From contig JAPOUT010000120.1 in the NCBI GenBank assembly GCA_026708545.1, forward strand, positions 1-49,160: a stretch of 49,160 nucleotides of DNA, written 5' to 3'. A program made the position numbers and the translations under genes. The notes under the pieces are model-generated. The model did no database searches and was not told the origin of the DNA. It worked only from the letters and a program-made list of their open reading frames with translations. Shown here piece after piece: positions 1 to 49,160 of the stretch (positions are counted from its first letter, which is position 1; each line of letters begins with the position of its first letter). Source of the stretch: Hyphomicrobiales bacterium. Lineage in GTDB: Bacteria; Pseudomonadota; Alphaproteobacteria; JAPOUT01.

Positions 1-2113
1 CGGTGCTTAGGGTTACGCTTCCGCCGGAAAAGTCCACGTCAATCTCGATGCTGCCTGTGTTACCGCTTGCGGTGATTGCATCGAAGTTTGCGATGGAGGT
101 TGCGCCGGTCAGAGCAAGTCGCCCGGAGAGAGTGAGCGGAACCACCACAGTCGGGCTGGATGTTTCGAATTCAAGGGCACCGCTTTCACTGATGGTAATA
201 CCGTCAATGCCAAAGATATTATTTTCCTCGTCTTCATTGTGGTTACCGAAATCAAAATCGGTGAATTCTCCCGCAAATTCAAGCATGACGTTTCCCGTAA
301 CATTGCCGGCATTGATTCTTCCGTTGAGACTGGCGCCATCCCTCATAATGACTGTCTGTGTTCCTCTTCCCCTAATTTCGATGGCAGTTCCAATTTCGCC
401 CGTGACTATGCCGCTTACGGTGAGGGTGACATTCCCGCTACCCTCGTTGTTAACAAATAGCCCTGCAATACCCGTAACATTACCCGTTGCCGTGACGGTG
501 ACATCTCCTGTTGATGAACTCCTTGTAAAGACATTGATGCCATCATCCTCGTCGGAGTCAATGTTTCCGTTGGCTGTAACGGTAACAGCACCGGTGCCGG
601 ATTGACTGATACGGATACCTTCGTTATTGGCATCAATGTCATTCTCTGCGATGACTTCTATTGCCCCTGCCCTGGATGAGTTTGCGCTGACTTGGATGCC
701 GACTCCTTCATCGGCTTCGATATGCCCTGCTGTGACTTCAATGGCGCCAATGCCTTGATGCGCTATTTTGATGCCGTGAATACCGGCATCAATCTCGCTT
801 GCATGGACGGTAATTGCACTTGCTTGCCCGCGAAACGTTGTAATATCGATACCGTTGCCGTATGCCGTACCTCCGGCATCAATTTTACCATACGTACGTA
901 CGATAGTTGCGCCCGAGCCGTAATTGTAGATGTAAACACCTTGCCTTCGTGCCCATATGTCTCCATTTGCAGTGATTTCTACGGCTCCTGATCCCGTTCT
1001 AGCGTTGACACTAATAGCCGCTCTTCTTTCGGATCTAATTAAACTGCCTGTTGTGATGGTAATTTTGCCGCCACCTGTTCGAACGGCATTAATGCCTTCG
1101 TTGTCAAAAGCTCTGACGGTGCCGTCCAAATCAATAGTGGTTGTTCCAGAGGACGAGGTGTTGATACCACCTGTAAAACTTGCACCTGTTTTCGAAATGA
1201 TAGAGGTATTACCTGATGCCGCTGACAGGTTGATGGCATTCTCACTTGAGCTACCAACGACATTGGCATTAACGGTGAGGGTAATATTGCCGGTGCCCGA
1301 GTGGTTAACAAGGATGGCATCTTTATCGTTATTGGTCGCGGTCACAGTATCGGAGGTGGTTACATCCACATTTCCCGTGCCGGAATGTTCAATCTCAATG
1401 GCCTCTTCACTGGCACTGGAAGTAACCGTTCCGGTCGCCATAATGGTAACCGCGTTGTTTCCGTCAATATCGAGTTTGATGCCCTCCGCGCCGCTCGAGA
1501 CGGCCGCGTTTGTGGTGACATTTACCTCGCCCGTTGTTCCTGCAGCCGTGACGATATCGATGCCGGCATGAGCGCCTCCTGTTACAGTTCCGTCTGCCGT
1601 AACGGTAACATTACCATTTCCGCTTTGGTTGATTTCTATGCCGCTATAATCAGTGGACTCGAGAGCTCCGTCTGTTGTGACAGTAACCGCACCCGTGCCG
1701 TCTTGGTCGATGTTGATGGCATCGTAATAGGAGGTGATGTCGTTGTTATTCGACAAGTTGACATCAATTGTGCCGGTAGTCGCTACGGACGTGACCATGA
1801 TGCCGAATCCTGTATTACCGGAAGAATTCAAACCAAAGGTAGCGTTTCCGGTAACATCTATATCTTGATTTTCCCGACCCGTAATGGATTGGGTATTATC
1901 ATTCGATGAATTTGCCGCACTAGAACAAGTCCAAACTCCCGTTCTCCCGGTTTCTCTACAACTTCCGGCTTCAACCGATGAACTCGTTGCCAGCAATGCG
2001 CCAAGCGTAAACGCTGATGCGCTAGTTAGAAACGGTGCAAAGGAGATCAGGCCTTTTGAAGTCTTCCTAATCCGTCCGCCTCGGACAAGGGAGAGGTGGG
2101 GGGTAACACTCAT
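1..2113 (-). CDS. autotransporter-like beta-helical surface protein, 3' part outside window
   Basis: The minus-strand frame is open from an ATG at 2113 to the left edge, about 704 codons. AGGAGG lies 9 bases before the ATG. The N terminus has a basic stretch (RGGRIRKTSKG) followed by a long hydrophobic segment ending near SSSVEA at about residue 49, an extended signal peptide of the kind seen in large secreted adhesins. The rest is built of imperfect repeats of roughly 28-34 residues with the pattern I-x-I-x-x-S-G-x-G-x-V-T-V-T-x-x-G, typical of a right-handed beta-helix passenger. No beta-barrel is visible because the C terminus lies outside the window. The autotransporter assignment is an inference from signal and repeats; a Tps- or type I-secreted adhesin is the alternative. 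Confidence 0.75.
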   Translation of the reverse strand, partial: MSVTPHLSLVRGGRIRKTSKGLISFAPFLTSASAFTLGALLATSSSVEAGSCRETGRTGVWTCSSAANSSNDNTQSITGRENQDIDVTGNATFGLNSSGNTGFGIMVTSVATTGTIDVNLSNNNDITSYYDAINIDQDGTGAVTVTTDGALESTDYSGIEINQSGNGNVTVTADGTVTGGAHAGIDIVTAAGTTGEVNVTTNAAVSSGAEGIKLDIDGNNAVTIMATGTVTSSASEEAIEIEHSGTGNVDVTTSDTVTATNNDKDAILVNHSGTGNITLTVNANVVGSSSENAINLSAASGNTSIISKTGASFTGGINTSSSGTTTIDLDGTVRAFDNEGINAVRTGGGKITITTGSLIRSERRAAISVNARTGSGAVEITANGDIWARRQGVYIYNYGSGATIVRTYGKIDAGGTAYGNGIDITTFRGQASAITVHASEIDAGIHGIKIAHQGIGAIEVTAGHIEADEGVGIQVSANSSRAGAIEVIAENDIDANNEGIRISQSGTGAVTVTANGNIDSDEDDGINVFTRSSSTGDVTVTATGNVTGIAGLFVNNEGSGNVTLTVSGIVTGEIGTAIEIRGRGTQTVIMRDGASLNGRINAGNVTGNVMLEFAGEFTDFDFGNHNEDEENNIFGIDGITISESGALEFETSSPTVVVPLTLSGRLALTGATSIANFDAITASGNTGSIEIDVDFSGGSVTLST

Positions 2114-2187
2114 TTCTAACGACCTCCTGGAAGCACTCTTAACTCCGACGACCCAGGATATTCTCATCCCCCTGTCCGCCAAACCCG

Positions 2188-2216
2188 AAAATACCACCCG
2201 TCCATGCGGATGACAA
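2188..2216 (-). promoter_or_regulatory. sigma70-like promoter for the surface-protein gene
   Basis: On the minus strand TTGTCA (2216-2211) is separated by 17 bases from TATTTT (2193-2188). It would start transcription about 70 bases upstream of the ATG at 2113. Confidence 0.45.
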
Positions 2217-2344
2217 CTCCGGTGCGGACTAACCTAGCATGTTTTTGTGTATTTGTCCTTGCTACCATCCCAGGAATAAAACACAGCCACAATCGCATGC
2301 GAGCGGGACGGACTGTTGTTATCGGGCAATATCCATGGGCAATA

Positions 2345-2374
2345 TTGATTTCGGGTTGACGGTTATGGTATAAT
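2345..2374 (+). promoter_or_regulatory. sigma70-like promoter
   Basis: TTGATT (2345-2350), an 18-base spacer and a perfect TATAAT (2369-2374). A possible ATG at 2373 overlaps the -10 box, so a protein starting there could not be made from this promoter. The hairpin-rich tract directly downstream is the more likely product. Confidence 0.5.
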
Positions 2375-2380
2375 GGAACC

Positions 2381-2504
2381 CGGTTTAGCAGACCGGTTCT
2401 ACGGAGGGCAACCTTGTCGGGTTGCCCATGAATACAAGACTGGAAACGGGAATAAATGGGACAACCTTCGTAGTTGGTCTGCTAACAACCCGGCGCCCGC
2501 CGGG
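2381..2504 (+). ncRNA. candidate structured small RNA
   Basis: This directly follows the promoter at 2345-2374. TTAGCAGACC (2385-2394) pairs perfectly with GGTCTGCTAA (2476-2485). Inside it CTACGGAGG (2399-2407) pairs with CCTTCGTAG (2465-2473) with one G-U, and GGGCAACC (2406-2413) pairs with GGTTGCCC (2420-2427). A GC-rich hairpin at 2489-2504 (CCCGGC/GCCGGG) follows, but without a T run. I do not recognise an RNA family; 6S, SRP and tmRNA signatures are absent. A competing reading is protein decay: the plus frame contains W-D-N-x-x-x-W-S...PAPAGDNVWIDG, which resembles an autotransporter passenger motif. Confidence 0.35.
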
Positions 2505-2628
2505 GACAATGTGTGGATCGACGGAAGGAGATGTTTTCAGCGGCAAGCAATCACTTTTATCAGACAAGATTCTTTAACGATCTTTTGTTAATTCTTCGCT
2601 GCGTTTCGTAGGGTTTGGACGGCGGGGG

Positions 2629-2754
2629 ATGTTGGAGGTTTACCAAAAACTCTACGATACGACCGCCAGCATTCCCCCGTCGTTCCTTGATGATGGCGAA
2701 CCGACAGTGTTATTCGTCAAAATGCCGGCGGGGCAGCCGCAAGTGCTTCGATGA
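2629..2754 (+). CDS. possible 41-residue small protein, unknown
   Basis: An ATG at 2629 opens a 41-codon frame with a plausible hydrophilic sequence (starts MLEVYQKLYD, ends MPAGQPQVLR). There is no clear ribosome binding site, only G-rich sequence before the ATG. It may be a remnant, since the neighbourhood between 2500 and 2920 otherwise has no convincing gene. No function is proposed. Two small hairpins follow at 2881-2896 (TGACG/CGTCA) and 2899-2915 (ACGCCC/GGGCGT), neither with a T run. Confidence 0.2.
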   Translation: MLEVYQKLYDTTASIPPSFLDDGEPTVLFVKMPAGQPQVLR

Positions 2755-2925
2755 TTTTGGGAAGGCCTTTGTGAAAGAAGGCCGGTGGAGCGCCGGAGAG
2801 TTGGTTCCCGGCGGCCTCCGGAAAATCAGCGGCAGCAAACGTATCAGAGAATTTCTTCCAAACCAAAACGGCTCTTGATTTGACGCCGCAACGTCATTAC
2901 GCCCCTCCCGGGCGTTCACCCTGCA

Positions 2926-4284
2926 TCAATCCAAAAGATTTGCTTCAAACGGATAGCGGGTCAGGTTTTCGCAGCCGTTTTCGGTGATAACAACCTGATC
3001 TTCCAGTTTGACGCCTTCTTTACCGTCGACTTCGCCGACATATGCCTCAACACACAGGCACATGCCGGGTTCCAGAACGCCTCCGTAGCCATGCTCTTCC
3101 ATATCTTCGGGATAACGAATCGAAGGATATTCATCACACAGCCCGACACCATGCATCATGACACTGTATCGTCGGGCTCTATACTCTTCGGGCAAAACAA
3201 GGCCGGCTTGTGTTACTTCGCGAAGACTCATTCCCGGTTTCAGAATGCCCGCGTTATACTGGATATGCTCATAAGCCGCCCGATAGAGTTTCTTTTGCTC
3301 GTCTGTCGGCTTTGCATCACCGATCATCCATGTGCGCGACAAATCCGCACAGAAACCGTAAGGTCCTATCAAATCCGTATCAAAGGCCAGCAATTCGCCG
3401 TTCCGGACGACACGCGGGCCGCATTCCTGAAACCACGGGTTCGTGCGCGGCCCGGAAGAGAGGAGACGGCATTCAATCCATTCTCCGCCGCGGCGAATAT
3501 TTTCTGCATGTAAGACCGACCAGATGTCGTTTTCCGTCACGCCCGGCACCGTGGCCTCCCGCATCATCTCCATGGAAATTTCGGTGGAGGCGATGGAAAA
3601 ACGCATAGCGTTCAACTCGTCTTCCCCCTTGACGGCCCGGGCCAGCTCCATAACCTCCTGGCCGTCAAAAATCTCAAAACCCAGATTGTCCAATTCACGC
3701 AAACCGGCAATTTCAATCTTATCGACTGCGAGACGCTTGTTTTCACCCGCATGCTCCTTGACCAGTGCGGCAAGGTCGTTGGCGAAACGGCGGGCATGTT
3801 CGGGAGTTCGATCGCCGGTTTCAAAATAGAAAAAAGAAGCACCGCTGCGAACTTCCTTCACCAACGGCAAATGAGCCGAAAGATGGTCGCAGTTGTGAAA
3901 ATCCCACAAGACCATGTATCCGGACGCCGATACAAAACAGGCCCGCGCATGGTTATGGATAATCCACACCTGCATGTTGCTTGTATCGCTGGCATAACGG
4001 ATATTCAGGGGATCAAACAGCAAAACACCCGCCAAATCCCGCTTCTGAAGCTGCGCAACAATCCGTGCGAGGCGGTATTCTCTCATGCGGGGAAGAATTG
4101 GAACGGTTAAGCCGAGTTCTTCCGCCTCGCGAAACGCCAAATCGGTTGGGCCGGTTTCAACGCGGTCGTTGTCATTCTCCGACCCGTCGGCTTTCCTAGT
4201 GGCGTCAATTGACGCATTTTCCGGATTAAAAGCGCCCGCGCGCCGACGAATGGGGTCTATTTTTTTATTTGGTGGAATATTCAT
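2926..4284 (-). CDS. dddP: DMSP lyase DddP, M24 metallopeptidase fold
   Basis: DddP cleaves dimethylsulfoniopropionate to dimethyl sulfide and acrylate in the cytoplasm of marine bacteria. The 452-residue protein has the family stretches NIRYASDTSNMQ and GEWIECRLLSSGPRTNPWF. All six metal ligands known for DddP are present at the exact family spacing: Asp302, Asp304, Asp314, His378, Glu413 and Glu428. The aspartate assigned as catalytic base is also present (Asp384). These features separate it from ordinary Xaa-Pro peptidases. I chose the ATG at 4284 because GGAGG lies 7 bases upstream and the protein then starts like known DddP. An in-frame TTG 12 codons earlier is less likely. It is followed on the same strand by no gene and preceded by a methyltransferase gene. 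Confidence 0.93.
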   Translation of the reverse strand: MNIPPNKKIDPIRRRAGAFNPENASIDATRKADGSENDNDRVETGPTDLAFREAEELGLTVPILPRMREYRLARIVAQLQKRDLAGVLLFDPLNIRYASDTSNMQVWIIHNHARACFVSASGYMVLWDFHNCDHLSAHLPLVKEVRSGASFFYFETGDRTPEHARRFANDLAALVKEHAGENKRLAVDKIEIAGLRELDNLGFEIFDGQEVMELARAVKGEDELNAMRFSIASTEISMEMMREATVPGVTENDIWSVLHAENIRRGGEWIECRLLSSGPRTNPWFQECGPRVVRNGELLAFDTDLIGPYGFCADLSRTWMIGDAKPTDEQKKLYRAAYEHIQYNAGILKPGMSLREVTQAGLVLPEEYRARRYSVMMHGVGLCDEYPSIRYPEDMEEHGYGGVLEPGMCLCVEAYVGEVDGKEGVKLEDQVVITENGCENLTRYPFEANLLD

Positions 4285-4342
4285 TCTTTCGCCTCCAAAA
4301 AGACTCTTGCCGGCAGGCAACCCGGCGGGAACAACTGCACCG

Positions 4343-4372
4343 GAATTGGAAAATTCCTTCCAATTCTTGGAA
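4343..4372. promoter_or_regulatory. overlapping perfect inverted repeats upstream of dddP
   Basis: GAATTGGAA (4343-4351), a 6-base spacer and TTCCAATTC (4358-4366) form a perfect inverted repeat. Its right arm is reused in a second perfect one, TTCCAA-TTC-TTGGAA (4358-4372). The pair sits about 60-90 bases upstream of the dddP ATG, a sensible place for a repressor or activator site. No cognate regulator gene is visible next to it. Confidence 0.5.
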
Positions 4373-4422
4373 CGCGTGCTCGATCTGACATTTGCGGCAT
4401 AACCTTCGTCCTCGGAACCCTG

Positions 4423-5115
4423 TTATGCGGAGACGTCGGCGGAGACGGACATGTTTTCGTAAAGGGCTAAAAAACGACGAACAGGCGGAAATTCATCATC
4501 GTAAAAATCTTGAATCTTTCCGGCCAACTTAATGGAACTTAAGGGAGGATCGAGTTCGTCTATCGTCAACGGCCACGGCATTCTTCCGGGATTATCTTCC
4601 GCATTGCGCGCACAGCTGATCAGTAAAATCTTTCCCTTCGGAGAAACGAACCGGCACATATGTGAAAACGCATCTCTGCGCATGGAACCGGGCAGGACCT
4701 GGAGTGTGTAAATCTCCAATACAAAATCGAATTGTCCGTAAAATTCTTCAGGGGATTCAAAAAGATTAAGGGTTCGCCAATCAACAGGGAGGCAGGGAAA
4801 ACGCTTTTTGCACTCCTGAACGGCCCGCTCTGAAATATCAAAGGCCGTGACCTGAAAACCTTGTTTTGCGAGATACGCGGCGTCATCGCCAAGACCGCAA
4901 CCGACAACAAGCGCTTTGCAAGGCGCCGGCTTGTGTTTCTTAAACCATTTTAGAAAAATTGGGTTCACGACCCGCTCGACCCACGGGATGCCGATCTTGT
5001 TTTCACCATAAAGCTCGTATGCCAGGTCAAACCATGACAGAGGCCGCCCGCTTTCAACATATTGAGCGGCAAGTTCACGTATTGATTCCCGGCAGGAATG
5101 TGTCTTCGCAGGCAT
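4423..5115 (-). CDS. class I SAM-dependent methyltransferase
   Basis: A 230-residue protein with the Rossmann motif I VVGCGLGDDAAYL, an acidic motif II (VTAFDISERAV) and an LNLF-x-FDFVLEIYTLQVL segment resembling the thiopurine/thiol methyltransferase branch. It would transfer a methyl group from S-adenosylmethionine to a small acceptor. The acceptor cannot be read from the sequence. It lies upstream of dddP on the same strand with a 138-base gap containing the palindromes, so cotranscription is possible but a sulfur or thiol role is only inference. The start is uncertain: ATG at 5115, or GTG at 5121 two codons earlier; neither has a strong ribosome binding site. Confidence 0.75.
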   Translation of the reverse strand: MPAKTHSCRESIRELAAQYVESGRPLSWFDLAYELYGENKIGIPWVERVVNPIFLKWFKKHKPAPCKALVVGCGLGDDAAYLAKQGFQVTAFDISERAVQECKKRFPCLPVDWRTLNLFESPEEFYGQFDFVLEIYTLQVLPGSMRRDAFSHMCRFVSPKGKILLISCARNAEDNPGRMPWPLTIDELDPPLSSIKLAGKIQDFYDDEFPPVRRFLALYENMSVSADVSA

Positions 5116-5222
5116 TGTCACGCACTTGTTTCGGCAACGGCGTTGGTTCGGATTACCTTAAACATTTCCTTGAATTTGTCCAGCATTGTTCCGCATCCTC
5201 CATATCCGGCCATATCGGAATT

Positions 5223-5251
5223 TTGAGAATTTCACAAAGTTTGGCTATAGT
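5223..5251 (+). promoter_or_regulatory. sigma70-like promoter for cysK-alaX
   Basis: TTGAGA (5223-5228), 17-base spacer, TATAGT (5246-5251), giving a leader of about 48 bases before the cysK ATG at 5307. Confidence 0.5.
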
Positions 5252-5306
5252 TTCCTTTCCACAAGGGGGACCATCACTCACACAGACGATTCGAGTCGCA
5301 ACACCC

Positions 5307-6317
5307 ATGCCCGACTATCCCGATATTATCAACCTCATCGGCAACACGCCACTCATTAAGCTCAAACGCGCATCCGAGGAGACCGGCTGCACCATCCTCG
5401 GGAAGGCCGAGTTTCTCAATCCGGGGCAATCGGTCAAGGACCGCGCCGCCCTCTATATCATACGCGATGCCATGAGGCGGGGAAGCCTGCGCGAAGGCGG
5501 AACCATCGTTGAGGGGACCGCGGGAAACACCGGCATCGGACTCGCCATGATAGCGAACGCCCTGGGCTTTCGCACGACCATTGTCATCCCCGAGACGCAA
5601 TCCGAAGAGAAAAAAGACGCCCTTCGAACACTGGGCGCCGAACTCGTCCAAGTGCCCGCCGTGCCGTATAAAGACTCAAACAATTATGTCAAATATTCCG
5701 GCAGACTCGCCGAAGAGTTGGCGAAGTCGCAAGCCGCGGGTGCAATTTGGGCAAACCAGTTCGATAACGTCGCCAACCGCCAGGCCCACATTGAGACGAC
5801 TGCGCCGGAAATCTGGAACGACACAAACGGTAAAATCGACGGCTTCGCGTGTGCGGTGGGGACCGGCGGAACGCTTGCCGGCATCTCCATGGAGTTGAAG
5901 GAACGCAACTCCGGCATCAAAATCGCCCTTGCCGACCCGATGGGCGCGGCTCTCTACAACTACTACTCTTTCGGCGAGTTAAAATCCGAAGGCGACTCCA
6001 TCACCGAAGGCATCGGGCAGGGACGCATCACCGCCAACCTGGAAGGCGCCGACGTTGATATCGCCTTTCAAATCAGGGACGAAGAAGCGCTTCCCATCGT
6101 CTTTAACCTCGTCCAAGAAGAAGGGCTGTGCATGGGCGGCTCAAGCGGCATCAACATTGCGGGCGCCGTGAGACTTGCAAAGGAGATGGGTCCCGGGCAT
6201 GTCATCGTAACCGTTTTGTGCGATTATGGCACAAGATACCAAAGCAAACTCTTCAACCCCGACTTCCTCAAGTCCAAAAACCTACCGTATCCGAAATGGA
6301 TGGAGAAAACATCATGA
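5307..6317 (+). CDS. cysK: cysteine synthase (O-acetylserine sulfhydrylase), PLP-dependent
   Basis: This 336-residue fold-type II PLP enzyme makes cysteine from O-acetylserine and sulfide. Visible motifs are NPGQSVKDR with the PLP lysine Lys44, the substrate loop TAGNTGIGLA (71-80), the phosphate-binding GTGGT (185-189) and GGSSG (277-281). The subgroup carries the phrase GELKSEGDSITEGIGQGR, also found in cystathionine-synthase-like members, so exact substrate use is less certain than the fold. The start at 5307 gives the usual N terminus (PDIINLIGNTPL); upstream in-frame starts would add an unrelated extension. It overlaps alaX by the four bases ATGA, so the two are translationally coupled. 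Confidence 0.9.
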   Translation: MPDYPDIINLIGNTPLIKLKRASEETGCTILGKAEFLNPGQSVKDRAALYIIRDAMRRGSLREGGTIVEGTAGNTGIGLAMIANALGFRTTIVIPETQSEEKKDALRTLGAELVQVPAVPYKDSNNYVKYSGRLAEELAKSQAAGAIWANQFDNVANRQAHIETTAPEIWNDTNGKIDGFACAVGTGGTLAGISMELKERNSGIKIALADPMGAALYNYYSFGELKSEGDSITEGIGQGRITANLEGADVDIAFQIRDEEALPIVFNLVQEEGLCMGGSSGINIAGAVRLAKEMGPGHVIVTVLCDYGTRYQSKLFNPDFLKSKNLPYPKWMEKTS

Positions 6318-7054
6318 CCGAAAAAACCGAAGAATTATTTCGAGAAAACGCCTACCTCAAGGAAGCGCAAGCATGCGTCAAAGACGTCATCGATTTGGAT
6401 GATGGCGCATGCGGCGTTCTGCTCGATCGCACCGTCTTCTATCCCCTCGGCGGAGGCCAGCCCGGCGATACCGGACACCTCATTGACCTGGAAAGCAACA
6501 ACCGCGTTGATGTCATCGATACGCGTAAAAACCTCCCCCAGGCAAGCGGCGAGATTGTGCATCTGCTTGCTCCCGGAAGCGTGCCCCTTGCATCCGGCGC
6601 GAAAGTCTCTCTTCACATCGACTGGGAGCGACGCTACAAGCACATGCGAATGCACAGTTGCATGCATCTTCTCTCCGCTATTCTGCCATGGCCCGTGACC
6701 GGCGGACAAGTCGGAACCGAAAGCGGACGTATCGATTTTGACATTCCCGAAGCCATCCTCGACAAACAAGAGATAACCGAAAAACTCAACCAGCTCATCC
6801 AGAAAGACAGCAAAGTCACGTCACGCTGGATCAGCGCGCAGGAACTCGCGGACAATCCGTCACTTGTTAAAACCATGTCGGTCAAACCGCCGACCACCGG
6901 CGGGCGTGTAAGGCTCATCGAGATCGAAAACTGCGACCTGCAACCGTGCGGCGGAACGCACGTCAAGCAGACCGCAGAAATCGGCAAAGTCGAAATTAGA
7001 AAAATTGAAAAGAAGGGCGCGCAAAACCGCCGCGTGCGAATCGCCTTTCTATAG
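6314..7054 (+). CDS. alaX: alanyl-tRNA editing protein AlaX
   Basis: AlaX is a free-standing version of the AlaRS editing domain that hydrolyses Ser-tRNA(Ala) or Gly-tRNA(Ala). The 246-residue protein has the GGGQPGDTG loop (47-55) and the zinc site His114/His118 (HSCMH) with Cys212/His216 (CGGTH). The length fits the AlaX-M type. The ATG overlaps the cysK stop as ATGA. The last codons overlap the convergent gene ending at 7049 by six bases. Confidence 0.9.
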   Translation: MTEKTEELFRENAYLKEAQACVKDVIDLDDGACGVLLDRTVFYPLGGGQPGDTGHLIDLESNNRVDVIDTRKNLPQASGEIVHLLAPGSVPLASGAKVSLHIDWERRYKHMRMHSCMHLLSAILPWPVTGGQVGTESGRIDFDIPEAILDKQEITEKLNQLIQKDSKVTSRWISAQELADNPSLVKTMSVKPPTTGGRVRLIEIENCDLQPCGGTHVKQTAEIGKVEIRKIEKKGAQNRRVRIAFL

Positions 7055-7459
7055 GCGCTGATACCAACCCGTCAGTATCAACGCGCCAAGGAGAAAGGTG
7101 ACAAACCCGCTGATGCGCAGTTGTGCGCACAAGGATTGTTCCTCTTGCGAAGCCATAGCCGCAATCATCGCGCCGAACGCCCTCGGTGCCAATATCGACA
7201 AAACGCCTTTGGCGGTCGAGAGCAATCCGACAATCGTGAGCACCATCGCCAAGCCGTCCCAGCGCCAGTGAAATCCCAGGATGAATGCACCGAATGACAG
7301 GCTGAGCCAACCAATCAGCAATGTCACGGAAGTCGCCTTCTCGCTGATATCGCGCAACAGTTGGACAACGTTGCGCGGCTGCAACAGAGACGCCAACGAG
7401 ACAACGACAAGCGTAAGCCCGACCCAAAAAGATATGCCTTGTTCAATGATAGGAGACAT
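7049..7459 (-). CDS. small membrane protein with four predicted helices
   Basis: 136 residues with about four hydrophobic segments (near residues 7-28, 44-62, 66-85 and 113-133). There is a strong AAAGGAGG before the ATG at 7459. I do not recognise a named family; it resembles short uncharacterised inner-membrane proteins of alphaproteobacteria. It converges on alaX with a six-base overlap and appears monocistronic. Confidence 0.7.
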   Translation of the reverse strand: MSPIIEQGISFWVGLTLVVVSLASLLQPRNVVQLLRDISEKATSVTLLIGWLSLSFGAFILGFHWRWDGLAMVLTIVGLLSTAKGVLSILAPRAFGAMIAAMASQEEQSLCAQLRISGFVTFLLGALILTGWYQRL

Positions 7460-7998
7460 AACGGTTCCTCCTTTACCGAGAGAGTGAACACGCCCCCTCT
7501 TGCACGGCCATTCTAACCCGACAGCGCCGCAATTACAAGAACGGAAATGTTTGTGCATCCCCGCAACGGAAGGATTTCAAAATGAAATGTGTATTTCTCG
7601 CAGCTTGCGTGAATAGAAAGAAAGCTTCCAAAATACCGGCGGAGAAACTCTATATCTCGGACTGGTTTCGAAAAGCAAGCAGGCCGGTCAAGGCAACAGG
7701 ATGCCCCTGTCATTCTGTCTGCCGAATCTGGTTTGCTCGCTCCCGATAAGGCCATCAAGAATTACAATCGAACATTGAGCGGAAAGTCTTCCAAAGTGCT
7801 CAGGAAGCGGTTGGGGACAGTTTCCTCTTTTCAGCATTCTTGACAAAATTTCTAAAACCTTCAAAAAAGAGGAAAAACTTTTTAAATCTTTGATGTCGCC
7901 GTTTTTGAAAAAATTATCTTTTTATATCAATAGGTTACGATATATTTTCCGATATTTTGCCCTTGGGATTCACGGGATTTTTAAAACTTTTTAAATGT
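7460..7998. other. intergenic, becoming AT-rich, no gene seen
   Basis: I see no convincing coding frame. 7830-7998 is strongly AT-rich and lies just downstream of the Schlafen-like gene that ends at 7999. No clear terminator hairpin with a T run. Confidence 0.5.
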
Positions 7999-9453
7999 TT
8001 AAGCCCAAATAGGTACATAACCGGAACGAGGATGCTCCGGGTCTAGGGATTTGATCCATTCCTCATTGAGGGCATCCCCGATAACTCCGGAGGCGAAGGC
8101 GCTGCTACTGCCGTTACCCGACAACCCAAGCCGGTCTCTCAACGTAGCGTTCGTCATCCTTCCATCCTCCAAATACGTGATAACCGCATGCTGGTAGCAG
8201 GCGCGCACACGCTCCGGCTTTGACATCTGCCTGAAATCCCTGGGACCATGGAGAATGACCTGTGTTGAGTCGTTGCCGACCCTGAATTCCGGTGGCGGAG
8301 ATTTATAGGATTCTTTTATTACTATATCCACTCCGCTTCCCCGCTCTTCACAAAAATCCATTCGACGCATCAAATCAGCCAGTTTCTGATTACGAGAGCG
8401 CGGAGATGAATCTATCATCCGGTCGGGTGCGATAAGCGATTCCCCGGGATTGTCGATTTGCAGCCTGTTGCGAAACACATAAATTTGCGGACCCGCACCG
8501 GTGATATGAAAATCCTGATGGACGAGGGCATTCACCAGCAATTCGCGGGTGGACCGCTTGGGAAAATCGGGTATGTCCTCCCTGTACGAGTTACCGACCT
8601 CTTCTCTCACATGCACGTGATCATAAATCCGGTCCAGGATATTATCGAAATCCAGGACATATCCCCTTTCTCCATCTCTTTTATCCTTCACGTCACTGGT
8701 CTTGCCATCACCTCTATAAACCGCCAAGCGTATCCCCTTGCGTGCCATGGATACACCAAAATTCGATAAATTTCTGGCAAACAGAATTGCGCCAAGATTG
8801 GTAATGTCCCATTTGCCTGCGTCGTTTTTTCGGATAATTCCTTCCGCCTCCAGTCTTTCGCAAATTTCCTCCGAGTTTGTCGGCTTGGGTTTTTTCATGC
8901 GTTCAAAGTATTTTTCCCAATCAAGCAAATCAAGCACTAGGTCCTGCTCCAAATGTTCCTTGGCCGCGGCTTCTTCCCAATTGAATTTCCCGAGCCGGGA
9001 AATCAGTTTTTCGTGCACCTGCCGATGTTGCCGTAAATTTGAAACAGAGTTGCCTATACGAACATAATTTGTGTTGCGAAAAGCCGTCGGCACGCCAACC
9101 GCCGCCGACACTTCCAAGAGAACCACCCTGCCTTGCGGGTGCGTTATTTCCTTGAATTCAAACGAGGGGCAGGGATCCAACATCCTTGCTAAATAGATAG
9201 GCAAATCCTGATTGCCGTGTTTTACGGTTTCATGATTAAAAGGGGTGCCCACTATCTGGCGGGATTTATCATCAACGCCCCAAATGACATATCCGCTGTC
9301 CCGACCAACCAAAGCCGCACCATTCGAAAGAGCCGAGCACAACTTACCTATTGCCTCAGAGTCTGAAACCCCGACCTTAAATTCAAGCCATTCTGATTCA
9401 TTATTTCTCCGAAGTTCATCAACAAGATCGATATCGCGCGTGTCGGTTGTCAT
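7999..9453 (-). CDS. Schlafen AlbA_2-HATPase ATP-binding regulator-like protein
   Basis: 484 residues. The N terminus has the Schlafen/AlbA_2 signature (SEWLEFKVG, then GG/GRDSGYVIWGVDD around 50-60). Residues about 290-400 resemble the divergent HATPase_c_4 module (RSTRELLVNALVHQDF, DNPGE, EERGSGVDIV). The C terminus (about 430-475) looks like a winged helix (TNATLRDRLGLSG). Such proteins are annotated as ATP-binding transcriptional regulators, and related ones occur in defence islands. Here it stands alone between gene-poor flanks, more AT-rich than the neighbouring core genes, which suggests horizontal acquisition. Role is not inferable beyond the domains. Confidence 0.8.
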   Translation of the reverse strand: MTTDTRDIDLVDELRRNNESEWLEFKVGVSDSEAIGKLCSALSNGAALVGRDSGYVIWGVDDKSRQIVGTPFNHETVKHGNQDLPIYLARMLDPCPSFEFKEITHPQGRVVLLEVSAAVGVPTAFRNTNYVRIGNSVSNLRQHRQVHEKLISRLGKFNWEEAAAKEHLEQDLVLDLLDWEKYFERMKKPKPTNSEEICERLEAEGIIRKNDAGKWDITNLGAILFARNLSNFGVSMARKGIRLAVYRGDGKTSDVKDKRDGERGYVLDFDNILDRIYDHVHVREEVGNSYREDIPDFPKRSTRELLVNALVHQDFHITGAGPQIYVFRNRLQIDNPGESLIAPDRMIDSSPRSRNQKLADLMRRMDFCEERGSGVDIVIKESYKSPPPEFRVGNDSTQVILHGPRDFRQMSKPERVRACYQHAVITYLEDGRMTNATLRDRLGLSGNGSSSAFASGVIGDALNEEWIKSLDPEHPRSGYVPIWA

Positions 9454-9949
9454 GCTGTTTACCAGCTAGGATTGAGGTTAAGGGCAAATGAGAGCGGAAT
9501 TTTTCGATTTTATAGCATGATTTCGCTTGCTTAACAAGTTCGCACGGTTCCCGACATTGAAGAAAAAGTTTTGAAATCACGAATGAATCAATGACTTATG
9601 CACGCACACTAATTGCCTCAACCGCATGACGTTATGCGGAATTCGCGACAAGGTGCCAGATACATGTTTCGATATGCGCCAACGAACCGCCCGCCGAAAC
9701 ACCCCTCCCCTTCGTTTGCGCGCGGAGATTCGAGACCGAACGACATAAGGGAAATCATCGAACACAATGCCGACACCCTGCCGGACGGCTGCTATTGCGA
9801 ATCCCCTCGCCTTACGAGACCGGCTCCGGCTGGCGTGACCGCCGCAGCGCACGGGAGAAAATGCAAAAAACCAGGGCTCCAGAGCAACAGGCATGCCGAG
9901 AAAGGCCATGGCCCCGCCTCCCCCCAAACGTTTCAAGAAGCCTGCAAAA
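9454..9949. other. intergenic, no gene seen
   Basis: Overlapping frames exist on both strands here, but their protein sequences are low-quality (arginine- and proline-rich, no pattern) and none has a ribosome binding site. I see no RNA gene. Confidence 0.4.
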
Positions 9950-9964
9950 CTCTATAAAAAATCG

Positions 9965-10062
9965 TCTTGCGAAACCGGCGGTTTGGTGCTACTCCCTTCC
10001 AAGACGGGAGGCGCCTATGGCAATCCCCCCGCGCAACCAAAGCCGATCAGGAGGCCGGAACC
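9965..10062 (+). promoter_or_regulatory. structured 5' leader of the beta-propeller gene
   Basis: Between 9975 and 10055 nested pairings are possible: GGTTTGGT with ACCAAAGC, enclosing GGTGC/GCGCC and CTCCC/GGGAG. The AGGAGG ribosome binding site lies at the 3' edge, in the segment following the outer stem. This is the geometry of a riboswitch or translational leader. I cannot match it to a known class; it shares only loose C-rich and AGGAGG-type elements with cobalamin leaders. Confidence 0.3.
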
Positions 10063-11238
10063 ATGACAAAAATTTTCCCTCTCGCAACAAGCATCATCGC
10101 CATCGCGCTCGCACTCGTATTCCCGTCCACGCAAGCCGATGCCCACCATCATGTCCAGAACAAATGGGCAAATCACCTCTTCGTCCCCAACCGCGAGTCC
10201 AACGATATTGCCGTCATCGACACGCGGTCCGACACGCTTATCGCACGCATTCCCGTCGGCGCAACACCGCACCAAGTCACTCTTGCTCCCACATTGGGCA
10301 AACTAGCCGTTACCAACAGTGCCGATAACACTCTTTCCATTATCGACCTCGAAAGCATGCAAACAAGTGCAACGCTTACGCTCGGCAACACGCCCGAACA
10401 CATGCAACTCCATCCCGAAGGTGAAATTCTCGCCGTCGGCAACATCGAAGGGGGAACCATCTCGCTCGTGTCCCTGCGCGAGGAGGTCGAACTCCATCGC
10501 ATCGCCGGATTGCACGAACCGCACAACATGACCTTCAGCCCGGACGGCAAAAGCCTCTATGTCGGCAACCTCGGCGCCAACTTTCTATCCGTCATTGACG
10601 TTGAGAGCGCGGAGCTGACCGAGCGGCTTCCCGTCGGCTCCGGGCGTGCAACCGCATCTCTCGGCGCAAGCGACGAACACCAAGGCATCATTGACGTCAC
10701 CGCAAGCCCGGACGGCTCTTTGGGCTTTGCGGCGTTCGGTGACGGCGACGCGCTTGGTGTCTTTGACCTGCGCACGGGCGAGCAAATCGCCTCGCGTCCC
10801 ACCGGCGACCTGCCGTGGCGCGCTTACCCTTCCGCCGACGGCGCTTACATGATCGTGCCGAACAACGGTGACAGAACCGTCTCCATCTTCGAGGCGGGCG
10901 CACCTTTCGAGGAAGTCGCGCGCGTGGAGGGTGCCGAGGACATGACCGGCGTGAACGCAAGCCGCGATACCGCTTTTGTCATTGCACGGGGCGGCGAGGA
11001 AATCGTCATCATCGACCTTGAAAGCCTTGAGACCGTCGATACCATCGCCCTGCCCGGCGCATCACCCGAGACCGGCGTGCTCACGCCCGACGGAGAAAAA
11101 CTCTACGTTGCGCTCAGTGGCACCAATGCCGTCGCGGTTATTGATGTCGAGCGGCGCGAGATGAGCAAGCGCATTGAGGATGTCGGCGCGGGTCCGTGGG
11201 GCGCCTTCCTGCTCGGCGCGGATAATTATTGCCACTGA
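10063..11238 (+). CDS. secreted YVTN-family beta-propeller protein
   Basis: 391 residues. A signal peptide (KIFPLATSIIAIALALVF...ADA, cleaved near residue 27) exports it to the periplasm. The mature part consists of repeated about 40-residue blades with the pattern LFVPN...D-I-A-V-I-D-T, P-H-x-V-x-x-x-P-G/D-G-K-x-x-V-x-N, typical of seven-bladed YVTN/NHL-type propellers. The start at 10063 is set by AGGAGG 9-10 bases upstream. It overlaps the following S41-like gene by ten bases. Propellers of this type often act with periplasmic redox or metal proteins, but no ligand is evident here. Confidence 0.8.
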   Translation: MTKIFPLATSIIAIALALVFPSTQADAHHHVQNKWANHLFVPNRESNDIAVIDTRSDTLIARIPVGATPHQVTLAPTLGKLAVTNSADNTLSIIDLESMQTSATLTLGNTPEHMQLHPEGEILAVGNIEGGTISLVSLREEVELHRIAGLHEPHNMTFSPDGKSLYVGNLGANFLSVIDVESAELTERLPVGSGRATASLGASDEHQGIIDVTASPDGSLGFAAFGDGDALGVFDLRTGEQIASRPTGDLPWRAYPSADGAYMIVPNNGDRTVSIFEAGAPFEEVARVEGAEDMTGVNASRDTAFVIARGGEEIVIIDLESLETVDTIALPGASPETGVLTPDGEKLYVALSGTNAVAVIDVERREMSKRIEDVGAGPWGAFLLGADNYCH

Positions 11239-12008
11239 GGAAACCGCTCATCATCGCGGGGATGGCGCTCGCCATCCTTGCTGACGAGACGCGCGCGCAG
11301 GACGCGGGCGGCATCGGGCGGCTTTATGATGCCGTTGCGGATGTCTCGGCACGGCCGTTGCCGTCCGTAAAAGCACTGGCCTCTATGTGCGACGGTGACG
11401 TGGTGTGCGCGGGCGAAGCGCTGGCATCCTCCTTGGGACCCCATGCGCGATTGGAGCGAATCACCCATCCCTCGACCGACTCGATACGGGGCGTCGAAAC
11501 GCGCCCCTCCGTTGAGGTTTCCGGTGAAAACGGCCGGCGGGTGATTCGACTTGGACGCTTCGGCAGAAAAGCGGTTTGGGAATTGCGCGAGGCCCTACAA
11601 GGCGCGCACGAAACCGTCATCATTGACTTGCGCGCCAACCGGGGCGGGGATTTTGATCGAATGCTACGCGTCGCAGGCATATTCTGCGGAAGCGTTGAAA
11701 ACGCGGTTCGTCTGGTCGGGGAAAACATCGAACGGTGGTTCTCGATTCCCGGAGAAAAGGAATTGCACGGCAGGCGGAAATTGCAAGTTTGGATCGGAGA
11801 ACAAACAGCAAGCAGCGCCGAGGTTCTCGCAGCACTGCTTAAACTTCACGCCGGCGCGAAATTATCGGGAGAAAAAACTTTCGGTAAGAACGTCCTGTTG
11901 CGCGAGGTCGCCGTTGCGCACGAATGGAGGCTGCTGGTTCCATCCGGCCGCCTTGAAATCGAGGGAATCGTCTTGGAAGGAGGCTTAACTCCCGACGAAA
12001 GCCTGTGA
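11229..12008 (+). CDS. S41-like peptidase, periplasmic
   Basis: 259 residues with a signal-like N terminus (LRKPLIIAGMALAILADETRAQ). The S41 core is recognisable: VIIDLRANRGGDFD near 129-142, the nucleophile motif TASSAE with Ser195, and GEKTFGKN with Lys220. The 25-residue Ser-Lys spacing equals that of plant D1 processing peptidase. No PDZ domain is present, so this is a minimal member. The TTG start at 11229 keeps the full signal peptide and overlaps the propeller stop; an ATG at 11262 would truncate it. The tight coupling suggests the two secreted proteins work together. Confidence 0.7.
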   Translation: MPLRKPLIIAGMALAILADETRAQDAGGIGRLYDAVADVSARPLPSVKALASMCDGDVVCAGEALASSLGPHARLERITHPSTDSIRGVETRPSVEVSGENGRRVIRLGRFGRKAVWELREALQGAHETVIIDLRANRGGDFDRMLRVAGIFCGSVENAVRLVGENIERWFSIPGEKELHGRRKLQVWIGEQTASSAEVLAALLKLHAGAKLSGEKTFGKNVLLREVAVAHEWRLLVPSGRLEIEGIVLEGGLTPDESL

Positions 12009-12009
12009 G

Positions 12010-12900
12010 CTAAAACCAGTCCGTTTCCGGCAGGCCGCGGCGACGGCATGCGGCGGTCAGGGTGTTTCCCAGCAGACACGCAATCGTCATCGGCCCGACG
12101 CCGCCGGGAACCGGCGTTATCGCCCCCGCATGCGAACACTCCCCGAAAGCGACATCGCCGACCAAACGGGATTTGCCGCCCTCTCCGTCCACCCGGTTGA
12201 TTCCCACGTCTATCACAATCGCGCCGGTCTTTACCCAGTCGCCCCGAACCATCTCCGCACGCCCGACCGCCGCGACCAAAATATCCGCCCCGCGGCACAC
12301 TTGCGGCAAATCGCGCGTGCGCGAATGCGCGACCGTAACCGTGCAGTTGTCCGCCAGCAACAATTGCGCAACGGGCTTGCCCACGAGATTTGAGCGTCCC
12401 ACGATCACCGCATGCAAACCCTGCATCTCCCCGCCCGCCGCCTCGCGTGCGAGTATCCGGCAACCCATCGGCGTGCAAGGAACCATCCCGTCCATGCCGC
12501 CGGCAAGCCGCCCCATATTCAGCGGATGCAAACCGTCGACATCCTTGTCCGGCGATATCGTCTCAATCACGCGCGATTGCCGGATATGTTCGGGAACCGG
12601 AAATTGAACCAAAATGCCGTCCACTTCGTCATCAGCGTTGAGTTCGCATACCTTTTCGAGCAAAACCTCTTCGGAAGTGTCCGCCGGCAAGCGGAATTCC
12701 AGCGAGCGCATGCCGACCTCTTCGGTCTGTCGAACCTTGTTGCGCACATAAACCTGGCTGGCGGGATCCTCCCCGACCAGAACAACCGCCAAACCCGGTT
12801 GCGTGCCATGCTTCTCGCGCAGTTGCGACACCAACGCGCCGATACGCTCGCGCAATCGTGCTGCGACCGCCTTGCCGTCAATTCTCCTTGCTTCGCTCAT
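12010..12900 (-). CDS. folD: methylenetetrahydrofolate dehydrogenase/cyclohydrolase
   Basis: Bifunctional cytoplasmic enzyme interconverting 5,10-methylene-THF and 10-formyl-THF with NADP. 296 residues, normal length. Catalytic Tyr51 and Lys55 lie in YVRNK, the NADP site in GRSNLVGKP, and the family tail [10 protein letters not shown] is present. It ends one base from the convergent S41-like gene. Folate one-carbon units link it in function to the demethylating flavoprotein at 43453. Confidence 0.95.
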
Positions 12901-12933
12901 CGAATTCGTCCTCCTTTGAAAACAGTGGGGGTT

Positions 12934-13227
12934 TTATTGATAACCGAGTGCCGGCTGAAACCAATAGAGCAATTCGCGCGCCAATAGCAGCGAGAGAATC
13001 ATTATCACATGGGAAATGTCTATCACGCCCATGTTCGGCGCAAGTTTGCGAAGCGGCTTGAGTATCGGCTCCGTCAGCCGGCTGACCAGATACCACAGCG
13101 CCAGGAAAAATTTGCTGTCCGTATCCACCAGGTCGAACGCGATTATCCATCTAAAAATCGCATTTACAACCACGAGACAAATGTAAATCTCAATCAAACG
13201 ATCGGCGAGTTGCAATGTCGGACTCAT
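12934..13227 (-). CDS. YggT family membrane protein (first copy)
   Basis: 97 residues with two hydrophobic regions flanking the YggT signature (LTEPILKPLRKLAPNMGVIDISHVIMIL). YggT proteins are inner-membrane proteins linked to cell envelope and osmotic functions. ATG at 13227 has GGAGAGG upstream. It lies 33 bases upstream of folD and 167 bases downstream of a second yggT copy. Confidence 0.85.
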   Translation of the reverse strand: MSPTLQLADRLIEIYICLVVVNAIFRWIIAFDLVDTDSKFFLALWYLVSRLTEPILKPLRKLAPNMGVIDISHVIMILSLLLARELLYWFQPALGYQ

Positions 13228-13394
13228 GAATCCTCTCCGTCCCGTTCCACCGCTTCGGCGGACCTTCCCGCACCCGGACCGTTCTCGTCCGGCATGACAC
13301 CGGCACATCGACGCATTCGCGAACCGTGCCACGACCGTGCCGCAATTCCATCCACTCTACCCATTCGAACCCGCCTTTTTTTTTAATACATGTT

Positions 13395-13685
13395 TTAATA
13401 AATAAACGTCAGCCAAAGACGCCAGAGAAGTTCACGCAAGAATATCAGCGCGAGAATCAAAATCACAGGAGAAATATCGATCGCGCCTATATTCGGCAGA
13501 AAAGAGCGAATCAACCGAAGCGGCGGATCCGTCAGCCGGTGGAGCAAATACCCGAGCGACGCGATAAAGCGATTGCCCGTATTCACCAGGTTGAACGCAA
13601 CCAACCAGCTAAAAACCGCGCTTGCGATGATGACCCAGATGTAAACCTGAATGAGGTTATTGACGAGTTCCAGCAATGCAATCAT
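13395..13685 (-). CDS. YggT family membrane protein (second copy)
   Basis: 96 residues with the same layout as its neighbour (LTDPPLRLIRSFLPNIGAIDISPVILIL). The pair arose by tandem duplication and has since diverged. Its ATG overlaps the stop of the upstream thioredoxin-like gene as ATGA, so it is translated as part of a tlpA-yggT-yggT-folD run. A nine-base T run (13376-13384 on the plus strand) lies just past its 3' end. Confidence 0.85.
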   Translation of the reverse strand: MIALLELVNNLIQVYIWVIIASAVFSWLVAFNLVNTGNRFIASLGYLLHRLTDPPLRLIRSFLPNIGAIDISPVILILALIFLRELLWRLWLTFIY

Positions 13686-14278
13686 GAACTGCCCCCCAAT
13701 ACGCCCGTGCGGGCATCTTCTATCAGGCGAAGCGCCGCATCCGAATCCCATTTCGCCGGACCGGAAATCCTTCCAATCTCCAAACCGCCCCTGTCCAGCA
13801 ACACCGAGGTCGGCATTCCGATGATGCCGAACTCGTATGCGAGGGAGGCGTCCAAATCCCGATACGCCGGCAGGTTCGACGCGCCCAATTCCGCAAGCGC
13901 CTCAACCAATTTGTGCACCTCCACATCCTCGACGGCAACCGTGACCACCTGGAAATCCTCCCCGCCCTGAAGCGACTGCAAGTTTGCCAGCGTCGGCATT
14001 TCCTCCTTACACGGCGCGCACCAGCGCGCCCAGAGGTTCACCAAAACCACCTGCCCGCCGAAACCGTCAAAGGAGAGGGCGCCGCCGTCCACATCCTCGA
14101 AACTCGCCTTCCCGAACGATTTCGCCGAATCAGCCGTCACAAAGCGCTTCATGCCTATATTATTCGCCCCCGGCGCACCCTGCCCAGACGCGCCTAGATG
14201 TAGTATGCTCCACGCAGAGGCGCACAACACAAACAACGCCGCGAGCACAAGTATTATCCGGGAAGAGGCCTTCATCAT
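13682..14278 (-). CDS. TlpA-like membrane-anchored thioredoxin
   Basis: 198 residues. An N-terminal hydrophobic anchor ([20 protein letters not shown]) places the domain in the periplasm. The redox motif is WCAPC with Cys87 and Cys90, followed by the TlpA/AhpC-type core and the cis-proline loop GMPTS. It reduces or delivers electrons for cytochrome maturation or other periplasmic disulfides. The start at 14278 overlaps the start codon of argH on the other strand, so the two genes' 5' ends overlap. No clear ribosome binding site precedes it. Confidence 0.8.
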
Positions 14279-15659
14279 GAGCGCAAAGATACGACAAGCA
14301 CGCTTCCATGTCGAGATGCATGATGCCATGGAGCGCATCAACGATGCGACGCACTTTGACAAGCGCCTCTACGCCGAGGATATTGAAGCCTCTCAGGCGC
14401 ACTGCCGGATGCTCGTTGCACGCAATATCATCTCCCGCCAGGACGGCGAGAGCATCATCAAGGGGCTTACACAAATCCGTGAAGAAATCGACAAGGGCGA
14501 TTTCACCTTTGATTCGAAGCTGGAAGACGTCCACATGAACATCGAGCACCGGCTGCACGAACTCATCGGCGATGCCGCCGGACGACTCCATACCGCACGC
14601 TCAAGAAACGACCAGGTCGCAACCGATTTTCGACTCTACATTCGGCGCGGCATCGAGACGATCGAAATGCAACTCAAGGAATTGCAAAACGCACTCGTGG
14701 ACGCGGGAGAACAACACGCCGCAACCATCATGCCCGGCTTCACGCATCTGCAGCCGGCGCAACCGGTCACCTTCGGACACCATCTGCTCGCTTACGTCGA
14801 GATGTTCGAGCGCGATCGCATACGCTTTGCCAATGCGCGGGAGAATCTCAACGAGTCGCCGCTGGGTGCATGCGCGCTCGCGGGAACCTCCTTTCCCATC
14901 GACCCGGAACAAACCGCCGCCGACCTCGGCTTTCGGAAACCCTGCGGCAATTCCATCGATGCCGTCTCGGACAGGGACTTCGCCCTCGAGTCTCTCGCGG
15001 CCGCAAGCATCTCCGCAATGCATCTCTCCCGCCTGGCGGAGGAAATCGTGCTGTGGAGTTCGGCGCTGGTCGGATTCGTCCGGCTCTCGGATGCATACAG
15101 CACGGGATCGTCGATCATGCCGCAAAAGCGCAATCCCGACGCCGCGGAACTCGTCCGCGCCAAGGCAGGAAGGATTGCCGGTGATTTCGTGTCCCTCCTG
15201 ATGGTGATGAAAGCGCTGCCGCTGTCATATTCCAAGGACATGCAGGAAGACAAGGAGCCCCTGTTCGATGCACTGGAGTCGCTGGGATTGGGGATTGCGG
15301 CGATGCGCGGGATGGTCGGGGACATGACTCCCGACCCGGAGGCGATGCGCGCCGCTTCTGCAGCGGGTTTTTCGACCGCCACCGACCTCGCCGACTGGCT
15401 CGTGCGCGAACACGCCCTTCCCTTCCGAGAAGCGCATAGAATCGTCGGCGAATTGGTGGGCATCGCCGAAGCGCGCGGCACGGGTTTGGAAGAGTTGTCG
15501 CTGCAGGAGTTTCAAAAAGTCGATGCGCGCATAGACGAGAGTGCGTTGAAAATCCTGAGCGTGGAAGACTCGGTCGCCTCGCGCACCTCTCCCGGCGGAA
15601 CCTCCCCCGGGAACGTTGCCGCCGCAATCGCGCGCTGGCGAAAGCATCTGCGCGCGTAG
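14277..15659 (+). CDS. argH: argininosuccinate lyase
   Basis: Final step of arginine synthesis: argininosuccinate to arginine and fumarate. 460 residues, normal length. The fumarase-superfamily signature [12 protein letters not shown] lies at 277-288 and the catalytic histidine segment is [14 protein letters not shown]. The ATG at 14277 gives the expected N terminus and is preceded by GAAGAGG. The divergent tlpA/argH arrangement is frequent in alphaproteobacteria. The gene ends seven bases before the convergent SDR gene. Confidence 0.93.
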
Positions 15660-15665
15660 CGCGTC

Positions 15666-16364
15666 TCACATATGGCGCGTGACGCCGCCGTCGACGCGAA
15701 GGCTTTGCCCGGTGATATAGCCGGAATCCTCGCTCAATAAAAACACCGCGGCCTTTGCCTGCTCCTCCGCCCTGGCCAGCCGTCCGAGCGCGGACATGTC
15801 CGCGAACTTCTGCGGCAGATCAAGGCTGTCCGTAAATCCCGGCAACAGGCAATTCATTCGAATGTTCGCCGCACCGTAGCGGTCCGAGTAAAGTTTTGAA
15901 AAACTTGAAACGCCGACGCGATAGACGCTTGAAGTCGGAAAAGTCAGACTCGGCTCAAAGGCGGAGAAAGTCGTGATGGCAACGATTGAGCCGCCGCCCT
16001 GTTTTTCCATAACCGGCGTGACCAACTTGCACAGGCGTATCACGGGCTTGAGAACCATCTCGTGGGCCTTGTCCCAGTCCGTCTCGGGGATCTCCAGCAG
16101 GTCTCCTTTCGGCGGACCGCCGACGTGAATCAAAAGCGCATCCACCCGGCCGTAGGTTTTCATTGCAAGGTCGAAGAGGGCTTTCGTGTCTTCGGCGCTC
16201 TCGACATACCCGCGACGGGCAACCCCTCCCAGTTCGGCGGCAAGCGCCTCGCAACGCTCGCTCGGCGACATCAGCGCCAAACCATATCCCCGCGCGTGAA
16301 GCTCGCGCGCGACCGCCGCTCCCATGCCCTTGCCCGCACCTGTTACGATTGCCGCTTTTTTCAT
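15666..16364 (-). CDS. atypical short-chain dehydrogenase/reductase
   Basis: 232 residues with the Rossmann motif TGAGKGMG (8-15) and a C-terminal YITGQSLRVDGG. The usual NNAG is replaced by HVGGPP (80-85). The catalytic Y-x-x-x-K is broken: Tyr148 in SSVYRVGV is followed by Val152 where lysine is expected. This matches a known GGPP-type SDR subfamily with an R-containing active site rather than a damaged gene. Substrate unknown. ATG at 16364 has GGGAGA upstream; an ATG at 16382 is possible. It follows the nar cluster on the same strand and may be cotranscribed. Confidence 0.75.
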   Translation of the reverse strand: MKKAAIVTGAGKGMGAAVARELHARGYGLALMSPSERCEALAAELGGVARRGYVESAEDTKALFDLAMKTYGRVDALLIHVGGPPKGDLLEIPETDWDKAHEMVLKPVIRLCKLVTPVMEKQGGGSIVAITTFSAFEPSLTFPTSSVYRVGVSSFSKLYSDRYGAANIRMNCLLPGFTDSLDLPQKFADMSALGRLARAEEQAKAAVFLLSEDSGYITGQSLRVDGGVTRHM

Positions 16365-16394
16365 TTGCGCGTCTCCCGTCATTTTGCTGCCGTG

Positions 16395-16865
16395 TTATTG
16401 CACCAAGGGGCTGTCGCTGCCTTCCATGTCGAATCCGACAATGCGCGCGCGCCCGGCAAGCAATCGAATGTACTGGCTTATTCCCGTCTTAAGCGAGCGC
16501 GTGTACAGATATTTTCGAATGTGCTCCTCAACCTTCTCGAAAGGCAGCTGCGCACGGGTTTTCCTGTCAACGAAACGCTCGAGATTGCTCTCGTAATAGT
16601 AACGGCAACTGGACTCGTCCGCTTCGGGAACGCAAACCTCGCGCGCGAGCAAAACGTCTATCTTCTCCTCGACCTTTTTGGCATCGGCGATGTCGGCATC
16701 CCCCAGCAAATCCGCCTCGCGCGCGGCCTGCAGCAACAGTTGTCGAATTACAAGCGCGCGGGCTGCTTCATGGCGGGCGGCCTGGAGGGAATCCGCACGG
16801 TGGTACTGCATCTCCGCGTGAACCTCGTCGTCGGTAATTTCGACGTCATTAACGATGATGGGCAC
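16395..16865 (-). CDS. NifM-like nar-operon protein lacking the PPIase domain
   Basis: 156 residues, GTG start. The N-terminal half (EMQYHRADSLQAARHEAARALVIRQLLLQ) and the C-terminal end (QYIRLLAGRARIVGFDMEGSDSPLVQ) match the two ends of parvulin-type NifM-like proteins encoded after narI in many proteobacteria. Those relatives are about 270-300 residues with a rotamase domain between the ends. Here the text jumps from YYESNLERFVDRKTRAQ straight to LPFEKVEEHI, so the PPIase core is absent in a clean in-frame deletion. What remains is a helical chaperone-like scaffold. It probably assists nitrate reductase assembly, by context only. Confidence 0.7.
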   Translation of the reverse strand: MPIIVNDVEITDDEVHAEMQYHRADSLQAARHEAARALVIRQLLLQAAREADLLGDADIADAKKVEEKIDVLLAREVCVPEADESSCRYYYESNLERFVDRKTRAQLPFEKVEEHIRKYLYTRSLKTGISQYIRLLAGRARIVGFDMEGSDSPLVQ

Positions 16866-16876
16866 GGTGCAATGCC

Positions 16877-17572
16877 TTAGCCGCGCTTTCGAACGATTTG
16901 GTAACCGGAGCGCGTGAGATATTTCAACGGCGCGCTAATCCCGCTGAACACGTGAACCATCCGCGTAAAGGGAAAGACCAGGAATATCGTCACGCCCAAA
17001 ACCAAATGCAGTTTGAATACGAACGCTTCACCGACCACAAACGCCGCCGCGTCCCCGCGGAATGTCACGATGTATTGCGCCCAACTCGCCAATGCAACCA
17101 TCGAGGAGCCGTCCATGTGCTGCGCCGAAAAGGGAATCGTCGCCAGTCCCAGTATCAATTGCACATACAGCAGTAACAGAACGAAGATGTCCGAGGGCTT
17201 GCTGGTTGCACGAATGCGCGCGTCAAACAGGCGGCGCCAAATCAGCATGGTCATGCCGACAAAACAAACAATCCCGAAGATGCCGCCCGCAACCATCGCC
17301 AGCAATTGTTTCACGCTCGCGCTCATAAACGGATGATAGACGGCTTCGGGAGTGAGCAATCCGACCAGATGCCCGAAAAACAGCAGGATGATGCCGATGT
17401 GGAACAGATTGTTCCCGAGGCGCATTCCCTTCTTCCGCAGCAACTGGCTCGAATCCGCCTTCCAGGTATATTGGTCGCGGTCGTAACGAAGAATGCTTCC
17501 CACGACAAAAACCGTCAGGCAGATGTAGGGGTAGTAGACAAAGAAAAACTGATGGACAAAATCAACGCTCAT
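16877..17572 (-). CDS. narI: respiratory nitrate reductase gamma subunit, cytochrome b
   Basis: Membrane subunit that oxidises quinol and passes electrons to NarH through two haems b. 231 residues, five membrane segments. The four haem ligands are His58, His68, His189 and His207, matching the spacing in E. coli NarI. The ATG at 17572 overlaps the narJ stop as ATGA. Confidence 0.95.
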   Translation of the reverse strand: MSVDFVHQFFFVYYPYICLTVFVVGSILRYDRDQYTWKADSSQLLRKKGMRLGNNLFHIGIILLFFGHLVGLLTPEAVYHPFMSASVKQLLAMVAGGIFGIVCFVGMTMLIWRRLFDARIRATSKPSDIFVLLLLYVQLILGLATIPFSAQHMDGSSMVALASWAQYIVTFRGDAAAFVVGEAFVFKLHLVLGVTIFLVFPFTRMVHVFSGISAPLKYLTRSGYQIVRKRG

Positions 17573-18264
17573 TGCGACACCTCCAGCCATTTTTCGAACT
17601 CGCGCTTGCTATGGACGAGGCTGTCGCAACTGTTGCACGCCTCCGCCGCCGGATCCCCTCCGAACGCCTCGGCTTCGCGCCACTGCTCGTCCAGTTGCGC
17701 GAACGTCTCGGGATCCCCGGGAGACGCGGCAAGCGCCTCCTTGACGCGCTTGCCGTCCGGCTTTACGGCCGAGAGCTTCTCCAGCGCCGCAAACACGACC
17801 GCATAGGGCGAGTCCGCCTTGCGCAATTTGGCGCCCACCATCGCTATCACGTCTATCGCCTCGCCCAGCAGCGCGCTTGCCTCGGCGAAGGGGCAGCGGG
17901 AGAGATATTCCATGAACAAGGGAAGATAATCCGGCAGCTCGTTGTTGTTGATATACAGGCCTTTGGAGGCATAGGTTTCGCTCAAATCCACCATCGCACT
18001 GCCCCTGTCGCGCGACTCTCCGTGGATGTGCTCAAAAAGATGGAGGCAATGTGCGCGGCCCCTGTCAAAAGTGCCGACATATTCCTCCTGCGCCTCGAGA
18101 AGGTCCCTGCCCTTCTGCTTCGAAAGAAACGAATCAATCGCGTCAATGGATTCCCCGGGAAGCAGCGCCTCCGCGCGCAGAAGATCGACAATCTCGCCGG
18201 ATGCGCGGTAGAGACTCCCTTCCGGATACGTCAGCAACAATCCCAATGCCTTGAAAGTCTGCAT
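17569..18264 (-). CDS. narJ: nitrate reductase assembly chaperone
   Basis: 231-residue NarJ/TorD-type helical chaperone that binds apo-NarG and helps insert the molybdenum cofactor and the FS0 cluster before membrane docking. The family stretch LFEHIHGESRDRGSAMVDL is present. AGGAGGG precedes the ATG. It sits between narH and narI, the standard order. Confidence 0.93.
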   Translation of the reverse strand: MQTFKALGLLLTYPEGSLYRASGEIVDLLRAEALLPGESIDAIDSFLSKQKGRDLLEAQEEYVGTFDRGRAHCLHLFEHIHGESRDRGSAMVDLSETYASKGLYINNNELPDYLPLFMEYLSRCPFAEASALLGEAIDVIAMVGAKLRKADSPYAVVFAALEKLSAVKPDGKRVKEALAASPGDPETFAQLDEQWREAEAFGGDPAAEACNSCDSLVHSKREFEKWLEVSQ

Positions 18265-18276
18265 GGCACGCCCTCC

Positions 18277-19830
18277 TTAATCCGCATGCGGCGTGCGGCC
18301 GCTCATCGTGTTCGGGTGCGTCTTCGCTCCGAACAAGCCGACCTTGCTCGAGCCGCCGGAACATCCGTTGCCGAAACTGAATCCGCACGCCGAACGCGCG
18401 TCAAAGGCGATTTCATTATCGAAGGGAGTGTCACCGGCATATTCGCGGTGGTTGGTGGGAATGACGAAACGGTCCTCATAGTTGGCAATCGCCATGGTGC
18501 GATACATGTCCTCGACCATCGCCTCGTCCAGGCCGACCCTGTCAAGAACGTCGCTTGCATCGGTGCCTTCGACGTTGCGGGCCCGCATGTATTCGCGCAT
18601 CGCCATCATGCGCTCAAGCGCATGTATGACCGGCGCCTCCCTGCCTGCGGTGAGAAGATTGGCAAGATATTTCACGGGGATGCGCAGTTTCCGCACGTCG
18701 GGCAGGACGCCGTCCTTGTCGATTTTGCCCTCGGCGGCGGCGTTTTGGATGGGCGAAAGCGGCGGAATGTACCAAACCATCGGCAGCGTTCGATATTCGG
18801 GATGAAGCGGGAAGGCAACCTTCCACTCCATCGCCATTTTGTAGACCGGCGACGCCTGCGCGGCGGCTATCCAGCTGTCGGGAACGCCGTCTTTTTTGGC
18901 CTGCTCGATGACCTTCTCGTCGAAGGGGTCGAGGAAGATGTCGCACTGCGCCTGATAGAGGTCTTCGGGGTCCTCAACGCTTGCGGCCTGCTTGATGCCG
19001 TCGGCGTCATAGAGCATCACGCCGAGATAGCGAATCCGCCCGACGCAGGTCTCCGAACACACGGTCGGATCGCCGGCCTCAATGCGCGGATAGCAAAAGG
19101 TGCACTTCTCCGACTTTCCCGACTGCCAGTTGAAGTAAATCTTTTTATACGGGCAGCCCGAGACGCACATCCGCCAGCCGCGGCATTTGTCCTGGTCGAT
19201 GAGAACGATGCCGTCCTCCTCGCGTTTGTAAATCGCTCCCGAAGGACACGCCGCCACGCAGCTGGGATTGAGACAGTGCTCGCACAGCCGCGGCAGATAC
19301 ATCATGAAAGTGTTTTCGAACTGCCCGTAGATGTCGGCTTCGACGTCCTTGAAATTATAATCCTCGCGACGCTTCTCGAACTCGCCGCCGAGAATCTCTT
19401 CCCAGTTCGGCCCCCATTCGGGCTTTTCCATGCGCTTGCCGGTTATCACCGAGCGCGCACGCGCGGTCGGCTGCGCCTTTGAATCGGGAGCCTTTTGCAA
19501 GCGGTCGTATTCCATCGTGAACGGTTCGTAGTAATCGTCGATTTCGGGGAGGTCGGGATTGGCGAAAATCTTCGCGAGCAGCCGGAATTTCCCGCCCATC
19601 TTGGGACGTATCTCGCCGTTGGATTTGCGCTCCCATCCGCCGTTCCAAATCTCCTGGTCCTCCCACTTCTTCGGATATCCGACCCCCGGCTTCGTTTCGA
19701 CATTGTTGAACCATGCATATTCGACGCCCTGGCGCGAAGTCCAGACATTCTTGCAGGTCACCGAACAAGTATGGCAGCCAATGCATTTATCCAGGTTTAA
19801 GACCTTTCCTATTTGCGCGCGTATTTTCAT
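18277..19830 (-). CDS. narH: respiratory nitrate reductase beta subunit
   Basis: 517-residue iron-sulfur electron-transfer subunit. The first cluster motif CIGCHTCSVTC starts at residue 16. The CEHCLNPSCVAACPSG and CRGWRMCVSGCPYKK motifs follow, with the tryptophan that makes one centre a 3Fe-4S cluster. The ATG at 19830 shares one base with the narG stop (TGATG), with GGAGG inside the narG end. A GTG one codon earlier is less likely. Confidence 0.95.
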   Translation of the reverse strand: MKIRAQIGKVLNLDKCIGCHTCSVTCKNVWTSRQGVEYAWFNNVETKPGVGYPKKWEDQEIWNGGWERKSNGEIRPKMGGKFRLLAKIFANPDLPEIDDYYEPFTMEYDRLQKAPDSKAQPTARARSVITGKRMEKPEWGPNWEEILGGEFEKRREDYNFKDVEADIYGQFENTFMMYLPRLCEHCLNPSCVAACPSGAIYKREEDGIVLIDQDKCRGWRMCVSGCPYKKIYFNWQSGKSEKCTFCYPRIEAGDPTVCSETCVGRIRYLGVMLYDADGIKQAASVEDPEDLYQAQCDIFLDPFDEKVIEQAKKDGVPDSWIAAAQASPVYKMAMEWKVAFPLHPEYRTLPMVWYIPPLSPIQNAAAEGKIDKDGVLPDVRKLRIPVKYLANLLTAGREAPVIHALERMMAMREYMRARNVEGTDASDVLDRVGLDEAMVEDMYRTMAIANYEDRFVIPTNHREYAGDTPFDNEIAFDARSACGFSFGNGCSGGSSKVGLFGAKTHPNTMSGRTPHAD

Positions 19831-22800
19831 CACGCCACCTCCTCGTGGTTGAGATTGGCTTCGGGTGTTTCAAGCCAATCGATGTTTTCCATTTTTCGCA
19901 CGACGACAAACTCGTCGCGGTTCGATCCGACCGTTCCGTAATAGTTGAAACCATAGGCGAGTTGCGCGTATCCGCCGATCATGTGGGTCGGCTTGACCAC
20001 GGCGCGCGTAACGGAGTTGTGGATGCCGCCGCGCTGCCCGGTGGTTTCGGATCCGGGCGTGTTGATGATTTTTTCCTGCGCGTGATACATCATGCTCATG
20101 CCCTCGGGAACACGCTGGGAGACGACCGCGCGCGCGCAGATGGCCCCGTTGGTGTTGTAAAGCTCGATCCAGTCATTGTCCTCGACGTCGATTTTCCGCG
20201 CGTCAATCTCGCTGATCCAGACGACCGGGCCGCCCCGGTTGAGCGTGAGCATGAGCAGGTTTTCGGAATATGTGCTGTGGATGCCCCATTTTTGATGCGG
20301 CGTTATCCAGTTGAGAACAACCTGCTTCCGGCCCTTGCCATGGGCGTTAATAACCGGCTCGATGGTCTTGGTGTTAACCGGAGGCTTATAGACGCACAGG
20401 GACTCTCCGAAGTCGCGCATCCATTCATGGTCCTGGTAGAATTGCTGCCGGCCGGTAAGGGTCCGCCACGGAATTAACTCGTGAACGTTTGTATAGCCGG
20501 CGTTGTAGGTGACATGCTCGTCCTCAAGGCCGCTCCATGTCGGCGAGGAGATGATTTTGCGCGGTTGCGACTGAAGGTCCCGGAAGCGGATTTTTTCGTG
20601 CTCTTTCGCGCGCGCGAGATGCCGGTGGTCGCGTCCGGTGATTTTGCCGAGCGACTCCCACGCCCGAAGGGCAACCTCCCCGTTGGTCTCGGGCGCGAGC
20701 GACAAGACGACCTCGCTCGCATCAATGTCGGTTTCGATGCGCGGCAGTCCCTTTGCGACGCCCTCTTCGCGCACGGTGCGGTTCAACTCGCCCAAAAAGC
20801 GCACTTCCGTTTCCGTTTTCCATGCGATTCCCTTGCCGCCGTTGCCGATTTTCTCCATCAAGGGCCCCAGTGCCGTGAACTTCGCGTAGGTTTCAGGATA
20901 GTTGCGCGCCACCTCGACCAGCGCGGGCATGGTTTTGCCCGGAATCGCATCGATCTCGCCTTTCTTCCACTCGCGAACATCGAGGGGCTGGGCAAGTTCG
21001 GCGGGAGTGTCATGAAGGATGGGCAGCGCGACCAAATCCGTCTCCGTTCCCAGATGTCCGCCGCACAATTCGGAGAAGCGCTTGGCAATCCCCTTGTAAA
21101 TCTCCCAGTCGCTACGCGACTCCCATGCCGGATCAACCGCCTTGGAGAGCGGATGGATGAAGGGATGCATGTCGGACGTGTTAAGGTCATTCTTCTCGTA
21201 CCAAGTCGCCGAAGGCAGAACGATGTCGGAGTAGACGCAGGTCGTCGACATCCGGAAGTCCAAAGTCACTACGAGATCGAGTTTTCCTTCGGGAGCCTGG
21301 TCGTGCCAGACGACTTCCTTGGGTTTTTTCTCGCTTGCATTTCCGAGTTCCTTGCCGAGAATGCCGTGCGTCGTTCCCAGCAGATGCTTGAGCATGTATT
21401 CGTGCCCTTTGCCCGAAGAGCCCAGCAGGTTCGAACGCCACACGAACAGATTGCGAGGGAAATTGCGCGGGTCGTCCGGATCCTCGCAGGAAAACCGCAA
21501 CGAGCCCTCCTTGAGCCTCTCGACGATATAATCCTTGCTCGGCTTGCCGGCGTCTTGCGCCGCCTTGGTCAATTGAAGAGGATTTTCTTCGAGCTGGGGA
21601 GCCGAGGGAAGCCATCCCATCCGCTCGGAGCGGACATTGCAATCGATGAGGGAATAGTCACGCCACTTTTGCGCGTCGGCCAAGGGAGAGAGAATCTCGT
21701 CGATCTCCAACTTCTCGTAGCGCCACTGGTTGGAATGGTTGTAGAAGAAGCTTGTGGAGTTCATGTGACGCGGCGGGCGGTTCCAGTCGAGGGCGAAGGC
21801 CAGGGGAAGCCATCCGGTCTGGGGACGGAGCTTTTCCTGTCCGACATAGTGCGACCACCCTCCCCCGGACTTTCCCACGCAGCCGCACATCATGAGCATG
21901 TTGATGATGCCGCGGTAGATCATGTCCATGTGGTACCAATGGTTGATGGCCGCGCCGAGAATGACCATCGAGCGCCCTTTCGTTTTGTCGGCGTTGTCGG
22001 CAAACTCCCGCGCGATGCGGGTGACCGTCCCGGCGGGAATGCCGGTGATTTTTTCCTGCCATGCGGGCGTGTAGGGAATGTCGTCCTCGAAGGAGGCCGC
22101 GACATTGCCGCCGCCGAGCCCCCTGTCGATGCCGTAGTTTGCAACCGTGAGATCGAAGACGCTCGCGGCGAGAACTTCCCTGCCGTCTTTGAGCCGGACG
22201 CGCTTGGCGGGAACGTTGCGCTCGAGGATGCCGGGATGATCGGTGTGCGCGAAAATGGGCTGGTCGTTTTCAAGGTTGCCGAAGTAGGGAAAACCCACCG
22301 ATACGACCGCATCCGAATCCTTGATGAAGGAAAGCTGCGGGGAAATGTCGGAGCCGTCGGCGACGTTTTTGGATTCGAGATTCCAGCGTGCACTTTCGTC
22401 CCAGCGCGAACCTATCGTTCCGAACGGCACGGCCACTTTTCCGGCGTTGGCATCGAACAGGACTGGCTTCCAGTCGGAATTTTTTTCCTCTCCCAGCGCG
22501 CCTTCGAAGTCACTGGCCCGAAGCGTTCGCCCCGCCGCGTAGGATTCGCCGCGCTCTTCGAGCATCACGAGAAACGGCATGTCGGTGTAGGTCTGGCAAT
22601 ATTCGCGGAAGTAATCGCTCTTGTCGGCGAGATGGAACTCGCGCAAAATCACATGGCCCATCGCCATCGCAAGGGCGGAGTCGGTTCCCTGCCGAACGGC
22701 GAGCCAATTGTCGCAGAGTTTCGCGACTTCGCTGTAATCCGGCGTTACGGCCACGGTCTTGGTTCCGTTATAGCGCGCCTCGGTGAAGAAATGCGCATCG

Positions 22801-23591
22801 GGCGTCCGCGTCTGCGGCACGTTCGATCCCCATGCTATGATGTAGGAGGAGTTGTACCAGTCCGCACTTTCGGGAACGTCCGTCTGCTCGCCCCATGTTT
22901 GCGGCGACGACGGCGGCAGGTCGCAATACCAGTCATAAAAGCTCATGCATGTTCCGCCGATCAGCGAGAGATACCGGCTTCCCGCGGCGTAGGAGACCAT
23001 CGACATCGCGGGGATGGGCGAGAAACCGATGATGCGGTCGGGGCCGAAAACCTTGGCGGTGTAGATGTTCGCGGAAGCGATAATCTCGTTGACCTCGTCC
23101 CAGTTGGCGCGAACCATCCCGCCAAGACCGCGGGCACGCTTGTATTCATTCGCCTTGACGGGATCGGCCATGATGCTCTCCCATGCGTCCACGGGATCGG
23201 AATGCTCCTGCCTGGCGGCGCGCCAGAGCCGCAGGAGCTTTGAGCGAATCATGGGGTATTTCAGCCGTGCGGCGGAGTAGAGATACCAGCTGTAGCTTGC
23301 GCCCCGGGAGCATCCCCGGGGTTCGTGGTTGGGAAGGTCGGGACGGGTGCGGGGATAGTCGGTATATTGCGTCTCCCAGGTGACCAGCCCGTTTTTCACA
23401 TAGATTTTCCAACTGCACGCGCCGGTGCAATTAACCCCGTGCGTTGAACGCACGACCTTGTCATGGGCCCAGCGTCCCCGATAAGACTGCTCCCAATCGC
23501 GGTTTTCCCGCGTCGTGATTCCATGCCCTTCGGAGAATTTTTCCGGGGACTTTTCGGTGAAAAACGTGAGGGCGTCGATGAAATGGCTCAT
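19830..23591 (-). CDS. narG: respiratory nitrate reductase alpha subunit, Mo-bisMGD
   Basis: 1253-residue catalytic subunit reducing nitrate to nitrite on the cytoplasmic side of the inner membrane. The FS0 cluster ligands are His51, Cys55, Cys59 and Cys94. The molybdenum-coordinating aspartate lies in FYDWYCD (218-224). Sequence is close to E. coli NarG along its whole length with no break. It has no twin-arginine signal, as expected for a membrane-bound Nar. Confidence 0.97.
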   Translation of the reverse strand: MSHFIDALTFFTEKSPEKFSEGHGITTRENRDWEQSYRGRWAHDKVVRSTHGVNCTGACSWKIYVKNGLVTWETQYTDYPRTRPDLPNHEPRGCSRGASYSWYLYSAARLKYPMIRSKLLRLWRAARQEHSDPVDAWESIMADPVKANEYKRARGLGGMVRANWDEVNEIIASANIYTAKVFGPDRIIGFSPIPAMSMVSYAAGSRYLSLIGGTCMSFYDWYCDLPPSSPQTWGEQTDVPESADWYNSSYIIAWGSNVPQTRTPDAHFFTEARYNGTKTVAVTPDYSEVAKLCDNWLAVRQGTDSALAMAMGHVILREFHLADKSDYFREYCQTYTDMPFLVMLEERGESYAAGRTLRASDFEGALGEEKNSDWKPVLFDANAGKVAVPFGTIGSRWDESARWNLESKNVADGSDISPQLSFIKDSDAVVSVGFPYFGNLENDQPIFAHTDHPGILERNVPAKRVRLKDGREVLAASVFDLTVANYGIDRGLGGGNVAASFEDDIPYTPAWQEKITGIPAGTVTRIAREFADNADKTKGRSMVILGAAINHWYHMDMIYRGIINMLMMCGCVGKSGGGWSHYVGQEKLRPQTGWLPLAFALDWNRPPRHMNSTSFFYNHSNQWRYEKLEIDEILSPLADAQKWRDYSLIDCNVRSERMGWLPSAPQLEENPLQLTKAAQDAGKPSKDYIVERLKEGSLRFSCEDPDDPRNFPRNLFVWRSNLLGSSGKGHEYMLKHLLGTTHGILGKELGNASEKKPKEVVWHDQAPEGKLDLVVTLDFRMSTTCVYSDIVLPSATWYEKNDLNTSDMHPFIHPLSKAVDPAWESRSDWEIYKGIAKRFSELCGGHLGTETDLVALPILHDTPAELAQPLDVREWKKGEIDAIPGKTMPALVEVARNYPETYAKFTALGPLMEKIGNGGKGIAWKTETEVRFLGELNRTVREEGVAKGLPRIETDIDASEVVLSLAPETNGEVALRAWESLGKITGRDHRHLARAKEHEKIRFRDLQSQPRKIISSPTWSGLEDEHVTYNAGYTNVHELIPWRTLTGRQQFYQDHEWMRDFGESLCVYKPPVNTKTIEPVINAHGKGRKQVVLNWITPHQKWGIHSTYSENLLMLTLNRGGPVVWISEIDARKIDVEDNDWIELYNTNGAICARAVVSQRVPEGMSMMYHAQEKIINTPGSETTGQRGGIHNSVTRAVVKPTHMIGGYAQLAYGFNYYGTVGSNRDEFVVVRKMENIDWLETPEANLNHEEVA

Positions 23592-23612
23592 GGGGAGACC
23601 TTTTTGTTTTGA

Positions 23613-25226
23613 TTACGGGTTTTTGACATATGCATCCTTGCGCAGATAGAACCACCAATTGATGGCAATGCACACGGCGTAGAACGCCGCGAATCCGTAG
23701 AGTGCGATTTCGGGGGTTGTCGCCTTGATTTGCTCGCCGAAAATCTGGGGAATGATGAAGGCGCCGTAGGCCGCAACGGCCGAGGTCCATCCGAGCACGG
23801 GACCGGCCTGTTCTTTGTCGAAGACTACGGCGATGGTGCGAAAGGTTGAGCCGTTTCCAATTCCGGTTGCGGCGAAGAGAATGAGGAAGAGAAAGAGGAA
23901 CGGATAAAAATAAACTTCCGGGTTCGGCGAAGAGTAGGCCGCTTTCATGAAATATGCGACGCCGAGCGCGCTTGCAACCATCACGACGGAAATAATCTGG
24001 GTGACTTTCGCGCCGCCTATTTTGTCGGCGATGCGTCCGCCGATGGGACGGATGAGCGCACCGATGAAAGGACCCATCCATGCGAAGGTGAGGGCCGAGG
24101 GACCGTTGGGATTGACGGTGTCGTGGGTAAGCACGCCGTCCACCATGACATGCTGGAATCCGAACACGACCTTAATCGACAGCGCAAGGGCGGCGGAGTA
24201 TCCGATGAACGAACCGAAAGTCATGGTGTAGATGACGGTCATCGCCCAAGTGTGCTTGTTGGAGAAGATTTTGTACTGCCGCTTGATGCCTTCCTTGTAG
24301 TCGGCTCCGAGCGGAAGGAGTTTCAAGGCGAAAACGGTCGCGGCGATGACGACCGGCAGCACGATCCACTTGCTGAGTTCGATTCCCAGCCCGTTGGCCT
24401 GTTCGGGAAGCATGAGATAAAGCCCCAGCGCCGCAATCACCAGCCCGATTGCCAGCATCACCAGAATCTTCCAAAATGCGCCCGCGGTCGAGCCGATGTG
24501 GGGAGAGACATGTTCGTCGATGATGTTGTTCATGCCCAGCCAGGCGGCGATGGCGAGGGGAATGAGAAAGCACAGCCAGATATACGCGGCGTTGTGAATC
24601 CATGTCTGCGAACCCGCTTCGATTTTACCGATCAGGGTGCCGGAGGTGTTTTGCAGAATCATGGCTTCGCCGCCGAAGATGGCGGCGGTCATCGCGAGAG
24701 GCACGAGTATTTGCATGGTTGTCACGCCGAAGTTCCCCAGTCCGGCGTTCATTCCGAGCGCATATCCCTGGATGCGCTTGGGAAAGAAGAAACTGATGTT
24801 CGACATGGAGGATGCGAAATTGCCTCCGCCGAATCCCGAGAGCAGGGCAAGCAGTTGGAAATGCCAGAGCGGCGTCTCGGGATTTTGCAGCGCAATTCCG
24901 GTTCCCAGCGCCGGAAGTATCAGAAGCGAGACGGTTAGAAACGTCGTGTTGCGTCCGCCGGCGAGACGGATGAAGAAAGAGTTGGGAATGCGAAGCGTCG
25001 CTCCCGAGAGTCCGGCGATGGCGGCGAGCGTGAAGAGTTCCGGCTGGGTGAACGGAAAGCCGAGATTGAGCATCTGGACGGTGACAATTCCCCAATAAAG
25101 CCAGACGGCGAACCCGCACAGAAGGCTCGGGATGGAGATCCACAGGTTCCGGTTGGCGGTCGCCTTGCCGTAAGAATCCCACTGTTGCTGGTCTTCGGGA
25201 TTCCAACCTTTGAGATCTTTTGCCAT
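23613..25226 (-). CDS. narK: nitrate/nitrite transporter, NarK2-type MFS
   Basis: 537 residues, twelve predicted membrane segments, with the nitrate signature GGGNFASSMSNISFFFPK and GYALGMNAGLGN. This longer type generally exchanges nitrate for nitrite. It lies between the NarK1-type gene and narG in the same direction (9- and 21-base gaps), so import, reduction and nitrite export would be coexpressed. Confidence 0.9.
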   Translation of the reverse strand: MAKDLKGWNPEDQQQWDSYGKATANRNLWISIPSLLCGFAVWLYWGIVTVQMLNLGFPFTQPELFTLAAIAGLSGATLRIPNSFFIRLAGGRNTTFLTVSLLILPALGTGIALQNPETPLWHFQLLALLSGFGGGNFASSMSNISFFFPKRIQGYALGMNAGLGNFGVTTMQILVPLAMTAAIFGGEAMILQNTSGTLIGKIEAGSQTWIHNAAYIWLCFLIPLAIAAWLGMNNIIDEHVSPHIGSTAGAFWKILVMLAIGLVIAALGLYLMLPEQANGLGIELSKWIVLPVVIAATVFALKLLPLGADYKEGIKRQYKIFSNKHTWAMTVIYTMTFGSFIGYSAALALSIKVVFGFQHVMVDGVLTHDTVNPNGPSALTFAWMGPFIGALIRPIGGRIADKIGGAKVTQIISVVMVASALGVAYFMKAAYSSPNPEVYFYPFLFLFLILFAATGIGNGSTFRTIAVVFDKEQAGPVLGWTSAVAAYGAFIIPQIFGEQIKATTPEIALYGFAAFYAVCIAINWWFYLRKDAYVKNP

Positions 25227-25235
25227 CGTTCGTCC

Positions 25236-26558
25236 TTAGTTTGTCCTTGCGGTGTCGTTGTCGCCGGCTGCGAGTTCGGGGAGGTATTTGGGACCGCGCA
25301 GGGCCGGATGCTTGCTGCGCTCCATGTGGCGGATGGCGAAGTGCATCCATGTGAGTGCAACGGCGATGATTCCGGTAAGCAGCATGAAACAACTCGTCCA
25401 AACGCCGATGATATCGTTCATCACGCCAAAGCAAATGGGGAGCACGAAGCCTCCCAGTCCGCCGACCAGTCCGACAATTCCACCCACCGAACCGACATGC
25501 CGGGGATAGTAAATGGGAATGTGTTTATAGACGGCCGCCTTGCCGAGCGACATGAAGAACCCGAGAATGACGGTCAGGCAGACGAACAGCCAGAGAGGAA
25601 TGGTTATATTGAATCTGATGTCGCCTTCGACCCCCTTAACGATGTAATCGGTTGCGGGATAAGAGAGGATGAAGGTGCAGATGACGCTCGCAATGAAGGT
25701 CCAATACATGACGGCGCGCGCGCCGTATTTGTCGGAGAGCCATCCGCCGAGGGCGCGAAAAATGCTTCCGGGCAACGCGTAACATGCGGCGAGCAGCCCG
25801 GCGGTTTTGATATCAAGATCGTAGACGCCGATGTAATAACGCGGCAACCAGAGCGCGAGCGCAACGAACGCGCCGAACACGAAAAAGTAGTAGAGGGAAA
25901 ACCGCCAGATTTGAAGATTCTTGAGGGGCTCGAGCTGCTCGAGAAAGGACGCATGCTTCACGCCCCGCTCCCTGCGCTCCTGCAGCGCAAGATCGTTTTG
26001 CGTCGTGAGATAGAAAACAACGGCGGAAAGCGCCATGACGGCGGCGTAAATCTGGGCAACTCCCTGCCATTGATCGTTCATCGCGACAAGCAGGATCGGC
26101 GCGCCGAAATTCGTGACAGCGGCGCCGACATTTCCAACGCCGAAGATTCCCAAGGCGGTTCCCTGCCTTTCTTTCGGATACCAGGTGGAGACATATTGAA
26201 TCCCCACGGCGAAACTTCCTCCCGCAAGCCCGACGCCGAGGGCCGCAAGCAGAAACATCGGATACGAGGATACGGTCGTGAGCAGAAAGGTCGCGAGGGC
26301 GGTTGCGAGCATTTGAATGGTCAGGATGAGTCGTCCGCCATACTGGTCCGCCCAGACGCCGAGGAAGATTCGGCTGAGCGATCCCGTGAGGATGGGAGTC
26401 GCAACGAGAATCCCGAACTGCGTGTCGTTCAGGCCAAGTTCGGCTTTGATTTTGATTCCGATGATTGAGAAAATCGTCCAAACGGCGAAGCACACCGTAA
26501 AGGCGAGTGTGCTCGCGGTTAGCGCTCGTGTCTGTTGCGCCGATGTTGCCTCTTTCAT
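25236..26558 (-). CDS. nitrate transporter, NarK1-type MFS
   Basis: 440 residues, twelve membrane segments, signature GLAGGSFAVGIQYVSTWYPKERQG. NarK1 types are proton-nitrate symporters that start nitrate respiration. In Paracoccus the NarK1 and NarK2 types are fused; here they are separate adjacent genes. It is the first gene of the nar cluster; GGGAGGGACC precedes the ATG. Confidence 0.9.
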   Translation of the reverse strand: MKEATSAQQTRALTASTLAFTVCFAVWTIFSIIGIKIKAELGLNDTQFGILVATPILTGSLSRIFLGVWADQYGGRLILTIQMLATALATFLLTTVSSYPMFLLAALGVGLAGGSFAVGIQYVSTWYPKERQGTALGIFGVGNVGAAVTNFGAPILLVAMNDQWQGVAQIYAAVMALSAVVFYLTTQNDLALQERRERGVKHASFLEQLEPLKNLQIWRFSLYYFFVFGAFVALALWLPRYYIGVYDLDIKTAGLLAACYALPGSIFRALGGWLSDKYGARAVMYWTFIASVICTFILSYPATDYIVKGVEGDIRFNITIPLWLFVCLTVILGFFMSLGKAAVYKHIPIYYPRHVGSVGGIVGLVGGLGGFVLPICFGVMNDIIGVWTSCFMLLTGIIAVALTWMHFAIRHMERSKHPALRGPKYLPELAAGDNDTARTN

Positions 26559-26593
26559 GGTCCCTCCCTTACTACAATGATACGAATGCCCTC

Positions 26594-26624
26594 ATGTTAA
26601 CACGAAACCGTCCGGGCGAGTCAA
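26594..26624 (-). promoter_or_regulatory. possible nar operon promoter
   Basis: On the minus strand TTGACT (26624-26619) and TAACAT (26599-26594) are 19 bases apart, 36 bases before the narK1 ATG. The long spacer suggests activator dependence. I found no convincing FNR/DNR palindrome (TTGAT-N4-ATCAA) nearby, only an isolated half-site at about 26640-26646. Confidence 0.3.
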
Positions 26625-26732
26625 ACAATTTTCAGAAGTTTGATTAGAACTTTTCCAAACGAGAGGTTTGCCATTCGAAAGACAGTGCGAGGCGCTCGGC
26701 CTTTTATCGGAATTTTTCAGGCGTCTATCAAA

Positions 26733-26752
26733 ACATTTCACCGGTGAAATGT
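26733..26752. terminator. 20-bp perfect palindrome, hairpin or operator
   Basis: ACATTTCACCGGTGAAATGT is self-complementary over all 20 bases. In a transcript of the HicB-like gene it would fold and be followed by TTTT, so it may be that gene's terminator. A 15-base A run (26764-26778) separates the two. It could equally be an operator about 175 bases upstream of narK1. Confidence 0.4.
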
Positions 26753-26787
26753 CGGGCGTCCGCAAAAAAAAAAAAAAAGGCGAGCAG

Positions 26788-27072
26788 TTAGGCGGTCAAC
26801 TGCCTTGCCTCAATTGGCGCTTCCAAGAACTTCTCGTGGGCCAACACTTCACCCTCTTCCCACATCCCGAGGAATTTATCCGGAGCGGGAGATATGGTTC
26901 CCATGTGCGGGAGTTCCAGGTATATTGTCGCGTTCAGGCGCTTGAACAGTTCTTTCAAATCCCTCCCCTGCACGCAGATGTCTTTTTCCAGACACTGAGC
27001 GACGAACATTTTTGCATTTTCGAGTCCTTCTTCGAAGACAATGACACGCAAAACATCGATTTTCCGCTTCAT
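26788..27072 (-). CDS. HicB-like small protein, no HicA partner
   Basis: 94 residues with the HicB-type pattern MFVAQCLEKDICVQGRDLKELFKRL, followed by a short tail found in a family of orphan alphaproteobacterial homologues (SPAPDKFLGMWEEG). HicB antitoxins normally pair with a HicA mRNA interferase of about 60-80 residues. I see no HicA frame on either side. Likely a repurposed domain; function unknown. Confidence 0.55.
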   Translation of the reverse strand: MKRKIDVLRVIVFEEGLENAKMFVAQCLEKDICVQGRDLKELFKRLNATIYLELPHMGTISPAPDKFLGMWEEGEVLAHEKFLEAPIEARQLTA

Positions 27073-27231
27073 GATTCTATTCCTCGTAAGTCACCCCCAC
27101 AGAGTCGGATGTTACATGATTATTCCTGAAACTACAAAATTTGAACGACTCTGGCATACCCGAAATTCCACGCGGATGCCGTGCGGAGACATATTGGTTT
27201 GTCGCCCGGCCAACTCCCCGTCCGGACCGAA

Positions 27232-28131
27232 TTAGAGTGACAAATCGTTGCGCATGAACTCGGCGAAGGCCTTTGTCGCGGGTGACAATTCGGCATTGAA
27301 GGCCCACACAATTCCCACATCCATGCTTGGCACCGGCGTTACCAGCGGCACGGCTTCGACCCTTTGGCCTTCGAGGGACCACGGACGGTACACCATGTCC
27401 GAAAGAATCGTGATTCCCATGCCGCTTGCAACCATGGAACGAACGGCTTCGACCGAAGAAGTGTTCATAATGACGTTGGGACGCACTTTGGCTTCGTTCC
27501 AGTAGCGCCGGGCGGTGTTTGCGGCCTCGTCCACGGTCAGCATGATGAAAGGCTCTTCCGTCAAATCGCTCAGTGTGATCTGGCCGCGCTCAAAAAGGGG
27601 ATGCCCGCTGGCCAGCCACAACCTCCGCGTTGACCGGAAAAGCGTTTCATAACTCAGCCTCTCCTGGTCGGCAATGTTGGAAGTTAAAATGACCGCAATG
27701 TCGAACTCCCCGGACACGAGACCCGCCTCGATTTCGGTACGCGGCGCTTCGACAGGGCGAACATTCACGTCGGGATAATTGCGGGCGAACCTTTCAAGAT
27801 ACCGCGGCAGAAAATAACCCGCGACCGTGTAAGTCATTGCAAGGCGCAAATCCCCTTTTGCGGAAGCGTGAATGTCGCGGGGAGCGTGGAGCGCTTCGTT
27901 GACGGCGGTGAATATGCGCTCGGCATGGCGGAGAAAAAGAGCGCCGTTGTCCGTCAACTGCAGCCTGCGCGATTTCCGCGAAAAAAGCGGATAGCCGACC
28001 ATTTCTTCGAGTTGTTTTATTCCGCTCGTGATTGCGCTCTGGGAGATGTTCAACTCGCGCGCCGCCCGGGTGACTTGTCCCGAGCGCGCCGTCGCAATGA
28101 AGTAGCGAATATGACGGAGATTCGGTTCCAT
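27232..28131 (-). CDS. LysR-type transcriptional regulator
   Basis: 299 residues: winged helix-turn-helix in the first 60 (ARELNISQSAITSGIKQLEEMVGYPLF), then a periplasmic-binding-like effector domain. It is divergent from the transporter/carboxylase operon starting at 28456 with a 324-base gap, the classic LysR layout, so it probably controls that operon in response to its substrate. Effector unknown. Confidence 0.9.
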   Translation of the reverse strand: MEPNLRHIRYFIATARSGQVTRAARELNISQSAITSGIKQLEEMVGYPLFSRKSRRLQLTDNGALFLRHAERIFTAVNEALHAPRDIHASAKGDLRLAMTYTVAGYFLPRYLERFARNYPDVNVRPVEAPRTEIEAGLVSGEFDIAVILTSNIADQERLSYETLFRSTRRLWLASGHPLFERGQITLSDLTEEPFIMLTVDEAANTARRYWNEAKVRPNVIMNTSSVEAVRSMVASGMGITILSDMVYRPWSLEGQRVEAVPLVTPVPSMDVGIVWAFNAELSPATKAFAEFMRNDLSL

Positions 28132-28342
28132 CTGTTTTCTTCTTTATTGTTATCAAAAAATCAGAAATCACTAATATACATACACCGCTTCGAATCCATC
28201 GGTCAAGCATAAATACACCGGGAAAAACGGGGAAATAAGGCAATTTTTCGCATATCGACTTTACTGAACGCCGCGCAAAGCCGGTTTTTCCATAGCCGGG
28301 ATTCCTTCTGCTTTATCGATATTACTTCTCCTTATATTGAAT

Positions 28343-28371
28343 TTGCAACGAATCGCCTGCCGGGAAATACT
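28343..28371 (+). promoter_or_regulatory. candidate promoter of the transporter/pxp operon
   Basis: TTGCAA (28343-28348), 17 bases, AATACT (28366-28371), about 80 bases before the first gene. An AT-rich partial dyad (ATAT...TATAT, about 28317-28338) just upstream is a possible LysR-type site. Confidence 0.35.
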
Positions 28372-28455
28372 CGAATCACCATTCCCCCGGCGCAAGTCCA
28401 CCTGATTCGCTCCGGGGGCAACCAAACAAAAACCCTGTTAGGAGGGAGTATCATT

Positions 28456-29547
28456 ATGAGACAGAACAAAACACGTACCGGCCCCGTCGCGCTTGCGGTT
28501 TCCGCATTCGTGGCAATGGGCGTTTTCGGCGGAACCAATGCCAATGCACAGGACTGGTTTCCTTACAGCGTTGAAAGCTGGAACCCGCCTTTCAACATGG
28601 AAAGCCCCCGCAAGAGCATTGATTACACTCCGCTCGAGAGAGCATCAAAGCCGTGGGAGATTTGCGTTTCATTCCCGCACATGAAAGACGCTTACTGGCT
28701 CGGCGTGAATTACGGCGTTGCATCGGAAGCCGAAAGACTGGGCGTCAAAATGCAACTCGTCGAGGCCGGCGGCTACACCGAACTCAACACCCAAATCAGC
28801 CAGATTGAAGATTGCGTTGCGGCAGGCGCCGACGCGGTCGTCATCGGCGCCATTTCCTTCGACGGACTGAACAATCTTGTCAGCGAGATTCGCGGCAAGG
28901 GTATTCCCGTCATTGATGTCATCAACGGCATGTCGTCTTCGGAACTTTCGGCAAAGTCCCTTGTCTCGTTCGGCGAGATGGGCGGCAAAGCCGGCGAGTT
29001 TCTTGCGCAAAAGCACCCCGGCGGCGAGAAGGTCAAAGTCGCGTGGTTCCCGGGACCCGCAGGCGCGGGCTGGGTTGAAGCGGGCAACACCGGCTTCATC
29101 GAAGGCGTGCAAGGCAGCGCCATTGAAGTGGTCGACACCAAATACGGCGACACCGGCAAGGAAGCCCAGTCGGCGCTTGTCGAGGATGCCCTCGAAACAT
29201 ATCCCGACCTGGATTACATCGCCGGCACGGCCGTGACCGCGGAAGCCGCCATTCCGATTCTGCGTTCCCGCGGACTCGAAGGCGACGTCAAGGTGGTCTC
29301 GTATTACTTCACCCCCGGTGTCGACCGCGGGATTCAGCGCGGCCAGATCCTCGCGGCTCCCACCGACTCCACGGTGATTCAAGGCCGCATCGCCATAGAC
29401 CAGGCCGTCCGCATCCTTGAGAACAAGGACTACCACAAGCATGTGGGACCTGCCTTGTATGTGGTGACCACCGACAACCACGGCGATTTCGATAAGACCT
29501 CGACGCTGGCCCCCGACGGTTTCAAACCGGTGTTCCGCGTAGAGTAA
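28456..29547 (+). CDS. TorT-like periplasmic substrate-binding protein
   Basis: 363 residues with a signal peptide cleaved near ANA-Q (residue 31). The mature sequence aligns well to TorT: KPWEICVSFPHMKDAYWLGVNYG, EAGGYTELNTQISQIEDC, GTAVTAEAAIPILRSRG. TorT normally binds TMAO and signals to the sensor kinase TorS. Here no TorS or TorR is nearby and an ABC ATPase and permease follow directly, so it most likely serves as the binding protein of that importer. TMAO or another ligand cannot be decided from sequence. Strong AGGAGGGAG before the ATG. Confidence 0.8.
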   Translation: MRQNKTRTGPVALAVSAFVAMGVFGGTNANAQDWFPYSVESWNPPFNMESPRKSIDYTPLERASKPWEICVSFPHMKDAYWLGVNYGVASEAERLGVKMQLVEAGGYTELNTQISQIEDCVAAGADAVVIGAISFDGLNNLVSEIRGKGIPVIDVINGMSSSELSAKSLVSFGEMGGKAGEFLAQKHPGGEKVKVAWFPGPAGAGWVEAGNTGFIEGVQGSAIEVVDTKYGDTGKEAQSALVEDALETYPDLDYIAGTAVTAEAAIPILRSRGLEGDVKVVSYYFTPGVDRGIQRGQILAAPTDSTVIQGRIAIDQAVRILENKDYHKHVGPALYVVTTDNHGDFDKTSTLAPDGFKPVFRVE

Positions 29548-29575
29548 TTGTCGCGACGTTGAACGTGGTAGGCGG

Positions 29576-31090
29576 ATGACGTCCGGCCACTTGATCGCTT
29601 CCAGAGCGCTCACGAGGGATTTTCCCGGCGTGCGCGCTCTGGATTGCGTCGATTTTGACCTCAAACGCGGCGAGGTCCACGTCCTGTTCGGCGAAAACGG
29701 GGCGGGAAAATCAACGTTGATTTCCGTTCTTTCCGGAGCAATCACACCGACATCGGGAGAAATCTTGATGGAAGGCAGGACGATAAATCCCGCTTCGGTG
29801 CATGAAGCCCGGCAGTACGGCATCTCGGCGGTGTTCCAGGAGTTTTCGCTCATTCCCGAATTAACGGTGCAGGAGAACGTTTTTCTCGGCGAGGAGATGC
29901 GGCGCGGAATGTTTCTCGACAAGGCCGGGATGAAACAGGAATCCGGCAAATTGCTCGAACAGCTCGGATTCAATCTTGACCCCGAACGCAGGGCGGAAAC
30001 ACTGACACGGGCGGAACAACAAATGGTGGAAATCGCCAAAGCCTTTCGCTCGCAGGTATCGGTGCTGATTCTCGACGAGCCGACCGCCAGTCTGACCGAC
30101 CACGAAATCCGGCAGTTGTTTTCCCTGATCGGCACATTGAAAAAACGCGGAGTCGGAATCATCTACATCACCCACCGCATGGCGGAAATTTACGAAATAG
30201 GCGACCGCGTCACAGTGTTGCGCGACGGACGTAAAATCGAAACGATGGAAGTATCCAAAGCCGATGACGAAACGCTCATCCGGCTGATGACGGGCCGCGA
30301 AGTCGGGGCCGTTTTCCCCGATATCGATCTACCGCCGCCGGGCGAGGAGATTCTGTCCCTCGACAGGATAACCGCGCGGAGCGGCGCAATCAGCGGTGTC
30401 TCCATGAATTTGAAGAAGGGGGAGATCGTGGGGCTTGCCGGCCTTGCAGGCTCGGGCAAATCGGCGGCCATGCAAGCCGCTTTCGGACTTCTGCCCGTTT
30501 CCTCGGGAAAGGTGACGCTAAAAGGCGAAGACATGACCGGAAGGCCTCCCGTGGAAATGATCCGGCGCGGCATGATTTATTTGCCGGCCGACCGCAAGAA
30601 TGAAGGACTCATGATGCGGCGCTCCGCCGGCGAAAACATGCGGCTGGTATCACTCGCGCGCGCGCCGCGGCAAAACGGATGGTTCCTCAATGCAAAAACC
30701 GAAAAGCAGAGCGTCGCGGCGCTCGCCGACAAACTCAAACTTTCCCCCAACCGGCCGGCGCGCGCCGTGGATCACTTTTCGGGCGGCAACCAGCAGAAGG
30801 TCATGCTCGCCCGCAGCATTGCGCAGGAGTTTGACCTGATTGTTCTCAACGATCCTACGGTCGGAGTCGATGTCGGCACCCGTGCATCGATTTACAGATT
30901 CATCGCCGACCTCGCCATGGCCGGAACGGGTATTATTATTATTTCTTCCGACCTGCTGGAGATAATCCACTTGTCGAGCCGGGCTTATGTGTTTTCGCGG
31001 GGGCGAATTCGAGCCGAGGTTTCGGGCAAGGAGTTGAATGAAGAAACCATGCTGACCTGTTTCTTTGAAGACGACCGGGAGTGCGCGTGA
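29576..31090 (+). CDS. ABC transporter ATPase, RbsA/CUT2 type, two domains
   Basis: 504 residues with two ATPase halves. The first has Walker A GENGAGKST, a modified signature LTRAEQQMV and Walker B LILDEPTASL. The second has a degenerate Walker A (GLAGSGKS), signature SGGNQQK and Walker B LIVLNDPTVG. This asymmetry is normal for carbohydrate-uptake-2 importers. Its stop overlaps the permease start as TGATG. Confidence 0.92.
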   Translation: MTSGHLIASRALTRDFPGVRALDCVDFDLKRGEVHVLFGENGAGKSTLISVLSGAITPTSGEILMEGRTINPASVHEARQYGISAVFQEFSLIPELTVQENVFLGEEMRRGMFLDKAGMKQESGKLLEQLGFNLDPERRAETLTRAEQQMVEIAKAFRSQVSVLILDEPTASLTDHEIRQLFSLIGTLKKRGVGIIYITHRMAEIYEIGDRVTVLRDGRKIETMEVSKADDETLIRLMTGREVGAVFPDIDLPPPGEEILSLDRITARSGAISGVSMNLKKGEIVGLAGLAGSGKSAAMQAAFGLLPVSSGKVTLKGEDMTGRPPVEMIRRGMIYLPADRKNEGLMMRRSAGENMRLVSLARAPRQNGWFLNAKTEKQSVAALADKLKLSPNRPARAVDHFSGGNQQKVMLARSIAQEFDLIVLNDPTVGVDVGTRASIYRFIADLAMAGTGIIIISSDLLEIIHLSSRAYVFSRGRIRAEVSGKELNEETMLTCFFEDDRECA

Positions 31091-32097
31091 TGGAAGAGGC
31101 CGCAATCCGCACCGTTTCGATAATCAAGAAGATGTTCGTCAGACTCGGGATACTGCCGTTTCTGCTGGTCATCGCGCTGGTTCTTTTCGCGCTGATGTCG
31201 GATAATTTTCTCACCGGTAGAAATCTCATGAACGTCCTGCGCCAGTCGGTTTACCTCATCATGGTGTCAATGGGGCAGATGTTCGCGCTGCTTACCGGAG
31301 GTTTTGACCTCTCGGTGGGCACGACCCTCGCGGTGTCCTCGGTGGTGGGTGCGCTGGCCATGGTGGCCGCCTATGCCGCGATGCCCGATTCGATTTATCT
31401 CGCCATGTCCCTGGGAATCCTTGCCGGAATTGGCGCGGGAACGCTGATCGGAGTCGCCAATGCCGTCGGCGTGGCTTTTTTCAATGTATCGCCTTTCATG
31501 ATGTCCCTCGGCATGGCGTCCGTCGGTTTCGGCATCGCTCTGTATCTCACGGGGGGCGTGCCCGTCTACGGCATGCCGGTCGAGTTCGGCAATGTTTTCG
31601 GTTTCGGCAGCATGCTCGGCATACCGGTTCCTATCTGGGTCGTTGCGGTGATTGCCGCGTTGCTGGCCGTTTTCCTCTACAAGACTCCGTATGGAATGTA
31701 TTTCTATGCGGTGGGAAGCAACAGCAAGGCCGCCCATCTTTCCGGCATCAGCGTGCGCAAAACGCTTTTCCTGACTTATGTTCTATGCGCGAGCCTTGCG
31801 GCAACCACGGGCATGCTGCTGACCGCGCGGCTGGACACCGGTGAAGCCAATATCGGGGCATCAATGCCGCTTGAAAGCATTGCGGCCTGCGTCATTGCCG
31901 GCGTGTCCCTGCGAGGGGGAATCGGCAGGCTCGAGAATGTCGTGCTCGGCGGCCTTTTTATCGCGCTTGTCCAGAACGGAATGAATCTTGCGCGGATCGA
32001 GAGTTATCTGCAAACGGTCGTTCTCGGGGTTTTGCTTATTCTTGCGGTTGTCGCGGACCAGGCGAGACTGCGCCTGGTCGCTTCGGAGAAAGATTGA
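31090..32097 (+). CDS. ABC transporter permease, RbsC/CUT2 type
   Basis: 335 residues, eight to ten membrane segments, with the family loop GGFDLSVGTTLAVSS and the C-terminal GIGRLENVVLGGLFIALVQNGMNL. A single permease gene fits a homodimeric channel. The ATG at 31090 overlaps the upstream stop; a GTG three codons earlier is possible. Confidence 0.9.
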   Translation: MEEAAIRTVSIIKKMFVRLGILPFLLVIALVLFALMSDNFLTGRNLMNVLRQSVYLIMVSMGQMFALLTGGFDLSVGTTLAVSSVVGALAMVAAYAAMPDSIYLAMSLGILAGIGAGTLIGVANAVGVAFFNVSPFMMSLGMASVGFGIALYLTGGVPVYGMPVEFGNVFGFGSMLGIPVPIWVVAVIAALLAVFLYKTPYGMYFYAVGSNSKAAHLSGISVRKTLFLTYVLCASLAATTGMLLTARLDTGEANIGASMPLESIAACVIAGVSLRGGIGRLENVVLGGLFIALVQNGMNLARIESYLQTVVLGVLLILAVVADQARLRLVASEKD

Positions 32098-32107
32098 GGA
32101 GGAAGGC

Positions 32108-32845
32108 ATGAAGTGTAATTTGAATTGTGACATGGGCGAAAGTTTCGGGCTTTACAAGATGGGGGACGATGCCGGGATCATGCCGCATATAACGCAAGCC
32201 AACGTTGCCTGCGGTTTTCACGCCTCCGATCCAAACCACATGCGGAACACCGTGGAACTTGCGAAAAAACACGGGGTTGCGGTGGGCGCACATCCGTCGC
32301 TTCCCGACCTTGCGGGCTTCGGACGCCGCGAGATGAAAATGGAGCGCGAAGAACTGCTGAATATTGTTCTTTACCAGGTCGGCGCGCTTTGCGCCTTCCT
32401 AAGGCAGGCCGACATGCCGCTTTCACATATCAAGCCCCACGGTTCGCTCTACGGCATGGCGGCAAGAGACGCCGAGATTGCCGAAGCCCTGGCCGATGCG
32501 GCCTGCGTCTACGGCGTTCCCGTCTTCGGCTTGCCGGGAACACTCCATGAAGAAGTCTACACCAGGCGCAATGTCCGCTTCATACCGGAATTTTTTGCCG
32601 ACCTGGACTACAACGACGAGGGAGGCCTCGTCATAACAAGAGAGCACAAACATGTTGAGCCCGAAGACGCGGCAAGAAGGGTTCGCCAGTTGATCAACGA
32701 AGGCACGCTCACGACCGCGGGAGGCGGGGTTTTGCCGACCAAAGCCGAAACCGTCTGCGTCCACTCGGATACGCCGAACGCCGTTGAAATTGCGGCGGCC
32801 GTGAGAAATGCCCTCGGCAACCCAAAACCAGAGAAAACCTCATAG
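32108..32845 (+). CDS. pxpA: 5-oxoprolinase subunit A, LamB/YcsF family
   Basis: 245 residues starting MKCNLNCDMGESFG, the family hallmark, with CGFHASDP, GAHPSLPDLAGFGRR, IKPHGSLYG and FADLDYNDEGGLVIT. PxpA acts with PxpB and PxpC in ATP-dependent opening of 5-oxoproline to glutamate in bacteria. The gene is here separated from pxpB by a biotin carboxyl carrier and a biotin carboxylase, which changes the likely chemistry to biotin-dependent carboxylation. GAGGAGG precedes the ATG. Confidence 0.9.
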   Translation: MKCNLNCDMGESFGLYKMGDDAGIMPHITQANVACGFHASDPNHMRNTVELAKKHGVAVGAHPSLPDLAGFGRREMKMEREELLNIVLYQVGALCAFLRQADMPLSHIKPHGSLYGMAARDAEIAEALADAACVYGVPVFGLPGTLHEEVYTRRNVRFIPEFFADLDYNDEGGLVITREHKHVEPEDAARRVRQLINEGTLTTAGGGVLPTKAETVCVHSDTPNAVEIAAAVRNALGNPKPEKTS

Positions 32846-32858
32846 AAAGGAGAGACCC

Positions 32859-33098
32859 ATGGCGCATGAAGTCAAATCCCATCTTCCCGGAACTTTTTAT
32901 CGCAGGCCCTCGCCCGACGAGCCGCCGTTTAAAGAAGTCGGCGACAGCGTGGCCGAAGGCGATGTCATCGGAATCGTCGAAGTGATGAAATCGTTTCACC
33001 ATGTCAAGGCAACGGCGGCGGGCAAGGTGTCCGCGTTCAAAGTGGAAAACGAAGAAATCGTTTCCGCGGGACAGACGTTAATGGAAATCGAAGAATGA
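32859..33098 (+). CDS. biotin carboxyl carrier protein, short form
   Basis: 79 residues, a bare biotinyl domain without the long N-terminal arm of AccB. The biotinylated lysine is Lys44 in EVMKSFHH, a variant of the common AMKM. Overlaps the carboxylase gene by four bases (ATGA). Its location between pxpA and a biotin carboxylase points to a dedicated carrier for this pathway rather than fatty acid synthesis. Confidence 0.88.
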   Translation: MAHEVKSHLPGTFYRRPSPDEPPFKEVGDSVAEGDVIGIVEVMKSFHHVKATAAGKVSAFKVENEEIVSAGQTLMEIEE

Positions 33099-34471
33099 CC
33101 ATTTCGACCCTTTTGATAGCCAACCGGGGCGAAATCGCGGTTCGCGTAATCCGCGCCGCCCGCAAGCTCGGCATCAAAACGGTGCAAGCGCATTCTTCCG
33201 CCGATGCCGACATGCTCGCGGTCAGGGAAGCCGACGAGGCCGTGGAAATCGGCCCGCCCCAGCCGGCACGCTCCTACCTGAACGGCGAAGCCGTCATCAA
33301 GGCGGCCCTGCAATCGGGAGCCGATGCAATCCATCCGGGCTACGGCTTCCTTTCGGAGAATGCCGGGTTTGCCGAGTCGGTGGCAAATGCGGGCCTCGTG
33401 TTTGTCGGCCCGGACGCCGCAACAATCCGCATGATGGGAGACAAGTCGGAAGCGCGCAAACGGGCGCAAGCGGCGGGCGTGCCCATTGTCGAGGGTTTTG
33501 ACGCAAGCGGCGACGACGCCCTTGAACAAGCCGGAAAAACCGGCTTTCCGGTGATGATTAAAGCCTCCGCCGGCGGCGGCGGACGCGGCATCCGCATCGT
33601 CGATAATGCAAACGATTTCAAAACCCAGGCAGCCGAAGCTTCATCCGAAGCCCAGGCCGCTTTCGGCGACGGCACGATTTACGTGGAGAAATTCATTCCC
33701 GCCGCCCGCCATATCGAAGTGCAAATACTCGGCGACGGCAGGAATGTGGTGCACTGCGGCGAGCGCGAATGCTCACTGCAGCGCCGTCGACAGAAAGTGT
33801 GGGAAGAAGCCCCCTCGACGGCGCTCAACAGTGAAACCAGAAAAAAACTTTGCGATTGCGCGGTCGCCCTCGCCCGGTCGGTCAATTACAAAGGAGCGGG
33901 AACGATTGAATATCTTTACGACGGCAGAACGGAAGAGTTTTATTTCATCGAAATGAACACCCGCATCCAGGTTGAGCATCCCGTCACCGAAATGGTTACC
34001 GGCCTTGATTTGGTAGCGGAAATGATCCGCATCGCGGGCGGCGCGGACCTGTCCGTCGGCCAGGACGACATAACCTTCAACGGCAACGCCCTTGAGGTGC
34101 GGATTAACGCGGAAGATCCCGCAAATGATTTCATGCCGTTTCCGGGAGTCGTGTCGGGACTCAGAATTCCTTCGGGCGACGGAGTTCGCTTTGACCACAC
34201 CCTGTTTGAAAACTATGCCGTGCCGCCGTTTTACGATTCGCTTCTCGGCAAACTCGTCATACACGGAGAAAATCGCAGGCAGGCCCTCGAGCGTCTCGAA
34301 AAAGCGCTCGCCGTATTGAAAATCGACGGGCTGCCCTGCACCGCTCCGCTGTTTTCCGCGCTTTTGCGCGAGACGGACGTACGGGAGAACGCCGTCCATA
34401 CCGAATGGCTTGAGCAATGGCTAGTGAACAATTCCGGTAAAATCATCAAGGAAAGTGAGGTAAGCGCATGA
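33095..34471 (+). CDS. biotin carboxylase subunit, AccC-like
   Basis: 458-residue ATP-grasp enzyme that carboxylates biotin with bicarbonate and ATP. N-terminal ANRGEIAVRVIRAARKLG, glycine-rich loop SAGGGGRGIR and the catalytic MNTRIQVEHPVTE are intact. It has the usual length for AccC but sits in a catabolic operon with its own carrier, so probably a paralogue dedicated to this substrate. Confidence 0.9.
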   Translation: MTISTLLIANRGEIAVRVIRAARKLGIKTVQAHSSADADMLAVREADEAVEIGPPQPARSYLNGEAVIKAALQSGADAIHPGYGFLSENAGFAESVANAGLVFVGPDAATIRMMGDKSEARKRAQAAGVPIVEGFDASGDDALEQAGKTGFPVMIKASAGGGGRGIRIVDNANDFKTQAAEASSEAQAAFGDGTIYVEKFIPAARHIEVQILGDGRNVVHCGERECSLQRRRQKVWEEAPSTALNSETRKKLCDCAVALARSVNYKGAGTIEYLYDGRTEEFYFIEMNTRIQVEHPVTEMVTGLDLVAEMIRIAGGADLSVGQDDITFNGNALEVRINAEDPANDFMPFPGVVSGLRIPSGDGVRFDHTLFENYAVPPFYDSLLGKLVIHGENRRQALERLEKALAVLKIDGLPCTAPLFSALLRETDVRENAVHTEWLEQWLVNNSGKIIKESEVSA

Positions 34472-35343
34472 AGTGTCGTTATACATTCGGAGGTGACGAG
34501 CATCTCTTCGTCGAAGTCGATGAAGCCATGTCACTGGAGGCGTTTTTTGTCTCCCTGGCAGTCACCAACGCGGTCCGGGACGCAAAAATCAAAGGGGTGA
34601 CCGAGATTTGCCCCGCGAACGCGTCCTTTCAGATTAAATTCAACCCCGATCTCGTCACTCCGGATAATCTGCTGGGCATGGTCAAGGAGATGGAAAAGGA
34701 TGCGGAAAAGGCGGAATCGAAACTGGACACCCGCATTATTGAAATTCCCGTCTGGTATCAAGACCCGTACACCCATGAGACCCTGATGCGCTTTCGCGAG
34801 CGGCACCAGGACCCCAATTCCACAGATATTGAGTATGCCGCATCGATCAACGGCTACAAGGATGTGCCGTCATTCATCGAGGCGCATTCGTCCGCGCCGT
34901 GGTTTGTTTCCATGGTCGGTTTTGTTTCTGGCCTGCCGTTCCTGTACCAAATGGTTGACCGTCCGCGCCAGATCGAGGTGCCGAAATATCTGCGCCCCCG
35001 CACCGATACGCCGAAGTTGACCGTCGGCTACGGCGGCTGCTTTTCCTGCATCTATTCGGTTCGCGGCGCCGGCGGCTACCAGATGTTCGGAATCACGCCG
35101 ATGCCGATTTACGACCCCGAACAAAAGGTGCGCTACCTGCGCGACTTCATGGTGCTCTTCAAGCCGGGAGACATCGTCAAGTGGAAACCCGTTGACGAAA
35201 CCGAATACAAGGCGATTGTTGAGGCGGTGGACAAGGATGATTTCGAGCCGCGCATTCGCCCCGTCACTTTCGACCTCGAAGCTTACAACTCCGACATAGA
35301 CGGAACCAACACCAAACTGATGGAGGCCCTCAATGCCGATTAA
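34468..35343 (+). CDS. pxpB: 5-oxoprolinase subunit B / carboxyltransferase, AHS1 family
   Basis: 291 residues, KipI/AHS1-type. The C-terminal half has LPFLYQMVDRPRQIEVPKYLRPRTDTPKL-like and SCIYSVRGAGGYQMFGITPMPIYD-like stretches typical of the family. In urea carboxylase the homologous AHS1 and AHS2 domains form the carboxyltransferase that takes the carboxyl group from biotin. Overlaps accC-like upstream by four bases and pxpC by eleven. Confidence 0.87.
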   Translation: MKCRYTFGGDEHLFVEVDEAMSLEAFFVSLAVTNAVRDAKIKGVTEICPANASFQIKFNPDLVTPDNLLGMVKEMEKDAEKAESKLDTRIIEIPVWYQDPYTHETLMRFRERHQDPNSTDIEYAASINGYKDVPSFIEAHSSAPWFVSMVGFVSGLPFLYQMVDRPRQIEVPKYLRPRTDTPKLTVGYGGCFSCIYSVRGAGGYQMFGITPMPIYDPEQKVRYLRDFMVLFKPGDIVKWKPVDETEYKAIVEAVDKDDFEPRIRPVTFDLEAYNSDIDGTNTKLMEALNAD

Positions 35344-36310
35344 AGTTATTTCCGCAGGCGTTTTAACCACTATCCAGGATCTGGGAAGGCCGGGCTATTA
35401 CCATCTCGGCATTCCCATGGGCGGGGCGATGGACCGCTACGCCCTGCGTTGCGCCAATCTGCTGGTAGGCAACGACGAAGGCGCGGGCTGTCTTGAAGCG
35501 ACGTTCATGGGACCCGAACTTGAATTCACCGAAGATGCCACGGTTGCCGTTTGCGGAGCCGAACTGCCGCCGAAGGTGAACGGAGAAGAACAGCCCACAT
35601 GGACGGCTTTCGATGTCAAATCCGGCGACAGGCTCGGTTTTGACTATCTGCGTTCGGGCGCGCGAGCGGTCATTGCCATCTCCGGCGGCATTGATACGCC
35701 TGCGGCGCTGGGCAGCCGCTCCACCTACGCCATCGGCGCCCTGGGCGGCATTGAAGGCCGCCCGGTTCAGGACGGCGACACCCTGCCGCTCGGCAAAAAC
35801 AAGGCACCGGGGCGGACGGGTAAATCCGTTGCGGAGAAATTGCGCCGCGGGCCCGGAACGGGAGACGTGACCCTGCGGATGATGCCGGGGCTGTACTGGC
35901 ATCGCATCACGTCCGAATCGCAAAAGTCGTTTCTTGCCGATACATGGAAAGTCGCGATGGAGGCCGACCGCATGGGCTACCGTTTTCAGGGCGGGAAGCC
36001 GCTGGAATTCGTGGAGCGCAAACAGCCCTTCGGCGCCGGTTCCGACCCATCGAATATCACCGATGCGTGCTATCCTTACGGATCGATTCAGGTGCCCGGC
36101 GGAACCGAGCCTATCATCCTGCATCGAGACGCCGTCTCTGGCGGCGGTTATTTCATGGTCGGCACGATTATTTCCGCCGATATGGATTTGATTGGCCAGT
36201 TGCAACCCGCAACGCCTGTCCGTTTTGCCGAGGTTGATATGGACACAGCGCTCAAAGCGAGACATGATAGGCAGCAAAGCCTTGAGGAAGTGCGCAAATT
36301 AATCAACTAA
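35333..36310 (+). CDS. pxpC: 5-oxoprolinase subunit C / carboxyltransferase, AHS2 family
   Basis: 325 residues, KipA/AHS2 type: starts VISAGVLTTIQDLGRPGYYHLGIPMGGAMD, later ISGGIDTPAALGSRSTYAIGALGGIEGR. Forms the other half of the carboxyltransferase with PxpB. The gene overlap implies a stoichiometric complex. Confidence 0.9.
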   Translation: MPIKVISAGVLTTIQDLGRPGYYHLGIPMGGAMDRYALRCANLLVGNDEGAGCLEATFMGPELEFTEDATVAVCGAELPPKVNGEEQPTWTAFDVKSGDRLGFDYLRSGARAVIAISGGIDTPAALGSRSTYAIGALGGIEGRPVQDGDTLPLGKNKAPGRTGKSVAEKLRRGPGTGDVTLRMMPGLYWHRITSESQKSFLADTWKVAMEADRMGYRFQGGKPLEFVERKQPFGAGSDPSNITDACYPYGSIQVPGGTEPIILHRDAVSGGGYFMVGTIISADMDLIGQLQPATPVRFAEVDMDTALKARHDRQQSLEEVRKLIN

Positions 36311-36327
36311 TATGAAAGGAGAACAAC

Positions 36328-36903
36328 ATGCAATTTGAACTTGAATCCCGGAACACGCTTATTCCCGCTTCGAAAACATCGATAAACCTGCTTTACGTGA
36401 TTGCCGGAACGCTGTTGCTTGCGATTTCGGCAAAGATACAGATACCGTTTTTTCCCGTGCCACTGACGATGCAGACTTTCGTCGTGCTGCTGATCGGCTT
36501 TGCCTTCGGATGGCGTCTCGGCGGACTCACCGTGCTGGCTTATCTGGCCGAAGGCGCGGCGGGCTTGCCGGTCTTTGCCGGAACACCGGAAAAGGGCATC
36601 GGCATCGCCTACATGGCGGGACCGACGGGCGGATATCTGCTCGGATTTTTGGCGGCCGCTGTTGTAACCGGCTTTTTGGCCGAGAAGCGCTGGGACCGCA
36701 CATGGCTTGGCGCGGCGGCAGCGGCGCTGATCGGACTGACCGTCATATACGCCTTCGGCCTGCTCTGGCTCGGCACGGTCGCGGGATGGGACAAACCCGT
36801 TCTTGAATGGGGACTGTTGCCGTTTCTCCCCGGCGAAGCGCTTAAACTGTTCCTGCTGGGAGCGGTGCTGCCTCTGGCGTGGAAGTTCTTTCCCGGAAAA
36901 TAG
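36328..36903 (+). CDS. bioY: biotin transporter BioY
   Basis: 191 residues, five to six membrane segments, with the BioY features IPFFPVPLTMQTFVVLL and YMAGPTGGYLLGFL. S-component that binds biotin in the membrane; here without local EcfAT, so it uses a distant energiser or works alone. Being last gene of a biotin-enzyme operon, it would secure cofactor for the carrier protein at 32859. A weak inverted repeat (GTTCCG...CGGAAC) follows as possible operon end. Confidence 0.92.
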   Translation: MQFELESRNTLIPASKTSINLLYVIAGTLLLAISAKIQIPFFPVPLTMQTFVVLLIGFAFGWRLGGLTVLAYLAEGAAGLPVFAGTPEKGIGIAYMAGPTGGYLLGFLAAAVVTGFLAEKRWDRTWLGAAAAALIGLTVIYAFGLLWLGTVAGWDKPVLEWGLLPFLPGEALKLFLLGAVLPLAWKFFPGK

Positions 36904-36954
36904 GACGGCGTTCCGAGTCCGGCGGCGGATTTCAAAAACCGAGACGGAACTTTC

Positions 36955-37656
36955 CTAAATAGGATTTTTGTCGTCCGGACGATAGCGCGGGGCGCCCCAG
37001 TCCTTGTCGGGGTTTTTCAGCATCAGGTCAATGCAGACGGGTAGGAACGGCTCCATAATCGTTACGCCGCGAAGCAGTGCATTGCGATTTTTCCCGCTGT
37101 CATGCGTGGCGCTCCCGTGTATCAATTGGTTGCGCAGAACACAGAGGCGGTTGAAAACCGTGGAGACCAAAACCTTTGGCATCCTTTTTTCCTTTTGCAG
37201 ATTATTGAAGGTTCGCGCTTTGGTGAATGTACGTTTGTGCGCCCTACACTCCTCGCGCCATTTGTCCTGCACGACGCGGGCGGTTTTGGATTTCCAAAAA
37301 AATTCAAAGAGATATTCGTCTTCCACCAGCAAGCGACCCGCTTCAAAAATTTCTCCTTCCCAAAAAAATCCGTGGATACGGTCCTTGTCCAGAGATACGA
37401 GAACATTAAGATATTCCAGTATTTCTTTGAAGGTCTTTGATGCATCCTGGCCGCCGGCAACCGCATCAGGTTCCCTGGCATAAAGCGAATTGAATCCTAT
37501 CCAAAGAAAGATGAAGCGCGCGTCCAAATCATCGGACAGCTGTTCCGCCCGCCTCCCCCAGCTAATGGCACGATGGAGACGCAAGCGCAGAGACTGCAAT
37601 TCTTCGGGAATTTCGCGCTTCTTCTTATTGAGTCTTTCATAATCCTGTATGTCCAT
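36955..37656 (-). CDS. HEPN-domain protein, first paralogue
   Basis: 233 residues. Near the C terminus R-N-Q-L-I-H (Arg175-His180) is the R-x4-H active-site motif of HEPN ribonucleases, within a helical FNRLCVLRNQLIHGSAT context. The N-terminal part (LRLHRAISWGRRAEQ...FLWIGFNSLYAR) is shared with the protein at 40391-41074. HEPN proteins with this motif usually cut RNA as toxins or defence effectors. No MNT nucleotidyltransferase antitoxin is adjacent. More AT-rich than the bioY operon it converges with. Confidence 0.7.
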   Translation of the reverse strand: MDIQDYERLNKKKREIPEELQSLRLRLHRAISWGRRAEQLSDDLDARFIFLWIGFNSLYAREPDAVAGGQDASKTFKEILEYLNVLVSLDKDRIHGFFWEGEIFEAGRLLVEDEYLFEFFWKSKTARVVQDKWREECRAHKRTFTKARTFNNLQKEKRMPKVLVSTVFNRLCVLRNQLIHGSATHDSGKNRNALLRGVTIMEPFLPVCIDLMLKNPDKDWGAPRYRPDDKNPI

Positions 37657-37803
37657 AAATCACCTAATCAACACTAAAAAACAAAGCGGGAATTCTTGCC
37701 GTTCACAAATTAAAAAAGATAGCCACCTAAGTAACTATACGACACATGCGGGGCTTTGGGCTGATTCGGGGGTGATTCGCAATTTTTGTTGTATTTTTGC
37801 CGG

Positions 37804-37918
37804 TCACCCAGTAGGGTGATTCGGTCGTCTACGGACCAACCGACCCAGAGGTGGGGTATGAAGAGGAATCCTCTCTAAACTGGCACGAGGCTGATTCGTC
37901 GGAATGTGAATCGCCTCG
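37804..37918 (+). repeat. cluster of four small inverted repeats with GATTCG copies
   Basis: Hairpins TCACCC-AGTA-GGGTGA (37804-37819), TCGGT/ACCGA (37821-37843), AGAGGA/TCCTCT (37862-37874), and CGAGGC-t-GATTC/GAATC-GCCTCG (37886-37918, 11 pairs with one bulge). TGATTCG recurs four times between about 37750 and 37900. It may be the 5' part of the structured RNA that follows, or a separate control region. Confidence 0.5.
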
Positions 37919-37965
37919 AAACCCCGCTTGTAAACTGAATATGGAAGAGATTGGTTACTTGTTGA

Positions 37966-37994
37966 TTGACGAATGGGAATAAATGATTTAGACT
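37966..37994 (+). promoter_or_regulatory. sigma70-like promoter for the candidate large RNA
   Basis: TTGACG (37966-37971), exactly 17 bases, TAGACT (37989-37994). Start would fall near 38001, about 20 bases before the first closing stem. Confidence 0.45.
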
Positions 37995-38045
37995 TATATA
38001 TAGGTAGGCCCTCACGGATTTCTCGCCCAGCCCCTAGGGAGTTTG

Positions 38046-38063
38046 GACCCCCCTAGGGGGGTC
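38046..38063. repeat. 18-bp perfect GC palindrome
   Basis: GACCCCCCTAGGGGGGTC is fully self-complementary and very GC-rich inside AT-rich DNA. A related shorter copy, CCCCTAGGG, lies at 38031-38039. As RNA it makes an eight- or seven-pair stem with a tiny loop. Confidence 0.85.
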
Positions 38064-38778
38064 GCGCCGGTTGAGAAACCCTACCAGACGAGTTTGGAAC
38101 TCGCTGGCGAGGACCCAATACATCTGTCCCACGGAAATAGGTTTTTGTCAATTCCCTATTTGTAAATTTTTTCCTTTATGCTACAAGTGATTCAGTTACG
38201 ATTGGGTGTTAGCGACCCTATGAGTTGAGGTACCTTTTTCCGACTCTTTTCAATCTCCTCCACAATCGATTTTCTCGCCCACCTTAAACGCGAGACAAGT
38301 TCCGGACCAAATTGGAACAGCAGTGACTTTTTGCCTTTAGTGTCACATACCTTTTCCACATTCTGGGGAATTTATCCGAAGCGTTGAAGAGTCATGCTCG
38401 CATTCGAGATAAGGTGAATATCCGGACAGCTGTCTTTATTTCGTTATCGATAATCCGAAAGGTAAAACCTTAAGATTAGAATCTCTGTGATATACGAGCC
38501 CGCCAAGCACCTCTGTCGGCGCCATCAACTCGACAAGCAAATTAATTAGAAATTTTCCAAAAAATTTTAATGGGAACTTTCCATATAACTTGCGAATCAT
38601 GTGGGTATAGGATATACATGCGAACGTCTTCTCGTATTAGGCTGAATTGAATGATTCGATAACGAATTCGATAGTTAAGTTGGACTGGTCCTCCATAGAG
38701 GATTAGAGAGAGTCTCTATAAACGGATTCTTTCTGATTGCCTTTCCACGCCAGTTCAGTTTTCTCCTGAAAGGGAGTT

Positions 38779-38820
38779 TGTCAAATGGGGAAGAATGGGA
38801 TAACCCATTTGACACTTTTT
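38779..38820 (+). terminator. intrinsic transcription terminator
   Basis: TGTCAAATGGG (38779-38789) pairs perfectly over 11 bases with CCCATTTGACA (38804-38814), then C and TTTTT, then more pyrimidines. No protein gene lies upstream on this strand for over 1.8 kb, so the transcript it ends must come from the gene-free tract. Confidence 0.8.
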
Positions 38821-38848
38821 CTCTCTAAAAAAACAACAACGAACCATT

Positions 38849-38933
38849 GCGGACGTGGCGGAATGGTAGACGCGCTGTCTTGGAAAGGTAGTGGGCTTGT
38901 TCCGTGAGGGTTCGACTCCCTCCGTCCGCACCA
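38849..38933 (+). tRNA. tRNA with leucine-type body and GGA anticodon
   Basis: 85 bases with encoded CCA. The acceptor stem GCGGACG/CGTCCGC is perfect. The D arm GCG-GAATGGTAGA-CGC is leucine-like. The anticodon stem is CTGTC/GGTAG with two G-U pairs, and the loop TTGGAAA puts GGA at 38882-38884. A long variable arm is present and the T arm GAGGG-TTCGACT-CCCTC is perfect. The discriminator at 38930 is A, as in leucine tRNAs; serine tRNAs have G. GGA would read UCC/UCU serine codons. Identity is therefore ambiguous: a Leu(GAG)-like body with a Ser(GGA)-like anticodon loop. Confidence 0.85.
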
Positions 38934-39011
38934 GCCTACAGAAAAGAAGCAGGGTATAGGAACCAATCAAACTGGTAGCAAATTGGTCGAACAATCAAGA
39001 TTGGAGAACTT

Positions 39012-39086
39012 ATGATAACAAAAGCAAAGCAGTTAACAACAGCCGTAAAAAACTTGGAAAACGACCTATGGAAATTAACAAGGTAG
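39012..39086 (+). CDS. possible 24-residue leader peptide
   Basis: ATG with GGAGA five bases upstream opens a 24-codon frame that overlaps the start of the ATPase frame by 19 bases. It is basic (MITKAKQLTTAVKNLENDL...). It may couple translation to the ATPase or be chance. An inverted repeat ACCAAT/ATTGGT (38962-38987) lies just upstream. Confidence 0.3.
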   Translation: MITKAKQLTTAVKNLENDLWKLTR

Positions 39087-40226
39087 TAATATCGGAACTC
39101 ATTAACGCTGCGATGTCTGCAGACTATACTGCCGTGCGGCGCCTTGGTAGAGACATCGCACGACAACTCGCATCCCAAGGTGACCAGGAAGGTGCAAAAT
39201 GTATACAATCTATTTTGCGGAAACGTGGAGTTCCCCTTCAATCCTCCGGATACGCCGAAGCACTTCCACGTGATAGCGCATCACACCTGCCTCTCGTTGA
39301 AGAGGGCCAACCGTTAACCACGCCCGTGATGCTGAACGGCGAGTCTGGCGCGACAATCTCCGAGTTCGTTAATGATGCGAAGCACATTGATCTACTGAGC
39401 AAAAGAGGCGTTGCATCTCAGCTCAGGCTTCTTTGTATGGCCCACCTGGGACTGGCAAAAGCCTCCTTGCAGGGCATGTGGCAACACTCCTTGATCGACC
39501 TTTCTACATTGCACGGCTGGACTCCCTAATCTCATCTCGTCTTGGCGAAACAGCAAAAAATATCAGGAGTATCTTTGATTACGTCCCTTCAAAAGAAGCC
39601 GTTCTCTTCCTTGATGAGATTGACTCAATCGCCAAAGTTAGAGATGATCGACATGAACTTGGCGAGTTGAAACGCGTCGTCAATACAGTGCTTCAAGGTC
39701 TAGATTCACTGACGGACGATGTCATTACCATAGCGGCGACCAATCATCCTCATCTGCTCGATTCTGCGATATGGCGTCGCTTCCCCTACAAGGCGGAAAT
39801 CAATCTTCCCGATGGCGATGTGCGTGAAAGTTTGTGGTTGCATTTTCTTTACCAAGATGATGAAACGCGGCGGAATGAAGCTGCGCTTCTCGCAAAGGTT
39901 TCGGATGGTTTAAATGGGTCCGATATCGAAAACATCGGGTTGGCAGCAAGACGGCGCGCCATCCTCTCTGGCGAGGAATCCTCACTGATTAAAATTTTGT
40001 TGGCGGTCTCGAAGTCAAGTTCAAGCAGTGCACGTCTAATCAGTAGTGATGACCCGAACACACAGGCAAAAAAACGGTGAGCATCTTACTCAGCGAAAAA
40101 GGCGGAATCAGCCAAGCTGAAATTGCTCGAATTGTCGGCGTCAGCCGCCAGATGATAAATAAGTATCTGAAAGAAGCGAGGATGACTGAATCTCCACCCC
40201 CTCCTAAAACTGCTTTTGCACCCTAG
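39068..40226 (+). pseudogene. AAA+ ATPase with C-terminal HTH, frameshifted
   Basis: The N-terminal frame (from ATG 39068) reads to SQLRLL at about 39433 and then leaves register. The ATPase core continues one base back: YGPPGTGKSLLAG (Walker A), AVLFLDEIDSIAK (Walker B), ITIAATNHP (sensor 1), AIWRRF (arginine region). The switch point, a short T run before Walker A, looks like a one-base deletion. The core frame stops at 40078-40080 right after seven A residues. The next frame encodes a helix-turn-helix tail (SQAEIARIVGVSRQMINKYLKEA) to 40226. Coding-like sequence in a further frame runs to 40317. The closest type is stand-alone AAA ATPases of mobile or defence loci. Either decayed or containing one sequencing error plus one programmed shift. 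Confidence 0.7.
40068..40074 (+). promoter_or_regulatory. A_AAA_AAA slippery heptamer before a stop codon
   Basis: In the ATPase frame the codons are GCA AAA AAA CGG TGA. The seven A residues match the classical -1 frameshift site exactly in phase. A -1 slip joins the ATPase to the HTH tail. A possible stimulatory pairing (TCAGC/GCTGA around GGC/GCC) begins about 17 bases downstream. Confidence 0.4.
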
Positions 40227-40390
40227 GAGAAATACCGAGCATGAGCGTGCAAACGACGGCGGGAAGTCAGCCAGCGACGTCATTGAACATCGGTTGCGTG
40301 CAAGCAAGAAGCAATAACTTCAACAAGTCGCTCCCCCATTCCCTTGATGCAGTTGCCTTTTCTAATCTGCCCTAATTTAACCATTACCTC
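40227..40390. other. short region between the ATPase remnant and the second HEPN gene
   Basis: Contains a 44-codon ATG frame (40241-40375) and, in another frame, a coding-like tail ending at 40317. Neither is convincing as an independent gene. Confidence 0.3.
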
Positions 40391-41074
40391 CTACTTTTCT
40401 ATTACGGGATAGAACGGTTTCCCCCAAGATTCATCAGGATTTTCCATCATGAGGTCAATGAAGATGGGAAGCATCCAATCCATTATCTCCGCGCCGGCGC
40501 TCACTTGCTCTCGATTGACACTACCATTCCAAGTAGCACCGCCGTGCATCAACTGATTGCGTAACGTATAAAGATTATCAAAAACTTCCGTTAGAAGCAG
40601 AGCCGTGTTCATTTCTTTTCTGGCACGGTTAAATCTGCGCCCCCTCCTACTCAAACTCTCGTTCCAATCGTCTTTACCCGGTTTGCCGTGAACATGATCC
40701 CAGAAGGGAGTAAAAACAAATTTATTTTTCACCCACTTGGGAGTAGGCGTATCTTTTTGGAAAAACTTCTCCCAAACAGCATCATAAACGCGATTGCTTC
40801 CATCAATGCTCACGAGAGTTTTGAAATAGCTTCTAAACACATTCCTATCTGGAGGACCTGAATCACCTCTGGCAAACTCGGAAGGTATCCGGGTATAGGC
40901 CGCGTTGAACCCAATCCAAAGCAAAAGGAAGCGAACATCTACATCCTTGGTTTCTTTTTCAGCGCGCAATCCCCAACTGATTGCGCGATGAACGCGCAAA
41001 CTCAGGTCATCGGGAAACCCGTCTTGCAGGTCGTGCTGCTTGTCTTTAAGAGTTTTGAAATTCAACTTGTCCAC
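40391..41074 (-). CDS. HEPN-domain protein, second paralogue
   Basis: 227 residues from a GTG at 41074. I chose it because the preceding TAGGGTGGTTT and the next residues align with TAGGTGATTT and the ATG of the first paralogue. Shared blocks are LRVHRAISWGLRAEK, FLLLWIGFNAAYTR, TLRNQLMHGGATWNGS (R-x4-H, Arg172-His177) and FIDLMMENPDESWGKPFY. Middle parts differ, so the two copies diverged long ago. They face the same way and bracket the RNA/tRNA/ATPase segment. Confidence 0.7.
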   Translation of the reverse strand: MDKLNFKTLKDKQHDLQDGFPDDLSLRVHRAISWGLRAEKETKDVDVRFLLLWIGFNAAYTRIPSEFARGDSGPPDRNVFRSYFKTLVSIDGSNRVYDAVWEKFFQKDTPTPKWVKNKFVFTPFWDHVHGKPGKDDWNESLSRRGRRFNRARKEMNTALLLTEVFDNLYTLRNQLMHGGATWNGSVNREQVSAGAEIMDWMLPIFIDLMMENPDESWGKPFYPVIEK

Positions 41075-41106
41075 AAACCACCCTACGGCTGACAACAACT
41101 TACGGC

Positions 41107-42147
41107 TTAATTATTCCAGTCTAGCACAACCTTGCCGGAATTCCCCCCTATCATTTCGCCGAAACCTTCCTCAAAATCCTCGGCGGAGAAGCGGTGCGTG
41201 ATGATGGGAGAGATATCGAGGCCGCTTTCAAGCAGGGCTATCATCTTGTACCAAGTCTCGAATATCTGGCGCCCATAGACCCCCTGGATGGTGAGGGATT
41301 TGAAAACGATGGGCGTCCAGTCAACGGTCGATACGCCCTTCGGAATTCCGAGCATGGCGATTCGCCCGCCCGTTATCATGGATTCGACCATTTGCTCAAA
41401 AGCCTGCTCGTTGCCGGACATTTCAAGTCCGACATCGAAACCTTGCTTCATGTCGAGGGTTTTGATGACATCGCGTAAATCTGTGTCGGTGACGTTGACG
41501 GTTACGACGTCGCTCAGTTTGGCGGCAAGATCGAGACGCTGTTGATTGACGTCTGTGATAACGGTATGCCGCGCGCCGATGTGCTGCACGACGGCCGCGG
41601 CCATAATGCCGATGGGTCCCGCGCCGGTGATGAGCACATCCTCGCCGACAAGGTCGAAGAGCAATGCCGTGTGCACAGCGTTGCCGAGCGGATCGAGGAT
41701 GGCGCCGATGTCGTCGGTAATGGCATCGGGCAACGGCACAACGTTGAACGCGGGGAATTTCAAATACTCGCAGAAGGCCCCGTCAACATTGACCCCAATG
41801 CCGTGGGTTTCGGGGTCGAGATGGAATCGTCCGGCTCGTGACTGCCTCGATTGGCGGCCAATTAAATGACTTTCGCCGGAAACCCTTTGTCCAACTTTAA
41901 GGTTTTTGGCGTTGCATCCGACTTCGGCAATTTCACCGACGAATTCGTGCCCGATGATGAGTCCTATCGGAATGGTTTTTTGCGCCCACTCGTCCCAATT
42001 CCAAATATGGATATCGGTCCCGCAGATTCCGGTTTTGGCGATTCGGATGAGAACGTCATCATCGCCAATCTCGGGGACGGAACGCTCTTCCATCCAAAGT
42101 CCGGTTTCGGGTTTCGACTTTACCAGGCATTTCATTGTTTCAATCAT
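41107..42147 (-). CDS. tdh: L-threonine 3-dehydrogenase lacking the structural zinc site
   Basis: 346-residue medium-chain dehydrogenase oxidising threonine to 2-amino-3-ketobutyrate with NAD. Catalytic zinc residues are intact (Cys42 in ICGTD, His67-Glu68 in GHE) as is the GAGPIG nucleotide loop. The structural zinc lobe, normally four cysteines, reads [24 protein letters not shown]: Gly97, Ser100, Ser103 and Asp111 stand where cysteines are expected, with spacing unchanged. The ATG overlaps the kbl stop (ATGA), so both are cotranscribed. Confidence 0.9.
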
Positions 42148-43343
42148 GTGATGACTCCAAGTTGTCGACCGACTTCGGCAAAGGCGGCTAGTGCGGTGTC
42201 CAGGTCCTCGCGTGTCAGGGCTGCATTCATCTGCGTCCGGATGCGTGCGGCTCCGAGAGGCACGACCGGATAGATAAAGCCGACAACGTAGACACCACGT
42301 TGATAAAGTTGCTGCGACATTTCCTGACTTAACCGCGCGTCTCCAAGCATGACCGGAACGATGGGATGCTCGCCGGGCAACAGCGTAAAACCGAGCTTGG
42401 AAAGTCCCGCGCGCCAGTAGTTTGTAGCATCGAAAAGTTGTTTACGCAACATGTCACCCTCTTCGACCAATTTCAGGGCCTCAATACTCGCGGCAACGAC
42501 CGTGGGCGGCAGAGCGTTGGAGAAGAGATAGGGACGCGCACGCTGGCGCAAGAGGTTGATGACCGGTTTTGACGCGGCGACGTACCCGCCGAGCGCGCCG
42601 CCCAAAGCTTTGCCGAGCGTTCCGGTTATGATATCGACTTCAACACCATGGTGCGACGGCGTTCCCGCACCCTTCGAGCCAATGATTCCGGTTGCGTGGC
42701 AATCATCGACCATCACGACAGCATCATATTTTTTCGCGAGTCGTGCGATGTCGGGAAGTTTGGCAAGGGTTCCGTCCATGGAGAATACGCCATCGGTGGC
42801 AATCATGATGAAACGCGCACCGGCTGCGCGTGCCTCTTTCAACTTCGACTCGAGATCGTCCATATCGCAATTGGCGAAGCGATACCGCCGTGCTTTGCAC
42901 AAACGAATGCCATCAATGATGGATGCGTGGTTCAAACTGTCAGAAACCACCGCGTCTTCTTCCGTCAACAAAGGCTCGAAGAGTCCGCCATTGGCATCGA
43001 AGCATGCAGCAAACAAAATCGCGTCGTCATGCCCGAGGAATTGCGCCAGCGCAGTCTCAAGTTCCCGATGCAGGTCCTGCGTGCCGCAAATGAACCGAAC
43101 GGACGCCATGCCGTATCCGTGATCGGACATAGCGCGGGTGGCCGCTTCGATGAGACGCGGATGGTTTGCGAGTCCCAAGTAATTGTTCGCACAAAGATTG
43201 ATGACTTCCCGCTCCTCGCCGTCGCGCCGCACGCTGACCCTCCCTGCCTGTGCGGAGGTAATCAGGCGCTCGCGCTTGGTGAGCCCCTCCGCCTCGATTT
43301 CGGCCAGGATGCCGTCAAGATGATTGCGAAATTCTTCTGTCAT
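42144..43343 (-). CDS. kbl: 2-amino-3-ketobutyrate CoA ligase (glycine C-acetyltransferase)
   Basis: 399-residue PLP enzyme that splits the Tdh product with CoA into glycine and acetyl-CoA. The PLP lysine is Lys245 in GTLGKALGG, with VDDCHATG upstream. The start at 43343 gives the family length. TATAAT (minus strand, 43356-43351) ends only seven bases before that ATG, so the mRNA may be leaderless. A more upstream ATG at 43352 overlaps the -10 and is unlikely. Confidence 0.93.
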
Positions 43344-43452
43344 GCCGTCCATTATACCACGCCGATTTTTTTGCGTGTGCGGCAATTATATCTAGACTCC
43401 CGGCGCGACTCTCGATTAATCTTCGGGAGGCACAAAACACGGAGAAATTGAT

Positions 43453-45873
43453 ATGAAGTCGCACTATCGGGTTGTCGTAATTGGCGGCGGGGTTGTCGGT
43501 TCATCGGTGTTGTATCACCTCGCAAAGTTTGGCTGGACTGATGTCTGCCTGTTGGAGAGATCGGTATTGACGGCCGGTTCGTCATGGCATGCGGCGGGCG
43601 GGATACACGCGCTGAATGCGGACCCGAACATGGCGGCACTTCAGGCTTACACCATTGATCTTCTTTCCGAAATCCAGGAAGAATCGGGACAGGACATCGG
43701 CCTGCACATGACCGGCGGACTGGTGCTTGCCGGAACGCCGGAGCGATGGGAATGGCTGCAGTCCAACTACCGCGTGTTTCAATCGATTGGAATTGAAGAC
43801 TGCCGACTGGTTACACCGGAAGAGGCGGCAGAATTGAATCCGATTATGAGTCCCGACGGCCTCGAAGGAGGCATGTGGGCGGACCGCGAGGGCTACGTTG
43901 ACACGACCGGCACGGTTCACGCATACGCGCGCGCGGCAAAAAACCGCGGTGCGGAATATTTCGAACATACACGCGTCGAATCTCTGGAACGCGCGGCGGA
44001 CGGCTGGCGTGTCGTTACGGACAAAGGCGTTGTAACTTGCGAGCATGTCGTGAACGCGGCGGGCCTGTGGGCAAAGCAGGTCGGACGGATGGCCGGGATT
44101 GAATTGCCGGTTTCTCCGCTCAAGCACCATTACCTCGTCTCGGACAGCATTCCGGCGCTGGAACAAATGGATTCCGAGGTTCCCATGTGCGTGGACCTGG
44201 AAGGCTTCACTTATCTGCGCCAAGACCAAAAAGGCGTGCTGCTCGGCATTTACGAAATCGAGCATGAACACTGGGCGATGGACGGCGCACCGTGGGACTA
44301 TGGAATGGAATTATTCCAGGAACAAACCGAGCGGCTCGAAAACGAATTGACGTTGGCTTTTGCACGCTATCCGGTTCTGAACGAAGTCGGCGTTAAGACC
44401 TGGGTAAACGGCGCGTTTACATTTTCGCCCGACGGCAACCCGCTGGTCGGGCCGGTGCGGGGCGTGCGGGGCTACTGGTGCGCCTGTGCGGTGATGGCGG
44501 GCTTCCTGCAGGGCGGAGGCGTGGGCAAGACGCTTGCGGAGTGGATGATATTCGGCGAGCCCGAGGCGGATGCATGGGCGATGGATGTGGCGCGCTACGG
44601 CGACTATGCCCGCAACAAGCGATTCATTAAAGAAACGACCGGGCAGTTTTATTCGCGCCGGTTTGTGATGACGTATCCCAACGAACAACTCCCGGCGGGA
44701 CGTCCGTTGAAAATGTCGCCGGCCCACAGCGACATGACGGCCGCGGGAGCCCGCTGGGGCGAGAGTTACGGCCTCGAGGTTCCGCTGTATTTTGCGCCCG
44801 ACGGTTTTGAGGAAACACCGACGCTGAAACGCTCGAACGCCCACGACATTGTCGCGGGGGAATGCCGGGCGGTGCGCGAGGCCGTCGGCCTGCTGGATAT
44901 TTCGGGATTCTCCCGCTTCGAGGTAACGGGAGAACAGGCGCAGGCCTGGCTGGACGAAACAATGGCGTGCAAGCTCCCCGCTCCCGGACGCGCCCGCCTT
45001 GCGCCCATGCTCGCACCGAACGGGCGGCTCAAGGGCGATCTAACGTTGTTCAACTGGGGAAACGGCGTTTGGTGGATTATGGGCTCGTATTATTTGCGCG
45101 AGTGGCACCTGCGCTGGTTTCACGAGCATATGCGCGAAGGCGTCGCATTGCGCGACATCTCGGATGCGGTGATCGGCTTTTCGCTCTCGGGACCGAACAG
45201 TTTGAAAGTGATGGAGCGCGTCGTCACCGACGGCGACATCAAGGAGTTGAACTTTATGGGTTGCGGCGCGTTTGACATCGGACTCATCCGCGCGAAGGTC
45301 GGACGTCTTTCGGTGATGGGCGAGCTGGGCTACGAGATTCACTGCAATGCCGGCGAGCATATCGGCCTGCGGCGCCTGCTGCTTGAAGCCGGCGAAGGGT
45401 TGGGCTTGCGCGAGGTCGGTTACAACGCATTATTGTCGCTGCGGCTGGAAAAGAGTTTCGGCATTTGGTCGAAAGAGTTCACGCAGGGCTACACTCCCGC
45501 ACAAACCGGAATGGACAGGTGGATTGCGTGGGACAAGAATTGCGATTTCATCGGGCGCGATGCGGCCCTCAAGGAACGCGACACCAACAGCGCGACGCAG
45601 TTGCTCGTCACCCTTGAGATTTCGGACGGCAATGCCGATGCGGACGGCTACGAACCGGTGTGGAAGGACAACAAGCGCGTCGGTTTTATCACTTCGGGCG
45701 GTTACGGCCACACGCTCGGCAAATCGCTCGCGATGGCAATGGTCGCGCGCGAACACGCCGTTGAAGGCACGCAACTTACGACTCACGTTGTCGGCGTTGA
45801 GCGCAACGCACGCGTGATTGCGCATTCTCCTTATGATCCGGAAGGGCTTGCCATGAGGAACAAACCGTCATGA
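43453..45873 (+). CDS. dimethylglycine/sarcosine dehydrogenase-like flavoprotein
   Basis: 806 residues in two parts. Residues 1 to about 380 are an FAD-dependent DAO-type oxidase (VVVIGGGVVGSSVLYHLAKFG), with SSWHAAGG containing the histidine that carries covalent FAD in relatives. The rest, from about 420, is a GcvT-like folate-binding domain (LLDISGFSRFEVTGEQAQAWLD to a C-terminal GCV_T_C barrel), which catches the formaldehyde equivalent on tetrahydrofolate. It oxidatively demethylates an N-methyl compound; the exact substrate is not readable. Coupled by ATGA to the MttB-like gene. Confidence 0.88.
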   Translation: MKSHYRVVVIGGGVVGSSVLYHLAKFGWTDVCLLERSVLTAGSSWHAAGGIHALNADPNMAALQAYTIDLLSEIQEESGQDIGLHMTGGLVLAGTPERWEWLQSNYRVFQSIGIEDCRLVTPEEAAELNPIMSPDGLEGGMWADREGYVDTTGTVHAYARAAKNRGAEYFEHTRVESLERAADGWRVVTDKGVVTCEHVVNAAGLWAKQVGRMAGIELPVSPLKHHYLVSDSIPALEQMDSEVPMCVDLEGFTYLRQDQKGVLLGIYEIEHEHWAMDGAPWDYGMELFQEQTERLENELTLAFARYPVLNEVGVKTWVNGAFTFSPDGNPLVGPVRGVRGYWCACAVMAGFLQGGGVGKTLAEWMIFGEPEADAWAMDVARYGDYARNKRFIKETTGQFYSRRFVMTYPNEQLPAGRPLKMSPAHSDMTAAGARWGESYGLEVPLYFAPDGFEETPTLKRSNAHDIVAGECRAVREAVGLLDISGFSRFEVTGEQAQAWLDETMACKLPAPGRARLAPMLAPNGRLKGDLTLFNWGNGVWWIMGSYYLREWHLRWFHEHMREGVALRDISDAVIGFSLSGPNSLKVMERVVTDGDIKELNFMGCGAFDIGLIRAKVGRLSVMGELGYEIHCNAGEHIGLRRLLLEAGEGLGLREVGYNALLSLRLEKSFGIWSKEFTQGYTPAQTGMDRWIAWDKNCDFIGRDAALKERDTNSATQLLVTLEISDGNADADGYEPVWKDNKRVGFITSGGYGHTLGKSLAMAMVAREHAVEGTQLTTHVVGVERNARVIAHSPYDPEGLAMRNKPS

Positions 45874-47420
45874 CCGCTTCCCCCGCCCCCGCGCAATCCC
45901 GCCGTTCGCGCCGCCGCTCGCGCGACAAGGAGGCGACTACTTCCAAGCGCGATGTCAACTACCGGCAATTGAAAAACCCCTTCCCGCCCGTATCGGTCTT
46001 TTCGGAAGACGAGGCGATGAACATGCACGCTACTTCGCTGCGGCTACTCGAGGAACTCGGCATTCGCGTGCTGCTCCCCGAGGCTTGCGAGATTTTTGCG
46101 GCGGGAGGCGCGCGCGTTGAAGATGAAATGGTCTACATCGGACGCGACATGGTCGAGGCCGCGATTGCGAGCGCACCGAAGTCGTTTACCTGTCACGGAG
46201 GCTCAAAGCATCGGGATTTCACCCTGGAGCCGGGAGCGCTGGTGTTCCAGCCGGGCGCGGCCGCGCCCCATGCGAACGACCTCAAGCGCGGACGCCGCCC
46301 GGGCTCGGCGCGGGATTTCCGCGAATACACCCTCCTCACACAGCATTATGACGTGCTGCACATGATGTCGCCCTCGGTCGAGCCGCAGGACGTTCCGACA
46401 AACGTGCGCCACTATTACACGACCCGCACGCAGTTGGAGTTGACGGACAAGCTACCGTTCTTTTTCTCCCGCGGAAAGCCGCAGGCAATGGACAACTTCG
46501 AGATGCTTGCGATTGCGCGCGGTCTCACGGAGGAGGAATTGAAAGCCGGCGTGCACTCTTTCACGGTAATCAACACGAACTCGCCCCGGACGATCGACAT
46601 TCCGATGGCGCAGGGCTTGATGGATTTTGCCCGCCACGGACAGATGTCGATAATCACGCCGTTCACGCTGATGGGCGCGATGGCGCCGATAACGGTTGCC
46701 GGAGCGATCACGCTCAGCCATGCGGAAGCGATGGCCGCAATCACGCTCACGCAGCTTGCCAAGCCCGGTGCACCGGTGTGCTACGGGACGTTTACTTCCA
46801 ACGTTGACATGAAATCCGGGGCTCCAGCGTTCGGAACTCCGACCCATTTTCAAGCATCGCTGGCGGCGGGGCAGATGGCGAGGCTGCTGGGCCTGCCGTG
46901 GCGCTCGGCCGCGGGTTCGGCTTCCAACATTAATGACGTGCAGGCCGCGAACGAAAACCAATTCGGCCTGTGGGGGTGCCTGCTCGCGGGCACGACCGTC
47001 ATAATGCACGCGGGCGGCTGGCTGGAAGGCGGCTTGACGGTTTCATACGAAAAACTCGTCACGGATGTTGACGTGCTGAACATGGTTGCGGAGTTGTGCG
47101 CGGGCAACCGCGCGGGCGCCGACGAGATCGGGTTCGAAAAGGCACTCTCGCAGGTTAATCCGATGGGGCACTTCTTTGCCGCACCGCAAACGATGGAGCG
47201 TTACAACACGGAATTTTACGAACCGGTCGTTCACAGCTACGTTAACTTCGGCCGCTGGACAGAGGAGGGATCGCTTGATGCTAACACGCGTGCGACAAAA
47301 GTTTGGGAAAATATCGTAAACGCCGAACCCGAACGGATGCTTGCGCCCGAACGTATCGAAGCACTTGTGAAATTCGCCGAACGGCGCGAGAGCGAGGGCG
47401 GCGCGCCCCCGGAGAGTTAA
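45870..47420 (+). CDS. MttB-superfamily methyltransferase, non-pyrrolysine
   Basis: 516 residues with an arginine-rich N terminus (SRRSRRRSRDK) before the TIM-barrel methyltransferase (VFSEDEAMNMHATSLRLLEELGIRVL...). There is no in-frame amber codon, so it belongs to the group that includes glycine betaine, proline betaine and carnitine demethylases rather than true trimethylamine methyltransferase. Those act with corrinoid proteins, none of which is encoded here. Gene pairing with the flavoprotein suggests stepwise demethylation of a quaternary or tertiary amine. Confidence 0.85.
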   Translation: MTASPAPAQSRRSRRRSRDKEATTSKRDVNYRQLKNPFPPVSVFSEDEAMNMHATSLRLLEELGIRVLLPEACEIFAAGGARVEDEMVYIGRDMVEAAIASAPKSFTCHGGSKHRDFTLEPGALVFQPGAAAPHANDLKRGRRPGSARDFREYTLLTQHYDVLHMMSPSVEPQDVPTNVRHYYTTRTQLELTDKLPFFFSRGKPQAMDNFEMLAIARGLTEEELKAGVHSFTVINTNSPRTIDIPMAQGLMDFARHGQMSIITPFTLMGAMAPITVAGAITLSHAEAMAAITLTQLAKPGAPVCYGTFTSNVDMKSGAPAFGTPTHFQASLAAGQMARLLGLPWRSAAGSASNINDVQAANENQFGLWGCLLAGTTVIMHAGGWLEGGLTVSYEKLVTDVDVLNMVAELCAGNRAGADEIGFEKALSQVNPMGHFFAAPQTMERYNTEFYEPVVHSYVNFGRWTEEGSLDANTRATKVWENIVNAEPERMLAPERIEALVKFAERRESEGGAPPES

Positions 47421-47827
47421 TCCCGGAATTCATGCCGGGAAATTCAGGCTTCGGTTCGGCAATCCCCGTAAACTTGGCGGCGCTGTCTTGCCGGCGCACG
47501 CCCGCGCCATGGCAACCTTCCCGGGAACCCGTAAAACATTGCAGCCCGGCCGTCCCTGCCGACCGTACGGCGCCGTATGGGCTACGCCCGGCGGGTTTCG
47601 CACCAGGCGCTTTTTCCCGACAGTCGAAAGACCCGTCTAATTGCACAGACTTCGGTTTTTTCTACCTCAAGCGCAACCCCCTCATATCTAAAAAATCGGG
47701 CAAGACCCGAAAAAGACCACCTCTATCACATAAAGCCGTTGAAAGTTCTTCTTGGGACGGATAGGGCGCAATTATCGGTAACGGTTCGGTTTAATGGAGC
47801 GGCAAAACCACATTATTGATGCGGCGT
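47421..47827. other. intergenic with a short hairpin, no gene seen
   Basis: TCCCGG-N8-CCGGGA at 47421-47440 directly follows the mttB-like stop and could weaken transcription, but no T run follows. The remainder is G+C-rich then AT-rich with no convincing frame. Confidence 0.4.
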
Positions 47828-48154
47828 TTATCCAGTAATACTGAAGCCCAAGACTTCGATTAGCAGACCTGCAACACCAACAGCAACACCAAACAGAACT
47901 ATCATCTGCATTATAAGAAATTTGGCGTTTCTTTCTATGGTCGTTCGAAGATCTCCTATGACTTTTTCGTTGTCCGCACGATACTTCTCATTATCCACAC
48001 GATACTTCTCATTATCCGCACGAAATCTTTCGCTAGTCGCAAGAAGCCTATCAACAGCGGATTCATTGTTCGCTCTCATAGCTTCCATCTTTGCCTTCAC
48101 GATCTCCTTAAGAGATTCAATTTCACGTCTCAGGTTGTTGTCAGAATCAGACAT
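47828..48154 (-). CDS. coiled-coil protein with C-terminal membrane anchor
   Basis: 108 residues. A charged coiled-coil runs to about residue 78 and contains three near-identical heptads (RADNEKY, RVDNEKY, RADNEKV). A single hydrophobic segment (FLIMQMIVLFGVAVGVAGLLIEVLG) ends the chain, giving a tail-anchored topology. Similar short proteins are common in accessory regions; no function is known to me. Confidence 0.6.
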   Translation of the reverse strand: MSDSDNNLRREIESLKEIVKAKMEAMRANNESAVDRLLATSERFRADNEKYRVDNEKYRADNEKVIGDLRTTIERNAKFLIMQMIVLFGVAVGVAGLLIEVLGFSITG

Positions 48155-48272
48155 ATCGACGTTGTATCACAGGAATACGAGAAGGGCGAGTAAAAATATT
48201 ACACCTAAATACCGGGAAATTAGAGATAATTTTAACAAAGAAATCCCCTAGCCATTTTCGTAAAGGGGTTGA

Positions 48273-48533
48273 ATATATGCTTCTGTTACCGAGGCTACCA
48301 GAAAACTTAAAATAAATGCCAATATACTTGCCAATCGATTGAAGTCTTTCGATTATCCGGATTATGTTTGCGCGTCCATTCCCAAGGTATCAAAACCAAT
48401 CAAATACAAGTACACCGTCAACGGGAAGAAGTATCGTTCACTACAAGAGATTGGTGATGCGGAAAGGGTGACCAAGGAGCGTATAAGGCAAAAAATGAAC
48501 AGCTCCAAACATCCGGGTTATCAAAGGCTTTAA
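48273..48533 (+). pseudogene. fragment with two NUMOD-like HTH repeats
   Basis: The frame is open from 48273 and ends at 48533. It holds two copies of a short motif: YASVTEATRKLKI...LKSFDYPDY and YRSLQEIGDAERV...MNSSKHPGY. This resembles NUMOD-type DNA-binding repeats found next to homing nucleases. No ATG or GTG starts it; the only internal start is a TTG at 48339, which cuts the first repeat. Removing one AT dinucleotide near 48273-48278 would extend the frame upstream. Probably the tail of a decayed gene. Confidence 0.4.
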
Positions 48534-48578
48534 AAGGGGTGATTGAGGTTTTAAGGTTTTGGCAATCGCAGGGATGAT

Positions 48579-48872
48579 TTAGCCGAACATCTCAATGCCG
48601 AAAAAGTATCGCAAAATCCCGAAGCAATAAATCAAGAGAAAAACCAAATTAATCCATTTTAATTGGGGTTCGGTATGCAGCCAGGCGCAATAAATCCATA
48701 TCACACAGAATGGAAAGGACAAGAACATGGTAAGCGGATACCAATCAAAAACAATTGCTATTGCGCTAAGCAAACCAAGTAACAACGAGGTATTTTTCAG
48801 TGACTTTTCAGTTTTTTGAGAAATCTTGGAAGGCAGCAATTTTCTGATGACAGGATCCACTAAATTTCTCAT
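48579..48872 (-). CDS. small membrane protein, unknown
   Basis: 97 residues with a basic N terminus and three hydrophobic segments (LLLGLLSAIAIVF, LSFPFCVIWIYCAWL, LVFLLIYCFGILRYFF). AAGGGAAAG precedes the ATG. It is directly abutted by the frame at 48873. Typical AT-rich accessory gene; no family recognised. Confidence 0.6.
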   Translation of the reverse strand: MRNLVDPVIRKLLPSKISQKTEKSLKNTSLLLGLLSAIAIVFDWYPLTMFLSFPFCVIWIYCAWLHTEPQLKWINLVFLLIYCFGILRYFFGIEMFG

Positions 48873-49088
48873 TTACTTTCCCTTGAATTGCAAACAAGCG
48901 TCAAAGAGGCAACGAGATACTGCGGAGGTATGGGAAAATGAAAAGAACCCATAATAAAGCCAGCATCTCGCCTTGGTCATTGCGTAGCAGATTTTCAGGC
49001 GATATTCAGCAATTTTATCAGCACTATCGGCAATCATAAAACGCTCACCGGAGTTGGATGCTTTTTTTTTTTTTTTTGCAATACCCAT
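48873..49088 (-). CDS. 71-residue frame starting at a poly-A tract
   Basis: Starts MGIA then five lysines encoded by a 16-base A run (plus-strand T run 49062-49077), then ASNSGERFMIADSADKIAEY... to 48873. It could be an independent short gene, or the 3' part of the gene entering from the right edge, since one base less in the A run would join the two frames. Confidence 0.4.
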   Translation of the reverse strand: MGIAKKKKKASNSGERFMIADSADKIAEYRLKICYAMTKARCWLYYGFFSFSHTSAVSRCLFDACLQFKGK

Positions 49089-49160
49089 CGCCCTTCATGT
49101 CAATTTCTTTGGAAGGCGGAAGCGTCTGCACGATAACAATTGCCTCCCGCCTCACTTGCG
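49045..49160 (-). CDS. 3' end of a gene entering from the right edge
   Basis: The minus-strand frame is open from the edge and reads QVRREAIVIVQTLPPSKEID and on to the A tract. With 16 A residues it then stops at 49045-49047 (KKKKKSIQLR). Only about 38 codons are visible; no function assigned. Confidence 0.3.
   Translation of the reverse strand, partial: QVRREAIVIVQTLPPSKEIDMKGDGYCKKKKKSIQLR
49062..49077. repeat. 16-base homopolymer (T on plus, A on minus)
   Basis: Sixteen identical bases inside overlapping frames on the minus strand. Long homopolymers of this kind slip in replication and transcription and can switch a gene on or off. Confidence 0.8.

Follow-up and report, generated by a model that had tools for sequence, protein, structure and literature searches.

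A structured leader RNA and intrinsic terminator precede a leucine-type tRNA with a serine anticodon in a defence-type island of a Hyphomicrobiales bacterium

The stretch of DNA analysed here (the window, 49,160 nt) belongs to a 2.26-Mb MAG of a Hyphomicrobiales bacterium, an assembly of 139 contigs that is 90.8% complete. The window carries a single tRNA gene, and around it lie metabolic genes and a small defence-type island. Flanked by bioY on one side and a dehydrogenase gene on the other, the island runs in the order HEPN1, structured RNAs, tRNA, IetA and HEPN2, with the following features:

36955-37656, minus strand: HEPN1 gene (RNQLIH motif), homologues annotated 'HEPN domain-containing protein'
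37712-37738, minus strand: terminator-like hairpin of 8 bp including two G-U pairs, then six U (-5.7 kcal/mol; 56 nt before the HEPN1 ATG)
37714-38165, minus strand: second structured RNA
37780-37856, minus strand: match to the post-tRNA tail of a related unit on contig C60 (GACCGGCAAAAATACAACA motif)
38590-38618, plus strand: weak, speculative promoter-like site TTGCGA-17-TATACA (8 of 12 matches, read from the sequence; below scan threshold)
38620-38822, plus strand: structured leader RNA, third copy of a family also present on contigs C60 and C124 (model match 38641-38820)
38642-38665, plus strand: conserved leader motif TGAATTGAATGATTCGATAACGA (score 16.5 against C124, shuffled maximum 16)
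38682-38756, plus strand: long-range helix P1, pairing 38682-38688 with 38750-38756
38763-38776, plus strand: GNRA-capped hairpin P2 (CTCCT-GAAA-GGGAG), in all three copies
38779-38820, plus strand: intrinsic terminator with an 11-bp stem and T-run (-16.2 kcal/mol)
38849-38933, plus strand: tRNA with leucine-type body, anticodon GGA, A73 and CCA
39068-40080, plus strand: IetA-type AAA ATPase gene, split over two reading frames by a frameshift
40391-41059, minus strand: HEPN2, a paralogue of HEPN1 (38% identity)

The IetA gene is frameshifted and IetS, its partner protease, was not seen at the locus, which reads from its sequence as a decayed defence locus; since IetA is broken, the island may simply be decaying. 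That the tRNA sits at a genomic island came from the congener G001, in which HEPN, IetA and the tRNA are missing beside bioY and other genes are found instead, a putative empty site whose other flank in G001 is a contig end. Plasmids of Alphaproteobacteria carry relatives of the HEPN proteins, in the neighbourhood of nuclease, transposase and toxin-antitoxin genes; no relatives were found in viral contigs or phages. Beside HEPN2, positions 40308-40390 are 76% identical to a stretch of locus L014 (the genome's own contig C93) and could be a dispersed repeat.

The 1.1-kb gap between HEPN1 and the tRNA had been taken in a preliminary description for one large ornate non-coding RNA, either GOLLD/ROOL-like or of a new class. 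Our analysis showed that the observation behind this proposal is largely real and its interpretation mostly wrong. The interval 37745-38848 is indeed gene-free: the longest stop-to-stop frame wholly inside it has 82 amino acids, lies on the minus strand and has no usable annotation, and three short ORFs tested in the gap gave no Pfam match. The tRNA does adjoin the gap. Perfect hairpins are denser than in shuffled sequence, the comparison by which the preliminary description had offered to be refuted. Against 200 dinucleotide shuffles, 18 hairpins of at least 5 bp were seen with 7.5 expected (one shuffle reaches 18), and six of at least 6 bp with 1.9 expected (three shuffles reach six). Both the GNRA-capped hairpin and the 11-bp terminator stem (38779-38789 with 38804-38814, then CTTTTT) are present as described. 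The promoter proposed at 37966-37994 is at chance level, the scan of the gap giving two promoter-like sites and the shuffles 2.3. The terminator scan likewise gave one site and 1.9 in shuffles, so that the terminator draws its weight from conservation instead.

Folding statistics, calculated for both strands against 40 shuffles each, divide the gap in two. The segment 37714-38165 has a z-score of -5.67 on the minus strand and -3.1 on the plus strand, and 38620-38822 has -3.5 on the plus strand and -0.9 on the minus strand. The ~430 nt between them (38166-38600) show no significant structure (z -0.6 plus, -2.0 minus), and for seven other stretches of the window folded as controls, five intergenic and two coding, z ranged from -1.3 to +0.8. 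The four-helix domain described at 38022-38111 is structured but was assigned to the wrong strand, as 37995-38140 folds far better on the minus strand (z -3.8) than on the plus strand (z -1.0). With structured blocks on opposite strands, an unstructured stretch between them and a conserved plus-strand unit of only ~180-200 nt, the gap is two smaller structured RNAs pointing apart, not one giant RNA.

Identity with GOLLD or ROOL is not supported. In Rfam 15, searched both at the gathering score and with E allowed up to 5, only the tRNA was significant, and no GOLLD, ROOL or other family matched. Like GOLLD and ROOL (PMC12286853), the locus has a structured non-coding RNA near a tRNA; unlike these RNAs of 600-900 nt, the conserved unit has ~200 nt and sits beside the only tRNA of a small defence-type island rather than in a phage tRNA island. 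A large ornate RNA of ~1.1 kb, to which the hairpin density and the tRNA neighbour would point, is already largely refuted by these results and barely credible. No homologue of the whole 1.2 kb, except for the tRNA, was found in other genomes of the genus and order, in phages or on plasmids. What survives of the proposal is a new structured RNA beside a tRNA, which covaries with two homologues.

These homologues are in the same genome. The first clue was a 35-nt match on contig C60, obtained in a search of the assembly. C60 carries a second GGA-anticodon tRNA behind a terminator, and contig C124 a third tRNA behind a terminator, with the anticodon GAA (Phe). Each belongs to an intergenic unit:

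C60:6680-7277 (L036): ~600 bp, inverted palindromic ends, leader, terminator, tRNA-like gene and conserved tail GTGGCGGGACAGATAATCCTGATAGAAA
C124:1337-1948 (L055), minus strand: ~600 bp, with the same parts and the same conserved tail

The two units are 70% identical over 540 columns, and the C60 unit has a promoter-like TTGACT-17-TAGTCT. In the window, the plus strand matches the unit in the leader end, the terminator and the tRNA (score 49 against a shuffled maximum of 19), with the tRNA contributing a large share of the score. The minus strand matches the C60 tail at 37856-37780 (score 29, shuffled maximum 17.5), so tail and leader are rearranged relative to the C60 and C124 units. An exact 19-mer of the shared motif was found at two Faecalibacterium loci, which we took as chance matches, and at none in viral contigs. 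The end palindrome GGTTACTTAAGTAACC was considered as a genome-wide repeat and rejected, since with up to two mismatches it matches only the C60 unit.

The terminal inverted repeats of the C60 and C124 units, of the kind seen in MITE-like elements, raise the question of whether all three loci are remnants of a small mobile unit in which a captured tRNA-Leu moves along with leader and terminator while the tRNAs drift. The inverted ends, 70% identity and different intergenic places of the two 600-bp units, the rearrangement of tail and leader in the window and the frameshift in IetA fit this explanation. We regard it as unlikely, as only two full copies were found in the genome at BLAST sensitivity, no transposase was seen, and the compensatory changes in leader and tRNA point to selection.

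To what extent the window leader is related to the other two can be judged without the tRNA. A covariance model was trained on the C60 and C124 leaders alone, leaving out the tRNA and the window. Over both strands of the 49-kb window its sole match was 38641-38820 on the plus strand (E 7.4e-4), and in an unfiltered search of 4.3 kb the same segment scored E 6.1e-5 with the next match at 0.78; these E-values come from a shortened calibration. Across 254 kb of other loci, the model found only its two training copies at E <0.8. The terminator block, again without the tRNA, is significant against both C60 and C124 (0 of 300 shuffles). The window leader is strongly diverged, and beyond the terminator block and one 24-nt motif (against C124) its sequence similarity is at noise level.

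Covariation in homologues, a check suggested for the whole of 37745-38820, is present in P1 and the terminator of the leader family. It rests on three sequences only, the copies aligned by hand; in this alignment 27 of 27 terminator cells pair with four two-sided changes. The GNRA-type hairpin pairs in 15 of 15 cells with no two-sided changes. In P1, which was placed by eye and is suboptimal by 0.7-3.5 kcal/mol in single-sequence folds, 19 of 21 cells pair with three two-sided changes. Shifting the partners by one to three columns gave fewer pairs. By inspection, the 5' strand of P1 could pair with the terminator of C60 and that of C124, though not with that of the window, and no antiterminator pairing was found that all three copies share; gating of the tRNA is therefore something that we infer from gene order.

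The window tRNA has a leucine-type cloverleaf with A73 and lacks a leucine anticodon. Its closest host relative is tRNA-Leu(UAA), at 80%. All 17 pairs of the acceptor, anticodon and T stems stand, with seven two-sided changes relative to that tRNA and none broken. The C60 tRNA is nearly intact and its CCA is not encoded; in the C124 tRNA the acceptor stem is damaged, the anticodon is that of Phe and CCA is lacking. Given the damage in C124 and the lack of an encoded CCA in both, charging is improbable for at least one copy. Five ordinary leucine tRNAs (TAA, CAA, TAG, CAG, GAG) are found in the genome. A strict pattern (Leu body, loop TGRAAA) has three matches in this genome and none in a sample of 384 other alphaproteobacterial genomes, and this pattern is narrow enough for looser cousins to escape it. 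The same loop occurs in tRNAs of eight viral contigs, two of which have a Leu-like tRNA with a GGA loop while the rest look interrupted or degenerate; near these two Leu-like tRNAs the leader model gave no credible match (E 0.85). At L065:753 and L066:1534 (IMG/VR contigs), a Leu-like D arm is followed by the anticodon loop TTGGAAA (GGA), neither being called by ARAGORN.

One may ask whether the GGA tRNA is simply the genuine serine tRNA of this lineage, a leucine-like body charged by SerRS that reads UCC/UCU in the ordinary way. No ordinary tRNA-Ser(GGA) was found in the MAG, whose serine tRNAs are TGA, GCT and CGA; however, the MAG is incomplete (90.8%) and many tRNAs are missing from it. 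The body, A73 and D arm are of leucine type and unlike those of the three host serine tRNAs, and two differing copies plus a GAA variant behind terminators are unlike a housekeeping tRNA. We consider this explanation improbable. Reassignment of UCC/UCU to leucine was also rejected: in homologues of two proteins these codons often align with serine and never with leucine, the other residues being Ala, Asn, Gly, Pro or Glu. The host genome thus decodes UCC/UCU as serine.

How, then, may the leader and the tRNA work together? A conserved structured leader and a terminator lie directly before the tRNA gene. The reading that we favour, tentatively and short of calling it probable, is that in a decayed defence-type island an attenuator-type leader of ~200 nt gates a tRNA whose body is of leucine type and whose anticodon is that of serine. 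It is supported by the presence of three homologous copies in the genome, by covariation in leader and terminator, by the kept order of leader, terminator and tRNA, and by the intact tRNA of the window. In C60 and C124 only a few nucleotides separate the T-run from the tRNA, which leaves hardly any room for a separate tRNA promoter, so that read-through of the terminator would be the simplest route to the tRNA. Transcription would start upstream of the leader, and the RNA normally made would be short and stable, ending at the terminator. If the terminator is overridden, the transcript would continue into the tRNA, which could be excised by RNase P together with the machinery for tRNA 3' ends.

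Gene order suggests that the tRNA is part of a longer transcript. A rival reading is a regulatory RNA in which the leader, or a longer read-through RNA, does the work and the tRNA-like part serves processing, stability or binding rather than translation. The degenerate C124 tRNA, the C60 tRNA without CCA and the tail conserved 3' of the tRNA in both units would agree with such a role. It also has a precedent in tRNA-Other of B. cereus, an island-borne pseudo-tRNA that forms part of a larger regulatory RNA (PMC3399842). Both are odd tRNAs at a genomic island; tRNA-Other lies within a longer transcript with structured flanks, and here gene order suggests a longer transcript as well. Unlike our locus, tRNA-Other has a Trp anticodon, belongs to another phylum and has no terminator directly before it, whereas our locus is one of three copies with covariation in the leader, and its Leu-type tRNA with a serine anticodon is intact. 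We find a purely regulatory role possible but rather unlikely, as the window tRNA retains all stems, A73, CCA and seven two-sided changes, which go beyond the needs of a processing signal.

Compared with T-box and similar attenuators, the locus shares a structured leader that ends in an intrinsic terminator before a gene, and differs in that the downstream gene is a tRNA, Rfam gives no T-box match and no conserved antiterminator was found. The leader RNA family is absent from Rfam and is new as an RNA, and its layout resembles a known attenuator leader or a pseudo-tRNA in a larger RNA. The leader-terminator-tRNA anatomy is well supported, and its function is what we infer. Together the three parts make a small unit that can be tested directly.

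Transfer RNAs in which body and anticodon disagree are as a rule either made in the laboratory or harmful mutants. LeuRS and SerRS of E. coli do not rely on the anticodon, so that the window tRNA, if expressed, should bring leucine to UCC/UCU. For the terminator-gated tRNA that we favour, LeuRS, blind to the anticodon, would charge the excised tRNA with leucine, and tRNA-Leu(GGA) would insert it at UCC/UCU serine codons. As leucine at serine codons is harmful under the standard code, such a tRNA must stay rare, and the terminator would keep it so; in a decayed defence-type island it could act as an inducible growth-stopping effector. A chimeric engineered tRNA-Leu-GGA of the same design, a leucine body with a GGA anticodon, is used to have serine codons read as leucine in a Ser/Leu-swapped system (PMC11099018). 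That tRNA is synthetic, while the present one is natural and lies behind a terminator in a standard-code genome.

That a single genome has three such tRNAs, all preceded by related leaders and terminators and one of them intact with compensatory changes, suggests a controlled mistranslating or regulatory tRNA. It is conceivable, though quite doubtful, that the locus is a natural switchable mistranslation effector, in which leader and terminator restrain a leucine tRNA with a serine (or Phe) anticodon until a signal such as phage infection frees it. Such a switch would fill new proteins with wrong leucines, as a natural counterpart of the engineered Ser/Leu-swapped codes, and it is this reading alone that would be categorically new.

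The minus-strand RNA points away from the plus-strand leader and may be the leader of HEPN1. A structured RNA, a terminator-like hairpin and then an RNase-type gene are also the layout of type III toxin-antitoxin systems (ToxIN type), but tandem RNA repeats are missing here, and we rejected such a pair of minus-strand RNA and HEPN1, since HEPN homologues on plasmids and in genomes have no such RNA annotated in front of them. These homologues mostly lie close behind other genes, with no tRNA nearby except for one tRNA-Met in a genome relative. Elsewhere in the window, 7999-9453 on the minus strand encodes a protein of Schlafen AlbA_2 and RecG C-terminal type, possibly a further defence or regulatory gene.

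Follow-up and report, generated by a model that had tools for sequence, protein, structure and literature searches.

What does a tRNA gene encode that is annotated as tRNA-Ser but carries a leucine-type body around its serine anticodon, and how did it come to stand where it does? The window, the whole stretch of 49,160 nt of DNA that we analysed, is contig C52 of its own genome assembly (G000; 2.26 Mb in 139 contigs, 90.8% complete). ARAGORN found one tRNA in the whole window and named it 'tRNA-Ser (gga)'; it scores 53.1 bits with the Rfam family RF00005 (gathering score 29). All of its stems are whole: acceptor 7/7 (GCGGACG/CGTCCGC), the 3-bp D stem 3/3, anticodon stem 5/5 (CTGTC/GGTAG, two G-U pairs) and T stem 5/5 (GAGGG/CCCTC), and the 3' end ACCA is encoded. 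It is an intact, well-formed class II gene with a leucine body and a serine-reading loop. A misassembly or read error in the GGA anticodon is conceivable; an independent copy on contig C60 likewise carries GGA.

We compared two isotypes only, leucine and serine, using covariance models built from 29 tRNA-Leu and 29 tRNA-Ser(GGA) genes, all from other alphaproteobacterial genomes. The window tRNA scored 80.7 bits with the leucine model and 43.8 bits with the serine model. The five tRNA-Leu genes of the same genome reached 82.8-98.9 bits with the leucine model and 30.1-41.9 bits with the serine model (three of five reported), while its three tRNA-Ser genes reached 42.6-44.8 and 73.6-98.2 bits, respectively. 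Since the serine training set consists of GGA loops only, the comparison is tilted toward serine, and despite this training the serine model stays behind by 37 bits on the window tRNA. The sequence-only reading had claimed a leucine-type body, the discriminator A73 and the serine loop TTGGAAA, and had expected leucine to win among isotype models; the body, A73 and the loop hold, and of the two isotypes compared serine does not come out best.

The identity elements point in the same direction. As described in PMC9976931, tRNA-Leu of E. coli is recognised by A73, the A15-U48 pair, G18G19 and A20a, with anticodon and V arm unused, U8:A14 is a determinant for the LeuRS of A. aeolicus, and C2-G71 blocks SerRS. 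The window tRNA has A73, A15-U48, U8:A14, G18G19 and A20a, all leucine determinants that we checked from this source (PMC9976931), together with C2-G71, and its U8, A14, A15, U48 and A73 are the same bases in all five tRNA-Leu genes of its genome. The leucine anticodon base A35 is missing from its GGA, and so are the marks of a serine-type body: G73, a G15-C48-type core and a longer V arm stand against A73, A15-U48 and a V region of 14 nt. The gene is the sort that tRNAscan-SE 2.0 should mark with an 'isotype prediction disagreement', which denotes a conflict between anticodon and isotype model and is a flag, not a family (PMC8450103). In one fungal set described there, flagged genes proved to be repetitive elements (PMC8450103); this warning fits the pair of misfit tRNAs on contigs C60 and C124, described below, better than the window gene.

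Could such a gene be the working serine tRNA of its genome, or could it even alter the genetic code? The assembly holds 32 RF00005 matches, 31 of them above cut-off. All of the leucine anticodons TAA, TAG, GAG, CAA and CAG are present, as are TGA, GCT and CGA for serine. Two GGA tRNAs were found, both of the leucine type, and no serine-type GGA tRNA, in an assembly that is 90.8% complete and from which many other tRNAs are absent too. The same-genus assembly G001, which also misses many tRNAs, likewise yielded no serine-type GGA tRNA, whereas a pattern search found one in 42 of 59 genomes, including the same-order G002 and G003. G002 matches the alphaproteobacterial record OY282459.1 without a difference over 7001 bases, which gives the class as Alphaproteobacteria. 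The contrast in serine-type GGA tRNAs speaks for a reading in which the window tRNA serves UCC and UCU as the genome's tRNA-Ser, charged with serine despite its body. We regard this as very unlikely: A73 and C2-G71 act against SerRS in the systems described in PMC9976931, the serine model scores far lower, and G001 does without such a gene as well. Moreover, both assemblies lack so many other tRNAs that the absence of tRNA-Ser(GGA) counts as weak evidence.

A reassignment of UCC and UCU to leucine, to which the two leucine-type GGA tRNAs and the missing serine-type counterpart would lend themselves, is practically out of the question. Eighteen genes of the window use TCC and TCT at 16.5 and 3.4 per 1000 codons. 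Kbl has eight TCC/TCT sites, at five of which 10 or more of the 13 aligned relatives carry serine, and across the eight columns leucine occurs in 1 of 103 aligned cells, at the unconserved column 87. As the relatives hold serine there, UCC and UCU still mean serine at the conserved sites of this one gene, and we rejected a codon reassignment at these five positions.

Where, then, does the gene come from? Compared with each of the five tRNA-Leu genes of its genome, 5-10 of the 20 stem pairs have changed on both sides and none is broken; thus, the sequence diverged without loss of the fold, and the gene is not a recent mutant of a host tRNA-Leu. The closest tRNAs in G001 are the ordinary Leu(TAA) (80%) and Leu(TAG) (75%), with none nearer. 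The search of phage sequences gave its best matches in Roseobacter phage DSS3P8 and in Ruegeria phage V10, whose tRNA-Leu genes agree with the window tRNA at 83.5% over 85/85 bases; within a single alignment, the tRNA-Leu(CAG) of DSS3P8 reaches 83.5% identity with it and the Leu(TAA) of its own genome 76.5%. FastTree places the window tRNA among the phage tRNAs (support 0.92) and joins the C60/C124 pair to the Leu(TAA) of the genome (0.92), but these are 85-nt sequences, and since 85 bases carry little signal the phage descent is suggestive and not proven. The DSS3P8 gene (KT870145.1) shares the 5' strand of the anticodon stem, the T stem, A73 and CCA with the window tRNA; it differs in its cognate leucine anticodon CAG, which deviates from GGA at all three positions, and in its place within an array of 11 tRNAs. 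Provided that the tree is right, GGA apparently arose twice in leucine bodies of one genome.

The surroundings of the gene (Table 1) resemble an island. Upstream lies an operon for biotin carboxylase, carboxyltransferase and BioY, downstream lie dehydrogenase, glycine C-acetyltransferase and methyltransferase genes, and in between, within a stretch of lower G+C, one HEPN paralogue stands on each side of the tRNA, both on the minus strand. Relatives of the protein at 40391..41098 are mostly annotated as HEPN domain-containing protein (best 20 of 24 plasmid records); Pfam gave no match for either protein, so that the HEPN name rests on the plasmid annotation and on a stretch RNQLMHG, which we take to fit the HEPN signature. 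The IetA gene is split just before its Walker A motif, for which decay, a sequencing error or frameshifting are possible causes, and no IetS partner was noticed beside it. The terminator scan picked up the hairpin upstream of the tRNA, but found two sites where 4.0 were expected in shuffles. In a promoter scan, 52 upstream regions, those of the window and C60 misfits included, averaged 8/12 compared to 7.5 for shuffles, and the score of the window tRNA was not separable from background. In G001, contig C31 stops where the island begins and aligns to positions 41170-47426 of the window only (88.5%), and no match to the HEPN protein was found in that assembly. The earlier suggestion of an island setting is borne out: two HEPN genes and the broken IetA lie around the tRNA, and neither tRNA nor HEPN gene was seen in G001. 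A duplicated attachment site was considered and rejected, as the window holds no second tRNA 3' end with up to three mismatches allowed.

Table 1 Positions of the tRNA gene, its parts and neighbours in the window, and of related features elsewhere
Feature	Position	Strand	Evidence or remark
Leu-type class II tRNA gene, anticodon GGA, 85 nt including encoded CCA	38849..38933	+	ARAGORN, Rfam, covariance models, stem check
Anticodon loop TTGGAAA; anticodon GGA at 38882-38884	38880..38886	+	sequence, stem check
Variable region TGGGCTTGTTCCGT, short Leu-type V arm (GGG/TCC), 14 nt	38892..38905	+	stem check
HEPN-like protein, paralogue of 40391-41098 (38% identical)	36955..37656	-	protein comparison
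35-nt stretch, 86% identical to right end of C60 tRNA element	37787..37821	-	sequence comparison
Terminator-like hairpin, 11 bp stem and T run, ~28 nt before the tRNA	38779..38820	+	fold z-score -2.42; terminator scan
IetA-type anti-phage AAA ATPase, in two frames, short of the profile's C-terminus	39068..40080	+	profile matches
HEPN domain protein; relatives on 24 plasmid records	40391..41098	-	plasmid annotation
Copies of the inverted-repeat element	L068:6685-7277 and L069:1339-1948		hairpin, T run and Leu-type misfit tRNA
Six Leu-type tRNAs, very long V arm, anticodons CGC (4) and GCC (2)	G002:C1:1513000-1523500 (L383), 2298-8028		two groups, ~206-nt spacing
Leu-bodied GGA tRNA in two viral contigs	L457:747-838 and L458 near 1534-1566		acceptor helix seemingly lengthened; sequence shared by both contigs where read

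Two further misfits occur in the same genome. The one at C60:7022-7110 has a leucine body (62.0 versus 36.9 bits for serine), the anticodon GGA and no encoded CCA, with one of 20 stem pairs broken; the one at C124:1502-1584 (minus strand) has a leucine body (65.0 versus 25.4 bits) and the anticodon GAA, and its acceptor stem is disrupted, with five of 20 stem pairs broken. Each lies inside an element of ~600 bp that ends in inverted repeats (27 and 30 nt long, with 89% and 83% complementarity), and a hairpin with a T run directly precedes the tRNA in both. The two copies share 70% identity in an alignment of 540 columns, and G000-G003 yielded no other near-full copy; neither of the two holds a transposase, and the element had no match in the plasmid and phage collections. 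Their tRNAs apparently derive from the host Leu(TAA).

Against this background, we asked whether the window gene might be a silent relic of a phage or island, without transcript or function, whose anticodon drifted unselected. The broken IetA next to it, the hairpin just upstream, the lack of a clear promoter and the visible decay of the C124 misfit are consistent with this; the 20 of 20 intact stem pairs with their CCA end, and the presence of GGA in two differently derived leucine bodies, argue against it, and we consider a relic possible but rather unlikely. RNases of the HEPN type that cut tRNA exist, and the two HEPN genes and the defence ATPase around the tRNA give circumstantial support to the idea of a decoy or replacement tRNA, which draws off or survives an anticodon nuclease such as a HEPN RNase, whether encoded by the island or by a rival. 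This idea appears improbable to us, as the island's HEPN proteins have no known target, inspection by eye showed metabolic genes and no HEPN gene around the C60 and C124 relatives, and three plasmid relatives of the HEPN protein have no adjoining tRNA feature in a gene table that omits RNA genes.

How rare are such genes? The pattern GGTAGACRCN6YTGGAAA occurs in one of 191 related genomes, namely the own one, in two places, while its reversed control occurs in none of the 191. A wider pattern (leucine D arm, second anticodon base G, first C or G) was found in 5 of 385 members of the class, of which G000 and G002 remain because the other three show no T arm in the following stretch. The six G002 tRNAs score 70.9-75.2 bits as leucine and 33.3-37.2 bits as serine; some of them lie in ~206-nt repeats, and next to them are two long ORFs rich in repeats (1454 and 788 aa), which had no Pfam match and which from their make-up we take for autotransporters. 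A wide scan for leucine bodies in which position 35 is not A gave at least 121 matches in 119 genome_contigs stretches and at least 120 in 120 viral stretches. Among the matches listed, a stem filter left 55 distinct full tRNAs (26 bacterial, 29 viral); many of those filtered out look like intron-split tRNA-Leu genes, and Rfam confirmed no intron in the six intron-like loci scanned. One bacterial gene among the matches listed has GGA, in the gammaproteobacterial MAG L232 (leucine 69.9, serine 37.3 bits), and genes with a long V arm and GGA, GGC, CGC or GCC occur in the MAGs L232, L170, L250 and L251, whose isolate names presumably point to sponge hosts. The viral GGA tRNA on L457 scores 56.3 bits as leucine and 37.6 as serine and was not called by ARAGORN. 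Judged from these sequences, leucine-bodied misfits recur thinly in bacteria and viruses.

Two side observations were made in these assemblies. Three tRNA-like genes of 99-109 nt (L032, G000:C43:6800-6898; L142, G001:C104:86034-86142; G001:C22:47382-47490) seemingly carry their extra length in the anticodon loop, and ARAGORN calls L142 a Tyr(ata) with a 34-nt intron. The G003 assembly includes a mitochondrial genome (L414, G003:C34, 19573 bp, 24 tRNAs, COX1 and NADH dehydrogenase genes, code 4), which hints at an animal host.

But, what would a leucine tRNA with a serine anticodon do in its cell? The intact leucine fold with its serine anticodon, the absence from the G001 assembly, the island-like setting and the phage tRNA-Leu as nearest sequence found suggest that the gene is probably an accessory, phage-derived tRNA. 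We lean, by a modest degree, towards an accessory tRNA of mobile, most likely phage, descent that would be charged with leucine and would misread UCC and UCU if expressed. Following the known bacterial identity rules, LeuRS would be expected to charge it, since LeuRS relies on A73, A15-U48, U8:A14 and bases of the D loop and does not read the anticodon. If the gene is transcribed, leucine would enter at a minority of UCC and UCU codons, for which the normal serine tRNAs would compete with it, and the genetic code itself would remain unchanged. The systems discussed below offer two models for such a gene: nematode nev-tRNAs suggest that a cell might put up with it while its expression stays low, and tRNA-ProX that it might serve mistranslation at a low level. 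A broader scenario, which we think unlikely and in which mistranslation is conjectural throughout, holds that this order of Alphaproteobacteria repeatedly acquired leucine-bodied tRNAs whose anticodons are those of serine, alanine and glycine, and that they serve a regulated leucine mistranslation at small-residue codons, e.g. for variation of surface proteins; it would unite the window GGA gene of phage descent, the C60 GGA and C124 GAA genes from host Leu(TAA) in their inverted-repeat element, and the six CGC and GCC genes in the G002 repeats. If charged with leucine and used, the accessory tRNA of the window would provide a natural example, in a bacterium, of a mobile gene that places leucine at serine codons, and a leucine-type counterpart of tRNA-ProX hidden from anticodon-based annotation. 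A silent window gene would still demonstrate that genes of this kind are mislabelled as ordinary tRNA-Ser.

We recognised no leucine-type bacterial mismatch tRNA in the literature found, and found no paper on tRNA cassettes in integrons. A mismatch of body and anticodon as such is already known from tRNA-ProX, allo-tRNA and nematode nev-tRNA, and the window gene is a bacterial leucine-type variant of it. According to PMC4300185, the nev-tRNAs of C. elegans reach their mature form and can be charged with leucine in vitro, while misincorporation was undetectable in the proteome. They share with the window tRNA the V arm and an anticodon for another amino acid, with acceptance by LeuRS in vitro described for nev-tRNAs; unlike it, they are eukaryotic and carry CCC (Gly) or UAU (Ile) (PMC4300185). 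The leucine body with a non-leucine anticodon agrees with the nev-tRNA type and the bacterial contig does not. The tRNA-ProX of Streptomyces and Kitasatospora mistranslates by experiment; in E. coli, each of its three forms proved toxic, and two of them conferred resistance to carbenicillin (PMC10365949). As described there, it resembles the window gene as an accessory gene with the body of one amino acid and the anticodon of another, annotated by that anticodon, and it differs in its proline body, its frequent position beside its own synthetase ProRSx and its demonstrated mistranslation (PMC10365949). The window tRNA has a leucine body, and NCBIfam identified no synthetase among ten neighbouring proteins. 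Allo-tRNAs are likewise bacterial class II tRNAs with non-cognate anticodons, and one decayed copy overlaps a transposon-related gene (PMC7609411). In the description of PMC7609411, they have serine (or alanine) identity and a 12-bp acceptor branch of 8/4 or 9/3, whereas the window tRNA combines its leucine body with seven acceptor and five T-stem pairs (7/5).
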